Assembly (NCBI RefSeq): GCF_000148725.1
Contig: NZ_GL476318.1
Location: forward strand, 98,201 to 162,200
Direction of reading: 5' to 3'
DNA from: Roseibium sp. TrichSKD4
Lineage (GTDB): Bacteria; Pseudomonadota; Alphaproteobacteria; Rhizobiales; Stappiaceae
DNA: 64,000 bases
Below the pieces are notes generated by a model. The model was not told the DNA's origin. It saw nothing but the letters and a program-made list of their open reading frames with translations, and searched no databases. Positions 1-64,000 of the stretch are shown piece after piece. Position numbers and translations under genes: made by a program. Positions within the stretch are counted from its first letter, which is position 1. Each line of letters starts with the position of its first letter.

Positions 1-1514
<1,514 letters not shown>

Positions 1515-2035
1515 GGGGCTCCGCTTCTCCACGTTTTTGGATGTTGGGATTCTGCTCAAAATCTGCCGCGTGTTTTATGCGAAACTTGGCGTCGGGGCAA
1601 TGGGGGAGATGCGAGCCAATTGGTGAAGACTAGCGGAATGAGCCCAAACGCCAACTCCATCCGCCGCAAAGCCTCCAATTTTTTGAGTAATCAATATTCC
1701 CGCCAAAATACGCCAAACCATTTTTTTAGCGTGTTCAACCATCCCCCGATAGATCACGGTATGGATCCCGGATCACGCTGCGCTTGTCCGGGATGACGAT
1801 GTGAAGGGGATGCGTGGGGATGTACCCAGCCTCAATTGTCATCCCATGGCTATGACCATGGGATCCATTCCGTTTTCTTTCAGCTTGCTCAGGAAACCAA
1901 ATGAACCAGTGAAATCATCCTGTCCGATCAACTCACATCTGAAACCTGCAAGATACGGGAAAACCGACCACATGAGATTGTTTGATGAGCGCCATCAACC
2001 TACGCTGGCCAAAATTTCTTTTACGAGATTGAGAC
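1515..2035. other. Intergenic region, no gene; holds one copy of a dispersed repeat
   Basis: The divergent spacer between ettA (minus) and the repeat-protein gene (plus). Short open frames on both strands lack ribosome sites and resemble nothing. The only recognisable structure is the two-hairpin repeat at about 1751-1898. Promoters for both flanking genes must lie here, but I cannot place them with confidence. Confidence 0.6.
1751..1898 (+). repeat. Two-hairpin intergenic repeat, copy A
   Basis: This element begins AGATCACGGT and is repeated nearly unchanged at 4237-4375. It holds two hairpins. The first has arms ATCCCGGA and TCCGGGAT. The second is ATCCCATGG-CTATGA-CCATGGGAT. A tail follows with GGATCCATTCCG and CAGCTTGCTCA. 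The layout resembles REP/BIME-like palindromic intergenic elements of alphaproteobacteria. Function is unknown; plausible roles are transcript ends or mRNA structure. Confidence 0.85.
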
Positions 2036-4189
2036 ATGTTGATTACGTCTTACGCCCAAATCGAGGAACTGATTGAAAACGGCGAGCTCACTAACGCTGA
2101 GCAAAAACTGCTAGAGGGCTGCAAAAATGGCAGGTTAGTCGTCGTTGGCGATGGTCAACTTCCAAATAAACGTACGGAAGAAAACGCAGTTCGTGCAGGT
2201 TTGCTGCGTTATCTTATGTGCGGCGGATGCGAGACCTATCGGCCGCATGATCACGGTGTGGAACTCGTCGGGGCATGGGTCGAAGGAGAGCTGGATATCG
2301 AATTCGCCAAGACAAGGGGCAACAATCATCTCGTTGCTTGTTCGTTTCATGAAGTAATCAACGCCTTTCAGATGGTCGGCGATGCAATCAACCTGACCAG
2401 AAGCCGGTTTCCGGGATTGTTCGCCCAAGGCGCGAAGATCGCTGGCGGTGTTTTCCTGCGTGAGGCCGTGTCGGAGAGCAGAGTCTCTTTTTCAGGCGCG
2501 AAAATCGCAGAGGACGTATTCCTGAGCGACACCACATCAGAGGGCACAGTCTCTTTTGCGGGCGCCGAGATTGGCGGCCAGTTTTCTTGCAATAAAACCA
2601 AGCTGAAGGGCGACGACGGCAAGGCCCTGAACGCCCAAGGCGCGAAGATCACTGGTGACGTTTTCCTGCACGAGGCCACATCAGAGGGCGAAGTCTCACT
2701 TGCGGGCGCGGAGATTGGCGGACAGCTATCATGCAATAAAGCCAAGCTGAAGGGCGGCGACCACAAGGCCCTGAATGCCCAAAGCGCGAAAATCGCACAG
2801 GGTGTTTTCCTGACCAACACCATATCAAAGGGCGAAATCTCTTTAGCGGGCGCCGAGATTGGCGGCCAGCTTTCTTGCCATGAAGCCAAACTGAAGGGTG
2901 GCAACCACAAGGCTCCGAATGCACAGGGTGCGAAGATCGCAAGTGATGTTTTCCTGACCGACGCCATATCGGAAGGCGAAGTCTCTTTTGCGGGCGCTGA
3001 GATTGACGGCCGGCTTGCATGCGAAAACGCCATACTGGCGGGCAACACGGGCGATGCACTCAACGCCCAGCGGCTGGTAGTGAAAGCAGGCTTTTTCTGG
3101 CGAGAGGTAGACTCTGTTTCAGGTTTAATTGATCTCGCCTCCGCTCATGTGGGCGATTTGGTAGACGACAAGGAAAGTTGGGACAAGGTTGAACAGCTAG
3201 AGCTCTCGGGCTTCACGTATGACACGCTGCATGGCTCGACGGATTTGGCGTTTCGAAAAGACTGGCTCAAAAAGGGTGCCAGACCAAACGGAGCGTTTCA
3301 CCCCCAACCCTATCAGCAATATGCCAAGGTGTTGCGGACCAGCGGGCACAGGGCTGAGGCAAGGGACATACTGGTTGAAAAGGAAATTCAGCAGCGGCGG
3401 GCACGGCGCAGTGTCTGGCGAAACTCCATCCGATTTATGCGGTCTCTAAATAACCTCATCCAGCAGAAAGGTAGAGACGCGGAAACTCGAAGAGCAGCAG
3501 CGCAAACAGCCGCTGCCGCCGCTGCTGAAGCCCCTGAAATTCGTGCGAAATTTAATGACGTTTTCTTTAGGCGCTTCGGATCTAACCCAACACGCTCCGA
3601 CTGTGATGCTTTTGAAAACCGGTGGGCACAGCAGGATTTCCAAAATCAGTTGCTTATTGACCGTTCTTGGAATGCCCTGTGCATTTCGTGGAACACAATC
3701 TGGGATCGTGTGCTGAGATTTGTTGCAGGATATGGCTACAAACCCTGGCGAAGCTTAGGTTGGCTTTTCGCCATGATCATGATCGTAGCTGGATTGGCCC
3801 ACCTGACTTGGCAAGCCGGTGATTTCGCGCCCAATTCCGATGTAATTCTGACATCGGAAAACTGGAAGTCCTATGCCGATGCAGTGAACGAAGACGGCGC
3901 GCCCACCTATGCCAATCCGGCAGAAGTCCGGTCCAAAACGCCAGATCAACAAGCCGTTGGTCACGGACGTGATTATGAGACCTTTGACTCCATTTTCTAT
4001 GCCATGGACGTGGTCGTCCCGATCATTGATCTCGGCCAGACAGATGCCTGGGCTCCCTCAACCTCCCGTGGGCAAACAGGCTTCTGGATGTTTTATCTGC
4101 AAAAAGTCTTCATCATTCTCGGATGGGTCATCACCGCCATCGCTGCCGCAGCGATTACCGGCATTATTCGGAACAATGACGAGGTTTGA
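2036..4189 (+). CDS. Beta-helical repeat protein with C-terminal two-helix membrane domain, unknown function
   Basis: A 717-residue protein. Residues ~110-330 carry about five degenerate repeats of ~43 residues built on GAEIGGQLSC, AKLKG, ALNAQGAKI and DVFLxxAxSEGEVS, probably a right-handed beta-helix distantly like pentapeptide repeats. Residues ~440-500 are charged and Ala-rich. Two hydrophobic segments near 577-597 (LGWLFAMIMIVAGLAHL) and 685-707 (FIILGWVITAIAAAAITGII) bracket a loop with FDSIFYAMDVVVPIIDLGQ, which recalls the pore-loop layout of two-helix ion channels. Relatives are often named 'membrane-associated oxidoreductase', but I see no cofactor-binding motif to justify that. No Sec signal; the N-terminus is probably cytoplasmic. 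The gene stands alone and is flanked on both sides by the same intergenic repeat. Real gene: very sure; function: unknown. Confidence 0.85.
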   Translation: MLITSYAQIEELIENGELTNAEQKLLEGCKNGRLVVVGDGQLPNKRTEENAVRAGLLRYLMCGGCETYRPHDHGVELVGAWVEGELDIEFAKTRGNNHLVACSFHEVINAFQMVGDAINLTRSRFPGLFAQGAKIAGGVFLREAVSESRVSFSGAKIAEDVFLSDTTSEGTVSFAGAEIGGQFSCNKTKLKGDDGKALNAQGAKITGDVFLHEATSEGEVSLAGAEIGGQLSCNKAKLKGGDHKALNAQSAKIAQGVFLTNTISKGEISLAGAEIGGQLSCHEAKLKGGNHKAPNAQGAKIASDVFLTDAISEGEVSFAGAEIDGRLACENAILAGNTGDALNAQRLVVKAGFFWREVDSVSGLIDLASAHVGDLVDDKESWDKVEQLELSGFTYDTLHGSTDLAFRKDWLKKGARPNGAFHPQPYQQYAKVLRTSGHRAEARDILVEKEIQQRRARRSVWRNSIRFMRSLNNLIQQKGRDAETRRAAAQTAAAAAAEAPEIRAKFNDVFFRRFGSNPTRSDCDAFENRWAQQDFQNQLLIDRSWNALCISWNTIWDRVLRFVAGYGYKPWRSLGWLFAMIMIVAGLAHLTWQAGDFAPNSDVILTSENWKSYADAVNEDGAPTYANPAEVRSKTPDQQAVGHGRDYETFDSIFYAMDVVVPIIDLGQTDAWAPSTSRGQTGFWMFYLQKVFIILGWVITAIAAAAITGIIRNNDEV

Positions 4190-4236
4190 AATTATCAAAG
4201 CCCGTTTTTCTGCAGAGAGCTCAACTATCCGCAGAT

Positions 4237-4375
4237 AGATCACGGTAAGGATCCCGGATCGCGCTGCGCTTGTCCGGGACGACGATGTGATGGGGATGCG
4301 GGGGCTTTGCCCTGCCCCAATTGTCATCCCATGGCTATGACCATGGGATCCATTCCGTTTTTTTTCAACTGGTGA
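4237..4375 (+). repeat. Two-hairpin intergenic repeat, copy B
   Basis: Near-identical to copy A at 1751-1898, same orientation, with the same two hairpins (ATCCCGGA/TCCGGGAT and ATCCCATGG/CCATGGGAT). It starts about 50 bases after the stop of the 717-residue gene. Copies A and B therefore bracket that gene as direct repeats. Confidence 0.85.
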
Positions 4376-4466
4376 AGGTGCTCGGGGGAACGTCACGTTA
4401 TATATCCGCGATCAAATCGGGGAAGACGATCGAGGCTGGGGCACGATCCCGGCAAAACACTCAGGC

Positions 4467-4531
4467 CGTCATCCCGGACAAGCAAAGCGCGATCCGGGAT
4501 CCCCATTCCGATCACTGTCAGCTTGCTCATA
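4467..4531 (-). repeat. Partial copy of the intergenic repeat (first hairpin inverted, plus tail)
   Basis: Contains GTCATCCCGGACAAGC and GCGCGATCCGGGATCC, the reverse complement of the first hairpin of copies A and B. It is followed by ATTCCGATC and CAGCTTGCTCAT, which match the tail of copy A in direct orientation. It is therefore a rearranged or shorter member of the same family. Bases 4532-4605 hold nothing recognisable. Confidence 0.7.
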
Positions 4532-4605
4532 CATTTCAAGACAGCTTGTGATTTGGACCACGGAACCCTGTCGCCAATGACGCCCAAAACCACAACCCGT
4601 TTTCC

Positions 4606-6024
4606 CTAAACCCACGGCACGTTCTCCACCCAGTTTGTAGCCTGATGATAGGCGTGGCCGAGTCGGAGGAGTTTGAGGTCCGCGCCTTTGGGGCCGATCA
4701 GTTGCAAGCCCATAGGAAGACCCGATGCAGTGAAACCGACGGGCACGTTGAGCGCAGGCACACCGACCAAAGAGGCAGGAATGACGACTTCCATCCACTG
4801 GTGATAGGTGGCCATGGGCCTCCCCGCAATCTCGGACGGCCAATGGGTGTCTGCATCAAACGGAAACACCTGAGCGGACGGAAGCGCCAGAACGTCAAAC
4901 CGCTCAAAAGCGCGAGCAAGCTGCCTGTACCAGCTGGAGCGGACTGTGCTGGCTTCAAATACCTCCATGCTCGACAGCGCAAGACCGCACTCGATCTCCC
5001 AAATGGCTTCTGGCTTGAGTTTCGCCCGCGTTGACGGTTTGTCATAAAGCGCCTTGAGACCGCCTGCAATGGCAAAAGAGCGCAAGGTGAGCCACGAGTT
5101 CCAAATCTTCTCCGGGGCGAAGGAGGGAACAAACGGCTCGACCTCAACCCCAAGATCGGCGAACGCGGCAAAGGCCCCTTCGCACTGATCCAGCACACCA
5201 GCCTCCATGGCATAATGTCCGTTCCAATCGCCAATCCAGCCGATCTTGAGGCCCTTCACGTCACCATCTAGGAGGCCGGTGAATTTGGGTACCTCAGCGT
5301 GGGAATGCGGCAAACGCGGATCAGGACCGGCGATCACATCCATCAAAAATGCTAGATCCTCCACGGATCGGGCCATTGGGCCATCCGTCGCCAGCTGATT
5401 GAAAAAGCTCTCTTTTCGCGGATCACCCGGCACCAGCCCAAAGGTTGGGCGAAAACCATAGACATTGCAGAACGCTGCCGGATTGCGCAGTGAGCCCATC
5501 ATGTCGGACCCGTCAGCAAGCGGCACCAGACGCGCTGCTAATGCAGCGGCTGCTCCGCCCGATGACCCGCCCGCCGTTTTGGTTATGTCATAAGGATTGC
5601 GCGTGACCCCATGAACCGGATTGTAGCTCTGCGAGCCCATGCCGAATTCCGGCGTATTTGTCTTGCCAATGAAGATCGCCCCTGCGGCGCGCAAACGTTC
5701 AGCCAAAAGGTCATCTTGTGCTGGCACATGATCGGCAAAGATCGGAGACCCATGGGTGGAGCGCAGGCCCTTCACTTCCACCAGATCCTTCACCACAAAG
5801 GGAAGACCGCGGAGCGGGCCCGTTCGAGGGGTATTGTCTGCCGCCTTTGCGGCCGCCATCAGCGTATCCCGGTCTGGCATAGAGACAATAGCGTTGATCG
5901 CCGGATTAACCGCATCAACCCGCGCCAACACCGCCTCCATCACCTCCGCACAGGATATTTCTTTCCGCACCATCAACCTCAAGAGGTCCACAGCATCGAG
6001 AAGAGTAAGGTCGGTCGCAGTCAT
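4606..6024 (-). CDS. Amidase signature family enzyme
   Basis: A 472-residue amidase signature (AS) family hydrolase, expected to cleave a C-N amide bond in the cytoplasm. The Ser-Ser-Lys machinery is visible: Lys in LPFVVKDLVEVKG, the hallmark KTAGGSSGGAAAALAA, and the following DGSDMMGSLRNPAAFCNVYGF. Length fits the family. I place the start at 6024 (MTATDLTLLDAV) because AS enzymes normally begin with this helix; the frame stays open to 6096 but the extra 24 residues look non-coding. No strong ribosome site precedes 6024, so translation may depend on the upstream gene. It is last in the leftward operon 9384-4606, 90 bases after the GNAT gene. With two amine-type oxidases upstream, hydrolysis of an amide intermediate is likely, but the substrate cannot be read from sequence. 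Confidence 0.9.
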   Translation of the reverse strand: MTATDLTLLDAVDLLRLMVRKEISCAEVMEAVLARVDAVNPAINAIVSMPDRDTLMAAAKAADNTPRTGPLRGLPFVVKDLVEVKGLRSTHGSPIFADHVPAQDDLLAERLRAAGAIFIGKTNTPEFGMGSQSYNPVHGVTRNPYDITKTAGGSSGGAAAALAARLVPLADGSDMMGSLRNPAAFCNVYGFRPTFGLVPGDPRKESFFNQLATDGPMARSVEDLAFLMDVIAGPDPRLPHSHAEVPKFTGLLDGDVKGLKIGWIGDWNGHYAMEAGVLDQCEGAFAAFADLGVEVEPFVPSFAPEKIWNSWLTLRSFAIAGGLKALYDKPSTRAKLKPEAIWEIECGLALSSMEVFEASTVRSSWYRQLARAFERFDVLALPSAQVFPFDADTHWPSEIAGRPMATYHQWMEVVIPASLVGVPALNVPVGFTASGLPMGLQLIGPKGADLKLLRLGHAYHQATNWVENVPWV

Positions 6025-6114
6025 GGGAGGGTCCGTGTTGGTTAACAGGCAAGCATCAAAAGATGACCACAGCAACAGGCACTCCCGCAATGGCAATTTG
6101 AGCGAAAGGACCGG

Positions 6115-6720
6115 TCAAAGTCGGCAACCGCACCACACTGTAGCAGGTCGATCATCGCGGACAATTCCGAGGCCCTTGGCGGTCCAGAAGGCAGGACCAT
6201 CAGAATTGGATGGGGCAACACCCGCGTGAACACCGCTTGCGCCATGGTCTTTGAGGTTATCAAGAAACAGCGACAACAACCTTGATCCGAAACCCTTGCC
6301 TTGGGTGCGGGGCATCACGTTCATGTGAATATGAGCGGGATAATCTAAAAGAAGGTCTGGCGTGGTTTTAACCGGGTGATGGATGAACTGCACACGTTTT
6401 TCATCCAAGGACCCGTCAGCAAATTTAGTGTTCGACAGGGGATAGCGGCGACGCAATTCCGGCCACCACTCAACCTCCAGCGCTGTTTCAAACGCAACTG
6501 TATCCGTCGCACCGACAACATAGCCGCAAATGCCTTCTTCATCCTCGGCAACATACCCAAACCCGCCTGAAACACTGACATAGGGGAGCGCATAAATCTG
6601 CGCCAACAAGGTCGTGTCCTGATAAAGGGCGGTTGCGTCTTTGCCAGCGTCACCGGTCTTCAAACACACGTTAGCCAGACCGTTTTCGTCCCTGGCCTCA
6701 ACTGGACGCAACTTCATCAT
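6115..6720 (-). CDS. GNAT family N-acetyltransferase
   Basis: About 201 residues. The C-terminal half has the GNAT acetyl-CoA loop in MNVMPRTQGKGFGSRLLSLF (Q/R-x-x-G-x-G/A), preceded by a beta strand and followed by HAGVAPSNSDGPAFW, the usual Asn-containing helix. The N-terminal half (GGFGYVAEDEEGICGYVVGA, then EVEWWPELRRRYPL) resembles the acetyltransferase-like domain found at the C-terminus of bacterial and eukaryotic O-GlcNAcases, a similarity from memory. The start is one of two adjacent ATG codons at 6720 and 6717; the open frame continues upstream but overlaps the preceding oxidase gene. It lies 28 bases after that gene in the same operon. The acceptor is unknown; an amine made or consumed by the neighbouring oxidases is plausible. 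Confidence 0.88.
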   Translation of the reverse strand: MMKLRPVEARDENGLANVCLKTGDAGKDATALYQDTTLLAQIYALPYVSVSGGFGYVAEDEEGICGYVVGATDTVAFETALEVEWWPELRRRYPLSNTKFADGSLDEKRVQFIHHPVKTTPDLLLDYPAHIHMNVMPRTQGKGFGSRLLSLFLDNLKDHGASGVHAGVAPSNSDGPAFWTAKGLGIVRDDRPATVWCGCRL

Positions 6721-6748
6721 CAAATTCTCTGAACTTCGAACTCCGGAC

Positions 6749-8062
6749 TTACATCCGATCACGCAAGCCATACCACCAGTAGGCGAGCTGAAGATAGGCC
6801 AACCGAAGTGGCGGAAAGGGAAACCTTCGGAAGGGAGCGCGCATGACTGCAGGGACCTCCGAGGAAGTGAGGTGTCCACAGGCCAGATCCGCAACCTTCT
6901 CGCCAGACAAGGATGCCATGGCGATACCACTGCCGTGCCAAGCCATCGCTGTATAGACACCCTCAGATTCGGGGATCTCGCCAACAAAGGGTGTCAGGTT
7001 CCAGGAAAGGCAGACGTGACCGTACCAGGAGTGTTCGCTTTCGACATGCCGCCACGCGGGAAACATCCGGTCGAAATCCCTACGCCCTGTATTTTTCATG
7101 GCTTCAAGGGAGCCCGGCGTTTCCACCAAACCTCCGCGCGTTCCAAACAGGAACCGACGATCCGGCATCAACCTGAAATAATGCAAGAGTATTCGCGTGT
7201 CTGCCGCCATCAAGTCCGAGGTCCAGCCTTGGTCAGCAAGCTCCGTGTCGGTCAAAGGCCGTGTGACATGAACGGACGACATGACCGGTAGAGTTCGCCC
7301 GTAGAGCCATTTGGGAAGGCTCTCATCACGGTACCCATTGCCCGCTAAAATCACCTTGTTGGCGGTCACTGTTCCTCGGCCTGTCTGCAAACGCCATTTC
7401 GCACCCTGACGGCTGAGCTTCTTCACGGGAGACGTTCCAAATATCCGAACCCCGGCCTCTCGCGCCTTTTGCGCAAGCGCCAACACATACTTCATCGGGT
7501 TCAATGCAAATCCATAAGCGACGTGAAATCCACCATGAAACTCTGGCCCTGACAGTCCCTCGTCCTGCAAATCTGATTTGGACAATACCCGAGCAGAAAG
7601 CCCAAAAGTCTCCTTTAGATAGGATGCTTCTGCGGCAAAGCCATCAACATCCCGCTTTCGATGCGCAAGGATCACTTCTCCTTTTGAATGTCGATCTGCA
7701 TGAACACCCCAATCGTCCAGGCGCGCCCGAACGGTCTCAATCGCTTCACATTGATAGCGAACGAAGGCTTTTGCTTCTTCGAGACCGTAATGCCGGACAA
7801 GGTCGGTTTCCGATTTCTTCGTGCCTCCAAAACAGCAAAACCCACCATTTCTGCCCGACGCGCCCCAGCCGACATGCTTTGCTTCCAATATGGCGACAGA
7901 ATGCCCCTGCTTTGCCAGACGCAAGGCCGCGCTTAATCCCGTATACCCTGCCCCGACAATAGCGAACTCCGCAGATACGTCATCCTGAAGCATCGGGTCC
8001 TGCGGCAGATGATCGACGCTTGCCTCCCAGTAGCTGCCAATTTTGTGCTGAGTGTTTTCCAT
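6749..8062 (-). CDS. FAD-dependent oxidoreductase, DAO family (second amine/amino-acid oxidase of operon)
   Basis: A 437-residue DAO-type flavoenzyme. The N-terminal ADP-binding fold is clear: EFAIVGAGYTGLSAALRLAK (GxGxxG), then VAILEAKHVGWGASGRNGG, the motif typical of PuuB/OrdL-like oxidases. The C-terminal FAD strand is YTAMAWHGSGIAMASLSG. The ATG at 8062 follows the upstream stop codon (8065-8067) by two bases and is preceded by TTTGAGG; a TTG at 8068 is the alternative. It is a paralogue of the next gene upstream (same size, same GWGASGRNGG motif) and translationally linked to it. Likely reaction: oxidation of a primary or secondary amine to aldehyde or imine with peroxide formation; substrate not determinable. 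Confidence 0.92.
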   Translation of the reverse strand: MENTQHKIGSYWEASVDHLPQDPMLQDDVSAEFAIVGAGYTGLSAALRLAKQGHSVAILEAKHVGWGASGRNGGFCCFGGTKKSETDLVRHYGLEEAKAFVRYQCEAIETVRARLDDWGVHADRHSKGEVILAHRKRDVDGFAAEASYLKETFGLSARVLSKSDLQDEGLSGPEFHGGFHVAYGFALNPMKYVLALAQKAREAGVRIFGTSPVKKLSRQGAKWRLQTGRGTVTANKVILAGNGYRDESLPKWLYGRTLPVMSSVHVTRPLTDTELADQGWTSDLMAADTRILLHYFRLMPDRRFLFGTRGGLVETPGSLEAMKNTGRRDFDRMFPAWRHVESEHSWYGHVCLSWNLTPFVGEIPESEGVYTAMAWHGSGIAMASLSGEKVADLACGHLTSSEVPAVMRAPFRRFPFPPLRLAYLQLAYWWYGLRDRM

Positions 8063-8064
8063 CC

Positions 8065-9384
8065 TCAAATTCCAAGCCGATCCCGCATGGCAAACCAGGT
8101 CATCGCCAACACCAACAAAGGATACCGGAACCGAACACCGCCGGGAAAAGCCGGTAGATTGATCTGTTCAAACACATCAAACCGACTTGCAGTTCCATCA
8201 ACGGCTTCCGCGCAGATTTGCCCGGCCAGTGTTGCCATGGCCACACCATGACCGGAATAGCCGGATGCGGACAGGATATTGGGGGTAAGCCTTGCAAAAT
8301 AGGGCATGCGCTTTGTGGTGATGGCAAGAGTTCCGCCCCACCCATATTCGATCTTTACATCCTTCAATTGAGGGAAGATCTCCAACATGGGCTTGCGCAC
8401 GAAGGATTTGATGTCCGTGGGAAAGTCGTACTTGTAGGTTTCTCCGCCGCCAAACAGCAGGCGACGATCCGCAGACATCCGAAAATAGTTGATCACAAAC
8501 TTCGTATCGGCCACTGCCCGCCCTTTGGCGATCAACTTCTCGGCTTCGCTTTCCGAAAAAGGTTCGGTGGCAATGATGTAGTTGTTAATCGGCATGATGT
8601 GACGCGCAGTCGTGGGGTCCAGCTCTCCCAGATATCCATTGCAGCCGAGCACAACATGCTTTGCTCTCACGGCACCTGTTTCCAAATGCACCCTCACTGT
8701 GTCTCCAGGGTCAATCCGGGTCACACGCGAGGTTTCAAAAAGCTTGGCGCCGGCAGCCTCAGCTGCACTCGCAAGGCCCAACGCGAAATTCAGCGGATGC
8801 AGATGTCCGCCGCCGTGGTTCAAAGCACCTGCGAAATAAGCAGGACTGTCAACATAATCGCGGATTTTTGTCCCATTCAGAAACTCGATCTGATCATAGC
8901 CATAGGTGTCGCGGTAATGATCCAAGTCTTCTTTTAGTTCATCGACCCAGTCCTTGCGATGCACCGCCTCGATCAGACCGGGTGTGAAGTCACACTTGAT
9001 ATGATGGGTTTTGATCAACGAGTGCAGCAACTCCATGGATTGTAGCGAAAGATCCCACAGCTCTTTTGCATGAGCCGCGCCGTGTCGCTTTTCAAGGGTT
9101 GTCTGACCGACCCGTTGTCCGGGGCTCACTTGTCCGCCGTTCCGGCCGGACGCCCCCCAACCGACGCGGTTGGCTTCCAGAAGAACCACATCATAGCCCC
9201 GTTCAGCCAAGTGAAGTGCCGTCGAAAGCCCGGTGTACCCCCCACCGACCACGCAAACATCGCAAGAAACGTCACCCGCCAGCTGCGGATAGTTCGTTTT
9301 GGTATCGGCCGTTGCCGAATAAAAGGAGGCTGCGTGCTGGCCAGGGACATCGTTGGCGGTAAGAAGGTCGGGGCTGAAAGTCAT
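8065..9384 (-). CDS. FAD-dependent oxidoreductase, gamma-glutamylputrescine oxidase-like
   Basis: A 439-residue DAO-family flavoenzyme most like PuuB (gamma-glutamylputrescine oxidoreductase). It shows CDVCVVGGGYTGLSTALHLA (FAD fold), LLEANRVGWGASGRNGGQ, and near the C-terminus NILSASGYSGHGVAMATLAG. The N-terminal SFYSATADTKTNYPQLAGD is also typical: these enzymes start with a 'xSYWxxT' segment before the FAD fold. First gene of the leftward operon 9384-4606; its end abuts the paralogous oxidase. A palindrome (TGTGATCACA, 9419-9428) lies 35 bases upstream of the start and is a candidate operator. Family sure; exact substrate inferred. Confidence 0.92.
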   Translation of the reverse strand: MTFSPDLLTANDVPGQHAASFYSATADTKTNYPQLAGDVSCDVCVVGGGYTGLSTALHLAERGYDVVLLEANRVGWGASGRNGGQVSPGQRVGQTTLEKRHGAAHAKELWDLSLQSMELLHSLIKTHHIKCDFTPGLIEAVHRKDWVDELKEDLDHYRDTYGYDQIEFLNGTKIRDYVDSPAYFAGALNHGGGHLHPLNFALGLASAAEAAGAKLFETSRVTRIDPGDTVRVHLETGAVRAKHVVLGCNGYLGELDPTTARHIMPINNYIIATEPFSESEAEKLIAKGRAVADTKFVINYFRMSADRRLLFGGGETYKYDFPTDIKSFVRKPMLEIFPQLKDVKIEYGWGGTLAITTKRMPYFARLTPNILSASGYSGHGVAMATLAGQICAEAVDGTASRFDVFEQINLPAFPGGVRFRYPLLVLAMTWFAMRDRLGI

Positions 9385-9418
9385 GCAGGTCTGTCACTCT
9401 GTCAGGCAGCGGATATTT

Positions 9419-9428
9419 TGTGATCACA
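9419..9428. promoter_or_regulatory. Palindrome TGTGATCACA upstream of the oxidase operon
   Basis: A perfect 10-base palindrome within TTTTGTGATCACATTTG, 35 bases before the first codon of the leftward operon and about 150 bases before the small gene at 9581. The position suits an operator for a GntR- or CRP/FNR-type regulator. No regulator gene is adjacent, so this is a guess from position and symmetry. Confidence 0.3.
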
Positions 9429-9580
9429 TTTGAACAAATTCAACAGTCCGACGACACGCTTTTAAAGGCAAGCGTAATTTTGACAGGTAGCAGAAGGTAG
9501 AGTGGACCGCGTTTGGAAAAAGGCCTAGAAATTTGAAGTGTTGTGGTATTTTAGAATTTGTCTGCACTCAGGAGAATTGC

Positions 9581-9793
9581 GTGTTTGCTCCAGAACCTCA
9601 TCCCTTCTTCGACCCACTTTGGCGGCGTATTGCGCTGATCACTCTTTGTGTTGTTTGGGCAGGTGTTGAGTTCTATCACCAAAAAATGGTGTGGGGCGCA
9701 CTGGTCTTGGCCATCACGGCTCAAGCTACCTGGTCCTATTTGTTGAAATACAAGCGGACGGACGAAGCTTCGGCAGACAAATCTGAAGGCTAA
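9581..9793 (+). CDS. Small membrane protein, DUF3329-like
   Basis: A 70-residue protein starting at GTG 9581, chosen because AGGAG lies at 9570-9574, six bases upstream; an in-frame ATG at 9533 lacks such a site. The core HPFFDPLWRRIALITLCVVW matches the DUF3329 pattern (HPF-PLWRR followed by a hydrophobic helix), and a second hydrophobic stretch MVWGALVLAITAQATWSYLL follows. Two transmembrane helices with a cytoplasmic, charged C-terminus (KYKRTDEASADKSEG) are likely. In PhoR this module is the N-terminal membrane part; here it stands alone, as in many alphaproteobacteria. Function unknown. It converges on the cyclic-di-GMP gene at 9812. Confidence 0.75.
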   Translation: MFAPEPHPFFDPLWRRIALITLCVVWAGVEFYHQKMVWGALVLAITAQATWSYLLKYKRTDEASADKSEG

Positions 9794-9811
9794 TGCCTTT
9801 TTGCCGCATGA

Positions 9812-11866
9812 TCAGCCAACAAGGGACAGTGCCGGGCGCATTGGACGAGCATTGGTGATCTTGCGAAGTTCCTCAACGGGCATCGGCCTCCCGAATAGAT
9901 ACCCCTGAGCTTCACCACATCCTTCGCTCGCCAGAAACTGAAGTTGCTCTTCAGTCTCAACTCCTTCTGCCAGAACCGGGATATCGAGGCTCTCTGCGAG
10001 AATAATCGTTGAGCGAATAATAGCTGCCGAATGCTTGTTTTTGCCAAGGTCTTTCACGAACTCGCGGTCGATCTTGATTTTGTCGAACGGGAACATTTGA
10101 AGGGTGGCCAGAGACGAATAGCCGGTCCCAAAGTCATCCATCGCAATTCCGACGCCAAGGCTCTTGAGATCCTGGATTACCTGCATGGCGTGGTTCCGAT
10201 CATCCAGCAGACCGCTCTCCGTGATTTCCAGTTCCAACCGTGCAGGATCAAGGCCACTACTGCGAAAAACCCTTGCCACGATATCGGCAAACCCGTCCTT
10301 TGAGAGCTGAACCGAGGAAACGTTCACAGCAATCTTGAGCGGCATATCCCAACTCGCTGCCTCTTTACATGCCGTATGCAGGATCCACGGACCAAAGGCA
10401 TTGATAAGCCCCGTTTCCTCTGCAATCGGGATAAACTTGTAAGGTGGCACCATTCCGAGTTTGTCATGCTTCCATCGCAGCAGAACTTCGGCACCGGTCA
10501 CTTCGCGCGTATTGACGTTGTTCTGAATCTGGTAATACAGCTCCAATTCACCGCGCTCTTCCGCGTGACTGAGATCGATACTCAGCGCCCCTCTTTCCTT
10601 GGCTGTTTTACCCAGACTTTCCTTGAATGGAGCAACCGTTCCCGGACCGCTGCGGCAGGCATGCTTCATTGCCTGCTCTGCCTTGTCGATCAGCTCTCCG
10701 GCTTCCCGCGCATTGGAGGGAAAAAACGCGTATCCGAAGGCAGCTCGTACGGGCAGAACGCCACCGCCCCACCTAAACGATGTTCCCAACACTGCTTCGA
10801 TGCGTGCGCAAAGCGCGTTCACTTCCCGATTGTTGTAAACATCGCTCGCCAGAACAAGAAACTCACAGTCTCCCACACGGCCAAGGCTTTCATTTTCGCC
10901 AAGGCAGCCAGACACCAGCTTTGCCACATGCCTTAGCATGCTGTCAGTCGCCTTTTGGCCATGAGCGTCCCGAATATCGAGAAACCGATCCAAAGAGAAC
11001 GAAATCACTGCAGCTGCGGAAGGACTGGAGGTCGCCCTCTGCAATACAGTCGCCACAGCTGAATTCATGCCCGACCGGTTCAGCAATCCAGTCAGCGCAT
11101 CATGTTCAAAAATCCGGTGTATCCGGCCGTCGGTCGCTTCCTCTGTCTTGGCATCAATCATGTAGGCCATGAAAACGGACAAGAACAACAAGGCCATCAC
11201 GAGGAGGACAGCAATTGCTAGCACTCCTTTTGAGTCGAATGCAATGGTTTCAGCGCCACTCCCCGACGGAACGATCGCCGTCCCGGTCATCGACACGAAA
11301 TGAACGGATGTGACACAAAGCACAAAAAGGACCACCGCAACATGCCCGCAAAAACGGGAGCATTGTTTTGAGATGCGGTTGAGCATCAACGCTGAGAAAA
11401 ACCCACCAAGCAAAACGGAAGCGATCACATAATTTGGCTCAACAATGACACGACCAGAGACCTCCATGGCTGCCAGTCCGATGTAATGCATCGTGGACGC
11501 AGAAAGACCCACAATTGCACCACCCGCCTCGATAGACAATGGCTTGTCTGTGATGTCAGAAATCAAAAAGCCGAGGCAAACACCGGCGATGACTACAACC
11601 AGCGACAATACCGTCAAGCCAAGGCTGTATCCATGAATAAGATCGCTCTCGTAGGCCAGCATCGAGAGAAAATGGGTTGTCCAAATTGTCCCGCCACCGA
11701 TGAGGCCTGCCATCACAACCCACAAGAGTTTTACGGTCCCTACGGAACGTCGCACACGGGCATAGAGTCGCAAGGTGAAATAGCCGCCGTTCGTCAAAAC
11801 CAGCACAGCCAATGCCAAGTAAAACGGGTCGTGTTCATACGCGATGCATGACAGAACGCTTAGCAT
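9812..11866 (-). CDS. MHYT-sensor cyclic-di-GMP protein with degenerate GGDEF and intact EAL domain
   Basis: A 684-residue inner-membrane protein. Residues 1-245 form an MHYT sensor with about seven helices; its repeated His/Met motif appears as THFLSML, MHYIGLAAM and VHFVSMTG, thought to bind a metal and sense gas or redox. Residues ~265-425 are a GGDEF domain whose signature is degenerate (RVGDCEF), so cyclase activity is unlikely. Residues ~435-675 are an EAL phosphodiesterase domain with EVLLRW in place of EALLRW, plus NVS, ELEITES, DDFGTGYSSL, KIDREFV and VLAEGVET, so catalytic residues look complete. Predicted to degrade cyclic-di-GMP in response to a membrane signal. GGGAAGA precedes the ATG at 11866 by seven bases. 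Single-gene transcription unit. Confidence 0.95.
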   Translation of the reverse strand: MLSVLSCIAYEHDPFYLALAVLVLTNGGYFTLRLYARVRRSVGTVKLLWVVMAGLIGGGTIWTTHFLSMLAYESDLIHGYSLGLTVLSLVVVIAGVCLGFLISDITDKPLSIEAGGAIVGLSASTMHYIGLAAMEVSGRVIVEPNYVIASVLLGGFFSALMLNRISKQCSRFCGHVAVVLFVLCVTSVHFVSMTGTAIVPSGSGAETIAFDSKGVLAIAVLLVMALLFLSVFMAYMIDAKTEEATDGRIHRIFEHDALTGLLNRSGMNSAVATVLQRATSSPSAAAVISFSLDRFLDIRDAHGQKATDSMLRHVAKLVSGCLGENESLGRVGDCEFLVLASDVYNNREVNALCARIEAVLGTSFRWGGGVLPVRAAFGYAFFPSNAREAGELIDKAEQAMKHACRSGPGTVAPFKESLGKTAKERGALSIDLSHAEERGELELYYQIQNNVNTREVTGAEVLLRWKHDKLGMVPPYKFIPIAEETGLINAFGPWILHTACKEAASWDMPLKIAVNVSSVQLSKDGFADIVARVFRSSGLDPARLELEITESGLLDDRNHAMQVIQDLKSLGVGIAMDDFGTGYSSLATLQMFPFDKIKIDREFVKDLGKNKHSAAIIRSTIILAESLDIPVLAEGVETEEQLQFLASEGCGEAQGYLFGRPMPVEELRKITNARPMRPALSLVG

Positions 11867-12197
11867 TCATTCTTCCCGATCAGAACGGCTGACTTCACCG
11901 TTGACTCAAAAGGTTGGACCTTTTGTTCACGGCATAGCGGCATAAGAAAAGACCTTTATGCAACCAGCCACAAACACAACCATTGATAGGTACTACATAC
12001 AAATGAACACTTAACTTACCAAAGGGAAGAATACTCGAGGAATGCAAAACGATTCATTTACTTAAATTCACAGAAACATCGCAAAGGACATATCAAGATT
12101 TGATTGAGTCTTAATATTTTTAACAAACAGGATCACTTAGGAATTGGAAATATAAATAGGGTTAGCACCGAGGCGCTTATAAGGGATGCAAACATCA
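11867..12197. other. Intergenic spacer, AT-rich, no gene seen
   Basis: Between the cyclic-di-GMP gene and hutC, both leftward. It becomes AT-rich near 12040-12160. I see no open frame with a ribosome site and no clear terminator hairpin; it presumably carries the promoter of the gene at 11866. Confidence 0.5.
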
Positions 12198-12899
12198 TCA
12201 GATGTCTGATCGCAGTCGATAGCCCGGAGCATAAACCAGTCTGACATGCGTGATCGGCAGATCTCCAGTCCAGGTGATCCGCTCCAGAGCAAACAAGGCG
12301 CCACCAGCGACCGTATCCAAAACGGCTGCAAGCTCGTCCGTTGCATTCACCGCAAACAAAGAGAGATCCCCATGGCTGTAAGGCGCGTTGTGGACGAGCC
12401 ACTCATTGGCGCTGATCGTATCAAACGCCATGTCCCGAGCCTCTGGAGCCGCATCCAGATTGATGTGACGCTCTTCATAAGCAAAGGGGCGATCATCAGC
12501 GAAATGAACTGTCTTTAAGAACAGCACATTATCTGAAAGCGCAACCTGAAAGGCCCCGTGCAACATTGGCGGAAGCGGACGTAACTCGCGAAACACAAGA
12601 CTGTGCCGATAAGAACGCCCCAGCGCCTCAACCTCTTCACGGATGACGGGGATCGTCAGCGTCGCCTTTTGCGGTGGATTAAGCGCGACACGGGTGCCTG
12701 CACGGCGCTTACGGATGACCAGCCCGCTTTCCGCCAGATCGCGTAGGGCCCGATTGACCGTTGTTCTTGCACAGCCAAACTCTTCGGCAAGATCTGCCTC
12801 GTGCGGAATCTGCTCGCCCGGCTGCCATTCGCGCTCGTGGATCCGCCGCAGCAATTCCTCGCGAATACCGGTCCAGGAATTGGTTTCCACCAAAGACAC
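12198..12899 (-). CDS. hutC: Histidine utilisation repressor HutC (GntR family)
   Basis: A 233-residue GntR/HutC regulator. The winged helix is at residues ~10-75: WTGIREELLRRIHEREWQPG, then ADLAEEFGCARTTVNRALRD and a wing. A UTRA effector domain follows (YAEE-type segment PFAYEERHINLDAAPE, C-terminal LFALERITWTGDLPITHVRL). HutC normally represses hut genes and is released by urocanate. I start at GTG 12899, 18 bases after the hutF stop and preceded by AGAGAGGC; the open frame runs into hutF upstream but that part is non-homologous. It is co-transcribed with hutF and probably acts on the shared hutF/hutI control region at 14297-14378. Confidence 0.93.
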   Translation of the reverse strand: MSLVETNSWTGIREELLRRIHEREWQPGEQIPHEADLAEEFGCARTTVNRALRDLAESGLVIRKRRAGTRVALNPPQKATLTIPVIREEVEALGRSYRHSLVFRELRPLPPMLHGAFQVALSDNVLFLKTVHFADDRPFAYEERHINLDAAPEARDMAFDTISANEWLVHNAPYSHGDLSLFAVNATDELAAVLDTVAGGALFALERITWTGDLPITHVRLVYAPGYRLRSDI

Positions 12900-12916
12900 T
12901 GGTGCCTTGCCTCTCT

Positions 12917-14296
12917 TTACAACCGCTCGCGTAGAGCCTTCATTGTCACCCGGTAGCGGTTGCGGATTTCCGCTCCACGTACATGCCGCCCCCCTGTTAC
13001 CACATGTCGGCCTGCAGACCAGACATCCACCACCATGCAATCATCACCGGTAAAGACGAAGGCATCGAGAACGTCATCACCGACACGGCCCTCCAGATCA
13101 ATGGCATTGCCATCAAGGGCAACCAGATCAGCGAACTGGCCTTCTGAAATTGCGCCCGATTTTCGCCCGGTAGCTTGTGCGCCACCAGCGACAACAGCGT
13201 CGAATAACACCCGACCCGTTGACTTGATTTCCGTTGCGACGGAAGCCCTGCACTTGTCACGTAGGCGCTGGGAATATTCCAGCGTTCTGAGTTCTTCCGA
13301 CAGGGATATGCGAATGTTGGAATCCGACCCGATACCGAACCGGCCTCCGTTGTCCAGATACCGCACCCCATCAAAGATGCCGTCACCAAGGCTGGACTCG
13401 GTGATCGGGCAGAGCCCGACAACGGCTCCCGTTTGCGCAAGTCCCACAGTCTCTCGCGGTGTCATCTGCGTACAGTGGATCAGGCACCAGCGCTCGTTCA
13501 CATCCTGATTGTCCAGCAGCCACTCCACCGGACGTTGATTCAAACTCGCAAGAACCTCGTCGACTTCCGCAACCTGTTCTGCCAAATGCATGTGGATTGG
13601 GCCGTTTCCGACATAATCCACAACCTGACTTAAATCTTCAGCTGAAACCGCGCGCAGCGAATGAGGCGCGACACCAAGCACCGCATCTTCGGGCAATGCT
13701 TGAAGAGCCTTGCCTGCTTCCTGATGAAGTTTGGCGAAGCGGTCGAAATCACTGCCAAAACGAACCTGCCCTTGCGTTAACGGGCGACCATCAAGGCCAC
13801 CATATTGATAGAAGACAGGCAGAAGCGTCAGCCCGATGCCTGTTGTTTGTGCAGCCGCTACAATTCGCGCGGACAATTCCCCAAGAGACGCATAAGGCAC
13901 ACCGCCCGGCTGATGATGCAAGTAGTGAAACTCGGCTACAGCAGAATATCCGGCTTCCAGCATTTCCATCTGCACAAAAGCTGCGATCGCCTCGACATCT
14001 TCCGGCCTGAAGACATCCAGAAAGCAGAACATGATTTGCCGCCAGGTCCAGAACGTATCGCGTGGTTCAGGCCCTCGGCGTTCGCTCATGCCTGCCATGG
14101 CTCGTTGAAACGCGTGGCTGTGCAGGTTGCTTGGGGATGGCAGCAAAACCGCAATTGCGCGCCCCGCCGGTTCAGCATTCGATTCAACGCGGGTAATCCG
14201 GCCATCCGCAGAAAACTCGACCACAACATTTCGGGCCCACCCATCGGGCAAGAGGGCCTGTTTCGCGAAAAGCGTGGTTTGCGTTGAAGCAGACAT
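12917..14296 (-). CDS. hutF: Formimidoylglutamate deiminase HutF
   Basis: A 459-residue amidohydrolase that converts N-formimino-L-glutamate to N-formyl-L-glutamate and ammonia, the defining step of the five-enzyme histidine route. Metal-ligand motif NLHSHAFQRAMAG near residue 58, then HYLHHQPGG, GVAPHSLRAV, HMHLAEQ and LIHCTQMT, in the order expected for the family; the C-terminal amidohydrolase fold ends with a beta-barrel strand. Its product is the substrate of HutG, encoded on the other side of the divergent promoter. hutC follows after 18 bases. Confidence 0.96.
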   Translation of the reverse strand: MSASTQTTLFAKQALLPDGWARNVVVEFSADGRITRVESNAEPAGRAIAVLLPSPSNLHSHAFQRAMAGMSERRGPEPRDTFWTWRQIMFCFLDVFRPEDVEAIAAFVQMEMLEAGYSAVAEFHYLHHQPGGVPYASLGELSARIVAAAQTTGIGLTLLPVFYQYGGLDGRPLTQGQVRFGSDFDRFAKLHQEAGKALQALPEDAVLGVAPHSLRAVSAEDLSQVVDYVGNGPIHMHLAEQVAEVDEVLASLNQRPVEWLLDNQDVNERWCLIHCTQMTPRETVGLAQTGAVVGLCPITESSLGDGIFDGVRYLDNGGRFGIGSDSNIRISLSEELRTLEYSQRLRDKCRASVATEIKSTGRVLFDAVVAGGAQATGRKSGAISEGQFADLVALDGNAIDLEGRVGDDVLDAFVFTGDDCMVVDVWSAGRHVVTGGRHVRGAEIRNRYRVTMKALRERL

Positions 14297-14324
14297 GGGC
14301 GATCTTCCCTCGTTGACACATTAA

Positions 14325-14338
14325 TATGTGCATGCATA
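14325..14338. promoter_or_regulatory. Candidate HutC operator between hutF and hutI
   Basis: The divergent 14297-14378 region holds TATGTGCATGCATA, an interrupted palindrome (TATG-N6-CATA) within a longer alternating A/T-rich segment. GntR/HutC regulators bind short palindromes in this position, and it lies where it could control both hutF and hutI. Assigned from location and symmetry only. Confidence 0.4.
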
Positions 14339-14378
14339 TAATCTTTTATCGCAATCTAATCAAGTTTGGAGTTCACCG

Positions 14379-15584
14379 TTGTCCCAACGTCTGCTGACCA
14401 ACGCCTCCATTGTCACATTCGCTGAAACCGGCGCGCCCTATGGAATGATCGAAGACGGCGCGCTTGTGCTCGACGGTGAAAAAATCGAGTGGGTTGGACG
14501 GACCGCGGAGCTGCCACAGAACTATGCCTCTCTGGCAGCGGAAGACCTTGGCGGGCGCCTGGTGACCCCCAGCCTGATCGACTGTCACACTCATGTAGTT
14601 TTTGGCGGTAATCGCGCGCGCGAATTTGAAATGCGGCTGGAAGGCGCATCGTATGAAGAAGTCGCCCGTGCAGGCGGCGGCATCATCTCAACGGTTTTGG
14701 CAACCCGGAGCGCTTCGGAAGACGAGTTGCTTGCATCAGCACTGATCCGGGTGGATGCGCTGATCTCCGAAGGCGTCACGACCCTCGAAATTAAGTCCGG
14801 CTACGGCCTTGACCACGACACCGAGCTTCGCATGCTGCGCGTGGCACGAAAGATCGCAGAAGCCCGGCCGATCCACGTCCTAACCACGTTCCTTGGCGCC
14901 CATGCGGTTCCCCCGGAATACAAGGACCGAGCAGACGCCTATCTCGATGAAGTCTGCCTGCCGACACTCGAAGCTGCCCACAAGGAAGGCCTTGTGGATG
15001 CAGTCGACGGCTTTTGCGAGGGCATTGCCTTCTCGCCCGATCAGATGACCCGTGTGTTCGACAAAGCATCCGACTTGGGCTTGCCGATCAAACTTCATGC
15101 CGAACAACTATCGAACCTTGGCGGAGCAGCGCTCGCGGCGTCCCGCAAGGCGCTTTCGGCAGACCATCTTGAGTATCTGGATGAGACCGGCGTCAAGGCG
15201 ATGGCGGACAATAACACAGTCGCCGTTCTCCTGCCCGGTGCCTTCTACACGCTCCGCGAGACGCAATATCCGCCGCTGAACCTGTTGCGTCAGCACAAGG
15301 TGCCGATTGCCCTTGCCACTGACTGCAACCCCGGCTCCTCTCCGCTCCTTTCCCTACTGCTGACCATGAACATGGGCTGCACGCTGTTCCGCATGACGCC
15401 GGAAGAAGCGCTCGCCGGTGTGACGCGGGAAGCAGCACGCGCGCTGGGACTGATCGACGTTGGCACTATCGAGGCCGGGAAACGCGCAGACCTTGCCATC
15501 TGGAACGTTTCTCACCCGGCTGAACTTTCTTATCGCATCGGCTTCAACGCCCTCGAAAAACGTATTTTTGGAGGCTCCAGATGA
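14379..15584 (+). CDS. hutI: Imidazolonepropionase HutI
   Basis: A 401-residue metal-dependent amidohydrolase that opens 4-imidazolone-5-propanoate to N-formimino-L-glutamate. It shows [20 protein letters not shown] (HxH metal site), [39 protein letters not shown] and [12 protein letters not shown], all typical of HutI. Start chosen at TTG 14379: GGAG at 14368-14371 is seven bases upstream and the protein then begins at the usual point ([13 protein letters not shown]); a GTG at 14328 gives an unlikely extension into the operator. Overlaps hutH by ATGA, so the two are translationally coupled. Confidence 0.96.
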
Positions 15585-17137
15585 ACACCCTCACCCTTGT
15601 CCCCGGAACAGTCACTCTCGGGGATCTTGAACGCATCTATCGCAAGCAATCACCTGTCCAGATCGAACGGTCGGCCAAGGCGGCGATTGATCTTGCCGCA
15701 GAACGCGTGGCAGAAGCTGCCCGCGGTGAAGCGGCTGTCTATGGCGTCAACACCGGCTTCGGCAAGCTTGCCAGTGTGAAGATCGCCTCAGAGAAAACCG
15801 CGACCTTGCAGCGCAATCTCATTCTCTCCCATTGCTGCGGCGTCGGCGAGGCCATGGACCGGGCAACCACACGCCTCATGATGGTCTTGAAACTGCTTTC
15901 CCTCGGACGTGGTGCATCCGGTGTTCGGTTCGAGGTTCTAGAACTGATCGAGGCCTGCCTTGAAAAGAACGTGACGCCGGTCATTCCCTCGCAAGGCTCC
16001 GTCGGCGCATCTGGCGATCTCGCGCCCCTTGCCCACATGACAGCCGTGCTGATCGGCGAAGGCGAAGCCGAATATGAAGGCGCGCGCATGCCCAGCGGCG
16101 AAGCCTTGGCCAAGGCAGGACTGACCCCGGTTGTTCTCGGTCCCAAGGAAGGCCTTGGCCTCATCAACGGCACGCAGTTCTCGACTGCTTGCGCCCTCAC
16201 TGGCCTCTTCGACGCCTGGCGTCTTGCCGAGGCAACCATGGTGACAGCCAGCCTCTCGACGGACGCGATCATGGGCTCGACGGCCCCACTTCTGCCCGAA
16301 ATCCACGCTCTGCGCGGCCACCGTGGCCAGATTGAAGTCGCCAAGTCCATGCGGGACATCATGGAAGGTTCGGAGATTCGCGAAAGCCACCGTGAAGGCG
16401 ACACCCGCGTTCAGGACCCTTACTGCATTCGCTGCCAACCGCAGGTGGCCGGTGCCTGCGTTGATCTCCTGCGCATGGCCGCAACGACGCTCGAAATCGA
16501 GGCCAACGCCGCCACCGACAACCCGCTCGTTCTGGTGGATGAAGGCCGCATCGTATCTGGCGGCAACTTCCACGCCGAACCGGTTGCGTTTGCCGCAGAC
16601 CAGGTCGCCCTAGCCATTGCCGAAATCGGAGCTATCGCCCAGCGCCGGATTGCGCTGATGGTCGACCCAACTTTATCCTTCGATCTGCCGCCGTTTCTGG
16701 CGCAGGACCCTGGCCTCAATTCCGGCATGATGATCGCCGAAGTGACCACAGCGGCCCTGATGAGCGAGAACAAGCATCTAGCTAATCCATGTTCAACAGA
16801 TTCCACTCCGACCAGTGCCAATCAGGAAGACCATGTGTCTATGGCAGCCCACGGCGCACGACGTTTGGAGCGCATGAACAAGAACCTTTCCCACATTCTG
16901 GGCGTCGAACTCCTCTGCGCTGCAGAAGGCGTGGGGCATCGCGCACCGCTCAAAACCAGCGCAGCCCTTCAGTCGGTGATTGCGACCCTTCACGAGGCCG
17001 TCGCTCCGCTGACAGAAGACCGCTACATGGCACCGGATCTCGAAGTGGCGGCCGAACTGGTCCGCTCCCGTACAATTGTTGCGAAAGTCTCTGCCGATCT
17101 GATGATCAAGCTGGGGGACAGCCATGAAGCCTGTTGA
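15581..17137 (+). CDS. hutH: Histidine ammonia-lyase HutH
   Basis: A 518-residue lyase that removes ammonia from L-histidine to give urocanate, first step of the pathway. The Ala-Ser-Gly triad that forms the MIO cofactor is in [15 protein letters not shown] (around residues 139-153). Other family marks are [11 protein letters not shown] near residue 50, [14 protein letters not shown] and the ATDNPLV segment. Length is typical. The start ATG overlaps the hutI stop and the end overlaps hutG by 14 bases, indicating a compact operon. Confidence 0.97.
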
Positions 17138-17924
17138 GGTGACCCGTGGCGACAGCCCGATCGTGCTCGGCGTTCCCCATTCGGGGACCTTTATACCCGA
17201 AGACATCTGGGTGAAGCTGAATCACAACGGGAAGCTGCTCGCCGACACAGACTGGCATGTAGATCGGCTTTATTCGGATCTTCTGCCCGGAGCCACCATG
17301 GTGCGGGCAAATTTCCATCGCTATGTGATCGACGCCAATCGCGATCCCGAAGGGGTGAGCCTTTATCCGGGTCAGAATACAACGACGCTCTGCCCGACAA
17401 CCGACTTTGACGGGCTGGCCATCTATCACGATGGCGAGGAGCCAGATGCAGAGGAAATCGAAAGCCGTCGATTGGCGTGGCATGCGCCCTATCACGCCGC
17501 GCTGGAAGCTGAACTGGGCCGCGTTCGCGAACAGAATGGCGTTGCCCTTCTCTATGACTGCCATTCCATCCGCTCTGTCGTGCCTTACCTTTTCGAGGGC
17601 ATCTTGCCGGATTTCAACACCGGCACCAACAACGGCACAACTTGCGACAAGCAGATCGAGACGGCTGTGGTCGACGTGACCGAGGCTGCTGAAGGCTACA
17701 GTTCTGTCCTAAATGGTCGTTTCAAAGGCGGCTGGACCACGCGCCACTATGGCAAGCCAGAGACCGGAACGCACGCTATCCAGATGGAACTGGCCCAGTC
17801 CACACATCTGGAAAGCCAGTCTCCCCCATTTGCCTATGACGAAGAGAAGGCCGCGAAATTGCGCCAGCATGTCGCCACCATCCTCACCAATCTCAACAAA
17901 CTCGCTGCAGCGCTCCCGCGCTAG
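17124..17924 (+). CDS. hutG: N-formylglutamate deformylase HutG
   Basis: A 266-residue N-formylglutamate amidohydrolase that releases formate and L-glutamate, final step of the route that uses HutF. Conserved segments: [44 protein letters not shown] (metal region), and [18 protein letters not shown]. It starts 14 bases inside the 3' end of hutH. Together HutF and HutG show that this organism makes formate rather than formamide or a formimino-tetrahydrofolate. Confidence 0.95.
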
Positions 17925-17947
17925 ACCGACAGACCAAGGATCCAACC

Positions 17948-19621
17948 ATGGTAGACCGCCGCCATAACGCACGAGACGTTTTTCCGCCAACCGGCACGGA
18001 ACTCAACACCAAGTCCTGGCTGACCGAAGCACCGTTGCGCATGCTGATGAACAACCTGCATCCGGATGTAGCTGAAAACCCGCATGAACTGGTTGTTTAT
18101 GGCGGCATTGGCCGCGCAGCCCGCACGTGGGAGGACTTCGATCGCATCGTCGCGGCACTGAAAGAGCTCAACGAAGACGAAACCTTGATGGTTCAGTCCG
18201 GCAAACCAGTCGGCGTCTTCAAGACCCACCAGGATGCCCCGCGCGTTTTGATCGCCAACTCCAATCTGGTGCCGAACTGGGCAAACTGGGACCATTTCCA
18301 CGAACTGGATAAGAAGGGTCTGGCCATGTATGGCCAGATGACAGCCGGGTCGTGGATCTATATCGGCACGCAGGGCATTGTTCAGGGCACGTATGAAACC
18401 TTCATGGAAGCTGGACGCCAGCACTATGAAGGCAACCTGAAGGGCCGCTGGATCCTGACCGGTGGCCTTGGCGGCATGGGCGGTGCCCAGCCTCTGGCCG
18501 CTGTCATGGCCGGGGCTTGCTGTCTTGCCGTTGAATGCGACGAAAAGAGCGCCGATTTCCGCCTGCGCACCCGTTATGTCGATGAAAAAACCCACTCCCT
18601 TGACGAGGCCCTGGCGCTGATCGAGCGCTGGACCAAGGCGGGCGAAGCAAAGTCCGTTGCCCTGATCGGCAATGCAGCCGAAGTGTTCGCTGAACTCGTC
18701 AAACGCGGCGTGAAGCCGGATATCGTCACCGATCAAACGTCCGCCCATGACCCGGTCAACGGTTATCTGCCAATTGGCTGGTCGGTTGCCGAATGGCGCG
18801 CCAAGGCTGAAACTGATCCGAAAGTGGTCGAAAAGGCTGCCCGCGCCTCAATGAAGGTTCATGTTCAGGCGATGGTCGATTTCTGGAACGCAGGCGTTCC
18901 AACCCTCGATTATGGCAACAACATCCGTCAGGTCGCGTTGGAAGAAGGCTTGGAAAGCGCCTTTGCCTTCCCCGGATTTGTTCCGGCCTATATCCGTCCG
19001 CTTTTCTGCCGCGGCATCGGCCCGTTCCGCTGGTGCGCGCTCTCTGGAGACCCGGAGGATATCTACAAAACAGACGCCAAGGTGAAGGAACTCATTCCCG
19101 ACGACCAGCACCTGCACAACTGGCTGGATATGGCCCGCGAGCGCATTGCCTTTCAGGGGCTCCCAGCCCGCATTTGTTGGGTCGGCCTTGGCTTGCGGCA
19201 CCGGCTCGGCCTTGCGTTCAATGAAATGGTCAAGAACGGCGAACTGAAAGCACCGATCGTGATCGGTCGCGACCATCTGGACAGCGGCTCCGTTGCCTCG
19301 CCGAACCGCGAGACGGAAGCAATGAAGGACGGATCAGATGCCGTTTCCGACTGGCCGCTGCTGAACGCACTGCTGAACACCGCCTCCGGAGCGACATGGG
19401 TCTCGCTCCATCATGGCGGCGGCGTCGGCATGGGCTTCTCGCAGCATTCCGGCATGGTGATCTGCTGTGATGGCACGGACGATGCGGCCCGCCGCGTGGA
19501 GCGCGTTCTCTGGAATGACCCGGCAACGGGCGTGATGCGCCATGCCGATGCAGGCTACGACATCGCCCTCGAGTGTGCCCGCGAGCAGGGCCTGAAATTG
19601 CCTGGCATCCTCGGAAACTGA
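17948..19621 (+). CDS. hutU: Urocanate hydratase HutU
   Basis: A 557-residue urocanase that converts urocanate to imidazolonepropionate with tightly bound NAD+ as electrophile. Visible marks: [37 protein letters not shown], the Gly-rich nucleotide loop [32 protein letters not shown] and [19 protein letters not shown] near the C-terminus. Length matches the family. Separated from hutG by 23 bases; the TRAP genes begin 31 bases after its stop, so read-through into dctP is likely. Confidence 0.97.
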
Positions 19622-19652
19622 GTATCTTCTTGAAATAAAATGGGAGGTTGAA

Positions 19653-20741
19653 ATGAAAAGACGTGATTTTCTGAAAGCTGGTGCCATTGGTGCAGCAGCG
19701 ACCACTTTGACGGCTCCAGCAATCGCGCAGGACATTCGCCAGTGGAAGATGGTCACTGCGTGGCCGAAGAACCTGCCGGGACCAGGTGTAGCAGCTCAAA
19801 TGCTGGCAGACCGGATCTCGGTTCTGTCTGGTGGTCGCATTGAGGTAAAACTCTTCGCCGCTGGCGAAATCGTTCCCGGCAACGGTGTCTTTGATGCGGT
19901 CGGTCAGGGAACGGCCGATCTCTATCACGCCGTTCCGGCCTATTGGGGGTCCAAATCCAAAGGCATCTTGCTGTTCGGTTCACAGCCCTTTGGTCTGACA
20001 GCACCGGAACAAGCTGGCTGGCTGATCCATGGCGGTGGTCAGGCGCTCTATGACGAGATCTACGCGCGCTTCAACCTGAAGCCATTCTTGTGCGGTAACT
20101 CCGGTCCGCAATGGGCTGGCTGGTTCCGCAACGAGATCAACTCGGTCGACGACCTCAAGGGCCTGAAGTTCCGCTCAACGGGGCTTGCGTCTGAAATGTG
20201 TGCCAAGCTTGGCATGGCCGTTCAGGCCATGAGCGGTCCGGCCATGTTCCAAGCCCTGCAGTCCGGCGCATTGGATGCGGGCGAGTTCATTGGTCCGTGG
20301 ACAGACAGTGCTCTCGGCTACTACCAGATCGCCAAGAACTACTACTGGCCAGGTGTTGGGGAACCTTCTTCTGCAGAAGAATGCGCGGTCAATCTGGATA
20401 CATTCAACGCTCTTCCAGACGATCTGAAGGCAGCTGTCACGCAGGCTTGCTCCAGCCTCTACAATGACGTGCTGACCGAGTACAATACCAAACACGCTCA
20501 GGCTCTGAACCAGTTGGTTGCTGAGCACGACGTCAAGGTTCGCAAGCTCCCGGACGACGTGATCGTGGCCATGGGGAATGCCGCTGGCGAAGTGATCGCA
20601 GATCTCAAGTCCGATGAGGACGAGCTGGTCCGCCGGATCACCGACAGCTTCCTTGCCTATCGCAAGCTGATGAAGGACTACATGCCGTATGCCGACAACG
20701 GACAGATGAACGCCCGTTTGCTCGACTACAAATACGACTGA
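19653..20741 (+). CDS. dctP: TRAP transporter substrate-binding protein (TakP/DctP family)
   Basis: A 362-residue periplasmic binding protein. It begins MKRRDFLKAGAIGAAA, a twin-arginine style signal ending at TAPAIAQ, so the mature protein starts near residue 27. WKMVTAWPKNLPGPGVAAQM, GALDAGEFIGPW and YYWPGVGEPSS are typical of the TakP-like branch, which binds organic acids through a conserved Arg/Trp pocket. GGGAGG precedes the ATG. Placed directly behind hutU, its ligand may be histidine, urocanate or a related carboxylate; this is inference from position. A hairpin follows the stop and probably raises its dose above that of the membrane subunits. Confidence 0.93.
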   Translation: MKRRDFLKAGAIGAAATTLTAPAIAQDIRQWKMVTAWPKNLPGPGVAAQMLADRISVLSGGRIEVKLFAAGEIVPGNGVFDAVGQGTADLYHAVPAYWGSKSKGILLFGSQPFGLTAPEQAGWLIHGGGQALYDEIYARFNLKPFLCGNSGPQWAGWFRNEINSVDDLKGLKFRSTGLASEMCAKLGMAVQAMSGPAMFQALQSGALDAGEFIGPWTDSALGYYQIAKNYYWPGVGEPSSAEECAVNLDTFNALPDDLKAAVTQACSSLYNDVLTEYNTKHAQALNQLVAEHDVKVRKLPDDVIVAMGNAAGEVIADLKSDEDELVRRITDSFLAYRKLMKDYMPYADNGQMNARLLDYKYD

Positions 20742-20758
20742 TTGTTCCCTCACGCCAG

Positions 20759-20793
20759 AGCGAGGGTCGGCGCGGCGCGCTGACCCTTTCGCT
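20759..20793 (+). promoter_or_regulatory. Intercistronic stem-loop between dctP and dctQ
   Basis: AGCGAGGGTC pairs with GACCCTTTCGCT across a GC-rich loop, with a small bulge. There is no following U-run, so it is not a classical terminator. Such hairpins behind binding-protein genes usually stabilise the upstream mRNA or attenuate the downstream genes. Confidence 0.5.
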
Positions 20794-20819
20794 ATTTCTT
20801 CTGAGAAAGCCTATTTGCG

Positions 20820-21323
20820 ATGGAAAAACTGGCCGACGCGCTGGAGCGCATCAATCGGATCATCGGGCACGGACTATGCTGGGCCGCTCTGGCTATGCTG
20901 CTTCTGCAGTTTGTCATTGTGCTGTTGCGCTATGTCTTCGGCTACAGCTTCATTTTCCTCGATGAAGGCGTTCTCTACTTCCACGCGGCCATATTCATGC
21001 TGGGAGCCGGATACACGTTTTTGGTCAACGGCCATGTTCGGGTCGACATCTTCTATTCCGGCATGACACCCCGCAATAAGGCACTGGTCGACATCTTCGG
21101 ACACCTGTTTCTGCTGGCCCCGGCCCTCCTCGTACTGATCTGGTATTCGTGGCCGTCTGTGCGTGGCAGTTGGGCCATTTTGGAAGGACCGATTTCGGTT
21201 GGCGGCATTCCGGCCTCTTTCCTGCTAAAAAGCCTCATTCCCGCCTATTGCGTCCTGCTGCTTGTGCAGGGACTTGCCGTCTTGCTCCGTGACATTCTCC
21301 ACCTGAAGGAGACAAAGGCATGA
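20820..21323 (+). CDS. dctQ: TRAP transporter small permease subunit (DctQ)
   Basis: A 167-residue inner-membrane protein with four predicted helices: LCWAALAMLLLQFVIVLL, a helix around LYFHAAIFMLGAGYTFLV, HLFLLAPALLVLIWY, and SLIPAYCVLLLVQGLAVLL. FLDEGVLYFHAAIFMLGA and NGHVRVDIFY match DctQ. It pairs with DctM to form the permease. The stop overlaps the dctM start by ATGA, typical for this pair. Confidence 0.92.
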   Translation: MEKLADALERINRIIGHGLCWAALAMLLLQFVIVLLRYVFGYSFIFLDEGVLYFHAAIFMLGAGYTFLVNGHVRVDIFYSGMTPRNKALVDIFGHLFLLAPALLVLIWYSWPSVRGSWAILEGPISVGGIPASFLLKSLIPAYCVLLLVQGLAVLLRDILHLKETKA

Positions 21324-22870
21324 CCCTGCCCCTCGACCTCCTGATGTTCGGCGCATTGGTCGCCTTCATTCTTCTTGGATATCCCGTCGCCTTCACAATT
21401 GCAGGTGTCGCCACCGGCTTTGCCGTTCTCGGCTTTGCGCTCGGACAGTTCGATCTGCAATTCATGGGCGCCATGGGCCAACGCTTTTTTGGCGTGTTGA
21501 CCAACCCGGTCCTGACCGCAATTCCACTTTTTGTCCTGATGGGGATCATCCTCGAAAAAAGCCGGATCGCTGAAGACCTGCTCGAAACGATGGGACGGCT
21601 GTTCGGGCGCATGAACGGCGGCCTTGGCGTCTCCGTTATTCTGGTCGGCGCACTTTTGGCCGCCTCTACTGGCATCGTAGGCGCAACGGTCGTTGCCATG
21701 GGCCTGATCGCCCTACCAACCATGCTGCGCAACGGATATGATCCGAAACTCGCCTCCGGCATGGTCTGCACGGCAGGCACCCTCGGCCAGATCATCCCGC
21801 CATCCACCCTGCTGATCATCCTGGCGGACGTTATGTCCAACGCATTCCAGCAGGCGCAATATGCGCAAGGGAAATTCTCCATCGAAACCATTTCAGTTGG
21901 TCAGACCTTTGCCGCAGCCATGGTGCCCGGACTGCTGCTGGTTCTGATCTACTGCCTCTACATCCTTGGGCGCGCCTGGATATCGCCGTCCGATGCTCCG
22001 GCAATGACCGAGCAGGTCGAAAAACCAACCTTTCAGGAAGTTGTCAGCGCAGTCATCCCGCCGATCCTGCTGATTGTTGCGGTTCTCGGTTCTATTCTGG
22101 GCGGCATTGCCTCGCCGAATGAAGCTGCTTCCGTTGGCGCAATTGGAGCGATCCTTCTTGCCGGTCGCCGACTTGGCGTTTCCACGAATATCATCATTCT
22201 GGCGACCGCAGCACTTCTCATCCTTGCCATCGCCGCAACGCTTATGCCCGTGCGCCTGCAGCGTTCGGATGTCACGGCTGGCGGTTACATACTGGCGGTG
22301 CTCTACGCCGGTTCGGCGCTGTTCGCGTTTGATATCGTGCTGCGCATTCTTTTGGTGGCCATCAAGGACGGCCTCTTGAAGGCGGCTCTTCTATCGACCA
22401 TGACGGTCACTTCGATGATCTTCGCAACGATCCTCATGGCTAGCTTCTTCAGCCTCGTATTTGTTGGCCTTGGCGGCGAGGACCGGGTTCATGAAATCCT
22501 CAAGGAAATGCCGGGCGGCGCGACCGGTGCGCTGATTTTCGCGATGCTGTTCGTCTTCGTTCTAGGCTTCTTCCTCGATTTCGTGGAGATCTCGGTGATC
22601 CTGCTGCCCGTCCTGATCCCGCCCCTCATCCTGATAGGCATTGACCCGATCTGGCTGACGGTGCTGATTGCCATCAATCTGCAGACATCGTTCCTGACGC
22701 CTCCCTTTGGCTTTTCGCTGTTTTACTTGCGCGGCGCGGCACCAAAGGAAATCACGACAGGCCAGATCTATCGCGGTGTGGTGCCATTTATCGTCCTGCA
22801 AATCGCAGCCGTCGCAATTCTGTGGCTGTTCCCGACAATCGCCACCTGGCTGCCTTGCTGGCTCTACTGA
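21320..22870 (+). CDS. dctM: TRAP transporter large permease subunit (DctM)
   Basis: A 516-residue DctM-type sodium-coupled permease with a dozen or more hydrophobic segments. Family marks: IPLFVLMGIILEKSRIAEDLLETM, STGIVGATVVAMGLIALPTM, GTLGQIIPPSTLLIILADV, and near the end FLTPPFGFSLFYLRGAAP. It is longer than most DctM proteins (about 430) because of extra hydrophobic material around residues 280-390, as in TakM-like large subunits. Last gene of the hut/TRAP unit; a bidirectional terminator follows at once. Confidence 0.94.
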   Translation: MTLPLDLLMFGALVAFILLGYPVAFTIAGVATGFAVLGFALGQFDLQFMGAMGQRFFGVLTNPVLTAIPLFVLMGIILEKSRIAEDLLETMGRLFGRMNGGLGVSVILVGALLAASTGIVGATVVAMGLIALPTMLRNGYDPKLASGMVCTAGTLGQIIPPSTLLIILADVMSNAFQQAQYAQGKFSIETISVGQTFAAAMVPGLLLVLIYCLYILGRAWISPSDAPAMTEQVEKPTFQEVVSAVIPPILLIVAVLGSILGGIASPNEAASVGAIGAILLAGRRLGVSTNIIILATAALLILAIAATLMPVRLQRSDVTAGGYILAVLYAGSALFAFDIVLRILLVAIKDGLLKAALLSTMTVTSMIFATILMASFFSLVFVGLGGEDRVHEILKEMPGGATGALIFAMLFVFVLGFFLDFVEISVILLPVLIPPLILIGIDPIWLTVLIAINLQTSFLTPPFGFSLFYLRGAAPKEITTGQIYRGVVPFIVLQIAAVAILWLFPTIATWLPCWLY

Positions 22871-22873
22871 CGC

Positions 22874-22900
22874 AAAAACCCGCTGGATTGCGGGCTTTTT
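22874..22900. terminator. Bidirectional rho-independent terminator between dctM and the GNAT gene
   Basis: AAAAACCCGC and GCGGGCTTTTT flank a six-base loop. Read on either strand the stem is followed by a run of T. It ends the rightward hut/TRAP operon and the leftward gene at 22922. Confidence 0.88.
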
Positions 22901-22921
22901 GATACACACATCAATCTAAAC

Positions 22922-23773
22922 TCAGACAGACAAGAACATATCGTGCTGCACGAGGAGCCGCACAGCGTCTCGGGCAATCAAAAACTCATTGATCGAAACA
23001 CAACCGGCATCAACATTCACGAACATCAGTTTTTCAGGGTGACTGGCCAGCGCACGAGCCAACAGTGCAGAACCAATGCCCTTGCGTCGCCAATCCCGGT
23101 GAACGGCCAATTCAGGCGTTGCTCCATCCTCAAAAACGGCCTGCCAACCGACGAGATCGTTACCGTAATAAGCGGCAAAGACCCGGACAGTTCCGGGTAA
23201 CGCGTGCATCGCTGATCGCTGATTTTGCCGGGTTGGATGTGTGTCAAAAAACCGGCTGACGTCGTCCGGTAGCCGGTGCAAAGCGATCTCGCGGATCTTA
23301 ATATTTGTTGGCGCTGTTTCAATCGGCTTGAGCTGCTCAAGCTTATAGACGTTCAAGTTCCGGATGATCTGGAAACCGAAGCTTTGATAGCCTCGAAGGG
23401 CAACCTCGTTGGAAGATATGACTTCCAGGTGAATACCTGCTCCCCCATCATGACGATGCTTTTCCAACATCGCTTCAAACAAATGCCGCAGTAACCCTCG
23501 CCTACGGAATTCGGGCAAAACGCCCGCTGACAGGCAGTAGGCCCGATACTCCATAGCGGTTTCTGGGGCCGAAGAAAACCAAAAGCCTGCGACCTGATTT
23601 CCATCCATCGCGAGAAAGGAGTGAGCTTCTGAGTAGCCGCGGCGGCTGGTAATTTCCCGAAACTGCGCGTCTGTCAGCTGCAATGGCACAACATAATCAG
23701 AAAAAGCATCATTCATGGCCTTTGCCAAACGGTCGATGGGCATACCTGTGCAGGGTTGAATTTGGATCGTCAT
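22922..23773 (-). CDS. Tandem GNAT-domain acetyltransferase
   Basis: A 283-residue protein with two GNAT folds. The first has VLPEFRRRGLLRHLFEAMLE with the following EVISSNEVALRGYQSFGFQ, a complete acetyl-CoA site (R/G loop and Asn helix). The second, at residues ~215-265, has VHRDWRRKGIGSALLARALA but ends with an atypical tail (VNVDAGCVSINEFLIARDAV), so it may bind but not turn over. The substrate is unknown. Single gene, convergent with dctM. Confidence 0.88.
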   Translation of the reverse strand: MTIQIQPCTGMPIDRLAKAMNDAFSDYVVPLQLTDAQFREITSRRGYSEAHSFLAMDGNQVAGFWFSSAPETAMEYRAYCLSAGVLPEFRRRGLLRHLFEAMLEKHRHDGGAGIHLEVISSNEVALRGYQSFGFQIIRNLNVYKLEQLKPIETAPTNIKIREIALHRLPDDVSRFFDTHPTRQNQRSAMHALPGTVRVFAAYYGNDLVGWQAVFEDGATPELAVHRDWRRKGIGSALLARALASHPEKLMFVNVDAGCVSINEFLIARDAVRLLVQHDMFLSV

Positions 23774-23892
23774 GGAATTGGTCGGTCTTTTGAAATCAAA
23801 GTACCCTGCCAGATGCGAAAAGACTTTGCAGGGTCATGAAAAGATACTGCCCATTTTGAGCGATCAGGTCCTGCGAAACAACAGCCACAACG

Positions 23893-23923
23893 AAAAAGGG
23901 CTGCGCCATTCGAGCGCAGCCCT
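23893..23923 (-). terminator. Rho-independent terminator of the usp-symporter operon
   Basis: A perfect ten-base-pair stem, AGGGCTGCGC and GCGCAGCCCT, with a seven-base loop. On the minus strand it is followed by TTTTTCG. It lies 23 bases beyond the stop of the symporter gene. Confidence 0.9.
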
Positions 23924-23945
23924 CCATTTTCAAAGCGCCTAGAGC

Positions 23946-25487
23946 TTATTTGAACTTCTTGATCTCGCCGGTTTTCAAGCGGGACAGGTAGCTGTCGAGC
24001 TCTGCCTTCACCACTGGCATCAGGAAGTAGAGGCCAATGATGTTGACGACGGCCATTGCAAAGATCGCAGCATCGGAGAAGTCAATAACCGGACCAAGGC
24101 TGGCCGCAGCGCCGATGACAACAAAGATGCAGAAGATGATCTTGAACACCAGTTCCTTCGTTTTGCCTTCACCAAACAGGAAGGTCCAAGCCTTGAGGCC
24201 ATAGTAGGACCAGCTGATCATGGTGGAGAAGGCAAACAGAACAACCGCGATGGCCAGAATGTACTTAAACCAGCCAAAGGATGACGAGAACGCTGCAGAT
24301 GTCAGAGCCACACCTGTGTTGCCATCAACTGTTTGAATGACAGTGCTGCCTTCACTCAGCAGATAGGAACCGGTTGCCGGATCGCTGATCAGCTGACCAG
24401 TGATGATGATCACCAGAGCGGTCATGGTGCAGATGACAACCGTGTCGATGAACGGCTCAAGCAGGGAAACGAACCCTTCCGTGATCGGCTCTTTTGTCCG
24501 AACGGCGGAGTGGGCAATCGCTGCAGAACCAACACCAGCTTCGTTGGAGAATGCTGCCCGTTTGAAACCCTGGATCAGCGCGCCGACCATACCACCAGCA
24601 ACACCAAGGCCTGTGAAAGCACCAGCAAAGATCTGGCCAAAGGCCCAACCGATCTTGTCAGCATTCATCAGCAGGATGACCAGAGCTGTCAGGACGTAGA
24701 GCACACCCATGAACGGAACGACTTTTTCCGTAACACTGGCAATGGACTTCAGACCACCAACGATCACCGCAAACACGATCCCGGCGAAGATGACACCCGT
24801 AATCCAGCCCGGATAGTCGCCAACCACATTGCTGATCTGAGCGTGGGCCTGGTTCGCTTGGAACATGTTGCCGCCACCAAGAGCGCCAAGAATACAGAAG
24901 ATGGAGAATAGAACCGCAAGGATCTTGCCAGCCGGAAGCCCACGCTCTTCAAACCCTTTTGTGAGGTAGTACATCGGACCACCGGAGACCGTGCCGTCTT
25001 CATACTCGTTCCGGTATTTCACGCCGAGCGTACACTCTGTGAACTTGGACGCCATGCCCATAAGGCCAGCCAAGATCATCCAGAAAGTTGCGCCCGGACC
25101 GCCAATGCTGACCGCAACGGCCACACCGGCGATGTTACCGAGACCAACCGTACCTGAAAGCGCAGTTGCAAGCGCCTGAAAGTGGCTGACTTCACCCGCA
25201 TCATTCGGATCAGAGTAATCTCCCTTCACAAGCGAGATGGAATGCGGAAATGCGCGGAACTGAATGAAGCCGAAATAAAGAGTGAACACGGTTGCCGCGA
25301 TCACCAACCAAGCAACGATCCAGGGAAAGGACGTACCGGGAAACGGGCTAAAAATAAAACTGACAAACCAACCGGTAGAGCTGGCAAACAGGCTGTTGAC
25401 TGTTTCATCGACGGATTGGGCCATCGCCGGTGCAGACGCAACCAGCATGCCCGTTGCGGCCAGAGCCGCAGCATGGAACTTTTTCAT
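23946..25487 (-). CDS. Sodium:alanine/glycine symporter, AGCS family
   Basis: A 513-residue inner-membrane amino-acid carrier. It has an N-terminal signal-like helix (MKKFHAAALAATGMLVASAPAMAQ) followed by about eleven hydrophobic segments. AGCS marks: HFQALATALSGTVGLGNIAGVAVAVSIGGPGA (discontinuous ligand/Na+ region), FTECTLGVKYR, GGPMYYL and EAGVGSAAIAHS. Alanine, glycine or a related small amino acid is the expected substrate, with sodium. It sits 21 bases behind a universal stress protein gene in the same operon, and an Lrp-type regulator is divergent upstream. Confidence 0.94.
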   Translation of the reverse strand: MKKFHAAALAATGMLVASAPAMAQSVDETVNSLFASSTGWFVSFIFSPFPGTSFPWIVAWLVIAATVFTLYFGFIQFRAFPHSISLVKGDYSDPNDAGEVSHFQALATALSGTVGLGNIAGVAVAVSIGGPGATFWMILAGLMGMASKFTECTLGVKYRNEYEDGTVSGGPMYYLTKGFEERGLPAGKILAVLFSIFCILGALGGGNMFQANQAHAQISNVVGDYPGWITGVIFAGIVFAVIVGGLKSIASVTEKVVPFMGVLYVLTALVILLMNADKIGWAFGQIFAGAFTGLGVAGGMVGALIQGFKRAAFSNEAGVGSAAIAHSAVRTKEPITEGFVSLLEPFIDTVVICTMTALVIIITGQLISDPATGSYLLSEGSTVIQTVDGNTGVALTSAAFSSSFGWFKYILAIAVVLFAFSTMISWSYYGLKAWTFLFGEGKTKELVFKIIFCIFVVIGAAASLGPVIDFSDAAIFAMAVVNIIGLYFLMPVVKAELDSYLSRLKTGEIKKFK

Positions 25488-25508
25488 TTTTGTGTCGCTT
25501 CTGGAACG

Positions 25509-25943
25509 TTACGGGACTATGGTGACGGGAACGGATGCGGCTTGAGCAAGGCTGCCGGCAACCGATCCAAATAGGCGGGATGACAGTTGTGAGTGTCCAT
25601 TTCGGCCAATCACGATCTGGTCCACGCCCTCATCGGTGGCGATCATGTTGAGAGTTTCAGCAATGTGGCCGTATTTCAGAACGCATTTTGCTGTCACGCC
25701 TTCTTCTTCCAACTTGCCCATAACCGGCTTGATCACTGCGGATTCAGCCCGTTCCAGCTCTTCAGTACGACGCTTGTGACGTTCTTCAATTTCCGTTGGC
25801 GTCAGGAATGAATAGGGCGACCATTCCAGAACATGAGCAATCACAAGCTCCGCTCCACTTGCCTTGGCAAGCGTGACCGCAAACTCAAGCGCTCCCCCCG
25901 CACTGTCACTGCCATCGTAGCCGACGGCTATCTTCTTTGACAT
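25509..25943 (-). CDS. Universal stress protein (UspA family)
   Basis: A 144-residue single Usp domain: KKIAVGYDGSDSAGGALEFA at the N-terminus, the IAHVLEWSPY strand, and the ATP-type loop IVIGRNGHSQLSSRLFGSVA with the terminal SVPVTIVP. The G-x2-G-x9-G(S/T) pattern suggests nucleotide binding. Start at ATG 25943, six bases after AGGGGAG; an in-frame ATG at 25961 would place the ribosome site inside the gene. It heads the operon with the AGCS symporter, a common pairing in which the stress protein may modulate the transporter. Confidence 0.92.
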   Translation of the reverse strand: MSKKIAVGYDGSDSAGGALEFAVTLAKASGAELVIAHVLEWSPYSFLTPTEIEERHKRRTEELERAESAVIKPVMGKLEEEGVTAKCVLKYGHIAETLNMIATDEGVDQIVIGRNGHSQLSSRLFGSVAGSLAQAASVPVTIVP

Positions 25944-26025
25944 TTTGTACTCCCCTGTCATGCGGCATTTTGCCGTAGAGAAAACTTACCCTGATAATTA
26001 AAAGAGAGCTTCCCTATTTTCAGCC

Positions 26026-26048
26026 ATATTCGAATAGTTTATGAATAT
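26026..26048. promoter_or_regulatory. Candidate Lrp-type binding site in the divergent usp/lrp region
   Basis: Contains the perfect palindrome TATTCGAATA (26027-26036) and, overlapping it, ATATTC and GAATAT separated by eleven bases. Lrp/AsnC proteins favour AT-rich dyads of this kind, and the site lies between the regulator and the operon it probably controls. Confidence 0.35.
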
Positions 26049-26084
26049 TTATCGAAAAGTGACGCAAAGTTCGGAAATTTTCCT

Positions 26085-26543
26085 ATGGATAGCCTCGATT
26101 TAAAAATTCTTGATGCACTTCAAAATGACAGTCGAATTTCGATGGCAAAGCTCTCCGAACAGGTCGGACTGTCCTTGTCGGCCTGCCACCGCAGGGTCAA
26201 AATTCTCGAGGCCAATGGAATTGTTTCCGGTTACACCGTGCGCCTGGATCGCAACGCGCTGAACTTGGAAATTCAGGTTTTTATCGAGGTGAAGCTGACC
26301 AGCCAGCGCAAAGACGACATCAATGCGTTTGAACGCGCAATCGCGTTCATGCCAGAGGTTCTGGAGTGCCATCTGATATCAGGTGAGTTTGATTACCTCA
26401 TTCGGCTGATCACCAAAAACACCGCCGCCTATGAAGAACTTTACCGGAACCGGCTGTCCCAAATTCCATCCGTCTCACAGATGAAAACCCTCCTGAGCCT
26501 CAGCACAGTGAAGGAATTCAAAGGCCTTCATCTGGATTTCTAG
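26085..26543 (+). CDS. Lrp/AsnC family transcriptional regulator
   Basis: A 152-residue regulator. N-terminal helix-turn-helix: DLKILDALQNDSRISMAKLS, then EQVGLSLSACHRRVKILEANG. C-terminal RAM (ligand-binding) domain: FIEVKLTSQRKDDINAFERA, then GEFDYLIRLITKN. Divergently transcribed from usp-AGCS symporter, so it likely senses an amino acid carried by that symporter. The exact ligand is not visible. Confidence 0.93.
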   Translation: MDSLDLKILDALQNDSRISMAKLSEQVGLSLSACHRRVKILEANGIVSGYTVRLDRNALNLEIQVFIEVKLTSQRKDDINAFERAIAFMPEVLECHLISGEFDYLIRLITKNTAAYEELYRNRLSQIPSVSQMKTLLSLSTVKEFKGLHLDF

Positions 26544-26639
26544 TTTAATCCGGATGGCCGTGTTCTTTTTGGCGCGATTGTTCAAGACCACGCAACAGCC
26601 AGCTCCTACCTCTTTGCGAAAGAGGACAGGAGAATAGTC

Positions 26640-27098
26640 ATGTCATTTGTTCTAAACGGTGAAAAACACAGCATCCCCGCTGAGTGGGCTGATGAGCCCC
26701 TGCTTCATTTTTTACGAGAGCACCACGGATTGGTCGGCGCCAAGTTTGGCTGCGGACGCGGTGAATGCGGCGCCTGTACGGTGATTATCGACGGTGTGGC
26801 GATGCGGTCTTGCATAACCAGTGCCGCAGATGTCGAAGACAGCGAGGTTCGCACGATTGAAGGCTTGGCAGACAGAGAAACACTCCACCCGGTGCAATCG
26901 GCCTGGCTGGAAGAAGCCGTGCCGCAATGTGGCTATTGCCAAGCTGGGCAAATCATGTCCGCAGTCGCCCTTTTGGAAGAAAACCCAGCTCCGAGTGACG
27001 ACGACATAACCGCAGCAATGGACGGCAACCTTTGCCGCTGTGGAACTTATCAGCGCATTCGCAAAGCCATTCAACGCGCAGCGGAGGCCTCCGCATGA
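26640..27098 (+). CDS. (2Fe-2S)-binding subunit of a molybdenum hydroxylase (IorA-like)
   Basis: A 152-residue iron-sulphur subunit. The plant-type 2Fe-2S cluster is [15 protein letters not shown] with an upstream Cys; the second, all-helical cluster is [12 protein letters not shown] and [15 protein letters not shown], with cysteines in the order expected for isoquinoline 1-oxidoreductase alpha and aldehyde/xanthine-type small subunits. It passes electrons from the Mo site to an acceptor. The stop overlaps the start of the catalytic subunit gene by ATGA. No FAD subunit gene follows, which fits the IorAB type with external cytochrome or another acceptor. Confidence 0.93.
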
Positions 27099-29167
27099 AA
27101 CGCAGAACCTTTCTGAAAGTTACTGGCGGGAGCTTGGTTGCCTTATTCGGCACAGGCGCAGCTATCTGGTCGCAAATGCCGGTTCTACCAACACGACCTG
27201 CTCCTGATGCCCAAGCCGCTGCGGGCTGGATTTCCCACAAGGACGGAAAATACATCCTAACCCTTCCCCGCATAGAAATGGGACAAAACATAACCACAAG
27301 CCTGAAGCAAATCGCCTGTACGGAGCTAGGAGCGGCTTGGAATGCGGTTGAGGTCAAACTGCATAACACATCCATGCAAAAGGTTCGTTCGACCGTGGGT
27401 AGTGAGTCCATTCAATACTTTGCCGAACCGTTGGCGCAAGCCTGCGCAGCCTTACGAGACGCTTTGACCAACGGCAAAACTGTTCGCGATGGCGAAAGGA
27501 TCGACCCTCGCCCGGTCGGTGAACTCAAGTCTTTTCAAAGAAGTGCATTTGACCGCCAAAGCCCTGAACTCGTCCACGGACGAGAGATCGTTACGGGCAA
27601 ACCACTTTATGCCGCCGATATCCATCGTCCAGGCTTGGTTTACGGACGCGTTCTTCGCGCTCCCAGTTCCAGCGAGGTGACGTCCAAGCCGAAAAGCTGG
27701 AACATAAACGCCGCCCACGTAGTACCAGGCTTTTTCGGAGTTATTGAGGATTGCGGCCCGGCAATTGGAAAAGCAACAGGCCTCGGAATTGTTGCCAGTC
27801 GCCCCGGTGCATTGAGCCTAATTGCAGACGCCCTTGATGTTGAATGGGAGATTGACACCCACTCCCCCCAATCAGACATTCAAACTTTGATCAACGTTGA
27901 TCGACACCTGAATAATGGCTCCTTACCTCACACTGTTCTGGAAGGCCCACTGCAAGACAGCGACTGGGATATCAACTTACGGGTCGATCTGTCCTTTGCT
28001 TCCCATGGACAGATCGAACCAAGAGCAGCCGTTGCCGAATGGATAGACGGACAATTGAAGGTCTGGGCCGGGACGCAGGACGCATTTTTCCATCGGGATT
28101 TTCTGGCAGATCATTTTGGGGTGCCTAAAGGAGACGTAACCGTTCAAAGCTGCCGGATCGGCGGTGCGTTTGGTGGCAAGGTTCCCTGTTCTGTTGAAGC
28201 TGAAGCGGCGGCTCTGGCGAGAGCTGTTCAAAGACCGGTCAAAGTTCAGTGGACCCGGGAACAGGAACTCACCCAAGCTTATCATCGCCCGCCTTCCTCT
28301 CACCGGGTAAAAGCTCGGCTCGATAATGGGCGGGTATCGGCTTGGGACCACCAACAAGTCTCCAGCCACGTCATATTCACGCCCTTTGCCATTCCCAAAT
28401 GGCTGCAAAGCGGAACAGATCTTGCCGTCGGCGACCCCGGAACAGCACGCGGCATGGAAACCGCCTATCAGTTTGCTCGGTCGCGAGCGCAATATCAGCT
28501 TGAACGCCTCTCCGTTCATACGGGCGCCTGGCGTGGGCTCGGTGCTGGTCCAAATATGTTGGCCGCCGAAACAGCAATGGACGAAGCGGCACGAATTGCA
28601 GGCATGGACCCACTCGATTTCCGTCTGGCCCATATTTCAGATCCACGTTTGAAAACCGTTTTGGAGCGTGTCGGTTCTATTGCCAACTGGAGAGGTTCCG
28701 CCCAGCGCACAATGGGTAGAAAACGGTTCGGTCGCGGAATCGCGTGCGGCATCTATAAACAAGTGAGTTATGTCGCAACCGTCGCGGACATCATCTTGGA
28801 TGATGATGGGGAAATCACAATCACGCATATGTGGTGTACCCACGATTGCGGGCGGGTGTTCAACGCCGATCAGGTTAAGGCGCAGTGCGAGGGTAACCTT
28901 GCCTGGAGCATAGGAATGGTCCTTTGTGCAGGACTGCCGGTTAAAGACGGACGGGTCGTCGCAGAAGGCTTCTCTGACAGCCCCGTTCCCATTATGAGTC
29001 AGTTTCCCGAAATGACAATTGATCTCATTGAGAGTTCAGAAAAACCGGTTGGAGCGGGTGAAACCGCATTGATGTCCGGGCCAGCTGCAATTGCCAATGC
29101 GGTTCGCAGCGCAACAGGTATACGCGCCAGCCGTTTTCCTCTGGAACCAAAAGAGCTGGCACTATGA
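27095..29167 (+). CDS. Molybdopterin-binding catalytic subunit, isoquinoline 1-oxidoreductase beta-like (IorB)
   Basis: A 690-residue molybdenum hydroxylase large subunit. Start at ATG 27095 gives [19 protein letters not shown], a twin-arginine signal, so the enzyme is probably exported folded with its small subunit. Further marks: [56 protein letters not shown] (pterin-binding), [22 protein letters not shown], and the terminal [18 protein letters not shown] with the expected catalytic Glu in VGAGE. Likely hydroxylates an N-heterocycle or oxidises an aldehyde; the substrate is unknown. Somewhat shorter than typical IorB (about 740-780). Confidence 0.93.
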
Positions 29168-29769
29168 CGACAGACTTTCAAAATTCCAGCGGAGCCAAAA
29201 TAAATTCATCATACATCCTGCAATTCAGCAGAGAGTGGCTGAAGCAACCATTCCGCACAGGCGCAATCACCCCCTCAAGCAAACACTTGGCTCACGCGAT
29301 CACAAAGGGCCTCACAAACAAAAGTGGTCCAATTCTGGCACTTGGCGCTGGTACAGGGGTATTCACCAGCGCGCTTATTGCAAATGGAGTTCTGCCTCAG
29401 GACATTACGGCTGTTGAAGCCAACGGCCGATTTGCGGACCTACTGAAGGAAGAGTTTCCCACGCTCGGACTTACTCATGGAAACGCAGCGAGAGTTCACA
29501 AGCTGACAAATCGGACCTATGGGGCAGCAATCTGCGGTCTGCCCTTGCTTTCAATGCCAAATGCGGTGGTACTGATAATATTGAAGAACAGTTTTACCCT
29601 TCTGAAGCCAAACGCAGAACTTCGGCTCTTCACCTATGGTTGGCAATGCCCGGTTCCAAGGTCCATTCGAACACGCCTCTCCCTTTCCACACATCGTGTC
29701 GCGTTCGTGCCTTTGAACATCCCCCCGGCCTCGGTCTATACCTTGATCCAAAAGGATTGCGCCGGGTGA
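29164..29769 (+). CDS. SAM-dependent methyltransferase, phospholipid N-methyltransferase (PmtA)-like
   Basis: A 201-residue class I methyltransferase. The SAM motif is ILALGAGTGVFTSALIANGV, preceded by the motif region FRTGAITPSSKHLAHAI; ITAVEANGRFADLLKEEFP is the acidic ribose-binding strand. This order (RTGAI-PSS, then GxGTG) matches alphaproteobacterial PmtA and rRNA-dimethylase-like proteins. It overlaps the molybdenum-enzyme gene by ATGA and the AraC gene by GTGA, so the four genes form one coupled unit. Why a lipid-type methyltransferase belongs here is unclear; substrate not known. Confidence 0.8.
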   Translation: MTTDFQNSSGAKINSSYILQFSREWLKQPFRTGAITPSSKHLAHAITKGLTNKSGPILALGAGTGVFTSALIANGVLPQDITAVEANGRFADLLKEEFPTLGLTHGNAARVHKLTNRTYGAAICGLPLLSMPNAVVLIILKNSFTLLKPNAELRLFTYGWQCPVPRSIRTRLSLSTHRVAFVPLNIPPASVYTLIQKDCAG

Positions 29770-30689
29770 AACACAAACCGGAAATAGAAGACTTCGCATC
29801 TGCCACGATGATGAGGATCATCAAATGTGGGCTTGCTAGGCAAGGAATTGAATTGATGGTCCCAGCAGCAAGGGGACCTCACGTTCCAAGATCAGCGAAA
29901 CAGTCTGCTCTCGAATTTGTCGTACAGGCCCACGGACCACTGACAGTGTTGCGCATTGGCGAAGGAATTGACGACCTTCCCGCAGAACCCGTAGCCCTTG
30001 CTCTTTTAAAAGCATCATCCCTTAAAGACCTGCTGGAACGTTGGTTTCGCCTCAGCCGGTTCAGTCATTCAAGACATGAAGTCAGATTTGCGGAAGACGC
30101 CCCCCACACATTCAAACTGCAGCACAGAAACAAGGTGGGCGGGCCTCGCCCGTCAACAATCGAAACCCTTTTAATTCTTGGTGTGATCACATGCCTCGCT
30201 GAAAAGATCACAAGAGGCTCAGTCAACCTTGTCACAGAAACGGGTCTTCTTTCGCGTACCAATGGTGTCTGGAAACTCGATTTTCGAGACGACGCTGCTC
30301 TCGGCTCGGTTACCATGACAAGTGAGAAGGCTGTTATTGAAGAGTCAGAACCGGAAGGCAACGACTTTTTGGATGCGCCCAAAGCACTGCGTCATCGCAT
30401 CAAGAAGGACCCGGTTAAAAAATGGACTTTGGAAGAAGTTGCCCGTCTTGAAGGCATTTCAACGAGATCTCTGCAACGAAAGCTGAAAGAACACGAGACA
30501 TCCTTCTCACAGCTGCTAACTGCTGCGCGCTTAGAAACATCCGCTGAAATGCTCTGCAATCGAAGTGGCCCAGGTCTAGCAGAAATCGGGTTTTTGGCCG
30601 GGTTTGCTGACCAGCCCCATTTTACACGCACTTTCACAAGGTCCGTCGGCACAACGCCCAGCGCCTACCGCTCTGATTTCGCAAGCTAA
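29766..30689 (+). CDS. AraC family transcriptional regulator
   Basis: A 307-residue regulator. The C-terminal 100 residues hold two helix-turn-helix motifs: WTLEEVARLEGISTRSLQRK and the second around LAEIGFLAGFADQPHFTRTF, ending GTTPSAYRSDFAS, the classic AraC signature. The N-terminal ~200 residues are a ligand-binding region of the arabinose-binding-like type, not closely recognised. Start assigned to GTG 29766, whose GTGA overlaps the methyltransferase stop and has AAGGA upstream; the frame extends further left but only inside the methyltransferase gene. Probably controls the operon it ends. Confidence 0.88.
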   Translation: MKHKPEIEDFASATMMRIIKCGLARQGIELMVPAARGPHVPRSAKQSALEFVVQAHGPLTVLRIGEGIDDLPAEPVALALLKASSLKDLLERWFRLSRFSHSRHEVRFAEDAPHTFKLQHRNKVGGPRPSTIETLLILGVITCLAEKITRGSVNLVTETGLLSRTNGVWKLDFRDDAALGSVTMTSEKAVIEESEPEGNDFLDAPKALRHRIKKDPVKKWTLEEVARLEGISTRSLQRKLKEHETSFSQLLTAARLETSAEMLCNRSGPGLAEIGFLAGFADQPHFTRTFTRSVGTTPSAYRSDFAS

Positions 30690-30764
30690 AAGCCCGCGCG
30701 TATTCAGTCGCGCGACTGACGCAAGACCACCGCACAAACGGAAAACTAAGAGGGAAAGAAGATA

Positions 30765-30988
30765 ATGGTGGAGCTGATGGGAACAAACTAGAACCCGAAA
30801 ACACCGTCGAGCTGCTTGAAGAACTGGAAGACTGGTCAATCCAAATTCAGAGCGATCCGGCTGTTGTTCGCGCACTTAAAGCCATCCTGTCTGGTTCTGC
30901 CGATACCCCGAATGAAGTCGATAACATCAATCATAATTCAACAGTGCAATCAAAGCGATCCTCTCGCCATGGAGGGCCGCGACCATGA
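30765..30988 (+). pseudogene. Frameshifted small gene in front of mobC
   Basis: From about 30761 one frame reads without stop to TGA 30986-30988, overlapping the mobC start by ATGA, and encodes an acidic helical segment (ENTVELLEELEDWSIQIQ, then VVRALKAILSG). That frame has no start codon. The only ATG with a ribosome site (30765, after AGAGGGA) lies in another frame and stops after eight codons. One lost base near 30785 would join the two. I read this as a decayed accessory mobilisation gene of ~75 codons. Tentative. Confidence 0.4.
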
Positions 30989-31452
30989 CCGGACCTCAAA
31001 CGAAACAGAAATCTCCGAAGACCCAAACGTTCGGCATCCGCCTGACCGAAGATGAAAAGCGGAAACTGAAACGCCGCGCCGGTGAAATGGCAATGGGCAC
31101 TTATATCAAGGCCGTATTGTTTGCCGATGGTGTAAAACATCGCCGCCGTGCTGCGCGATCTCCAATCAAGGATCACCAGACTCTGGCAAAGGTACTTGCC
31201 TGTCTAGGATCAAGTGGTTTGCGGGAGAGCCTGGATCGGTTGTCGAGGGCAGCTGAGACCAGTGTTCTGCAATGGGATGAAGAGGCTCCTCTCGCCGTTC
31301 AAAAGGCCTGCGAAGATATCGTTACCATGCGCCTGTTGTTGATGAAAGCACTCGGCTTTCGGATTGACGAGGCAGAGTTGTCGCAATCCCTGCGGCAGAC
31401 CTTCACACAAGCAGCACAGGTCGATCCTGACATCAGCGGTGAGGAGGACTAG
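30985..31452 (+). CDS. mobC: MobC-like plasmid mobilisation relaxosome protein
   Basis: A 155-residue protein with an N-terminal ribbon-helix-helix-like segment, TFGIRLTEDEKRKLKRRAGE, then GTYIKAVLFADG, a basic patch (KHRRRAARSP) and LAKVLACLGSSGLRESLDRL, the order seen in MobC-type accessory proteins that load the relaxase at oriT. Five bases after its stop the reading frame of a relaxase begins, as in complete mobilisation modules. The module is broken downstream by an IS, so MobC is probably non-functional in transfer, though the gene is intact. Confidence 0.82.
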   Translation: MTGPQTKQKSPKTQTFGIRLTEDEKRKLKRRAGEMAMGTYIKAVLFADGVKHRRRAARSPIKDHQTLAKVLACLGSSGLRESLDRLSRAAETSVLQWDEEAPLAVQKACEDIVTMRLLLMKALGFRIDEAELSQSLRQTFTQAAQVDPDISGEED

Positions 31453-31456
31453 TCCT

Positions 31457-31570
31457 ATGATCCTCAAAGGCTCACAGCGCAGCGGCGCATATGAGCTAGC
31501 CAGTCATCTGATGAATGATCATGAGAACGATCATGTCACGCTCTTTGATGTGTCCTCCGTCAGCGCTTAA
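31457..31570 (+). pseudogene. Relaxase, first 37 codons only (truncated by IS3-family element)
   Basis: MILKGSQRSGAYELASHLM matches the N-terminal start of alphaproteobacterial relaxase/mobilisation nucleases (MILKGSQRGGA-type). The frame runs to the exact left end of the IS at 31571 and stops there (TAA 31568-31570). The rest of the relaxase, normally several hundred residues, is not found on the other side of the IS. It is therefore a deletion remnant, not a simple insertion. Confidence 0.8.
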
Positions 31571-31637
31571 TGGACAAATTGGTTTGATTTCGTAAGGGAG
31601 TGATTTTGGCTCATCATTGCTAACTCAGGAGCAAATG

Positions 31638-32012
31638 ATGAGACGAAAGAAGGACCGAGTGACCGACGATGCGGATCGGATCGTAAAAGACATCAAACGC
31701 CAGACCCGCCGTCGGTTTTCCGCTGAAGAGAAGATCCGCATAGTGGTTTCTGGTCTTCGAGGCGAAGACAGCATTGCAGAACTTTGCCGCCAGGAAGGTA
31801 TCGCCCAGAGCCAGTATTATTCCTGGTCCAAGGACTTCATGGAAGCGGGCAAGAAACGGCTTGCTGGGGACGCAGCTCGTGAAGCCAGTTCTGATGAAGT
31901 AAAGTCTCTTCGCAAAGAGACGAGGGACTTGAAGGAAGTGGTTGCAGAACAGGCTCTGGAACTTCGCCTTCTCAAAAAAAGCATGATCGGGGATGGGGTC
32001 GACGACGAATGA
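31638..32012 (+). CDS. IS3-family transposase OrfA
   Basis: A 124-residue DNA-binding protein: helix-turn-helix RFSAEEKIRIVVSGLRGEDS, then CRQEGIAQSQYYSWSKDF, and a C-terminal leucine-zipper-like coil (LRKETRDLKEVVAEQALEL). ATG 31638 lies six bases after AGGAG. Near its end, seven A then G at 31974-31981 match the A-AAA-AAG slippery type; a -1 shift there enters the orfB frame, which is open at that point. The stop also overlaps the orfB start by ATGA, so OrfB could be made by either route. Confidence 0.93.
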   Translation: MRRKKDRVTDDADRIVKDIKRQTRRRFSAEEKIRIVVSGLRGEDSIAELCRQEGIAQSQYYSWSKDFMEAGKKRLAGDAAREASSDEVKSLRKETRDLKEVVAEQALELRLLKKSMIGDGVDDE

Positions 32013-32989
32013 GATATCCCGCCTCCGAGAAACTTGAAATCATTCGACTGGTGGAGCAGTCCCATCTTCCAGTCAGACAGACGCTGGATCGGCTGGGTAT
32101 TCCAAGGTCAACCTTCTACGTCTGGTATGACAAATATCAAACCGGTGGCATAGATGCCTTGCAGGACACGGCCCCCATGCCTGCACGGGTCTGGAACCGG
32201 ATCCCCGATGATATCCGCCAACAGGTCATTGATCTGGCCCTGGAAGAACCGGAACTCTCACCTCGGGAGCTGGCTGTCCAGTTTACGGACACAAAGCAGT
32301 ACTTCGTGTCTGAGGCCAGTGTTTACCGGTTGCTGAAAGCCCATGACCTCATCACCAGTCCGGCCTTTATCGTGGTCAAGGCAGCTGACGAGTTCAAGAA
32401 CAAGACCACAGCGCCCAATGAGCTGTGGCAGACAGACTTCACCTATCTGAAGGTTATTGGCTGGGGTTGGTTTTACCTGTCAACAATCCTTGATGATTAC
32501 AGCCGCTATGTCATCGCGTGGAAGCTGTGTACGACGATGTTGGCCAGTGATGTCACGGATACGTTGGAACTGGCCTTACAGGCTTCAGGCTGTAATCAGG
32601 CCAGTGTCCGCCACCGGCCAAGACTGTTGTCGGACAATGGGTCAAGTTACTTCGCCGGTGAGCTGGCCGACTGGCTCGACGACAAAGGCATGGACCATGT
32701 GCGTGGAGCCCCATACCACCCCCAAACGCAGGGCAAGATCGAAAGATGGCATCAGACCTTGAAAAACCGGATCCTTCTGGAGAACTACTTCCTGCCCGGT
32801 GACCTCAAAGCCCAAATAAGCAAGTTCATCAGCCACTACAATCATCACCGATATCACGAGAGCTTGAAGAACCTCACACCCGCTGACGTCTACTTCGGGC
32901 GCGGCGAACAAATCCTGCGCAAACGAGAAAGGACCAAACAAAGCACCATCGAACAACGCCGCTTGCAACACCGCAAACAGGCCGCCTAA
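32009..32989 (+). CDS. IS3-family transposase OrfB (DDE integrase)
   Basis: A 326-residue rve-type integrase. N-terminal helix-turn-helix (QTLDRLGIPRSTFYVWYDKY) is followed by the DDE core: Asp in NELWQTDFTYLKVIGWGW, Asp in RLLSDNGSSYFAGE, Glu in PQTQGKIERWHQTLKNRI, with the usual HYNHHRYHESLKNLTPADVY at the end. All three catalytic residues are present, so the element may still be active. Confidence 0.95.
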   Translation: MRYPASEKLEIIRLVEQSHLPVRQTLDRLGIPRSTFYVWYDKYQTGGIDALQDTAPMPARVWNRIPDDIRQQVIDLALEEPELSPRELAVQFTDTKQYFVSEASVYRLLKAHDLITSPAFIVVKAADEFKNKTTAPNELWQTDFTYLKVIGWGWFYLSTILDDYSRYVIAWKLCTTMLASDVTDTLELALQASGCNQASVRHRPRLLSDNGSSYFAGELADWLDDKGMDHVRGAPYHPQTQGKIERWHQTLKNRILLENYFLPGDLKAQISKFISHYNHHRYHESLKNLTPADVYFGRGEQILRKRERTKQSTIEQRRLQHRKQAA

Positions 32990-33043
32990 TATCGACAAAC
33001 AGATGAGCCAGATACTCCCTTAAACAACGCCCGTATCTGTCCA

Positions 33044-33421
33044 AAAATCCCTGACGATGGACAATGGATCATCCTTGGCAATATCAAAGCTGTAGCCGAC
33101 TTCACTAACCGCGATAATCAGACGAAGCTTTTCGTCTTCATCCCATTCATCCAGTTTCTCAATAAACGGCAGGATTGTAGCCTGATTGACGGCAAGGGCT
33201 TCAAACAGGGCCGCATCCAGATCATCCCCGTCTATGAACTGGATTTCGAATTCCTCGACAAGATCGCCCAAGCAATTACGGCAGGTCTCCCGGTTGGTGC
33301 GGTAGTCCGTCTCGCCTTCAAAGAAGAACCCCACTGCTGAACAGTCATAGGGCTGGGCGTAGAAGCGCGAGGCTTACGTCAGTGTTGTTGTTTGTGGTTG
33401 GTCTTTGTTTTGGTTCTCCAT
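33044..33421 (-). pseudogene. ardA: Antirestriction protein ArdA, early stop codon and 3' truncation
   Basis: ArdA proteins mimic DNA and block type I restriction. ATG 33421 follows GGAGG at eight bases. The frame reads MENQNKDQPQTTTLT, then a TAA at codon 16 (33376-33374). It then continues ASRFYAQPYD, EEFEIQFIDG, EKLDEWDEDEKLRLIIAVSE and VGYSFD, the conserved ArdA order. The frame ends at the right IS end (33043), so about the last 70 residues are gone. Two independent lesions indicate a dead gene; the downstream GTG at 33334 could only yield a fragment. Confidence 0.8.
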
Positions 33422-33945
33422 CTTGAAATCCTCCGTTGGAAAGGGGTTGCACATGCAACCCTTGCCTTCCGAAGGGGACGGAGATGGGAGGGGACAAGGT
33501 CAATCCATGCCGGGTGGTGCGGGCGCAGGGGGCGCCAGCAACCGAGCCACGGCCGGTGTTGATTGTCCTTGTGGGGACGAGAGGAGGCAGAGCCTCCCGG
33601 CATCCCCATTGCCCCAGTGGGGCAAAAACGTAAACGGTTAATGTAAGACTAGGTTTCAGATCTGTAATTGCAGAGCTAGGCGGTGTAGATCCCTTGGGGT
33701 TACATGGATCTGCCCGCTCTGACCGAAGCCTAGACTACTGTGATGCAGACCGGGAACCGAAATCAATAAACATAAACGGCGCATTCGGGAAACAGTTAGT
33801 CCGAGTGGAGAGATTCGAACACAATGAATGCTGTGGTGATTGCGTAGATGGCACTTTAGAGTTTTGCGTCCCCTCCTCTTGAGGCGAGCAGTTGCCTAAA
33901 CGAGCATGTGCTAAAGGCAACCTAACCAATCCGCCATTTTTTGGA
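33422..33945. other. Non-coding right flank of the decayed mobile region, several hairpins
   Basis: No convincing gene on either strand. Structures seen: GGGTTGCA/TGCAACCC around a two-base loop (33444-33461), just upstream of ardA; TTGCCCC/GGGGCAA with a three-base loop (33609-33625); a long imperfect hairpin at 33646-33736; and GTTGCCT/AGGCAAC near 33889-33923. The region reads like leader and intergenic DNA of a former plasmid or integrative element. No integrase or attachment site is recognisable. Confidence 0.5.
33646..33736. repeat. Long imperfect inverted repeat (about 90 bases, three paired segments)
   Basis: The outer arms CTAGGTTTC and GAAGCCTAG pair with one G-T-type mismatch. Middle arms CAGAGC (33671-33676) and GCTCTG (33716-33721) pair perfectly. 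Inner arms AGATCC (33687-33692) and GGATCT (33706-33711) pair perfectly. The segments nest in order, which suggests a real folded RNA or single-stranded DNA structure. Function unknown. Confidence 0.55.
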
Positions 33946-35976
33946 CTAGGCGCAAGCTCCGCAACGACGTCCTTGCAGTGCGCTTTCTAGTTTTTCCTGC
34001 GAAAACGGCTTTTCCACCAATGCAACAGTCCGCGCCTTCAATTGTTCGCAACCGTCGAAAAACCGTTCTGGCAGGCGTCCGGAAACGACAATGATCTGAC
34101 AGTCCGCAAATTTATCTTCACACTGCTTGACGAGGGGCCAACCCGTTTTTCCGTCGTCAAGGTTTAGGTCTGTCACCAATAAGTCGAGGTGCTCAATTTT
34201 ATCCAGATGGGTCATCGCGCCTTCAAGGGTGCTTGCTGGTGTTACGCTAAATCCCTCATTTTCCAAACAGGACGCTGTTTGGCGCATTGTGTCGGGGTCA
34301 TCTTCAACAAGAAGAGCAGTTTGGCCGCTGGCGATTTCCCTGGGAGTCTCGGAAGCAACCTGAGCGGTTGGGAAACTCAAGCTGACTTTTGTGCCAATTC
34401 CGCATTTGCTGCAAATTGCTGCGTCGCCGCCCGATTGCTTCATAAACCCATAGACCATGGCCAACCCTAGGCCCGTTCCGTTTTCACCAGATCGGGTCGA
34501 GAAAAAGGGTTCGAAGGCCCGCAGCTGAGTTGCCTTGTCCATGCCCGAACCCGTGTCGGTCACGCTCACTACCGTTGTAGATTTATCTGGACGCCTGATG
34601 GACACTCTTATGCGGCCAGCGCTCTTGATCGATTGATCGGCGTTTAGACAGAGATTGAGGATCGCACTTTCCAGTTGCCCGGGATCGGCAAGCACATAGT
34701 TTGGCCCAACACCGGGTTGGGTTTCCAATGCAACGCCGTCTTTGAGGCTAACCTCAATTAGGTCTATCAAACCTGCAATAAGCTCATTTAAATCGATAAC
34801 TTCAGGCATAAGTGCCTGCTTTTTCGCAAATGCAAGCAGTCGCTGGACCAATGATGTCCCTATCTCAAGGGCGTTGCGCATTCGATAAAAATAGGTATCC
34901 GTTTGCGCATTAGTTCGACTCTGTTCAACAAGATGAACGTTGGACGCGATGCTGGACAATATATTTCCGAAATCGTGCGCAACTTCACCGGCGACTTTTC
35001 CAAGTCCTTCGATGTGTTGAATTTGGCGTAACCGATCCTGAACCTGTCGGCGCTCTGTTGCATCGGAAAACAACCAAACCCCGCCCCCTTCAGGGAGAGC
35101 GTTGCGTCGAATTTCGATCACGAGACCGTTGTCGCCGTGGATTTCACTAAATCCCGCAAAACTCTCGTCAAAACGCCAGTTGCTCTTGTTTTCCGCAAGT
35201 ATCGAACTTCTAAGCACGACTTGTATTTCCGCACCTACTGGGTTGAGGCTCGGATCCAGTCTGAGCGTTTTGGAAAAGCTTGGGTTTACTGCGGTCAGGC
35301 GGCCTTCCGGGTCCGTGATTGCAACGCCATCGGTAATGTTCAAAAAAACGCGCTCAAACAGTGCATTTTGTCGATTTAGCCTCTGGTTCATTCGGTCGAG
35401 CCGCAGCGCATTGGCTCGAAAGACCCGGAAAGAGCGTTGTAAAATTCCAATCTCATCGTTTGCTGCCAGTTTCTGCGGTAGACGCGTTGCCCTATCTCCC
35501 TGGGCCAAGCGCATCATTGCGTTTGAAATCGAAGTTATATTGGCGGTGACATAGCGCGCGACAAACATGGCAGACGCGAGTGCGATCAACACTGCGCCAA
35601 CCCCTGTCGCCAGGATAACGATCTTTGCAAAACCGATCGCGGAAGTTGTCTTGTCACGTTCGGCTGACAGAATACGCTCTGCATTCCCGGCAAACGAGCC
35701 AGACAGGTTGTTGATCAGGGATGCGTTTGAACGGATGCGGAACAATGCATTTTGTGCCGCCAGCTGTTTGCTCAGTTCGCGGCGTCTGCTTTCAAACAAC
35801 CCCTCCCGACCGTAGGCAAGGTCCATCATGTCGACGACCTCCCGTGCTTTGCTCAGCTCAACTGCGCCTTCATCGAACAACCGGGAAAGGCGTTGAAAAT
35901 TACGGCGATGCTCTCCGACACCCAACAGATTTTCTGCGTGTGCGGCCCCGACCAGTTCATTGGCCATTGCCTGCAA
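33946..35976 (-). CDS. Hybrid sensor histidine kinase, main part (separated from its N-terminus by a frameshift)
   Basis: A 676-residue fragment holding nearly the whole kinase. Order: end of a helical periplasmic sensor region, transmembrane helix (IVILATGVGAVLIALASAMF), HAMP, PAS-like segment (FLNITDGVAITDPEGRLTAV), HisKA with the phospho-acceptor His in GKVAGEVAHDFGNILSSIAS, HATPase with NLCLNAD, DTGSGMD and GTGLGLAMVYGF, and a C-terminal receiver (ALLVEDDPDTMRQT, TDLNLDDG, EKPFS). Removing one base from a run of ten G at 36044-36053 joins it seamlessly to the fragment at 35987-36511, so the native gene is 33946-36511 (about 855 codons). TorS-like architecture. In the sequence as given it would need re-initiation (TTG 35976) and would lack the N-terminal anchor. 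Confidence 0.85.
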   Translation of the reverse strand: MQAMANELVGAAHAENLLGVGEHRRNFQRLSRLFDEGAVELSKAREVVDMMDLAYGREGLFESRRRELSKQLAAQNALFRIRSNASLINNLSGSFAGNAERILSAERDKTTSAIGFAKIVILATGVGAVLIALASAMFVARYVTANITSISNAMMRLAQGDRATRLPQKLAANDEIGILQRSFRVFRANALRLDRMNQRLNRQNALFERVFLNITDGVAITDPEGRLTAVNPSFSKTLRLDPSLNPVGAEIQVVLRSSILAENKSNWRFDESFAGFSEIHGDNGLVIEIRRNALPEGGGVWLFSDATERRQVQDRLRQIQHIEGLGKVAGEVAHDFGNILSSIASNVHLVEQSRTNAQTDTYFYRMRNALEIGTSLVQRLLAFAKKQALMPEVIDLNELIAGLIDLIEVSLKDGVALETQPGVGPNYVLADPGQLESAILNLCLNADQSIKSAGRIRVSIRRPDKSTTVVSVTDTGSGMDKATQLRAFEPFFSTRSGENGTGLGLAMVYGFMKQSGGDAAICSKCGIGTKVSLSFPTAQVASETPREIASGQTALLVEDDPDTMRQTASCLENEGFSVTPASTLEGAMTHLDKIEHLDLLVTDLNLDDGKTGWPLVKQCEDKFADCQIIVVSGRLPERFFDGCEQLKARTVALVEKPFSQEKLESALQGRRCGACA

Positions 35977-35986
35977 GGAAAGCCAT

Positions 35987-36511
35987 TCACGACGTTCCGC
36001 ATCTCCGATTGAGGGTTTGATTGCCCGGCTGTAATAGGCATTTCCCCCCCCCCAACCGCTTGGCGAGCGTCTCGGTTGCCTCCCTTTCTACCGTCAGGGC
36101 TTCCGCGGATACCGCCAGTTCTTCAATTGCGGTTTTCATTGCCGAAATCGCGGCGTTTATCTCATCGTGAAAAGCTGCGACTTCGAAATTTGGCTCCGCG
36201 CCCACCGAATGCCAATCGTCTGCAACCTGCTGCAGCGTTTGGGCCAGCGACTTGCCCTCTTTCTCAATGAGATAGGCAGACGGGTAGCTGAGCAAAAATG
36301 GGGCGGAGGCTGCTATATCCGAGGATTGCCGGGACAACCTTAAAACGCGCGCAACTTCAGAAAGTGTCTGTTGATGAAGCGTTTCCAGACCGATGTTTGC
36401 TCGATCCAACGAAAACCACGCAACGCCCCCAACAAACAGCGTTGATGATGCGAGCAGCCCCAAAGCAATCCAAAGACGTTGCCGGATGTTCAGTTTTGGG
36501 GCACCATTCAC
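35987..36511 (-). CDS. Hybrid sensor histidine kinase, N-terminal fragment
   Basis: N-terminal 174 codons: a transmembrane helix (RLWIALGLLASSTLFVGGVA) and the first half of a helical periplasmic sensor domain (QQTLSEVARVLRLSRQSSD). The true protein sequence follows to ETLAKRLGGG; the last 23 codons after the G run (KCLLQPGNQTLNRRCGTS) are out-of-frame. Its start overlaps the response-regulator stop by ATGA, as expected for a regulator-kinase operon. It belongs with the next feature as one gene. Confidence 0.85.
   Translation of the reverse strand: MNGAPKLNIRQRLWIALGLLASSTLFVGGVAWFSLDRANIGLETLHQQTLSEVARVLRLSRQSSDIAASAPFLLSYPSAYLIEKEGKSLAQTLQQVADDWHSVGAEPNFEVAAFHDEINAAISAMKTAIEELAVSAEALTVEREATETLAKRLGGGKCLLQPGNQTLNRRCGTS
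36044..36053 (-). repeat. Run of ten G (on the coding strand) causing the kinase frameshift
   Basis: The plus strand shows ten consecutive C. The kinase frame is restored with nine (or twelve) G, giving KRLGGGNAYYSRAIKPSIG across the junction. Such runs are prone to slipped-strand change and also to sequencing error, so this may be a phase-variable switch, a fixed mutation or an artefact. Confidence 0.85.
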
Positions 36512-37266
36512 TTCGGTTCCCCACGTCCGATATCAACGACAAACACATACCCCAACCCTCGACGTGTTTGCAGATGAGCGGGTTTAGACGGAACCCGTTC
36601 GATTTTGCGTCTGAGACGGAGGATCAAGACGTCTATTGTTCTGTCAACGTAGTGAGTGAGATCGCTGCCCAGCTCTTCCAGCAGTCTTTTTCGCGGAATG
36701 GTCTCGTTCGGGTGCCGCAAAAAGTACTCCAGCAGCCGATACTCCGCGTTGGTGACAGAAACCTCCTCCCCCGACACATATCGCAGTTCTCGTCGCTCAA
36801 CATCGAGGATTAAATCACCAAACCTGAACGCGGTCCCCATCTTTTCAGCTTGTTTTGTCTCGCGTGCGTAGGCAACACCATATCGCCGCAAGACCGCTCT
36901 TATTCTTGCGATCAACTCGCGTGGATTGAACGGCTTCATCAGAAAATCGTCGGCGCCGGTTTCAAGACCGACAATCTTATCCACTTCGTCGCCAACACCG
37001 GTCAGCATGACATTCGGAAGGTCCTGGGTTTCACGGATGCGGATCGCGAGCGAAAGTCCGGATTCTCCGTCCAGACGTAAGTCGATCAAGGCAAGGTCGA
37101 CCGGTGCGTCGCTTCCCAAGGAAAAGAACTCGCGGCTACACGCAAGCTCGATTGGATCAAATCCATTTTCATGCAAAAGATCACACAGCGATTGACGGAC
37201 ATTTTTGTCATCATCAATTATGGCAACTCGTGCCCTTCTGTCGACGCTTGTCTCCAAAAGCCGCAT
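36508..37266 (-). CDS. OmpR-family response regulator
   Basis: A 252-residue regulator. Receiver: acidic pocket VAIIDDDKNVRQSL, phospho-acceptor Asp in LALIDLRLDGESGL, Thr in VMLTGVGD, Lys in FLMKPFNPRELIARIRAVLR. Winged-helix output domain: RELRYVSGEEVSVTNAEYRL, then TIDVLILRLRRKIERVPSKP and GLGYVFV. Start at ATG 37266 with GAGG upstream; the open frame to 37329 adds only non-homologous residues. Four-base overlap with the kinase gene. Divergent from the ABC transporter, which it probably controls. Confidence 0.94.
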   Translation of the reverse strand: MRLLETSVDRRARVAIIDDDKNVRQSLCDLLHENGFDPIELACSREFFSLGSDAPVDLALIDLRLDGESGLSLAIRIRETQDLPNVMLTGVGDEVDKIVGLETGADDFLMKPFNPRELIARIRAVLRRYGVAYARETKQAEKMGTAFRFGDLILDVERRELRYVSGEEVSVTNAEYRLLEYFLRHPNETIPRKRLLEELGSDLTHYVDRTIDVLILRLRRKIERVPSKPAHLQTRRGLGYVFVVDIGRGEPK

Positions 37267-37387
37267 CCCCCAACCTCGCGACGGTCCCTCTCGAGAACTC
37301 CTACCCGACCCCATTGTGCACACACACAAAGACAGAGCCCGGGGTTTTTTGTTTGAATTTCGAGTTCAATTCGTAACATTTGTAATA

Positions 37388-37397
37388 TTGTTAACAA
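37388..37397. promoter_or_regulatory. Palindrome TTGTTAACAA in the regulator/ABC-transporter divergent region
   Basis: A perfect ten-base palindrome in an AT-rich stretch (about 37360-37410), 143 bases before the binding-protein gene and 120 bases before the response regulator. Preceded by GTAACATTTG, which resembles a half-site. A candidate response-regulator binding region, by position only. Confidence 0.35.
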
Positions 37398-37530
37398 ATT
37401 GCCGCAGGTTTCGTAGGACTGTTAATTTGTCTTTCCTCGTAAATCTCGCGCTGTGGCCAATACCATGCACGAAGCCTTGGAGCCTGCATTTAAAGGGCTG
37501 ATCCAAGGTTGAAGTGTTTGGGAGGAAAAC

Positions 37531-38547
37531 ATGAAAAAGCTCGCTTCAGCGTGCGCACTTGCATTCGCCGCAGTGCTTTCAACCAGCGCCGCCGCTGACG
37601 AACTCAGCGTCATCTGCAGCAACGAGCAGGATTGGTGCGATCTAATGGCCGGCGCCTTCGAAGAAAAAACCGGGATCGATGTCTCCATGGTCAGAAAAAG
37701 CACCGGCGAGACATTGGCGCAGGTACGCGCAGAGGCAGGCAACCCGAAAATCGATGTCTGGTGGGGAGGAACCGGAGATCCCCATCTGATTGCCGCCTCC
37801 GAAAACCTCACGCAGCCCTCAGGCGCCGACACCGACGAGCTGTTGGGTTGGGCTGTGAACATGTATAACATCTCAAAGGGTCGTACAGTCGGGATACACG
37901 CTGGAGCGCTGGGGATCGCCTACAATTCGGAACTTCTGGCTGCAAAAGAAATAGCCCCCCCTGCTTGCTGGAGAGATCTTGCCGATCCGCGTTTTGAGGG
38001 CGAAATTCAGGTTGCCAATCCGAACAGTTCAGGAACAGCCTATACGGAGCTTGCTACATTCGTGCAGCTTTTTGGGGAAGACGACGCCTTCAAGCTGCTG
38101 GCCGAAATTGGCAACAACGTGAATTCCTACACAAAATCCGGTTCAGCTCCATCCAAAGCAGCCGCACGTGGCGAAACCGGAATTTCCATCGGATTCATGC
38201 ACGACATGGTCAAGCTGGCAAAAGCCGGTTTCCCATTGAAGATTGTCTCCCCTTGTGAGGGTACCGGCTACGAAGTGGGAGGCGTCAGCATCATCGAAGG
38301 TGCGCGCAACCTTGATGGCGCCAAAAAATGGGTTGAATTCGTGCTGAGTGCCGAAGCTCAATCGCGCGGGCCTGAAGTTGGCGTTTACAACGTCCCGTCC
38401 AACAGTAATGCGACGGTGCCACCTGAGTCTCCTGCCCTGGAGTCGATCAAGCTGATTGACTATGACTTTGCGACTTACGGCGCTTCGGATACCCGTGAAC
38501 GCCTGCTCAGCCGGTGGGATGCGGAAGTGAAACCCTCACGGAACTGA
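37531..38547 (+). CDS. ABC transporter substrate-binding protein (FbpA/AfuA type)
   Basis: A 338-residue periplasmic binding protein with a Sec signal (MKKLASACALAFAAVLSTSAAA, cleaved near residue 22). Marks of the Fe3+/hexose-phosphate binding family: FEEKTGIDVSMVRKSTGETL, VDVWWGGTGDPHLIAA-type segment (here IDVWWGGTGDPHL), GIAYNSELL, WRDLADPRFEGEIQVANP, GFMHDMVKLAKAGFPL. The ligand cannot be read from sequence: members bind ferric ion, sugar phosphates (AfuA) or phosphonates. Regulation by a divergent two-component system with a periplasmic sensor fits a sugar-phosphate or small-anion uptake system better than iron, but this is inference. Confidence 0.9.
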   Translation: MKKLASACALAFAAVLSTSAAADELSVICSNEQDWCDLMAGAFEEKTGIDVSMVRKSTGETLAQVRAEAGNPKIDVWWGGTGDPHLIAASENLTQPSGADTDELLGWAVNMYNISKGRTVGIHAGALGIAYNSELLAAKEIAPPACWRDLADPRFEGEIQVANPNSSGTAYTELATFVQLFGEDDAFKLLAEIGNNVNSYTKSGSAPSKAAARGETGISIGFMHDMVKLAKAGFPLKIVSPCEGTGYEVGGVSIIEGARNLDGAKKWVEFVLSAEAQSRGPEVGVYNVPSNSNATVPPESPALESIKLIDYDFATYGASDTRERLLSRWDAEVKPSRN

Positions 38548-38566
38548 GCGTAGCGATTTTTCGCCT

Positions 38567-38600
38567 GAAGCGCGGCGATTTCTGTTTTTCGCCGCGCTTC
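38567..38600 (+). promoter_or_regulatory. Intercistronic stem-loop after the binding-protein gene
   Basis: A perfect 12-base-pair stem, GAAGCGCGGCGA and TCGCCGCGCTTC, with a ten-base loop rich in T. It has no trailing U-run, so it probably protects the upstream mRNA or attenuates expression into the permease gene rather than terminating fully. Confidence 0.65.
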
Positions 38601-38644
38601 CAGCACTTGAAATTCTTCCGCCGAAACATTTGAGGTTCATTTAG

Positions 38645-40822
38645 ATGAAGCGCACCGCGAGCCTTTGGCTGCTTGTGGGGCTGGCTGGATATTGTCTGCC
38701 GCCTTGGTACATGACAGACAGTGGTTTCTGGTCATTCTCGTGGGTTTTCGATTTCACTGCCGATGACAACGGATCGGCACTGCTTATGGGCACGCTCCAC
38801 GGCAAAACCTGGCTGTTACCTATATTTCTCGGATTCGCTGCTCTCGCAGCAATTCAGGTATTGCCGATCCATCAGGTTTCAGCGGCACGATTGCTGGTGG
38901 CTGTCGCCAGTCTGCTCCTGGCCTACACGGCATTGCAGGGCCTGGTGATAGTGCGTGACGGGCCAAGGCTTCTGGCCGGCATGTTCACCAACTTAGGTGC
39001 AGGTGGTGGACAGGCAGGATTGGGCGCAGGTGCATTCGTATCCTGCCTTTCGCTGTTATTCGTGCTGACAACCGGCCTCTCATTTTTAGGCAAGGGAAGA
39101 GGCGATGCATTCATCATCGGCACAATCGGACTGATCGTTGCTCTGGTCGGTATCTTTGTATTTTTTCCAGTCGCCCATATCCTGATCCGCGCGTTCGAAA
39201 TCGAAGGTGGCGGTTACGCGCTTTCCAACTTCCTGCTCGGCTTCTTTTCCGCCGATATCTGGGGACTTGGTTGTTTTGTCGGGGGTTCTTGCGGCGCTGC
39301 GATAAACTCCGTGATCCTGGGCATTATGACCGGCACGGGTACGACACTGCTGGGTCTAGCGTTCGCATTGATTTTCACCAGAACGCGTTTTCGGGCCAAA
39401 AGGCTCCTGCGTGTTCTGACCGTCATTCCAATCATCACACCTCCATTTGTGATTGGCCTCGCGCTTATTCTTTTATTCGGGCGAACGGGAACCATAACCA
39501 ACGTTTTTGCTGACCTGTTCGGTGTTGAGCGGACCCGTTGGATCTACGGCTTTGGTGGTGTCTATCTGGCGCAGATGCTGTCGTTCACACCAATTGCATT
39601 TCTTGTCCTCATCGGGGTTGTTGAAGGCGTCAGCCCATCCATGGAAGAGGCTTCGCAAACGCTGGACGCCGACTGCTGGCAAACCTTTCGCTATGTTTCG
39701 TTGCCACTCATGAGACCAGGTCTGGCCAATGCTTTTCTCTTGGGCTTCATCGAAAGCATTGCCGACTTTGGAAATCCGCTTGTGCTCGGGGGGAATTTCA
39801 ACGTCCTTTCAACCGAAATCTACTTCGCAATCATCGGCACTGTCGCTGATCCCGCAAAGGCTGCGATCCTGTCGATAGCCCTCCTCAGCCTGACGCTGGG
39901 AGCCTTCTTTGTTCAACGGAAATGGCTTGGAAAGAAGTCCTACGCTACCGTCACAGGGAAAGCCGATTCAGGCCAGCATGCGACGCTCAGCCCGCTGGTT
40001 AGCACCGCTTGTTACGCGACAGCGTTGCCTTGGGCGGTATTCACTGTCGTTGTCTACAGCATGATCCTTTTCGGCAGTTTCGTGAAACTCTGGGGCTACA
40101 ATCACAGCTTCACATTCGATCATTACAGGCGCGCATTTTCTATCGATTTCACGAACGGAATTCGGTGGACTGGCGTTGCCTGGGACAGCTACTTTACCAC
40201 CCTCACCATTTCGACAATCGCGGCGCCATTGACCGCTCTGGTCGGTCTAGCAACAGCGTATTTGCTGGTGCGTCAGAAGTTCGCCGGAAAAGACGCTTTT
40301 GAATTCAGTACGATGCTCAGTTTCGCAATTCCGGGAACTGTCATTGGCGTCAGTTACATCATGGCGTTCAATTTCCCCCCCATTGAGCTGACGGGGACGA
40401 GCATCATTTTGATCGTCGTATTTGTGTTCCGCAATATGCCGGTTGGAGTGCGCGGAGGCGTTGCTGCCATGTCTCAACTCGACAAAAGCCTGGATGAGGC
40501 CTCCATCACACTTGGCGCCAACAGTTTTACAACGGTTCGGCGCGTGATCGCACCGCTGTTGGGACCTGCCATTCTGGCTGCCCTAACCTACAGTTTCGTC
40601 AGAGCCATTACATCTGTCAGCGCGGTCATATTCCTGGTGAGTGCCAAACACAACATGGCGACCTCGTTCATTGTCGGGCGAGTCGAAAACGGCGAATTCG
40701 GCCTGGCCATTGCATATTCCGCGGTTTTGATCGTGACCATGCTTACGGCAATCCTGCTGCTCCAGGCAGCGATAGGCACCCGAAAGCTGCGCCGTGCCAA
40801 CCGCCTCCAGCCCGTTGGTTGA
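38645..40822 (+). CDS. ABC transporter fused permease (FbpB/AfuB type)
   Basis: A 725-residue inner-membrane protein with two BPD_transp_1 halves fused in one chain. Each half has the EAA loop that contacts the ATPase: GVSPSMEEASQTLDADCWQT in the first, SQLDKSLDEASITLGANSFT in the second. The N-terminal ~180 residues add extra helices (about four) before the first half. Such fused permeases go with FbpA/AfuA-type binding proteins. Followed by the ATPase gene after 26 bases. Confidence 0.92.
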   Translation: MKRTASLWLLVGLAGYCLPPWYMTDSGFWSFSWVFDFTADDNGSALLMGTLHGKTWLLPIFLGFAALAAIQVLPIHQVSAARLLVAVASLLLAYTALQGLVIVRDGPRLLAGMFTNLGAGGGQAGLGAGAFVSCLSLLFVLTTGLSFLGKGRGDAFIIGTIGLIVALVGIFVFFPVAHILIRAFEIEGGGYALSNFLLGFFSADIWGLGCFVGGSCGAAINSVILGIMTGTGTTLLGLAFALIFTRTRFRAKRLLRVLTVIPIITPPFVIGLALILLFGRTGTITNVFADLFGVERTRWIYGFGGVYLAQMLSFTPIAFLVLIGVVEGVSPSMEEASQTLDADCWQTFRYVSLPLMRPGLANAFLLGFIESIADFGNPLVLGGNFNVLSTEIYFAIIGTVADPAKAAILSIALLSLTLGAFFVQRKWLGKKSYATVTGKADSGQHATLSPLVSTACYATALPWAVFTVVVYSMILFGSFVKLWGYNHSFTFDHYRRAFSIDFTNGIRWTGVAWDSYFTTLTISTIAAPLTALVGLATAYLLVRQKFAGKDAFEFSTMLSFAIPGTVIGVSYIMAFNFPPIELTGTSIILIVVFVFRNMPVGVRGGVAAMSQLDKSLDEASITLGANSFTTVRRVIAPLLGPAILAALTYSFVRAITSVSAVIFLVSAKHNMATSFIVGRVENGEFGLAIAYSAVLIVTMLTAILLLQAAIGTRKLRRANRLQPVG

Positions 40823-40848
40823 AATCTGTTATCTTCAGGAGTTTGATG

Positions 40849-41928
40849 ATGAAGAACAATGACAAAGGCTCGGTGCATTTCGAGGGTGTGGTAAAAAAAT
40901 ACGGTGAAGTCACCGCATTGAAAAAACTGGACCTGACGATTGAACCTGGAAAGCTTGTTACCCTGCTCGGGCCAAGTGGCTGCGGTAAAACAACAACGTT
41001 GCGGCTGATTGCACGTCTGGAAAGCGCGACAAGTGGCAGGATCTTTATCGGTGGTCGGGATGTGACCCATCTGTCCGCAACCTATCGCGCGGTTTCAATG
41101 GTATTTCAATCCTATGCGCTGTTTCCGCACATGAGCGTGCTGGAAAACGTTGCCTACGGTTTGACGGTAAAATCCCTGCCCAAAAAAATCGCACATGAGA
41201 AAGCAGAACACGGTCTGGAATTGGTTGGCCTAGGTGGATTTGGTGCCCGTTTGCCAAGCGAGCTGTCGGGGGGACAACAGCAAAGAGTGGCCGTTGCCCG
41301 TGCAATCGTTCTGGAACCGGAAGTTTTGTTGCTGGACGAACCACTTTCGAACCTGGACGCAAAACTCCGCCGTCTCGTTCGCGAAGAAATTCGGCAGATC
41401 CAGCAGGAACTGGGTCTCACGGCCGTTTACGTGACCCATGATCAGGAAGAGGCCATGGCCGTTTCTGACCACATAATCGTGATGCAAAACGCAGAAATCG
41501 CGCAACAAGGCACCCCACGCGACCTCTATGAAATGCCGAATTCCTGCTTTATTGCCGACTTTATTGGCGACGCCAATTTGATTGATTGTGAGGTCCGTTC
41601 GGCAAACGACGAACAATCCAACATTGTAGTTTCATCCAGACCGTTGTCGGTTGCCTGCAAAGCCAAAAACACTGGGCCTTCCAAGCTTGTGGTCAGGCCT
41701 CATGACATCTCATTGAGCCCTCCGAACGGTGCTCAGGATTTTACCGGGTCTGTCTCTTATGCCGCATACCTGGGAAACAAAATTCAATACACGGTGGCGG
41801 GTGAACTTGGAGAGCTTTTTGTGGTTTGCGATGTGACCAAAGATCCTTTCGCCCCAGGCGATGACGTCTCGATCCGTTTTGATCTTTCCGCCGCAAGGAT
41901 TGTAACGGAAGAGACCGGTTCACCTTGA
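40849..41928 (+). CDS. ABC transporter ATP-binding protein (FbpC/AfuC type)
   Basis: A 359-residue ATPase: Walker A LLGPSGCGKTTTLRLIARLE, Q-loop VFQSYALFPHMSV, signature LSGGQQQRVAVARAIVLEPE, Walker B LLLDEPLSNLDAKLR, switch VTHDQEEAMA, then a TOBE domain (KLVVRPHDISLSP, GSVSYAAYLGNKIQYTV). Two adjacent ATG codons, 40846 and 40849, follow AGGAG (40837-40841); the second is seven bases away and preferred. Completes the three-gene importer. Confidence 0.93.
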   Translation: MKNNDKGSVHFEGVVKKYGEVTALKKLDLTIEPGKLVTLLGPSGCGKTTTLRLIARLESATSGRIFIGGRDVTHLSATYRAVSMVFQSYALFPHMSVLENVAYGLTVKSLPKKIAHEKAEHGLELVGLGGFGARLPSELSGGQQQRVAVARAIVLEPEVLLLDEPLSNLDAKLRRLVREEIRQIQQELGLTAVYVTHDQEEAMAVSDHIIVMQNAEIAQQGTPRDLYEMPNSCFIADFIGDANLIDCEVRSANDEQSNIVVSSRPLSVACKAKNTGPSKLVVRPHDISLSPPNGAQDFTGSVSYAAYLGNKIQYTVAGELGELFVVCDVTKDPFAPGDDVSIRFDLSAARIVTEETGSP

Positions 41929-42039
41929 GATTGCGTTGGCAGGCCGTCGCAAATATGCTGCTGCAGAAACAAGAGTTTCAGCTCCCGGCCTTCTCGAAAA
42001 TTGTTTTCTCTCGTAAATCGAAAGAAACAATGAGCAACT

Positions 42040-42267
42040 CTAAATGCGTTTGCTCAAGTCTATTCGGCGTAGCGACGATTCCAGAATTTCGAGAGCTTTT
42101 TGTTTTCTGCCGCTGAGGTCCTCTCCGAAGCAATTTTCACAGAAATGCTCCGGCGGAGATTTGACAATTAGATCCGAGGAAGCAACTGGCTTCAACTCAC
42201 CTCCCCGGTCGGTATCAAATTCTTCAAATCGGTGAAACTTGAATTCGCTGCTAATCCCTATTGGCAT
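42040..42267 (-). CDS. Small hypothetical protein with a CxxC motif
   Basis: A 75-residue protein starting MPIGISSEFKFHRFEEFD. Start at ATG 42267 has a strong ribosome site (GGAGG followed by five bases), which is why I accept it. Features: SDLIVKSPPEHFCENCFGED with CxxC, and a basic-acidic helical end (ALEILESSLRRIDLSKRI). No signal peptide or membrane helix. Family not recognised. It stands alone on the minus strand between the ABC operon and the first IS5-type element. Confidence 0.6.
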   Translation of the reverse strand: MPIGISSEFKFHRFEEFDTDRGGELKPVASSDLIVKSPPEHFCENCFGEDLSGRKQKALEILESSLRRIDLSKRI

Positions 42268-42617
42268 TGTCTCCTCCAATAGTGTTCTGCATTTGTTCAG
42301 ACGCAATCTGGAGTACTTGCTTGAACCCGATGCCTGTTCCGCGCGCCAGACTTCTAAACACTCAATTGCGTTGGCAACTATCTGCGGAACAATACTAAGA
42401 GAATTTCAACAATGTCTCTGGCGCTGCCGATTTGCGACATTGTTCCCCACCACGAGATGCAAGAGAATGCTCAACACATCCTCCCCACCTTGATCAAGCG
42501 TAGTTTAAGTCTCCACTTCGCGCTGCACTCAAAAAAGTGCAGCGCTTTTTTGTACAACAAAAATGCAATCAGTGCGATTCCAGCGCGGTCCAGAACGCCA
42601 ACCCGGAGTTCTATTGA
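42268..42617. other. Gene-free spacer before the first IS5-type element, contains a terminator
   Basis: Apart from the strong terminator at 42520-42551 I see nothing I can support. A rightward frame from 42412 has no ribosome site and runs through the terminator hairpin, so I do not accept it. The 6-bp IS target duplication TATTGA occupies 42612-42617. Confidence 0.5.
42520..42551 (+). terminator. Strong rho-independent terminator on the plus strand
   Basis: GCGCTGCACT pairs with AGTGCAGCGC across a six-base A-rich loop and is followed by six T. No accepted rightward gene ends just upstream: the ABC operon stops 590 bases earlier. It either ends a long 3' untranslated region or a small RNA encoded in 41930-42550. 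Confidence 0.85.
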
Positions 42618-44094
42618 GTCCGCCCTGAACAACGTCTAAGCCATTGATGTTGCGCGTGGCCGAAGCAATACGCAAATATTCGATTTGACCGGTTTGGGGA
42701 TGGGGTTTGTGATCCAGAGCAGCAAAATGATCAGTGCATTGAGGATCAGACGCAGGTTATGACCGGCTGCGGCCAGCAGGGCGTTGATGGCATCGCCATT
42801 TTTGCCATTGAGGAAGTTCCGGTCAAGTCGTCCATCTGTTTTCATGTGGCCGATGGTGGCCTCGATCGCTGATCGTCGTTTCAGCTCACGCTTCATCTGT
42901 GCCGTCAGCCCGCGCTTCTGGCCGGAGATCATGACCTTGGCGTCGCCCTCATAATCATGCCCCCGATAGCCACGGTCCACATAGACACGCTCAGCTTTGG
43001 TGCCGCAGACTTTCTCAGCCTGACTGATGGTGTCATTCAAGGTGTGCCCATCATAGGGATTGCCCTCAAAAGCCCTCGCCGCAAGAACCAATCCTTCCCG
43101 ATTGGTCGTGGCAATGCCAACCTTGGCCCCGAACTCGTAAGGTGTTCGCGCCTTGCCCTTGGCAATACAGGCCACTTCCGGCGCATGCATGGAATAAATC
43201 TTGTTTTTGTCCTTGGGGGTCTGGGCCAGAAGCCGCTCCACCAGTCCCAGCAGACGGAGACCCGTGCTCAAGACCTTCGTTGCCTGCGATCTTGCGGGAG
43301 ATGTCGCGATAGACCCGGCCCAGATAGTCTTCAGCTTTTGAGTTCCCGGCGCATCCGCTTGAACTGTTTGGCATGGGCATAACGGCCCGCCATCAAGGCC
43401 GCCTTTTTGGCAACTCTGGTATGGCTGCGACGCAAGATGATGCCGGCCCTCTTGGCCTGGCGCACCAGAAGCTGCAAGGCCTTGTGATAAAGACGGCTAT
43501 CGGTGGGATGGGCAATGGCTTTGGGTTGAACGGTCGTATCAACCAAGACCCGCTCAAGGCTGCTCTTCTTGATCGTCCCGCTCTCAATCGCAACACCTAC
43601 CGTAGCAGAAAGAAGCTTTTCCATTCCCTCAGGACCAATCCGTTTGCGCCAGCGGGTCATGGTTGAGGGATCAATGGGGAATTGGTGCTGGAAAAACTCA
43701 AAACCGCAGAAAGACTGCCAGTAGGGGTTTTCAACCCAACGCTCAACCGTCTCTTCATCGGAAAGATCGTACATGTGCTTGAGAAAGTGCAGCCCGGCCA
43801 TCAGACGCGTTGGTTTGGCCGGTCGTCCCAAGGGGCGATAATGCCTGCCGAACTCCGCATCAAATTCATCCCAAGGCATCAGACCAGACAGCCGCACCAA
43901 CGAATGGTTCATATCGATGATTGCGGCCAGGCGTTCCTTGAACAGATCGCCACACCGTTTGTTGCGTTTTGAAGGTCTCATGAGAATATGCCAGAAAATG
44001 CGTGCTTCGGATCAACTAACCGGCATATTCACACATCCAAAACCCAATGGGTATCCATACTCTTCAATCAGTTAAGGGGTTTTTCAGCGCGAAC
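42618..44094 (-). mobile_element. IS5-family element, copy 1 (1477 bp, broken transposase)
   Basis: Ends begin GTCCGCCCTGAAC (left) and, complemented, GTTCGCGCTGAAA (right): an imperfect inverted repeat. Direct repeats TATTGA flank it (42612-42617 and 44095-44100). It is almost identical to copy 2 but four bases shorter; all four missing bases fall within 43255-43340, inside the transposase gene. Only 92 bases separate the two elements. Confidence 0.93.
42636..43981 (-). pseudogene. IS5-family transposase, frameshifted copy
   Basis: Same gene as 44205-45554 but disrupted. Compared with that copy, single bases are missing from AGATAGGTC, from a run of T in CAGCTTTTTGAG, and at two places around AGACGGGAGAACCGG. 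The frame splits into an N-terminal part (43331-43981, 216 codons, with the first catalytic Asp in VLVDTTVQ) and a C-terminal part (42636-43271, with YVDRGYRGHD and the Glu in RRSAIEATIGH). Not functional as given. Confidence 0.9.
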
Positions 44095-44186
44095 TATTGA
44101 CCCTCCAAATCTCAAAAGCAGCCCGACTGCGGGTCAGAACAAGGTCTCACGAAATCAGGCCCGTGCTCGCTCAAGAACCACAAATA

Positions 44187-45667
44187 GTCCGCCCTGAACA
44201 ACGTCTAAGCCATTGATGTTGCGCGTGGCCGAAGCAATACGCAAATATTCGATTTGACCGGTTTGGGGATGGGGTTTGTGATCCAGAGCAGCAAAATGAT
44301 CAGTGCATTGAGGATCAGACGCAGGTTATGACCGGCTGCGGCCAGCAGGGCGTTGATGGCATCGCCATTTTTGCCATTGAGGAAGTTCCGGTCAAGTCGT
44401 CCATCTGTTTTCATGTGGCCGATGGTGGCCTCGATCGCTGATCGTCGTTTCAGCTCACGCTTCATCTGTGCCGTCAGCCCGCGCTTCTGGCCGGAGATCA
44501 TGACCTTGGCGTCGCCCTCATAATCATGCCCCCGATAGCCACGGTCCACATAGACACGCTCAGCTTTGGTGCCGCAGACTTTCTCAGCCTGACTGATGGT
44601 GTCATTCAAGGTGTGCCCATCATAGGGATTGCCCTCAAAAGCCCTCGCCGCAAGAACCAATCCTTCCCGATTGGTCGTGGCAATGCCAACCTTGGCCCCG
44701 AACTCGTAAGGTGTTCGCGCCTTGCCCTTGGCAATACAGGCCACTTCCGGCGCATGCATGGAATAAATCTTGTTTTTGTCCTTGGGGGTCTGGGCCAGAA
44801 GCCGCTCCACCAGTCCCAGCAGACGGGAGAACCGGTGCTCAAGACCTTCGTTGCCTGCGATCTTGCGGGAGATGTCGCGATAGACCCGGCCCAGATAGGT
44901 CTTCAGCTTTTTGAGTTCCCGGCGCATCCGCTTGAACTGTTTGGCATGGGCATAACGGCCCGCCATCAAGGCCGCCTTTTTGGCAACTCTGGTATGGCTG
45001 CGACGCAAGATGATGCCGGCCCTCTTGGCCTGGCGCACCAGAAGCTGCAAGGCCTTGTGATAAAGACGGCTATCGGTGGGATGGGCAATGGCTTTGGGTT
45101 GAACGGTCGTATCAACCAAGACCCGCTCAAGGCTGCTCTTCTTGATCGTCCCGCTCTCAATCGCAACACCTACCGTAGCAGAAAGAAGCTTTTCCATTCC
45201 CTCAGGACCAATCCGTTTGCGCCAGCGGGTCATGGTTGAGGGATCAATGGGGAATTGGTGCTGGAAAAACTCAAAACCGCAGAAAGACTGCCAGTAGGGG
45301 TTTTCAACCCAACGCTCAACCGTCTCTTCATCGGAAAGATCGTACATGTGCTTGAGAAAGTGCAGCCCGGCCATCAGACGCGTTGGTTTGGCCGGTCGTC
45401 CCAAGGGGCGATAATGCCTGCCGAACTCCGCATCAAATTCATCCCAAGGCATCAGACCAGACAGCCGCACCAACGAATGGTTCATATCGATGATTGCGGC
45501 CAGGCGTTCCTTGAACAGATCGCCACACCGTTTGTTGCGTTTTGAAGGTCTCATGAGAATATGCCAGAAAATGCGTGCTTCGGATCAACTAACCGGCATA
45601 TTCACACATCCAAAACCCAATGGGTATCCATACTCTTCAATCAGTTAAGGGGTTTTTCAGCGCGAAC
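44187..45667 (-). mobile_element. IS5-family element, copy 2 (1481 bp, intact)
   Basis: Same terminal repeats as copy 1. Flanked by the direct repeat CAAATA (44181-44186 and 45668-45673), different from that of copy 1, so the two copies inserted independently. Both in the same orientation. With 6-bp duplications in both cases, 6 bp appears to be the true target-duplication length for this element. Confidence 0.94.
44205..45554 (-). CDS. IS5-family transposase, intact
   Basis: A 449-residue DDE transposase. N-terminal DUF772-like region: NHSLVRLSGLMPWDEFDAEF, then LMAGLHFLKHMYDLSDEETV. DDE core: Asp in LERVLVDTTVQPKAIAHPTD, Asp in AERVYVDRGYRGHDYEGDAK, Glu in RRSAIEATIGHMKTDGRL. The C-terminus is basic. 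All three acidic residues are present, so the element may be mobile and could also act on copy 1. Confidence 0.95.
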   Translation of the reverse strand: MRPSKRNKRCGDLFKERLAAIIDMNHSLVRLSGLMPWDEFDAEFGRHYRPLGRPAKPTRLMAGLHFLKHMYDLSDEETVERWVENPYWQSFCGFEFFQHQFPIDPSTMTRWRKRIGPEGMEKLLSATVGVAIESGTIKKSSLERVLVDTTVQPKAIAHPTDSRLYHKALQLLVRQAKRAGIILRRSHTRVAKKAALMAGRYAHAKQFKRMRRELKKLKTYLGRVYRDISRKIAGNEGLEHRFSRLLGLVERLLAQTPKDKNKIYSMHAPEVACIAKGKARTPYEFGAKVGIATTNREGLVLAARAFEGNPYDGHTLNDTISQAEKVCGTKAERVYVDRGYRGHDYEGDAKVMISGQKRGLTAQMKRELKRRSAIEATIGHMKTDGRLDRNFLNGKNGDAINALLAAAGHNLRLILNALIILLLWITNPIPKPVKSNICVLLRPRATSMA

Positions 45668-45699
45668 CAAATACCGTCATACCTCAAAGAGGAATTTAT

Positions 45700-46767
45700 A
45701 TGATATATATTCAAAGAATAATTTTTCGAAATATAATTAAAATCAAACCTAATTTATCTTCGTTGTCGTATAATTTACGAATTTTCTCTCAAGTAAAAAT
45801 CACTTCCTTCTTTGATTTATTATTCAATTGGAGAAGAAAGTTGCCTCAGTTACCCTCGGTCGACAAACGTCTTGCCCCCTCAAACACATCGTTTGATTGT
45901 TCTTACCGTGTGTTCATGCCTGAACGCGCTTCTTCTGCGATCGAAGCATGCCCTGCGGCTGTTAGCGAAGCCTATGGTCAGGGACTCGATTTTGAGAAGG
46001 AAGGCAAAATCGCGCTGGCCGAAAAAGCCTATCGCCGCGCGCTTGAACTGGATCCTGAAGATTCCTACGGAATTGGTGTGCGTTTGGCGGCTCTGGGACT
46101 CGATGAACAATTTGAAGAGATGCCCAGTGCCTATGTCGCATCGCTGTTTGATTACTACGCAGACCAATTCGATAAAATTCTCGTCGACGATCTTGGGTAC
46201 TGTGTACCGTATCAACTCAAGGAAGTTCTAAATTCCTGTTCTATCGGGACATTTGAGCGCTACCTCGATCTTGGGTGCGGAACCGGTCTTGGAGGAGAAG
46301 CACTCGTTGACCACACCGAGCACAGAACCGGTGTTGATTTGTCCGAGTTGTCCTTGAGTGTCGCCGCAAACAGACAGGTCTATGACGAACTTTATGTTGG
46401 CGACGCAGTAGAGTTTTTAAAAGAGTTCCATACTACCGACGGGAACCATCCGAATTGGTCGCTGATTTCGGCCACCGATGTTTTTCCCTACCTTGGTGAT
46501 CTGCAGCCGATTTTGACTGCGGCTACAAACCGATTGGTTCCCGGTGGCTGTTTCGCATTTTCCACGGAAACGCTGGATGAAGCCGAATGTGTCGGCGTGC
46601 CCTACGAGCTTGGCCCCAAAATGCGTTTTGCGCACAGCCAATCCTACCTGGAAGACGTGCTCGAGCGCTGCGGGTTCAGTATTTATCTGATCACACAAAT
46701 TGTCGGAAGATACGAAGATCTGATGCCGGTGACCGAACACCTGATCCTGGCGCAGCGCAAAAATTGA
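45700..46767 (+). CDS. TPR-containing SAM-dependent methyltransferase
   Basis: A 355-codon frame. The C-terminal ~270 residues are clear: one or two TPR-like helices (GKIALAEKAYRRALELDPED), then a class I methyltransferase with ERYLDLGCGTGLGGEALVDH, TGVDLSELSLSVA and LISATDVFPYLGDL. The first ~72 residues are AT-rich coded and of low complexity, but ATG 45700 has a good ribosome site (AGAGGA, six bases away). ATG 45916 (MPERASSAIEA) is the alternative start and matches where homologues usually begin. TPR-methyltransferase fusions of this kind often modify proteins or secreted glycans. It lies 27 bases from the IS5 target duplication, so the N-terminal end may have been altered by insertion. 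First gene of the accessory cluster. Confidence 0.82.
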   Translation: MIYIQRIIFRNIIKIKPNLSSLSYNLRIFSQVKITSFFDLLFNWRRKLPQLPSVDKRLAPSNTSFDCSYRVFMPERASSAIEACPAAVSEAYGQGLDFEKEGKIALAEKAYRRALELDPEDSYGIGVRLAALGLDEQFEEMPSAYVASLFDYYADQFDKILVDDLGYCVPYQLKEVLNSCSIGTFERYLDLGCGTGLGGEALVDHTEHRTGVDLSELSLSVAANRQVYDELYVGDAVEFLKEFHTTDGNHPNWSLISATDVFPYLGDLQPILTAATNRLVPGGCFAFSTETLDEAECVGVPYELGPKMRFAHSQSYLEDVLERCGFSIYLITQIVGRYEDLMPVTEHLILAQRKN

Positions 46768-46948
46768 AAGTAACAACTTTTAGGGGAATTCTTGTAACTG
46801 CTTATAAACGTTAGGAACCCGCCGGAGTTCTATTTCCTAAACGTGGACAGGAGATTGTATCGGTAAAATATACGAATAGATTCATCTGGCAGCAAATGGC
46901 GAAATTTCGGCGCCCGATATGAACTCGTCATCATGATTGGATCTCGAA

Positions 46949-48487
46949 ATGGTTGGTAATATCGCCGGAACGTCCCCTCAATCAGCTCAGCGCTCCGCTC
47001 CAGTAGTCCAGCAAGGTTCAACACAACCTGCAACGACGAGCGCCGAAAGCAACAACCTGAAGCGTAGCCGAATAGGCGATTTGATCCAGAACTTCCCGTT
47101 GAACTATGCAATCCGGGAGGACACCCGCAGGGCGGTAGACAGGCTTTTTCCGGATGGATTTCAACTGGGCGCCAAGGGTCCAACGGACACGGAAACTAAG
47201 AACGTTTTGGGAACTCTTTTTCCAACTCTGACAGGAACCGAGTATCCGCAATCCCAACGAGCAGACCGGAAAACGATCGAAACTTTTTACAATGGTTCAT
47301 CTATTTTCAGGCAATTGCTACAGCAGTACGAAACGCCAGCACCTGGTCTGGCAAGAACCCAACCTGTCACCACACGCTCCAGTGCACCGAGCGAAAACCG
47401 CGTGCCAACCATTCGGTTCACGTACACAGAGCAGCCTCGACCAGCACCAACTCCGCCGGTCTCTTATGAATCCAGTTCCAACTCTTACTCAGTCAGTCTC
47501 CCACCTGTTAAGGCAGAAAGGAGCCAACCCGTTGAACAAGAGGCACCAGCTCGAGAGCTGAGCCGCGAAGCTCGCGTGATCACCGGAGTGGTTGAAGCTG
47601 TCCTGAAACGGCTGTTTGGAGATGAACTTTCACCTGAGCTGATGACGCGTTTGGTAAAACATCTTGTCAATCTGATTTTTGCCGAGATGGCCGACCCGAA
47701 ACAACCCATGCCCTATAAAAGTGAGTTCCTGAGAAACGAGGATTCAGGAACGCGCGTGTCGCCTAGTGCACCCAAGATGGTGAAAGAAGAAGAAAAGATC
47801 GAAAGCGACGAAGAACTCGTTGACCCGATCGACCAAGAAGAAAAGCCAAAAGTGGAAGAAGAGGACGGCAGAACCGAAGTCGACGTCGACGTCGATGGCG
47901 AAGTTGATGGTGAAAGCGAAGTTGAAGGCGAAGGCGAAGGCGAAGGCGAAGGCGAAGGCGAAGGCGAAGGCGAAGGCGAAGGCGAAGGCGAAGGCGAAGG
48001 CGAAGGCGAAGGCGAAGGCGAAGGCGAAGGCGAAGGCGAAGGCGAAGGCGAAGGCGAAGGCGAAGGCGAAGGCGAAGGCGAAGGCGAAGGCGAAGGCGAA
48101 GGCGAAGGCGAAGGCGAAGGCGAAGGCGAAGGCGAAGGCGAAGGCGAAGGCGAAGGCGAAGGCGAAGGCGAAGGCGAAGGCGAAGGCGAAGGCGAAGGCG
48201 AAGGCGAAGGCGAAGGCGAAGGCGAAGGCGAAGGCGAAGGCGAAGGCGAAGGCGAAGGCGAAGGCGAAGGCGAAGGCGAAGGCGAAGATAAAAAAATGAC
48301 TTTTGATCAAATTTATAATCTCGGCCATACTGAGTTTTTAGCAATAAATGCGGACGAGCAAACGCATCTAACAGACGAAGAGCGAGGCAAAATAAAGGAA
48401 CGGCAGGCCGAACTTCGAAGCGAGGAAAGAGACCTGCAGAAAACAATACAAGACAGTATTGCGGACGCCGCTAGGAGGGTAAGATGA
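46949..48487 (+). CDS. Protein with perfect (Gly-Glu)x60 tract, candidate secreted protein
   Basis: 512 residues in three parts. Residues 1-270 are Ser/Thr/Gln/Pro-rich at first (QSAQRSAPVVQQGSTQPATT), with a short conserved-looking segment ARVITGVVEAVLKRLFGDEL and LMTRLVKHLVNLIFAEM. Then an acidic stretch, followed by 60 consecutive GE pairs, and a ~65-residue charged coiled tail (DEERGKIKERQAELRSEERD). No Sec signal, no transmembrane helix. The polar, Ser-rich, signal-less N-terminus is the kind seen in type III secreted substrates, but that is not diagnostic. Start chosen at ATG 46949; TTG 46937 is possible. No family recognised. Convergent with the methyltransferase at 48503. Confidence 0.7.
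   Translation: MVGNIAGTSPQSAQRSAPVVQQGSTQPATTSAESNNLKRSRIGDLIQNFPLNYAIREDTRRAVDRLFPDGFQLGAKGPTDTETKNVLGTLFPTLTGTEYPQSQRADRKTIETFYNGSSIFRQLLQQYETPAPGLARTQPVTTRSSAPSENRVPTIRFTYTEQPRPAPTPPVSYESSSNSYSVSLPPVKAERSQPVEQEAPARELSREARVITGVVEAVLKRLFGDELSPELMTRLVKHLVNLIFAEMADPKQPMPYKSEFLRNEDSGTRVSPSAPKMVKEEEKIESDEELVDPIDQEEKPKVEEEDGRTEVDVDVDGEVDGESEVEGEGEGEGEGEGEGEGEGEGEGEGEGEGEGEGEGEGEGEGEGEGEGEGEGEGEGEGEGEGEGEGEGEGEGEGEGEGEGEGEGEGEGEGEGEGEGEGEGEGEGEGEGEGEGEGEGEGEGEGEDKKMTFDQIYNLGHTEFLAINADEQTHLTDEERGKIKERQAELRSEERDLQKTIQDSIADAARRVR
47927..48286 (+). repeat. Perfect hexanucleotide microsatellite, (GGCGAA)x60
   Basis: Sixty uninterrupted identical copies of GGCGAA, 360 bases, inside the gene above, coding Gly-Glu repeats. 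All six frames are open across it, which produces spurious Lys-Ala, Phe-Ala and Leu-Arg frames. Length changes would keep the reading frame, so the protein spacer can vary. The lack of any silent substitution implies recent expansion. Confidence 0.97.
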
Positions 48488-48502
48488 TCGCTTGTACCCT
48501 CG

Positions 48503-49249
48503 TTAATCAGCCGCGCGCTCCGCGACAATGATTTGTTTCGGGTGCCGGTTGTTGAACGGAACGCGGTCGTAAGTTCCATATTTCTCGACAATCCGGAGGC
48601 CTGCCGTCTCAAAGGCCAAGTCGAGTGTCTCTGGCGAAATTACGCTTAAAGAATACTGGCTGGTCGTCAAAATTTGCTCGTTTCGTCTGTCTTTGACGGT
48701 GACTGCAACGATCAGTTTTCCCCTGGATGAATCGAGCAATAGAAACTGTGAAGTTGCAACTTCCTTGCCCGTTTGCTGATCGACGACGTTCTTTTCAATA
48801 TTAATCCCTCCTGCAGGCAGTATCCTCTCGTCCAAATTATAGACATCGACAATAACGCGACCTGATTTGCGAACATGGGCCGCAAAACGCTTCAACGCAG
48901 ATGGGATGTCCTTGGCATCGAGATGCAGAAGGGAATTGAAAGAGCAGACGACAAGGTCGAACCTGCGGCGCAAATCAAACGAACGCATATCAGCAATTTC
49001 TGTCGACAACTGAGGCATTTTCAGGAGCGCGCGTCGCAACATTTCAGCGGATGCGTCAATCCCAACCACCGAAGCCGCGTTCTGCGTGAGAACCTCAGTC
49101 AACGTGCCGGAGCCACATGCAACTTCGAGGACGGAGTCGGCACTAGAAACGATCTCTCTGTAGAAGTTAAATTCCTCAAATCGCTCATCGTACAAACTGT
49201 CATAGATACCAGACATCTCTTCATAAAATTTGATATTGATATCAACCAT
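48503..49249 (-). CDS. Class I SAM-dependent methyltransferase
   Basis: A 248-residue methyltransferase. Motif I is SVLEVACGSGTLTEVLTQNA, followed by VVGIDASAEMLRRALLKMPQ, then FDLVVCSFNSLLHLDAKDIP. The C-terminal part (beta-rich, ILTTSQYSLSVISPETLDLA) resembles family members that methylate small molecules or polyketide-like substrates. Start at ATG 49249, four bases after GAGGTG. The nearest homologues I recall are generic; substrate unknown. It is convergent with the Gly-Glu protein gene, only 15 bases apart, and may be part of the same accessory cluster. Confidence 0.88.
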   Translation of the reverse strand: MVDINIKFYEEMSGIYDSLYDERFEEFNFYREIVSSADSVLEVACGSGTLTEVLTQNAASVVGIDASAEMLRRALLKMPQLSTEIADMRSFDLRRRFDLVVCSFNSLLHLDAKDIPSALKRFAAHVRKSGRVIVDVYNLDERILPAGGINIEKNVVDQQTGKEVATSQFLLLDSSRGKLIVAVTVKDRRNEQILTTSQYSLSVISPETLDLAFETAGLRIVEKYGTYDRVPFNNRHPKQIIVAERAAD

Positions 49250-49617
49250 AAAACACCTCAAACAAAGACATTAAGTCTAATTTTCCTATTAAATATATCC
49301 GGTCTTACTTCGCCTATATTGAGTATTATTTGCGTTTCTATATTCATCTGCAGAATTGATGGGGTGCCGCGCGTAGATTTTAGGCTCAACAGCTGGAATT
49401 GCGGACCTCGGCCTCTGGCAACGAAACGCGATATCCTCACCGAACTAAATTCCTCAGGGGAAAGAGAGACGATATAGATATGTAGAACTTTGTTTTTTTG
49501 CGTTGCAATGATATTTGTTCAGCTGCTGTTGATTCTATTTCAACCACTAAAGCAAGCAATAAAAAAATGTCAAGTTGTCGAGTATTGTTGCTTGCCGTAA
49601 GTTATCTGGAGCGGTTC
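49250..49617. other. Divergent AT-rich spacer, no gene seen
   Basis: Between the leftward methyltransferase and the rightward lipoprotein. It is unusually AT-rich at 49260-49360. An open frame from 49498 runs into the lipoprotein gene, but the segment before 49618 lacks a ribosome site and precedes the signal peptide. Promoters for both genes are expected here. Confidence 0.5.
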
Positions 49618-50370
49618 ATGGCAAACGGTCTCCCTCTCTGTAAGATACTGGCTGCGTGTCTGGCATTGCTGGTTTCCGCGTGCTCGAATGGCGAGGGATT
49701 TCAACAACGATCCGGTCAACAGAAATTTGAAAACGTCGTCGATATTGCTCTCTACAAAAAGGCCATTCGCGACGATCCAAATAACATCAATTACCTTCTC
49801 ATACTCGCAAACAAGTATGTTGAGACCACGCAGTGGTCGGAGTCTGCAGCCAGTTTCCGTGAGGCTTTACGGCTTTCCCCCAACAACACCTACGCTCTTG
49901 TTGGTTACGCACACTCGCTATTGGCGTTGGGTCAATATCAGGACGCCTTGTCTCTTGCAGACCGCAGCATCACACATCAGAGAACCAGCAAAAATTACCT
50001 GATCAAGGGCATCGCCTCCGATGGAATGCAGGATTATCAGTCATCGGACACCATCTACAGGCAAATAATTCGGCAACACCCACGAAATCTAGCGGCAAGA
50101 AACAACCTCGCGCTGTCCATGGCGCTTCAAGGCAAATCTGAAGCCTATGAAATTATGAGGGAAGTTGCGTTCTCACCAGATGCGCAGTTGCGGCACAGAC
50201 ACAATCTATTGCTTGTCGGCGCTCTGCTGGGAAGGCGGGACTTGACCAAACGCGACGCCGCCGCATTTTCAATATCGAGCGCGACCGAACAGAAAATTTT
50301 TGAAATTGGTCAGAAAGCACGGAAAAACGGTGTGAAGGCTTTTGGAATTGCGAGCGCAAAAGATCCTTGA
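49618..50370 (+). CDS. TPR-containing outer-membrane-type lipoprotein
   Basis: A 250-residue lipoprotein. Start ATG 49618 has GGAG six bases upstream. Signal peptide MANGLPLCKILAACLALLVSAC with lipobox VSAC at residue 22. Residues ~55-190 hold four TPR-like helical pairs (KKAIRDDPNNINYLLILANK, SFREALRLSPNNTYALVGYA, then LADRSITHQ and IYRQIIRQHPRNLAARNNLA). Similar TPR lipoproteins serve as pilotins or TadD-like assembly factors. Its position 131 bases from a secretion-apparatus gene (SctS-like, opposite strand) makes a role in secretion plausible but unproven. Confidence 0.82.
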   Translation: MANGLPLCKILAACLALLVSACSNGEGFQQRSGQQKFENVVDIALYKKAIRDDPNNINYLLILANKYVETTQWSESAASFREALRLSPNNTYALVGYAHSLLALGQYQDALSLADRSITHQRTSKNYLIKGIASDGMQDYQSSDTIYRQIIRQHPRNLAARNNLALSMALQGKSEAYEIMREVAFSPDAQLRHRHNLLLVGALLGRRDLTKRDAAAFSISSATEQKIFEIGQKARKNGVKAFGIASAKDP

Positions 50371-50500
50371 CCGTTTCGGTTCTGCGGAAAAACGCCCCTT
50401 TTGACTTCAGCTAGAAGAATAACTACGGCGACCAAGCTTCAAATCGACCAACCCTTTTTCAAAAACCAGCAAATACGCCAAATTCGAATGGCGTCAGTTT

Positions 50501-50755
50501 TCAAACGCTTGCAACACCTTCAAGCATTGTCTCCATAAAGACAACAAACTTGACTGCTGAGACAGAGCCAAACAGTAGAATAAACGCGATCACAGCAACT
50601 ATTTTTGCGATTTGAGGTAACGTTTGCTCTTGAATTTGGGTCAATACCTGAAAAATAGAAATTACAAGACCAACGATCGTTGCCACAGCAAGAATTGGAA
50701 CTGACACTTCCACTATCAACGCGATCGTACTCTCTATCAAAAATGACATCGACAT
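50501..50755 (-). CDS. sctS: Type III secretion export apparatus protein SctS/FliQ family
   Basis: An 84-residue inner-membrane protein, exactly family size. It has two transmembrane helices, STIALIVEVSVPILAVATIV and IAKIVAVIAFILLFGSVSAV, joined by the hallmark loop SIFQVLTQIQEQTLPQIAK (the Q-x-x-TQ-x-QEQTL motif of YscS/SctS; flagellar FliQ usually has TQINEMTL). The QIQEQTL wording points to the non-flagellar branch. Start ATG 50755 follows GAGG by eight bases; the longer frame adds unlikely residues. In complete systems it assembles with SctR, SctT and SctU, none of which are in this window. Either the rest of a type III system lies elsewhere or this is a lone copy. Confidence 0.85.
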   Translation of the reverse strand: MSMSFLIESTIALIVEVSVPILAVATIVGLVISIFQVLTQIQEQTLPQIAKIVAVIAFILLFGSVSAVKFVVFMETMLEGVASV

Positions 50756-51186
50756 GATGGTCGCCTCAACGTGAGCAATTATTCGGTCAGTTCGTGTCAG
50801 GAGCGAAAGTGCAGGATGCGTTTCTTGATGACCTCCAAAGGTATGGGCAACATTGTTGAGCAACTGGAAGCCAAATGCAATCCGGCTCAGTCGGAAAGGT
50901 CTGCCATTGCCGCGGAAGCGCCTTTTTGGGTTTCCATTCACCCGGCTGTTTCAAATCAAAAATATGGAAACTCAGTCTCAACACGCATATCCCCGGCCAA
51001 TTGAACAACCTGGGAAACCTGCGCAAATCAGCGCTGTATCAAGCAAAGACCTGAAGGTATCTTTGTTCGCAGCTGCAAGGTTCATATTCGTCAACAGCTG
51101 GCGAAGGAAACGCTTTGCCCAAGTTCTTGCGCCCTGGACAGGCAAGCCAAATCAATTGACCTGCCCTCGCCCAAACGCAGCCGGGA
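50756..51186. other. Spacer between SctS and RTX-like genes, no confident gene
   Basis: Several overlapping short open frames occur on both strands (for example plus 50771-51004 and 50853-51290), but none has a convincing ribosome site or recognisable protein. A rightward start at 50816 with CAGGAG upstream (about 14 bases) is the best of them and is still weak. Promoter and leader of sctS are expected near 50760-50850. Confidence 0.4.
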
Positions 51187-51741
51187 TCAGCATTTTTTGG
51201 GTTTCCGCTTCTCACACGGAGACGGCTTATCGTCATCCAGAGGCAAGGAGACGGACTCGTCATCGAACATTAGACGCTCAATGTTTTTAATGATGTTCGT
51301 ATCGCCGGTCTTTTTGTGGGCAACGATGTAACCCGAATTGGTTTTCCGGATTTCATACTCATCCTTCTCCCCGGAAAAGATCGCAATATCGTAATCATCA
51401 CCGCCGTCGACATAATTGCTTCCGCTGCCGGGCACCAGGATGTCCTTGTCCTCAAACCCTCTCATTATGTCGTCGCCGGCACGACCGAACTGAATGTCGC
51501 CGTACTTGGTCCCCTTGAGATCGTTATCTTTTTTATCGCCCAATTGCAGACGACCCGTTTGCGATCCTAGGCAAAAATCCTTCCAGCAATCAGACCCGGA
51601 TCTCTCCTTGCGTTCGCGTTGCGGCTGGCTGCTATGGTGAAGCAATTTGAGAAGCGCATCTCTGGCAAGACTGTTCACGCCTCCGCTTTGCACCGAAACC
51701 ACCAACTGCAAAGCAATGTTTTTCTGATCAATAGCTGTCAC
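51187..51741 (-). CDS. Small RTX-like calcium-binding protein
   Basis: A 184-residue protein. Residues ~75-140 hold degenerate haemolysin-type nonapeptide repeats: KGTKYGDIQFGRAGDDIMRG, then ILVPGSGSNYVDGGDDYDIA, expected to coil into a calcium-binding beta-roll. This is followed by IRKTNSGYIVAHKKTG and IKNIERLMFDD, the usual tail of such modules. The N-terminal ~55 residues are helical with no Sec signal. Start is GTG 51741, preceded by GAGAGGA. RTX proteins with C-terminal repeats are normally type I secreted; this one ends in a Lys/Cys tail (CEKRKPKKC) instead. Candidate secreted protein; could be a truncated relic. Confidence 0.75.
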   Translation of the reverse strand: MTAIDQKNIALQLVVSVQSGGVNSLARDALLKLLHHSSQPQRERKERSGSDCWKDFCLGSQTGRLQLGDKKDNDLKGTKYGDIQFGRAGDDIMRGFEDKDILVPGSGSNYVDGGDDYDIAIFSGEKDEYEIRKTNSGYIVAHKKTGDTNIIKNIERLMFDDESVSLPLDDDKPSPCEKRKPKKC

Positions 51742-52323
51742 GGTCCAATCCTCTCTTGCTTACGATGCATGCAGATCCGATTTCGAGTCCGCTGCATTTT
51801 TTTGTACAAGCAAATGCCACGTAGAGAGCCTCTACTAAGTGGCCAAAAGTAAAAATTGGTATTTATTACTTAGGTCGAAATTCACGCCGCTGCCGCAGCC
51901 GCAGACGTTGGAGCAATGAGAAAATTTCACCTAGACCACAAAAATGATTTATAGTATAATAGCAAAAATTATATCTTTTTTTCGAATCTACATCAATTTA
52001 TACTGTTCAATTTAACAATAAAACACAAATTTACCTAATATAATCTGAATTAGACATTATTTATACATACCGATAATACCAAAAATTTTACCAGATCACC
52101 AAATAGTTATTTCAATACAAAAATATATTTCCTGAATTTCCCATCTATACTCTTCGTCGTTGCTGGGTCGTTCGTGTTTTTTACTTAGTATCCATACCTG
52201 ACAAATCTGGTGTTCAATTCAATTTGGTAGGTATTTCGCACGCGTTCGTACAAATCAACACTGTTCATTCCCGAGCGATATGCAGAACCTCTGGGTCAGA
52301 TCACTCTATTGGAGGAATCTGAA
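51742..52323. other. AT-rich divergent control region
   Basis: No gene. 51940-52140 is strikingly AT-rich compared with all neighbours, with many A/T tracts typical of curved or silenced DNA. The promoters of the RTX-like gene and of the proline-rich protein gene must both lie here. A short palindromic motif could not be fixed with confidence. Confidence 0.5.
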
Positions 52324-53922
52324 ATGCTCAGGCCAGTTAGAACCAGAACACCTTCTCCCCCTCGGCCCCAACCGAGGCCCTCTCCCCCACCCCCAAGGGT
52401 TCAGACATCCAAACCGGGGTCCTTTCCGAGGCCCCAGACGCCTCCAAATCCTGCGGTGGCGCAGCAGAGGGCTGCTTCGCCGACCCAACAACAGGATCAA
52501 CAACCGCCGAGAAACCTTGGCGCGGTGCCGAAAAGGACATCACAACAGCAAGAAGTCGTTTTGGAAAAGCCGGCTTCGGTTGAGCCAGAGGTGAGGAACG
52601 ACGCGCAGCAGGCACCGGCGGAACAGGCCCCGTTCCTCAATGAAATCAACCATCTTTCCGATGCGGATCGTTCGAAGATCAATTCTGTCTTTCAGAAACT
52701 GAGTCCCGAAGAAAGGCAGGCCTTTTCAAGCTATCTCAAACTCGTTCGGGACGACGATCTTGGATGGTCACTTTCGGTCCTTCTCTCAATTTCCGGTTTC
52801 ACTGACGCCCCCAAAGCTCTGCTCGCCGGTCTAAAGGTACTTGTTGAAGTTGCTGCCGCCACGAGAGAGAACTCCCAGTCAGGCTCATCCTCAGGTTCTG
52901 TGCCGTCTTTGCAGGATGCGCCGGATGAAACCCGCTCAAGTGAACAGGTCGAGACCGACCAGCAAGTGGAGGTTGCCCAGCCGGGCGGGGCTGCCGCTGC
53001 GGCGGAAGGCCCAAGGCAATTCAGAGCAAAAGACCTGCTGATCTCAGCCCTGGCGCAAATGCTGGCAACAGGCGCAACCTTCGGGTTCATCAAGCCAATG
53101 GTCGAGGCCGTTGTTTCGCAAGTTATCCAATCTCTGGACCTGAACATGTCGGAAGAAGACCAAAAGGAAATTGCCGACTATGTTTCTGGCGTCTTCGGCG
53201 GAATAGCTGTCGGCTTCTTTCACCAAGCGGTTGGCTCTGAAATCAGCAAGAAAATCAAGGCCGCGCTAGGTGGACCGTCCAATGCCGCGCTCCGGCAAGG
53301 AGGCTCAGCTGAACTTGCAGAAATAGCCGCCGTCGATATTCCAGTCTTTGCTGCTTTTATCGCCGCATATGCCGGTGGATCGGCCGTGCGCGTTGAATTG
53401 CCACCGGACTATGCAAACAACCTCTGGGTCCAGAAGGCCTTCAATGGTGCCCAATCATGGGCGGGCGGATTGTTGCAGGGAGCCATGACTGAAGCTGTAC
53501 AAGCTGTTATGACGGAGTCATACGAAAGGCAGGACACGGTGCCCTCCAATGAATCTCTTGGCCGAAAAATTGTCGACGCTTTCAAGGACATCTGGAACGT
53601 AAGGTCCGACGTGCGCAAGGCCTTCAAACAGCAGGTTGGAAAAATCGTCGGTGGTGTGCTTGGTATGGTTGCAGCAACCGCCGTGTCCAAACAAATGTCC
53701 GGCACGGAAGGCGAGAACGGTGAGAACTACTATACGGCAGATCAGGTTGCGGCAGCCGGCATGGCAACGTTCCTGACGCTATGGTTTGGCTCGATACACC
53801 TCGCTTCAATGGGTGGAAATATGTTGCAAGCGCGACGACAAACCAACCCACCTGAACAAGATATCGAGATGAACGCTATGCAAGGTCAGGACAATCCAGC
53901 CTATGAAGCGGACGAAACCTGA
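52324..53922 (+). CDS. Proline-rich N-terminus protein with hydrophobic C-terminal domain, candidate effector or translocator
   Basis: 532 residues. ATG 52324 follows GGAGG by eight bases, an excellent site. Residues 1-105 are Pro/Gln/Arg-rich and disordered (RPVRTRTPSPPRPQPRPSPP), with no Sec signal. Residues ~108-145 show LSDADRSKINSVFQKLSPEE. A polar, Gln/Glu-rich linker follows. From ~225 there are several amphipathic or hydrophobic helices (ALAQMLATGATFGFIKPMVE, VFAAFIAAYAGGSAVRVEL, GVLGMVAATAVSKQM, MATFLTLWFGSIHLASMGGN). Disordered, signal-less N-terminus plus membrane-active C-terminal half is the layout of type III translocators and some effectors. No family recognised. The same layout and an SDxDR motif recur in the giant protein at 55644. 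Inference, not proof. Confidence 0.75.
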   Translation: MLRPVRTRTPSPPRPQPRPSPPPPRVQTSKPGSFPRPQTPPNPAVAQQRAASPTQQQDQQPPRNLGAVPKRTSQQQEVVLEKPASVEPEVRNDAQQAPAEQAPFLNEINHLSDADRSKINSVFQKLSPEERQAFSSYLKLVRDDDLGWSLSVLLSISGFTDAPKALLAGLKVLVEVAAATRENSQSGSSSGSVPSLQDAPDETRSSEQVETDQQVEVAQPGGAAAAAEGPRQFRAKDLLISALAQMLATGATFGFIKPMVEAVVSQVIQSLDLNMSEEDQKEIADYVSGVFGGIAVGFFHQAVGSEISKKIKAALGGPSNAALRQGGSAELAEIAAVDIPVFAAFIAAYAGGSAVRVELPPDYANNLWVQKAFNGAQSWAGGLLQGAMTEAVQAVMTESYERQDTVPSNESLGRKIVDAFKDIWNVRSDVRKAFKQQVGKIVGGVLGMVAATAVSKQMSGTEGENGENYYTADQVAAAGMATFLTLWFGSIHLASMGGNMLQARRQTNPPEQDIEMNAMQGQDNPAYEADET

Positions 53923-54439
53923 GTGACAAAAACGGTGACCTTCGGTGTCAACCGCAGAATTTGGTGTTTCGCGCCAGAACCGGATTGTTTGATTTGAACT
54001 TCAATTCGGTTCTGGCGCGAACCGCAATCGGATCCAAAGGTGCAATCTTAACATGAAGTTCAAGCTTCACCTTGCTCCAGTCTCAGTCCCCACACCTACC
54101 TGATTTCAAGCTGCTTCCGAACTGCAATGCGACCTATCCCACCTCGCTGCAACATATCTGCAGGGAGGCATAGACTTACAATCGGCTGAATAAAAAATGG
54201 CAGAGACAGCTGCTAATTCACCTCGGGAATTGGTCTTTGAATATGCTGCCCCTAGGTCAATAGGTAAAAAATACGGCTCTTTTATTTCACTCAGCCTTGC
54301 TATTTTGTAAGTTGAAACAAGCCTGTGGAATCAATGCTCTGTACGCAGAAAATGCTAAGGCAGCTCAATTTAGGGTAGGACTGGCCCGCTTTCGGGTTGA
54401 ATCGGTGAAAGTTTAGGTTGGTGAAACGAAGCAAGATTC
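53923..54439. other. Spacer before the LuxR-type gene, no gene seen
   Basis: Holds the long inverted repeat at 53968-54021 and otherwise nothing recognisable. A 37-codon frame starting MAETAANSPREL near 54197 lacks a ribosome site. The promoter of the LuxR-type regulator is expected near its right end. Confidence 0.5.
53968..54021. repeat. Perfect 15-bp inverted repeat downstream of the proline-rich protein
   Basis: TTCGCGCCAGAACCG (53968-53982) and CGGTTCTGGCGCGAA (54007-54021) are exact complements, separated by 24 bases in which the pairing continues with one mismatch (GGATTG with CAATTC). No U-run follows, so it is either an atypical terminator or a protein-binding dyad. Confidence 0.8.
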
Positions 54440-55210
54440 ATGTCACAGACAACTCTGGTTAAAAATCCCCCTTTGACAGAGGGGCCCAACGAAAGAGCCC
54501 AGCATCTGCGCAAGCAAGGTGCAACCATTGTTGCGCTCTGCGATGGGTCTGAACAAATTTCCAATCAATTCAAAGACCTCATGGACGCGGAAGCGCACAT
54601 TTTCTTGGTGTACAGCTGCCCGACATTTGAAGATTTGCTGAACAAGGTTCCCAGAGTCATGCCGGACGTGATCGTCGCAGCCTACGACGTCATGGTCGGG
54701 TCGGGTTTTCAGCTCCCGAAAGAAACCAAGCTGCAGTACCCGGATATCAAGGTTATCAGTTCCAGGACACCGACAGACGGAGCCGTTGCCAGAAACCTTT
54801 TCTCCATGAACGTTGACGCCGTGCTTGGTGACAACGCATCCTCCGGAGAATACAGCGTCGCCATCCGCGCCGTGGGATTTGGGGGATTTTATGTTTCGCG
54901 GGAAATTTCCGAAGCCATGGCATTGAGCAAGGAGTTTCCTTCACTGCGCACAGAAGTTCAACACCAGGAAGAATTGGTCATCGAAGACCAAAACGTATTC
55001 GACAACGAGTTTGGACTAAGTCAGCGCGAGCTAGAAGTTCTACATCTGGTTGCGAAAGGGCTGAGCTCGAAACAGATCGCCCCAATCGTCAATATTTCTG
55101 CAAGAACAGTTGAAGCCCATCGCGCAAATATCAAACGCAAGACGAAAGCAATGGGCCTTAGCGATCTTGTTGAAATTGCTCAAAAGTACAGATCGGCCAC
55201 ACAAATATAA
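54440..55210 (+). CDS. LuxR-type transcriptional regulator with degenerate receiver domain
   Basis: A 256-residue NarL/LuxR-like regulator. The C-terminal helix-turn-helix is complete: LSQRELEVLHLVAKGLSSKQ, IAPIVNISARTVEAHRANIK, then a final helix. The N-terminal ~150 residues follow the receiver fold (beta strands IVALCDG, DVIVAAYD, VISSRTP), but the acidic pocket, phospho-acceptor Asp and the conserved Lys are missing or displaced. So it is probably controlled by something other than phosphorylation. Positioned between the proline-rich protein and the giant protein gene, it is the only regulator in the cluster and may control it. Confidence 0.88.
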   Translation: MSQTTLVKNPPLTEGPNERAQHLRKQGATIVALCDGSEQISNQFKDLMDAEAHIFLVYSCPTFEDLLNKVPRVMPDVIVAAYDVMVGSGFQLPKETKLQYPDIKVISSRTPTDGAVARNLFSMNVDAVLGDNASSGEYSVAIRAVGFGGFYVSREISEAMALSKEFPSLRTEVQHQEELVIEDQNVFDNEFGLSQRELEVLHLVAKGLSSKQIAPIVNISARTVEAHRANIKRKTKAMGLSDLVEIAQKYRSATQI

Positions 55211-55643
55211 CCGCATTTTGCCGATCTGATTTCCTTGAAAAACACCCGTTTCCCGAGAAAACGCTCAGCTTCGTCTGGCACGACAGCTGCGCAATTTTCC
55301 GAAGCCTGGTCTTTTGTCGACCAATTCTCCGAAATTGATCCTCCAGCCCTTCGTGTTTGCGGACGCTGCTCCCGCACCTTGACCGAATAATTGCCGCTCC
55401 AACAATCGTGCCCGATCGATAAGCCCGATCAGGCTCGCGAGAGTCACTCTTGTTTTGTCTACCGGTTGGTGCGCGCGACCTCGAGCGGGATGGAAAGCGA
55501 ATGATCTGACCCTAAGTTGCGAGACACACGCACTATAAGAAACCAACAACGAGGGAGCTGAAACGCCGAAATCCCCGCCGGAAATCCGGCGGGGATAGTT
55601 TTGCTCAGGAGTTGTTAGATACTTTGTGTGGTTTTATCTCGCC
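55211..55643. other. Spacer between the LuxR-type gene and the giant protein gene, terminator at right end
   Basis: A minus-strand frame at 55265-55549 reads through most of it but begins at a TTG with no ribosome site and resembles nothing, so I do not accept it. The terminator hairpin at 55571-55596 is the only supported feature. Confidence 0.5.
55571..55596. terminator. GC-rich terminator hairpin between converging genes
   Basis: ATCCCCGCCGG and CCGGCGGGGAT pair perfectly around AAAT. A short T-rich tail follows on the plus side (AGTTTTG) and a weaker one on the minus side (TTTCGGCGTTTC). It lies 47 bases after the stop of the giant leftward gene, and 360 bases after the LuxR-type gene. 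Confidence 0.75.
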
Positions 55644-58600
55644 TTACGGCTGTTGATCATTCGCTCTCCTCCTTTGTTGAGGCGCCTGTTGCGCCACATT
55701 AATGGTGACGGTCCGCCGTTCTTCGCGCGCAGGCCCGTCAGGTGTGTCTCGTCTGGTGATCACGAGAACGATCGTTGCGCTTGGCAAGTCCGCATAGTTT
55801 TCGTTCTGTCGGTACATGAGCTGCCCAAACTCTACGTAGAAAGCGTCGCCTACTGCTCCTTCAACTTCGACGCTGTCGTTCGGTCCGAGCTCCGGTACGG
55901 CTCCCGGAACAACCTGGGTTCCGTTGTTAAAGGCATTGATGGTCCCTTCGAACTGGGTCTCTGTATCGCCAGCTTGGTTGTCATTGTCGGCTGGTTGATA
56001 GTCCCTGATCCTTTGTTGGAAGGCATCGAAGTCCTGCCTGAATTGCTCGTTGTCTTCAGCGTTGACATTGTCGTTCATTGGCTGAGCGAACCGATCCAAA
56101 AAGGCATTCATCTGATCGTTACCTTGAACCGCTGGATGGTCCCGGAATTTCCAGAAAAGTTTCAACCCCTTGGCGAGCGTTTGACCAGCCTGCTCCGTGT
56201 CAGGAAGATTACCCTGGGTGAGCCTCTGAGTGACGTAGTTGTTAAATTCTTTGTATCCACCACTGATTAACCCAGCCAACAGGACCTTCATCTGCAACGC
56301 CAATGTAGCCATCTCATTCCAGCTTCTCTGCGAGTTAAACCCAATGGAGACCACTTCCTTCAGATACTGTATCGCTGTACGCACGACGACTTTGAGATAT
56401 GCCTTGAACTTGAGTGATCCTTCAGCGCTCAAACCACGAGCCCATGCGGAGCTGGATCGTATTCCGTCGACAATCGCATTGACTAAGCCGCTGAGTGCTG
56501 CGAACCCTATTGTTTTAGGAGTTTCCGCCAGAACTTTTGCCGGGCTATCGCCTATCGCAATTGCCGCGAGCGAAACGATAACTGAGAGAGTTCCACCCTT
56601 AACCTGGTTGACAATAGACTTCTTGAAAGCTTCCCAACCTTGCGTGAGGTTGGACTTGGCATCAGCTTTCACACCTTCGATCGCCTTTTTCAGCTTATCC
56701 GCTCTGTTTTGAACCTCAGTTTTGCTGTCGGCCCACGAGAGAGCAACTCCTCGGATTGTACCTACGAAGAATTCGACCAAATAGTTGGCCAGAAGGCTGA
56801 CAGTGCGTTCGTCAACATAGGTATTGCCGGGAACGGCGAGCGATGAAATCACCGCTTGTTGCTGCTCTGGGGTCAAATCGTCCCACATCGCAAAGGTTGC
56901 CGCCAAATCGGTCATTGTCTCTTCATCCAACGAAGCAACTGTGGCAATTACCGTGCGGTCGTCATCACTCATATTCTCCCATTCCTCTGTCAAAGTTGAC
57001 GTTTCCGGAGTTATGGGTGGCGTGCTGCTTTGCAAGGTTTCGTCCAGCAGCTGTGTCGCGTCGGTTTCCATTTGATCCAAATCCAGCGTTTGCGGATCGG
57101 TTGGCTCCGTTGACGGCGTCTCCCTATTGATTCCAAGCGCCTGATCTATCAAGCGTTGTGGAATTTCATCGGTCCGATTTTTGTAGATTGCCTGCAGGAT
57201 GTAGAGAGAAGCAGTTTGTATGGCTGCTCCAGCGCCACCGACGACCAAACTTGCCAAGGCGGATCGTGCGAGATTGGCCGTGGTATGACTACCCCACAGA
57301 TTGTATCGAACCTCTGTTAGCCATCTAGGGTCGAGCCACCCGTATTCCGCCCACCTGTGCATGAACGCCATCGCGCGGTCGTTTGCCGTTACGTCTTCTT
57401 GCGCAGCTTCCTTCAGTTCTTTCACGAGCTTGTCGAATTCTTCAAGCTCCGCACCGCTCAACCCGCTTCTGATCTCTGCGACAATACTGTCGAATTCAGG
57501 ATCGGTCGCGATGTTGTGCATTAGCGTGTGTGCAGAGTCTTGCGCCAACTGGGTTCTCTGACCTACGAATTCAGACCTTCTGCTGCGGCGGGCAAAATAG
57601 TTACCGACAGAGCTCACTGCATTTCGAACAGCTTCCGGTAAAGAAGGTTGTTGATTGCCGGGGTTCTCGGAACGTTGAATGGTTCGCATCTCGCCCGTTT
57701 CAAGGTCAAAGCCTAAGACATCCATTTCGAAGGCTTCGTTGTGCTCACCGCCGTCCTCAGTGGGTGGCGTTGTGGTGGTCGTTGTTGTTGTTGTAGTCGT
57801 GGTGGTGGTTGGTGTCGTTGGACGGTCGCCATCGCCACCGTCGCCGGCACCTCCGCCAGAACCGCCTGCGGCTCCTCCAGGCGCCAGGCCGGGTTGACCG
57901 ACAGCCGACATCTCGCCGGTGTTCGCATCACGTTCATAAACCGCATGGTCTGTACGTTTTCCGTCAGAATCCGTTTGGTAGAAATGCTGCGCTGCCGAGT
58001 TCGGACCGAACCCTGGATAATACTTGTAGTATTTTCCTGATGCTGTTTTGAAGCCCAACAATTCGTTGTTTTCACCGCGCCATTCGGTCGTGCTCTCTTT
58101 CTGGAGTTCGCGCGCCTGCCGTTCGAATTCGGCGAACTCTTCTTCGGTCAGACCATACGGACCAACCAGCTGGTCCTTCAGTGCCTGAATCGCTTCCGGG
58201 TTGCCGCCTTGTTGCAAGTCATGGATTAGATTGACGATCACGGCCTCGTTCCGGAGACGCTGTGCAACAAGCAACTCATCCTGCATGGCGTCGAGTTTCT
58301 GCGGATCCTCGTTCAAGGCGTCGGTAAGTTCGCGCAGACTGAATGAATCGTTGAGTTCTGACGGATCCGGTATCGAGAACGCCCGACCACTTGGGAGCAG
58401 CATGAACGATCGTGCGTTGGTGGTTACGCCTGTCTCATCCCAGTCGCCTGTTGCGGCGTTGTATCGAACGGTAACTTCTGTCCCGTTAGGCAACGTTATC
58501 CGCTGATCCATGCTCGGATCCTTGACCAGTGCCGAGTTGGGGGATTGCGGGTCGGCGACTGCCACGGGTGCCGCATTTGAAAGCACAACGGTCACAGTTT

Positions 58601-61600
58601 GATCGGTCGTACGAACACGGTCACCTTCTCCACTGCTGGCACGAACGGTCACCGACAGGGAGTCGCTCAATTCGTCTACGGAGCCGGTGTATCTGAGCTG
58701 ACCCGTTTTGGGATCAATCTCAAATTTGTCACTGTCCCGCCCATGGACGGAATAGGTGACCGGGTTGTCTTCCTCAGATTCCGCGTCCGAAGCCTGGAAC
58801 GGTGCGCCGACGGTGACGCCTCCAATCGCGGTTTTGGAAATCTCCTGGGCAGAGATCGGGAGCTGGGTCAGCGTACCGGCGGCAAATCTTGGCGCCGTGT
58901 TCCCGAGCGTGACGGTAACGACATGGTCGGTGGTTTTAAGCCGCTCACCTTCGCCGCTGCTGGCTCTGACAGTTACGGAAAGCGACTCCTTCAGATCATC
59001 TTCGGTTCCGATGTAGACCAGCTGCCCGTCAGCCCCGATTTGGAACTTATTGGCGTCGCGGCCGGTGAGTGAATACGTCACCTCGTCATTTTCATCATCC
59101 GTTGCCTGGAACGGTGAGCCGACGTTAACGCCGCCTGAAGGCGAACCTGCAAACTGGGACTCAGTCAGCGCAACTTGTGTCGGCGTGCCCTCTGCGAACC
59201 TTGGTGCGGTGTTCGCAATGGAAACATTTACGACAAAGTCCGTGCTGGCAGCTCGTTCGCCTTCCCCGCTGCTGGCGGTGACGGTGACCGCTAGACCAGC
59301 TTCAAGCTGTTCTAGCGTGCCGATGTATTTCAACTGCCCGGTTGCAGGATCGATCTTGAACTTGTCGCTGTCCGGTCCGCTCACCGAATAGGTGACGGGG
59401 TTGTCTTCTGCGGCTTCTTTGTCCTTTGCGCGGAACGGTGCCCCGACATTGACGCCACCTTCCGGCGCTCGCAGGACGTCACGTGCCGATATTCCAACAT
59501 CGGTTGGCGTGTCGTCGGCGAATTGCGGTGCGGTGTTGCCCAGCGAAACCTTCACAACATGGTCAGTGCTTGTGGCCCTACTGCCTTCGCCGCTGCTTGC
59601 GGTCACGGCAACTGAAAGACCATCCTTGAGCTGTTCTTCCGTGCCGATGTACTTCAACTGCCCGTTGACGATGCTGAACTTGTTCGCATCTGGCCCCTTG
59701 AGCGTGAACGTAACTGTGCCGTCCACGTTTCCGTCTGCATCGGTTGCCTGGAAAGGTTGGCCGATATTGACGTTGCCCTTCCTGATATCGTCCACCGAGA
59801 CGGCGACGGATGAAGGCGGATTTCCGGAAAAGGCTGGAGCTGCGTTGGAGAAGCTCACGGTTACCGGGTGAGAGGCTGTTTGCGGCGCATCATAGCCATC
59901 ATGCTCCGCAACGATCGTTACATGCAGAGTTTTGCCGACATCGTCTTTTGAGCCGATGTAAACCAGCTTGCCGTCCTCGAACGTGAACTTGTCCTTATCC
60001 GGACCGGTCAAGTGGTAACTGACCGGTCCGCTCGCGTAGGATGGTTTGCTCGCCGAGAAACTGCCGTCGATGTCCGTGCTGCCATCGATATCGGCGGGGT
60101 TGATTGAGACGCTGGATGGCGCGCTGCCGAAGTCTGCCGGTGTATTGCCATAGGATTTTCTGACAGCCTCGCGAATTCCGAAGAACAGTCCGGTTCCACC
60201 GCCACCGACGACCACGACACCTCCACCGACGGCCGCCCAAGTTGGTACCTGCGTGCCAAAGATGGTGATCCCGCCAGCGCCACCGGCACCCGCTCCCAGA
60301 CCTTCCAGTCCGGCACCTGCTCCCTCAAACCCTTCAAGAACACTGCTGCTGCCCTGTTCGATCAACGGGATTTCCTCAGCAGCACTTGCGGTGTTGCTGG
60401 CCGAGCTGGCGCGGCTCAAGAGGTTGCTGAAAAAGTCTTTCACGGTGCTACCCGCGCGCATCAAGCCACGCGCAGCGCGAATACCCAGTTTCCCGGCGCC
60501 GCTCCGTGACAACTGTTCCGAATTCACGATGCTTTCGAGCAGCAGCGTTGTTTCTCCTGCAAATTCAACAGGAAGCTCCTGACCGAAGGCGTTCAAGGTA
60601 CCCCGGTCGTTTTCCGTTTTGAGCTGGTTCAACTGACCCTGACTGATCGGTCCACCATTGGCGACGCCGCGCGCAAAGATGGCGCCTTCGTCACCCGGGC
60701 TGTCGTCAGTGCCCAGCAAGGCGTCGAAGTGATGACCGAGTTCCTCCATCAGAACCTTGTTGATCTCATCCGGGTCCTTGAGCTTGCGGCTGATGAAGAT
60801 CTGGCCACCGCCTTCTTTCGTGTAGGCGCCCTGAGTGGTGCTTCCGGCTGCGAAATTCACCGTATGCAAGGCTGCCGGCACAGGCACGTCGCCAGACGCG
60901 ATCCGCTTGATCAGGTCATCAATCTGAGCTGGTTTTGCGTTCGGATAGGCCTGTTGCAGAATCTGCCGCAATTGCTGCGGATTTTCCTTGGCGAGTGTCG
61001 TCAGCGACGAAATCATGGTGTCCCATTGTTTTCGCGCGGTACTCGGCTCCGGTTTTTCTTCTGCGCCGAGTGCTTCAAACGCTTTGGAAGCTTTCGTCGA
61101 CAATTCGTCCTTGATGACTTTGCCATCCGCGCCAAAGAACAGGTTTTCAGTTCCGGTCAGGTTGCCGGTTATGGTCTTGCCTTCGTTTTCAGAAACATGG
61201 CTCCAGGCCGCCTCACGTTTTTTTCCTACATAAAGCGAAACTGTCTGTGTCTGTCCGTTGCGCGGGTTGCGAACGGTAATTTCGTAAACGCCTTCTGGGA
61301 CATCAGACCCTTTGGCTATGATCTGACCGGTGTTCTTGTCGACGGTCAGCTTGCTTTCGTCGCCCTTCGTAACTTCGAATTCCAGTGGTGTTCCGTCGTA
61401 GTTGAACGCGCTGACCTGCCCCAGGACCTGGCCATCGGAGGTGGTATCGCCGGCGCCCAACAGAACCGCCTGCGATCCAATTACGTCCGGCTTCCGGTCC
61501 TCTTGCGGCTTCATTTTGACAAGAACAGTAACGATCTGGAATTGGTCGCCCTGTTTGACGCGGACTTTAAGTTTGAACAGCCCAGGTATGATTGAACCGG

Positions 61601-64000
61601 TTGAGCTAAGTTCGCCGGTCTTCGGGTCGATCGTAAACGCACCGCCATATGTGTCGCTGACAATCTGATAGTCGATCGGACCTGACGCACTGTCTGAAGT
61701 CGACGCCTCAACCTTGCCGATGACGGCTCCACCTGCCTGATCAAAACCTTGACCTGTGAGCAATTGCTGCTTGTCGGTAGAAAGCGTCCGCCCTGAACCA
61801 ACTTCAATGTTGATCGTTCGGGTTACCTTCGTTGTTCCATCAGAGACTTCGACAATGATAGAGTGGCTGCCGGCATCCGATGCCTTGAAGTCTCTCTTCG
61901 CCCTGATCGTGCCATCCGCGCCAATCTCAAAAAGAGGATCAAAGTTGTTGTCTTCGATCGAATAGGTCAGCGTCCTGCCAGTTTCTCCGCGCGCTTCGAG
62001 TTTGAACAGGCTGTCCCCGGCCGCAGCATCGGATTTTGCTTCGAAACTCCGGTCGACAACCACTTCAGGAGCTTCTTCAACATTTTGGACATTGACGGTG
62101 ACCTTGACCTTTTGTGCGTTGAAGCCGTCGGAAACGGTTATTTCAAGAACCCGCTTGCCATCCGGGCTCCGTTCAAAGTCAACGTCGCCAGAGACTTGAA
62201 TATTGCCGTCCTTGTCGATGGAAAATGCGCCATCCAGGTTGCCGCCGGTGATCGCGAATTGCGGCGTTACAGTACCATCGCCGCCGTTCCTTGGTGTCAG
62301 CGTACCAACCCTTGTTCCCGAGGCCGCGTTCTCGGTGACCTGGAAATTGCTGTCGGTGTCGAACAGCGGGCTAGCCTCGTCGCCCAATTTGACCTTCCAG
62401 GCGATCTCACGGCTCGATGTGCCATCACTTACGACGACCACCACGGTCTGATAGCCACCTTCGTAGGCACCGGACCGTTTCTTGGTTATCTCACCCGTTT
62501 TCGGATCGATGGAGAAGTCGTCGCTCGGCGATTTCAGACCGAAAGTAAGTTCGTTGCCATCCAGGCTTTGGGCATCCACGCGGCCCAGCGTCGTGCCTGC
62601 CGGGGCGTCCTTTTTCGCCGATACCACACCGCCGATATTGGAGAAGAGAATGCCTTCGTTCTCGTTATTGACCGCGACGGTAAATGTACCCGTTCTGGTG
62701 TTGCCACCATTCGTGGCCGCCACAACCAGTGTGCGCGACGAGGCCTGTTCAAAATCCAAGCCCTCGGCCGTTACTTCGCCGGTTTGTGGGTCGATTTTGA
62801 ATTTGCCGTCCTCGTTTCCGAAAACGATGCGGTAAGTGTAACCGGCCGTGCCGCCCGAATTTAGAACCTTAGCAGCATCGAAGGAAGCTCCGTAGGTGTT
62901 TTCGTCGACAGAAACGGCGGGGGTGGCCCCTTGGTACTTTACATCGACGTTCCGGCTGACGGTCTGGCCGTCGGCGGTTGTCGCTTCAATGACAAGCTCG
63001 CCGTGATCCCAGGCATTGCCCTCACCGGTGTAGATGAGCTGGCCTTTTTCGTTGACGTGGAAATCGTTTGTGACGGTCAGCGAGCCGTCCGGACCTTTGA
63101 CCTTGATAGTGAAGGTAACGGGCTGGGGCCCAGTTTGCATCGTCACCTGGACGTCGTTGTAATCTTCGTCGCTGCTCTCGGGCGGCAGGTCTTCCCAGTT
63201 GCCTCCCCGATTATGCACCTTGCCTTCCGGGTTCAGCTTGGGATCGTCAAAATAGGCTGCGCCTGTCGGATCAGCGGATTTAAGCTGAGTTCCGTCGGCA
63301 AGGACCGGCACCCATTCGCCGTTCTCGCCTTTGACGAACTTGACTTCCGTATGGTTCTCAACATCCGGGTTTTGGCGGCCGCCATCCGGTATGATAAAGA
63401 ACCCGTACTTGTCGGGATCGAAATTTTCGAGCGCCATTTTTTGGCCGCGGGTCGTGTGCACATTGTTCCAGATAATCTTGCCGTCGACGGGATTGCCGTT
63501 TTCATCCTTGCGGTAGTACCCGTAGCTGCTTTGTTCTTCCGCTTGCTCATTGTGCGTGTTGGTGATCGTGATCTGTTGGCCGGCACCGGTTACCTGAAAA
63601 CCTTCTCCGACGACCCGGCCGCCTCCCGAACTCGCTTCCTGGCCGTTAACGGTCAACTCCTGCGGACCAGACAGACTTGCATCGGATTGCTGTGTTTGCG
63701 GAAGTGTCTCCCGATATCCCAAAACGACTGTGTGGGTAACGGCGCGGGTGCCATCGGGAGAATTCGGATCTGAGATATGAACCTCAATTTTGAGTGTGCC
63801 CATGTCCCAGGGATTGCCGGTGCCGGTGTAAATCAGGCGGCCATGGCGATCGAGCGAAAAGTCGTGCGTAGTGGTCTCGGTGCCATCTGGCGCAACCAAC
63901 TTGAATGAGAAATTCCCAATTCGCCAACCACCATCAAATTCGTTGTGCTCTCCGATGATCAGGTGTCCCTCGCCCGTTCTTTGCTCTCCGGTGTGGACTC
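55644..64000 (-). CDS. Giant multidomain secreted-type protein (at least 2785 residues), 5' end outside window
   Basis: One leftward frame, open from the window edge to its stop at 55644. In order from the N-terminal side: a DUF4114 domain at about 63560-63130 (GFFIIPDGGRQ and SSDEDYNDVQVTM); about eight cadherin/VCBS-like domains to about 61200 (FKIDPQTGEVTAEGLDFEQA, FSIDPKTGEITKK, DGNIQVSGDVDFERS); a peptidase-like segment with VLMEELGHHFDALLG and SPGDEGAIFARG (60700-60750); a Gly-rich hydrophobic stretch (60160-60250); five ~100-residue tandem repeats (58565-60135); a helical region; a poly-Thr linker (57768-57825); and a helical, partly hydrophobic C-terminal part with MSDDDRTVIATVASLD. 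No Cys-rich or RTX type I signal at the C-terminus. Probably surface-exposed or secreted; function unknown. Terminator at 55571-55596. Confidence 0.88.
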   Translation of the reverse strand, partial: VHTGEQRTGEGHLIIGEHNEFDGGWRIGNFSFKLVAPDGTETTTHDFSLDRHGRLIYTGTGNPWDMGTLKIEVHISDPNSPDGTRAVTHTVVLGYRETLPQTQQSDASLSGPQELTVNGQEASSGGGRVVGEGFQVTGAGQQITITNTHNEQAEEQSSYGYYRKDENGNPVDGKIIWNNVHTTRGQKMALENFDPDKYGFFIIPDGGRQNPDVENHTEVKFVKGENGEWVPVLADGTQLKSADPTGAAYFDDPKLNPEGKVHNRGGNWEDLPPESSDEDYNDVQVTMQTGPQPVTFTIKVKGPDGSLTVTNDFHVNEKGQLIYTGEGNAWDHGELVIEATTADGQTVSRNVDVKYQGATPAVSVDENTYGASFDAAKVLNSGGTAGYTYRIVFGNEDGKFKIDPQTGEVTAEGLDFEQASSRTLVVAATNGGNTRTGTFTVAVNNENEGILFSNIGGVVSAKKDAPAGTTLGRVDAQSLDGNELTFGLKSPSDDFSIDPKTGEITKKRSGAYEGGYQTVVVVVSDGTSSREIAWKVKLGDEASPLFDTDSNFQVTENAASGTRVGTLTPRNGGDGTVTPQFAITGGNLDGAFSIDKDGNIQVSGDVDFERSPDGKRVLEITVSDGFNAQKVKVTVNVQNVEEAPEVVVDRSFEAKSDAAAGDSLFKLEARGETGRTLTYSIEDNNFDPLFEIGADGTIRAKRDFKASDAGSHSIIVEVSDGTTKVTRTINIEVGSGRTLSTDKQQLLTGQGFDQAGGAVIGKVEASTSDSASGPIDYQIVSDTYGGAFTIDPKTGELSSTGSIIPGLFKLKVRVKQGDQFQIVTVLVKMKPQEDRKPDVIGSQAVLLGAGDTTSDGQVLGQVSAFNYDGTPLEFEVTKGDESKLTVDKNTGQIIAKGSDVPEGVYEITVRNPRNGQTQTVSLYVGKKREAAWSHVSENEGKTITGNLTGTENLFFGADGKVIKDELSTKASKAFEALGAEEKPEPSTARKQWDTMISSLTTLAKENPQQLRQILQQAYPNAKPAQIDDLIKRIASGDVPVPAALHTVNFAAGSTTQGAYTKEGGGQIFISRKLKDPDEINKVLMEELGHHFDALLGTDDSPGDEGAIFARGVANGGPISQGQLNQLKTENDRGTLNAFGQELPVEFAGETTLLLESIVNSEQLSRSGAGKLGIRAARGLMRAGSTVKDFFSNLLSRASSASNTASAAEEIPLIEQGSSSVLEGFEGAGAGLEGLGAGAGGAGGITIFGTQVPTWAAVGGGVVVVGGGGTGLFFGIREAVRKSYGNTPADFGSAPSSVSINPADIDGSTDIDGSFSASKPSYASGPVSYHLTGPDKDKFTFEDGKLVYIGSKDDVGKTLHVTIVAEHDGYDAPQTASHPVTVSFSNAAPAFSGNPPSSVAVSVDDIRKGNVNIGQPFQATDADGNVDGTVTFTLKGPDANKFSIVNGQLKYIGTEEQLKDGLSVAVTASSGEGSRATSTDHVVKVSLGNTAPQFADDTPTDVGISARDVLRAPEGGVNVGAPFRAKDKEAAEDNPVTYSVSGPDSDKFKIDPATGQLKYIGTLEQLEAGLAVTVTASSGEGERAASTDFVVNVSIANTAPRFAEGTPTQVALTESQFAGSPSGGVNVGSPFQATDDENDEVTYSLTGRDANKFQIGADGQLVYIGTEDDLKESLSVTVRASSGEGERLKTTDHVVTVTLGNTAPRFAAGTLTQLPISAQEISKTAIGGVTVGAPFQASDAESEEDNPVTYSVHGRDSDKFEIDPKTGQLRYTGSVDELSDSLSVTVRASSGEGDRVRTTDQTVTVVLSNAAPVAVADPQSPNSALVKDPSMDQRITLPNGTEVTVRYNAATGDWDETGVTTNARSFMLLPSGRAFSIPDPSELNDSFSLRELTDALNEDPQKLDAMQDELLVAQRLRNEAVIVNLIHDLQQGGNPEAIQALKDQLVGPYGLTEEEFAEFERQARELQKESTTEWRGENNELLGFKTASGKYYKYYPGFGPNSAAQHFYQTDSDGKRTDHAVYERDANTGEMSAVGQPGLAPGGAAGGSGGGAGDGGDGDRPTTPTTTTTTTTTTTTTTPPTEDGGEHNEAFEMDVLGFDLETGEMRTIQRSENPGNQQPSLPEAVRNAVSSVGNYFARRSRRSEFVGQRTQLAQDSAHTLMHNIATDPEFDSIVAEIRSGLSGAELEEFDKLVKELKEAAQEDVTANDRAMAFMHRWAEYGWLDPRWLTEVRYNLWGSHTTANLARSALASLVVGGAGAAIQTASLYILQAIYKNRTDEIPQRLIDQALGINRETPSTEPTDPQTLDLDQMETDATQLLDETLQSSTPPITPETSTLTEEWENMSDDDRTVIATVASLDEETMTDLAATFAMWDDLTPEQQQAVISSLAVPGNTYVDERTVSLLANYLVEFFVGTIRGVALSWADSKTEVQNRADKLKKAIEGVKADAKSNLTQGWEAFKKSIVNQVKGGTLSVIVSLAAIAIGDSPAKVLAETPKTIGFAALSGLVNAIVDGIRSSSAWARGLSAEGSLKFKAYLKVVVRTAIQYLKEVVSIGFNSQRSWNEMATLALQMKVLLAGLISGGYKEFNNYVTQRLTQGNLPDTEQAGQTLAKGLKLFWKFRDHPAVQGNDQMNAFLDRFAQPMNDNVNAEDNEQFRQDFDAFQQRIRDYQPADNDNQAGDTETQFEGTINAFNNGTQVVPGAVPELGPNDSVEVEGAVGDAFYVEFGQLMYRQNENYADLPSATIVLVITRRDTPDGPAREERRTVTINVAQQAPQQRRRANDQQP
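58565..60135 (-). repeat. Five tandem cadherin-like repeats in the giant protein
   Basis: Protein repeats of about 100 residues, each with GPDxxKFxI, GQLxYIGT, LSVTVxASSGEGxR and ending NTAPxF. Repeats two to five are very similar to each other; the first is the most divergent (uses AEHDGYDAPQ in place of ASSGEG). Such recent tandem duplication is typical of adhesins and allows copy-number change. Confidence 0.85.

What the first reader, a model, noticed from the sequence alone, without database searches (positions are those of the whole stretch)
50501..50755. Lone SctS-type type III secretion gene
An 84-residue protein with the QIQEQTL loop of the non-flagellar SctS branch sits among unknown genes, with no SctR, SctT, SctU or ATPase gene in the window. 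SctS genes almost always lie in sctRSTU order. A detached copy next to candidate secreted proteins suggests either a dispersed type III system or a reused export component.
Basis: partly seen in the sequence, partly recalled or inferred. Interest (0 to 1): 0.75.

Follow-up and report, generated by a model that had tools for sequence, protein, structure and literature searches.

The report
Detached type III secretion export-gate gene
An alphaproteobacterium carries one small gene of a protein-injection machine beside a likely helper protein of such machines, but away from the genes it normally sits between, which suggests a machine whose genes have become scattered.

Summary
The 84-codon gene is real, at 50501-50755, minus strand. 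It belongs to the FliQ/SctS family (Pfam E 1.2e-18). Both trees leave it outside the flagellar clade (99/86 and 100/97). It lacks the proline before the conserved lysine found in 10 of 10 FliQ rows and 0 of 18 non-flagellar rows. The QIQEQTL loop is not diagnostic: some FliQ have it.

Of 111 distinct FliQ/SctS loci fetched, all 40 without a recognised FliQ proline-lysine have sctR just before and sctT just after; 70 of 71 with it lack at least one. A detached FliQ is ordinary here; a detached SctS is not.

It is not quite alone. The next gene, 130 bp away, encodes a TPR lipoprotein that groups (100/98) with four T3SS-linked lipoproteins; three of those four clusters also hold the three best SctS matches of the T3SS loci compared. 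A methyltransferase and a 537-aa protein nearby have relatives beside T3SS clusters.

Best reading: part of a scattered non-flagellar T3SS. The genome is not held and the window ends 13.2 kb past the gene, so partner genes were not shown to exist. A remnant or an extra copy remains possible.

The parts
50501..50755 (-). sctS, 84 aa, export-gate subunit of non-flagellar type
   Evidence: Pfam PF01313 E 1.2e-18; trees; residues; G+C 40%, third positions 39%, window 54%
49498..50370 (+). TPR lipoprotein, pilotin-like; more likely start ATG at 49618, lipobox VSAC
   Evidence: best plasmid matches are three Paracoccus T3SS plasmids; tree 100/98 with T3SS-linked TPR lipoproteins; phmmer up to 117 bits
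48503..49261 (-). class I SAM methyltransferase, 252 aa
   Evidence: Pfam; best plasmid match 40.6%, E 4e-53, on the T3SS-bearing Leisingera plasmid
52309..53922 (+). 537-aa protein, proline-rich start, hydrophobic later part; candidate T3SS substrate or translocator (inference)
   Evidence: relative in 1 of 87 genomes, ending 0.7 kb from sctU there
54440..55210 (+). LuxR-type regulator, possible regulator of the locus
   Evidence: Pfam GerE; relative in T3SS locus L228, weak evidence as LuxR proteins are common
42617..45667 (.). two tandem copies of one insertion sequence, left border of the stretch of low G+C
   Evidence: blastn 99.7% over 1482 bases, 42617-44094 against 44186-45667

Best explanation
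The gene encodes the SctS subunit of a non-flagellar type III secretion system whose genes are scattered in this genome. Four SctS copies would be added last around a pre-formed gate of five SctR and one SctT, so the subunit can be supplied from a separate gene. The adjacent TPR lipoprotein would help place or stabilise a Tad-type outer-membrane secretin, as proposed for Y4yS in Mesorhizobium. Shown here: family, branch, the kinship of the neighbour, largely shared relatives, and no partner gene found in the window. Inferred: that the partner genes exist elsewhere, that the gene is expressed, and the assembly and pilotin roles.
For: Non-flagellar placement in two trees and by residues. 10 of 11 columns conserved in at least 17 of 18 non-flagellar rows are kept, the lysine and the glutamate that pair between subunits among the kept residues. 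Intact frame with a GAGG motif before the start. The neighbouring TPR lipoprotein groups with T3SS-linked ones at 100/98. Of the T3SS loci compared, the three best SctS matches are G1094 (53.3 bits) and two Paracoccus plasmids (50.4, 50.2), which also hold the three best TPR matches. Methyltransferase and 537-aa protein have relatives beside T3SS clusters. Scattered non-flagellar systems are known: 21 of 216 in PMC3459982 (passages). SctS is added last to the gate (PMC6593402, passages).
Against: No other T3SS structural gene was found in the window and the genome is not held. NCBIfam and PDB sequence searches score FliQ above SctS. In the first tree the window row was sister to the flagellar clade at 88/80; in the second its place is weak, 65/74, on a long branch with 89 columns. 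Low G+C also fits a displaced fragment. The third Paracoccus plasmid's SctS scores 40.4 bits, below several others. Four other T3SS-linked TPR proteins score below two Tad-linked ones against the window protein.
Confidence: 0.55

Rival explanations
1. Remnant: a T3SS island once here was cut up, perhaps by insertion sequences, and sctS and the TPR gene are leftovers without partners.
For: No partner found in the window; insertion sequences at 31617-32989 and 42617-45667; long branch and low G+C.
Against: Both genes are intact and sctS keeps 10 of 11 highly conserved columns; no sctR or sctT fragment was found in any frame.
Confidence: 0.2
2. Extra copy: the genome has a complete T3SS with its own sctS, and this gene is a second, divergent copy, perhaps from another T3SS acquired with its TPR lipoprotein.
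For: The genomes of the family of G001 with complete clusters have their own sctS; eight such rows fall in three tree groups away from the window row, so this one was probably acquired separately.
Against: No second copy could be looked for.
Confidence: 0.15
3. Flagellar FliQ, detached from fliP and fliR as is usual in this sample.
For: 70 of 71 loci with the FliQ motif lack fliP or fliR or both as a direct neighbour; NCBIfam and PDB scores favour FliQ slightly; sister to the flagellar clade in one tree.
Against: The flagellar clade excludes it at 99/86 and 100/97; the proline before the lysine is missing (10 of 10 in FliQ rows, 0 of 18 in others); the neighbours are T3SS-linked, not flagellar.
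Confidence: 0.05
4. Re-use: the protein works in something other than a type III gate.
For: No partner found in the window.
Against: Gate residues are kept and the neighbour is T3SS-type.
Confidence: 0.05

Closest known systems
T3SS clusters of genome G1094 (family of Phaeobacter sp. CECT 5382) and of Paracoccus plasmids pKON1 and p3
   Same: The three best SctS matches of the T3SS loci compared and the three best TPR lipoprotein matches are in these clusters
   Different: There sctS lies between sctR and sctT; the TPR gene lies 3.7 to 20 kb from sctS, here 130 bp
Y4yS of Mesorhizobium loti (PMC4311626, passages)
   Same: TPR lipoprotein of a T3SS; related to TadD; proposed to help a Tad-derived secretin
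   Different: Y4yS is 165 aa and in the main cluster; no alignment to it was made here and no secretin was seen in the window
Scattered non-flagellar T3SSs of Chlamydiales, Hamiltonella and plasmid pYPTS01 (PMC3459982, passages)
   Same: Core genes spread over several loci
   Different: A single sctS split from sctR and sctT was not mentioned in the passages I saw; here the other loci are unseen
T3SS clusters of the family of G001 (Labrenzia sp. 011), such as G004, G033 and G046
   Same: Same family as the likely host by the hutG-like gene; G004 has the only relative of the 537-aa protein among 87 genomes, beside its T3SS
   Different: Their SctS rows fall in other groups of the tree and lie between sctR and sctT

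Membership tests
FliQ/SctS (PF01313) | Match to the family profile over its length | tested here: met
   67.3 bits against a cut-off of 25, residues 6-74 on profile positions 5-73 of 74
SctS, non-flagellar branch | Score over the NCBIfam SctS cut-off | tested here: not met
   52.3 bits, cut-off 76.5; FliQ model 62.1, cut-off 88.9, also not met. The filing rests on trees and residues
SctS, non-flagellar branch | Outside the flagellar clade in a tree | tested here: met
   Flagellar clade without it 99/86 and 100/97; exact place unresolved
SctS, non-flagellar branch | No proline before the conserved lysine | tested here: met
   Proline in 10 of 10 flagellar and 0 of 18 non-flagellar rows; window has alanine
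SctS, non-flagellar branch | Position between sctR and sctT | tested here: not met
   No sctR or sctT found in the window; 40 of 40 other loci without the FliQ motif have both
Scattered non-flagellar T3SS | Remaining core genes elsewhere in the same genome | not testable with these tools
   No whole genome is held for the window
T3SS TPR pilotin-like lipoprotein (Y4yS type) | TPR repeats behind a lipobox | tested here: met
   TPR families; VSAC read from the sequence
T3SS TPR pilotin-like lipoprotein (Y4yS type) | Groups with T3SS-linked rather than Tad-linked TPR proteins | tested here: met
   100/98 with four T3SS-linked rows; Y4yS itself was not in the tree
T3SS TPR pilotin-like lipoprotein (Y4yS type) | Needed for level or placement of the secretin | not testable with these tools
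   Needs a mutant

The most novel reading that the evidence does not exclude
A working type III system whose export gate is completed in trans: sctS has left the sctRST unit and lies with the secretin helper among effector-like genes, so that completion of the gate and placement of the secretin are controlled together as a switch, or one pool of SctS serves more than one gate.
Probability: 0.15. Interest if true: 0.7.

Novelty: new variant of a known kind. Interest (0 to 1): 0.42.

Why it matters
The gate genes R, S and T were in order in all 40 other loci without the FliQ motif that were examined. PMC6593402 raises the question how operon order relates to the order of assembly (passage). A natural case with S split off, if the system works, would let one test directly whether co-location is needed to build the gate. 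If it does not work, it is an ordinary displaced fragment.

Tried and rejected
Rejected: chance; flagellar FliQ (trees, proline, neighbours), though profile scores lean to it; a broken operon on the spot (no R or T piece in six frames). The QIQEQTL loop as proof of branch.

Led nowhere: a scan of genome contigs with the SctS protein confirmed no relative among 209 pattern matches; the island DNA in plasmids, no match; the 537-aa protein in plasmids, no match, and a piece of it in 275 genomes of the family of G753, 0; the methyltransferase in 275 genomes of that family, 0 at E 1e-25; [quoted passage not shown] repeats and promoter scan gave nothing that stood out; no tRNA gene. Literature: SctS, FliQ, type III secretion and orphan together, 0 papers; pKON1 with Paracoccus and type III secretion, 0. 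These searches do not show that nothing is in print.

Full report
The observation. The window holds an 84-aa ORF at 50501-50755, minus strand. Pfam gives one family, Bac_export_3, at E 1.2e-18. The ATG is preceded by GAGG; the mechanical ORF begins further up at a GTG. NCBIfam scores FliQ (62.1 bits) above SctS (52.3), both under their cut-offs, and the two best PDB sequence matches are FliQ (43.9 and 36.3 bits) before SpaQ (34.0). On such scores alone the branch is open.

Which branch. In an 85-row tree the window protein lies outside a clade of 58 rows that holds all three rows labelled flagellar (99/86), as its sister at 88/80, on one of the longest branches. With closer relatives added (56 rows), the flagellar clade of 25 rows excludes it at 100/97 and it falls on the non-flagellar side among G1094, Paracoccus and Rhizobium rows, with weak support, 65/74. 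Only 89 columns are available and the exact place is unresolved; the AU test did not reject the 26 non-flagellar rows forming a clade without it (p 0.293). In an alignment of 18 non-flagellar and 10 flagellar rows, proline before the conserved lysine is in 10 of 10 flagellar and 0 of 18 other rows; the window has alanine. Proline at window position 64 is in 10 of 10 flagellar rows but also in 4 of 18 others; the window has serine. Glutamine at position 44 is in 18 of 18 non-flagellar rows and in the window, but also in 3 of 10 FliQ.

Is being alone unusual? I took the FliQ/SctS loci fetched, removed duplicates in a script, and asked for sctR/fliP just before and sctT/fliR just after on the same strand, within 400 bases. 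Of 111 loci, 71 had the FliQ proline-lysine: 30 had neither neighbour, 40 only the downstream one, 1 both. Of the other 40 (39 clear, 1 in which the motif could not be read), 40 had both. The loci came from searches with this protein and from chosen plasmid records, so they are not a random sample, and contig ends may hide a neighbour in some of the 71. Still, a detached FliQ is ordinary in this sample and a detached SctS is not.

What is missing. Profiles built here from 2 to 11 proteins each found no SctR, T, U, V, J, Q, L or K in 1254 six-frame segments; SctN gave one weak match, 11.6 bits at 3-1574. The SctV profile came from one SctV and three FlhA, though it did find SctV in other loci; no profile was made for the secretin, SctD or the needle. 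No whole genome is held. The window ends 13.2 kb right of sctS, within a giant cadherin-repeat frame still open at the edge, so a cluster just outside cannot be excluded.

The neighbour. The TPR gene (49498-50370, plus strand) ends 130 bp from the end of sctS. Of 72,556 plasmids 70 match it; the first three listed are Paracoccus kondratievae pKON1, Paracoccus sp. TOH p3 and Paracoccus sanguinis pPspOM122, all with a T3SS cluster. pKON1 and p3 are also third and fourth in the listing for SctS, with 59 bits, the highest there, shared with Ciceribacter. Most of the other TPR matches are on Pseudosulfitobacter (40) and Azospirillum (13) plasmids; one of each was looked at and lies in a Tad pilus cluster, so TPR similarity by itself says little. 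In a 17-row tree the window protein groups with the T3SS-linked ones of G1094 and the three Paracoccus plasmids at 100/98, apart from two Tad-linked ones and six from the family of G001. By phmmer those four score 94.8-117.1 bits against 63.2 or less for the rest; four other T3SS-linked TPR proteins score 24-52, below two Tad-linked ones. The three best SctS matches among the T3SS loci compared are G1094 (53.3) and two of these Paracoccus plasmids (50.4, 50.2), the third plasmid scoring 40.4. Two components pointing to the same clusters is the strongest evidence that this is T3SS material of one origin. In Mesorhizobium loti the TPR lipoprotein Y4yS affects the level of the Tad-derived secretin RhcC2 (PMC4311626, passages); a Tad origin of rhizobial T3SS secretins is reported in PMC3459982 (passages). 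A pilotin-like role here is inference.

Other neighbours. The methyltransferase at 48503-49261 has its best plasmid match (40.6%, E 4e-53; the next E is 7e-15) on the Leisingera sp. S132 plasmid with a T3SS, 11 kb from sctJ there; 0 of 275 genomes of the family of G753 matched at 1e-25. The 537-aa protein has a relative in 1 of 87 genomes of the family of G001 (27-29% identity); there it ends 0.7 kb from sctU. The LuxR gene has a relative in T3SS locus L228; its 8 plasmid matches were not examined for a T3SS. The TPR-methyltransferase at 45700-46767 matches 27 plasmid records, mostly Azospirillum and rhizobia; their surroundings were not examined. For the 516-aa, the RTX-like and the giant protein no T3SS link was found in the loci compared.

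Host. The hutG-like gene at 17124-17924 is closest to Labrenzia, Stappia and Roseibium records, 71-76% for the best eight, so the host is probably in or near Stappiaceae (family name recalled). In the tree, eight non-flagellar rows from that family fall in three groups, none next to the window row, so this SctS was probably acquired separately; its G+C (40%) against 54% for the window agrees.

Mechanism. SctS subunits are added last, one after another, to a formed SctR5-SctT1 gate (PMC6593402, passages), which makes supply of S from a distant gene plausible. E43 and K51 of the window protein fall on FliQ positions 46 and 54, reported as a salt bridge between neighbouring subunits, and a K54A EscS does not restore secretion (PMC6863770, passages). 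Of 11 columns conserved in at least 17 of 18 non-flagellar rows, 10 are kept. This fits a working subunit better than a decayed one, but a recent displacement would look the same.

Verdict. SctS of the non-flagellar branch: about 0.93. Part of a scattered, working T3SS: 0.55.

Noticed in passing
47875-48287: About 69 copies of a 6-base repeat, CGAAGG, inside the 516-aa ORF, read as (Glu-Gly)n; the other frames are open too and read as Ala-Lys or, on the minus strand, as Phe-Ala and Leu-Arg repeats.
   Followed up: partly
55644-64000: A frame of over 2750 codons with five cadherin-domain matches, still open at the right edge of the window.
   Followed up: partly
42617-45667: Two tandem copies of one insertion sequence, 99.7% alike; the ORF of the left copy is split in two.
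   Followed up: partly
31617-32989: An element 73% identical in protein to the IS3-like ISPko4 of Paracoccus plasmid pKON1, the plasmid that also has the related T3SS.
   Followed up: no
51187-51741: A 184-aa ORF with a weak RTX calcium-binding match, below Pfam's cut-off, perhaps a fragment of a longer protein.
   Followed up: no
L128:6148-13942: Two large proteins (1053 and 1064 aa), 42% identical to each other, lie near the T3SS of G004 beside the relative of the 537-aa protein.
   Followed up: no
L172:20933-21976: In Rhizobium johnstonii pRlX5 sctU is 7.6 kb away from sctT and lies beside the TPR gene, so other gate genes also move.
   Followed up: no
L084:1486-1752: Genome G001 has two FliQ genes, one between flgD-like and flhA-like genes and one in a second flagellar-type cluster, L082 (gene names there by eye).
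   Followed up: no
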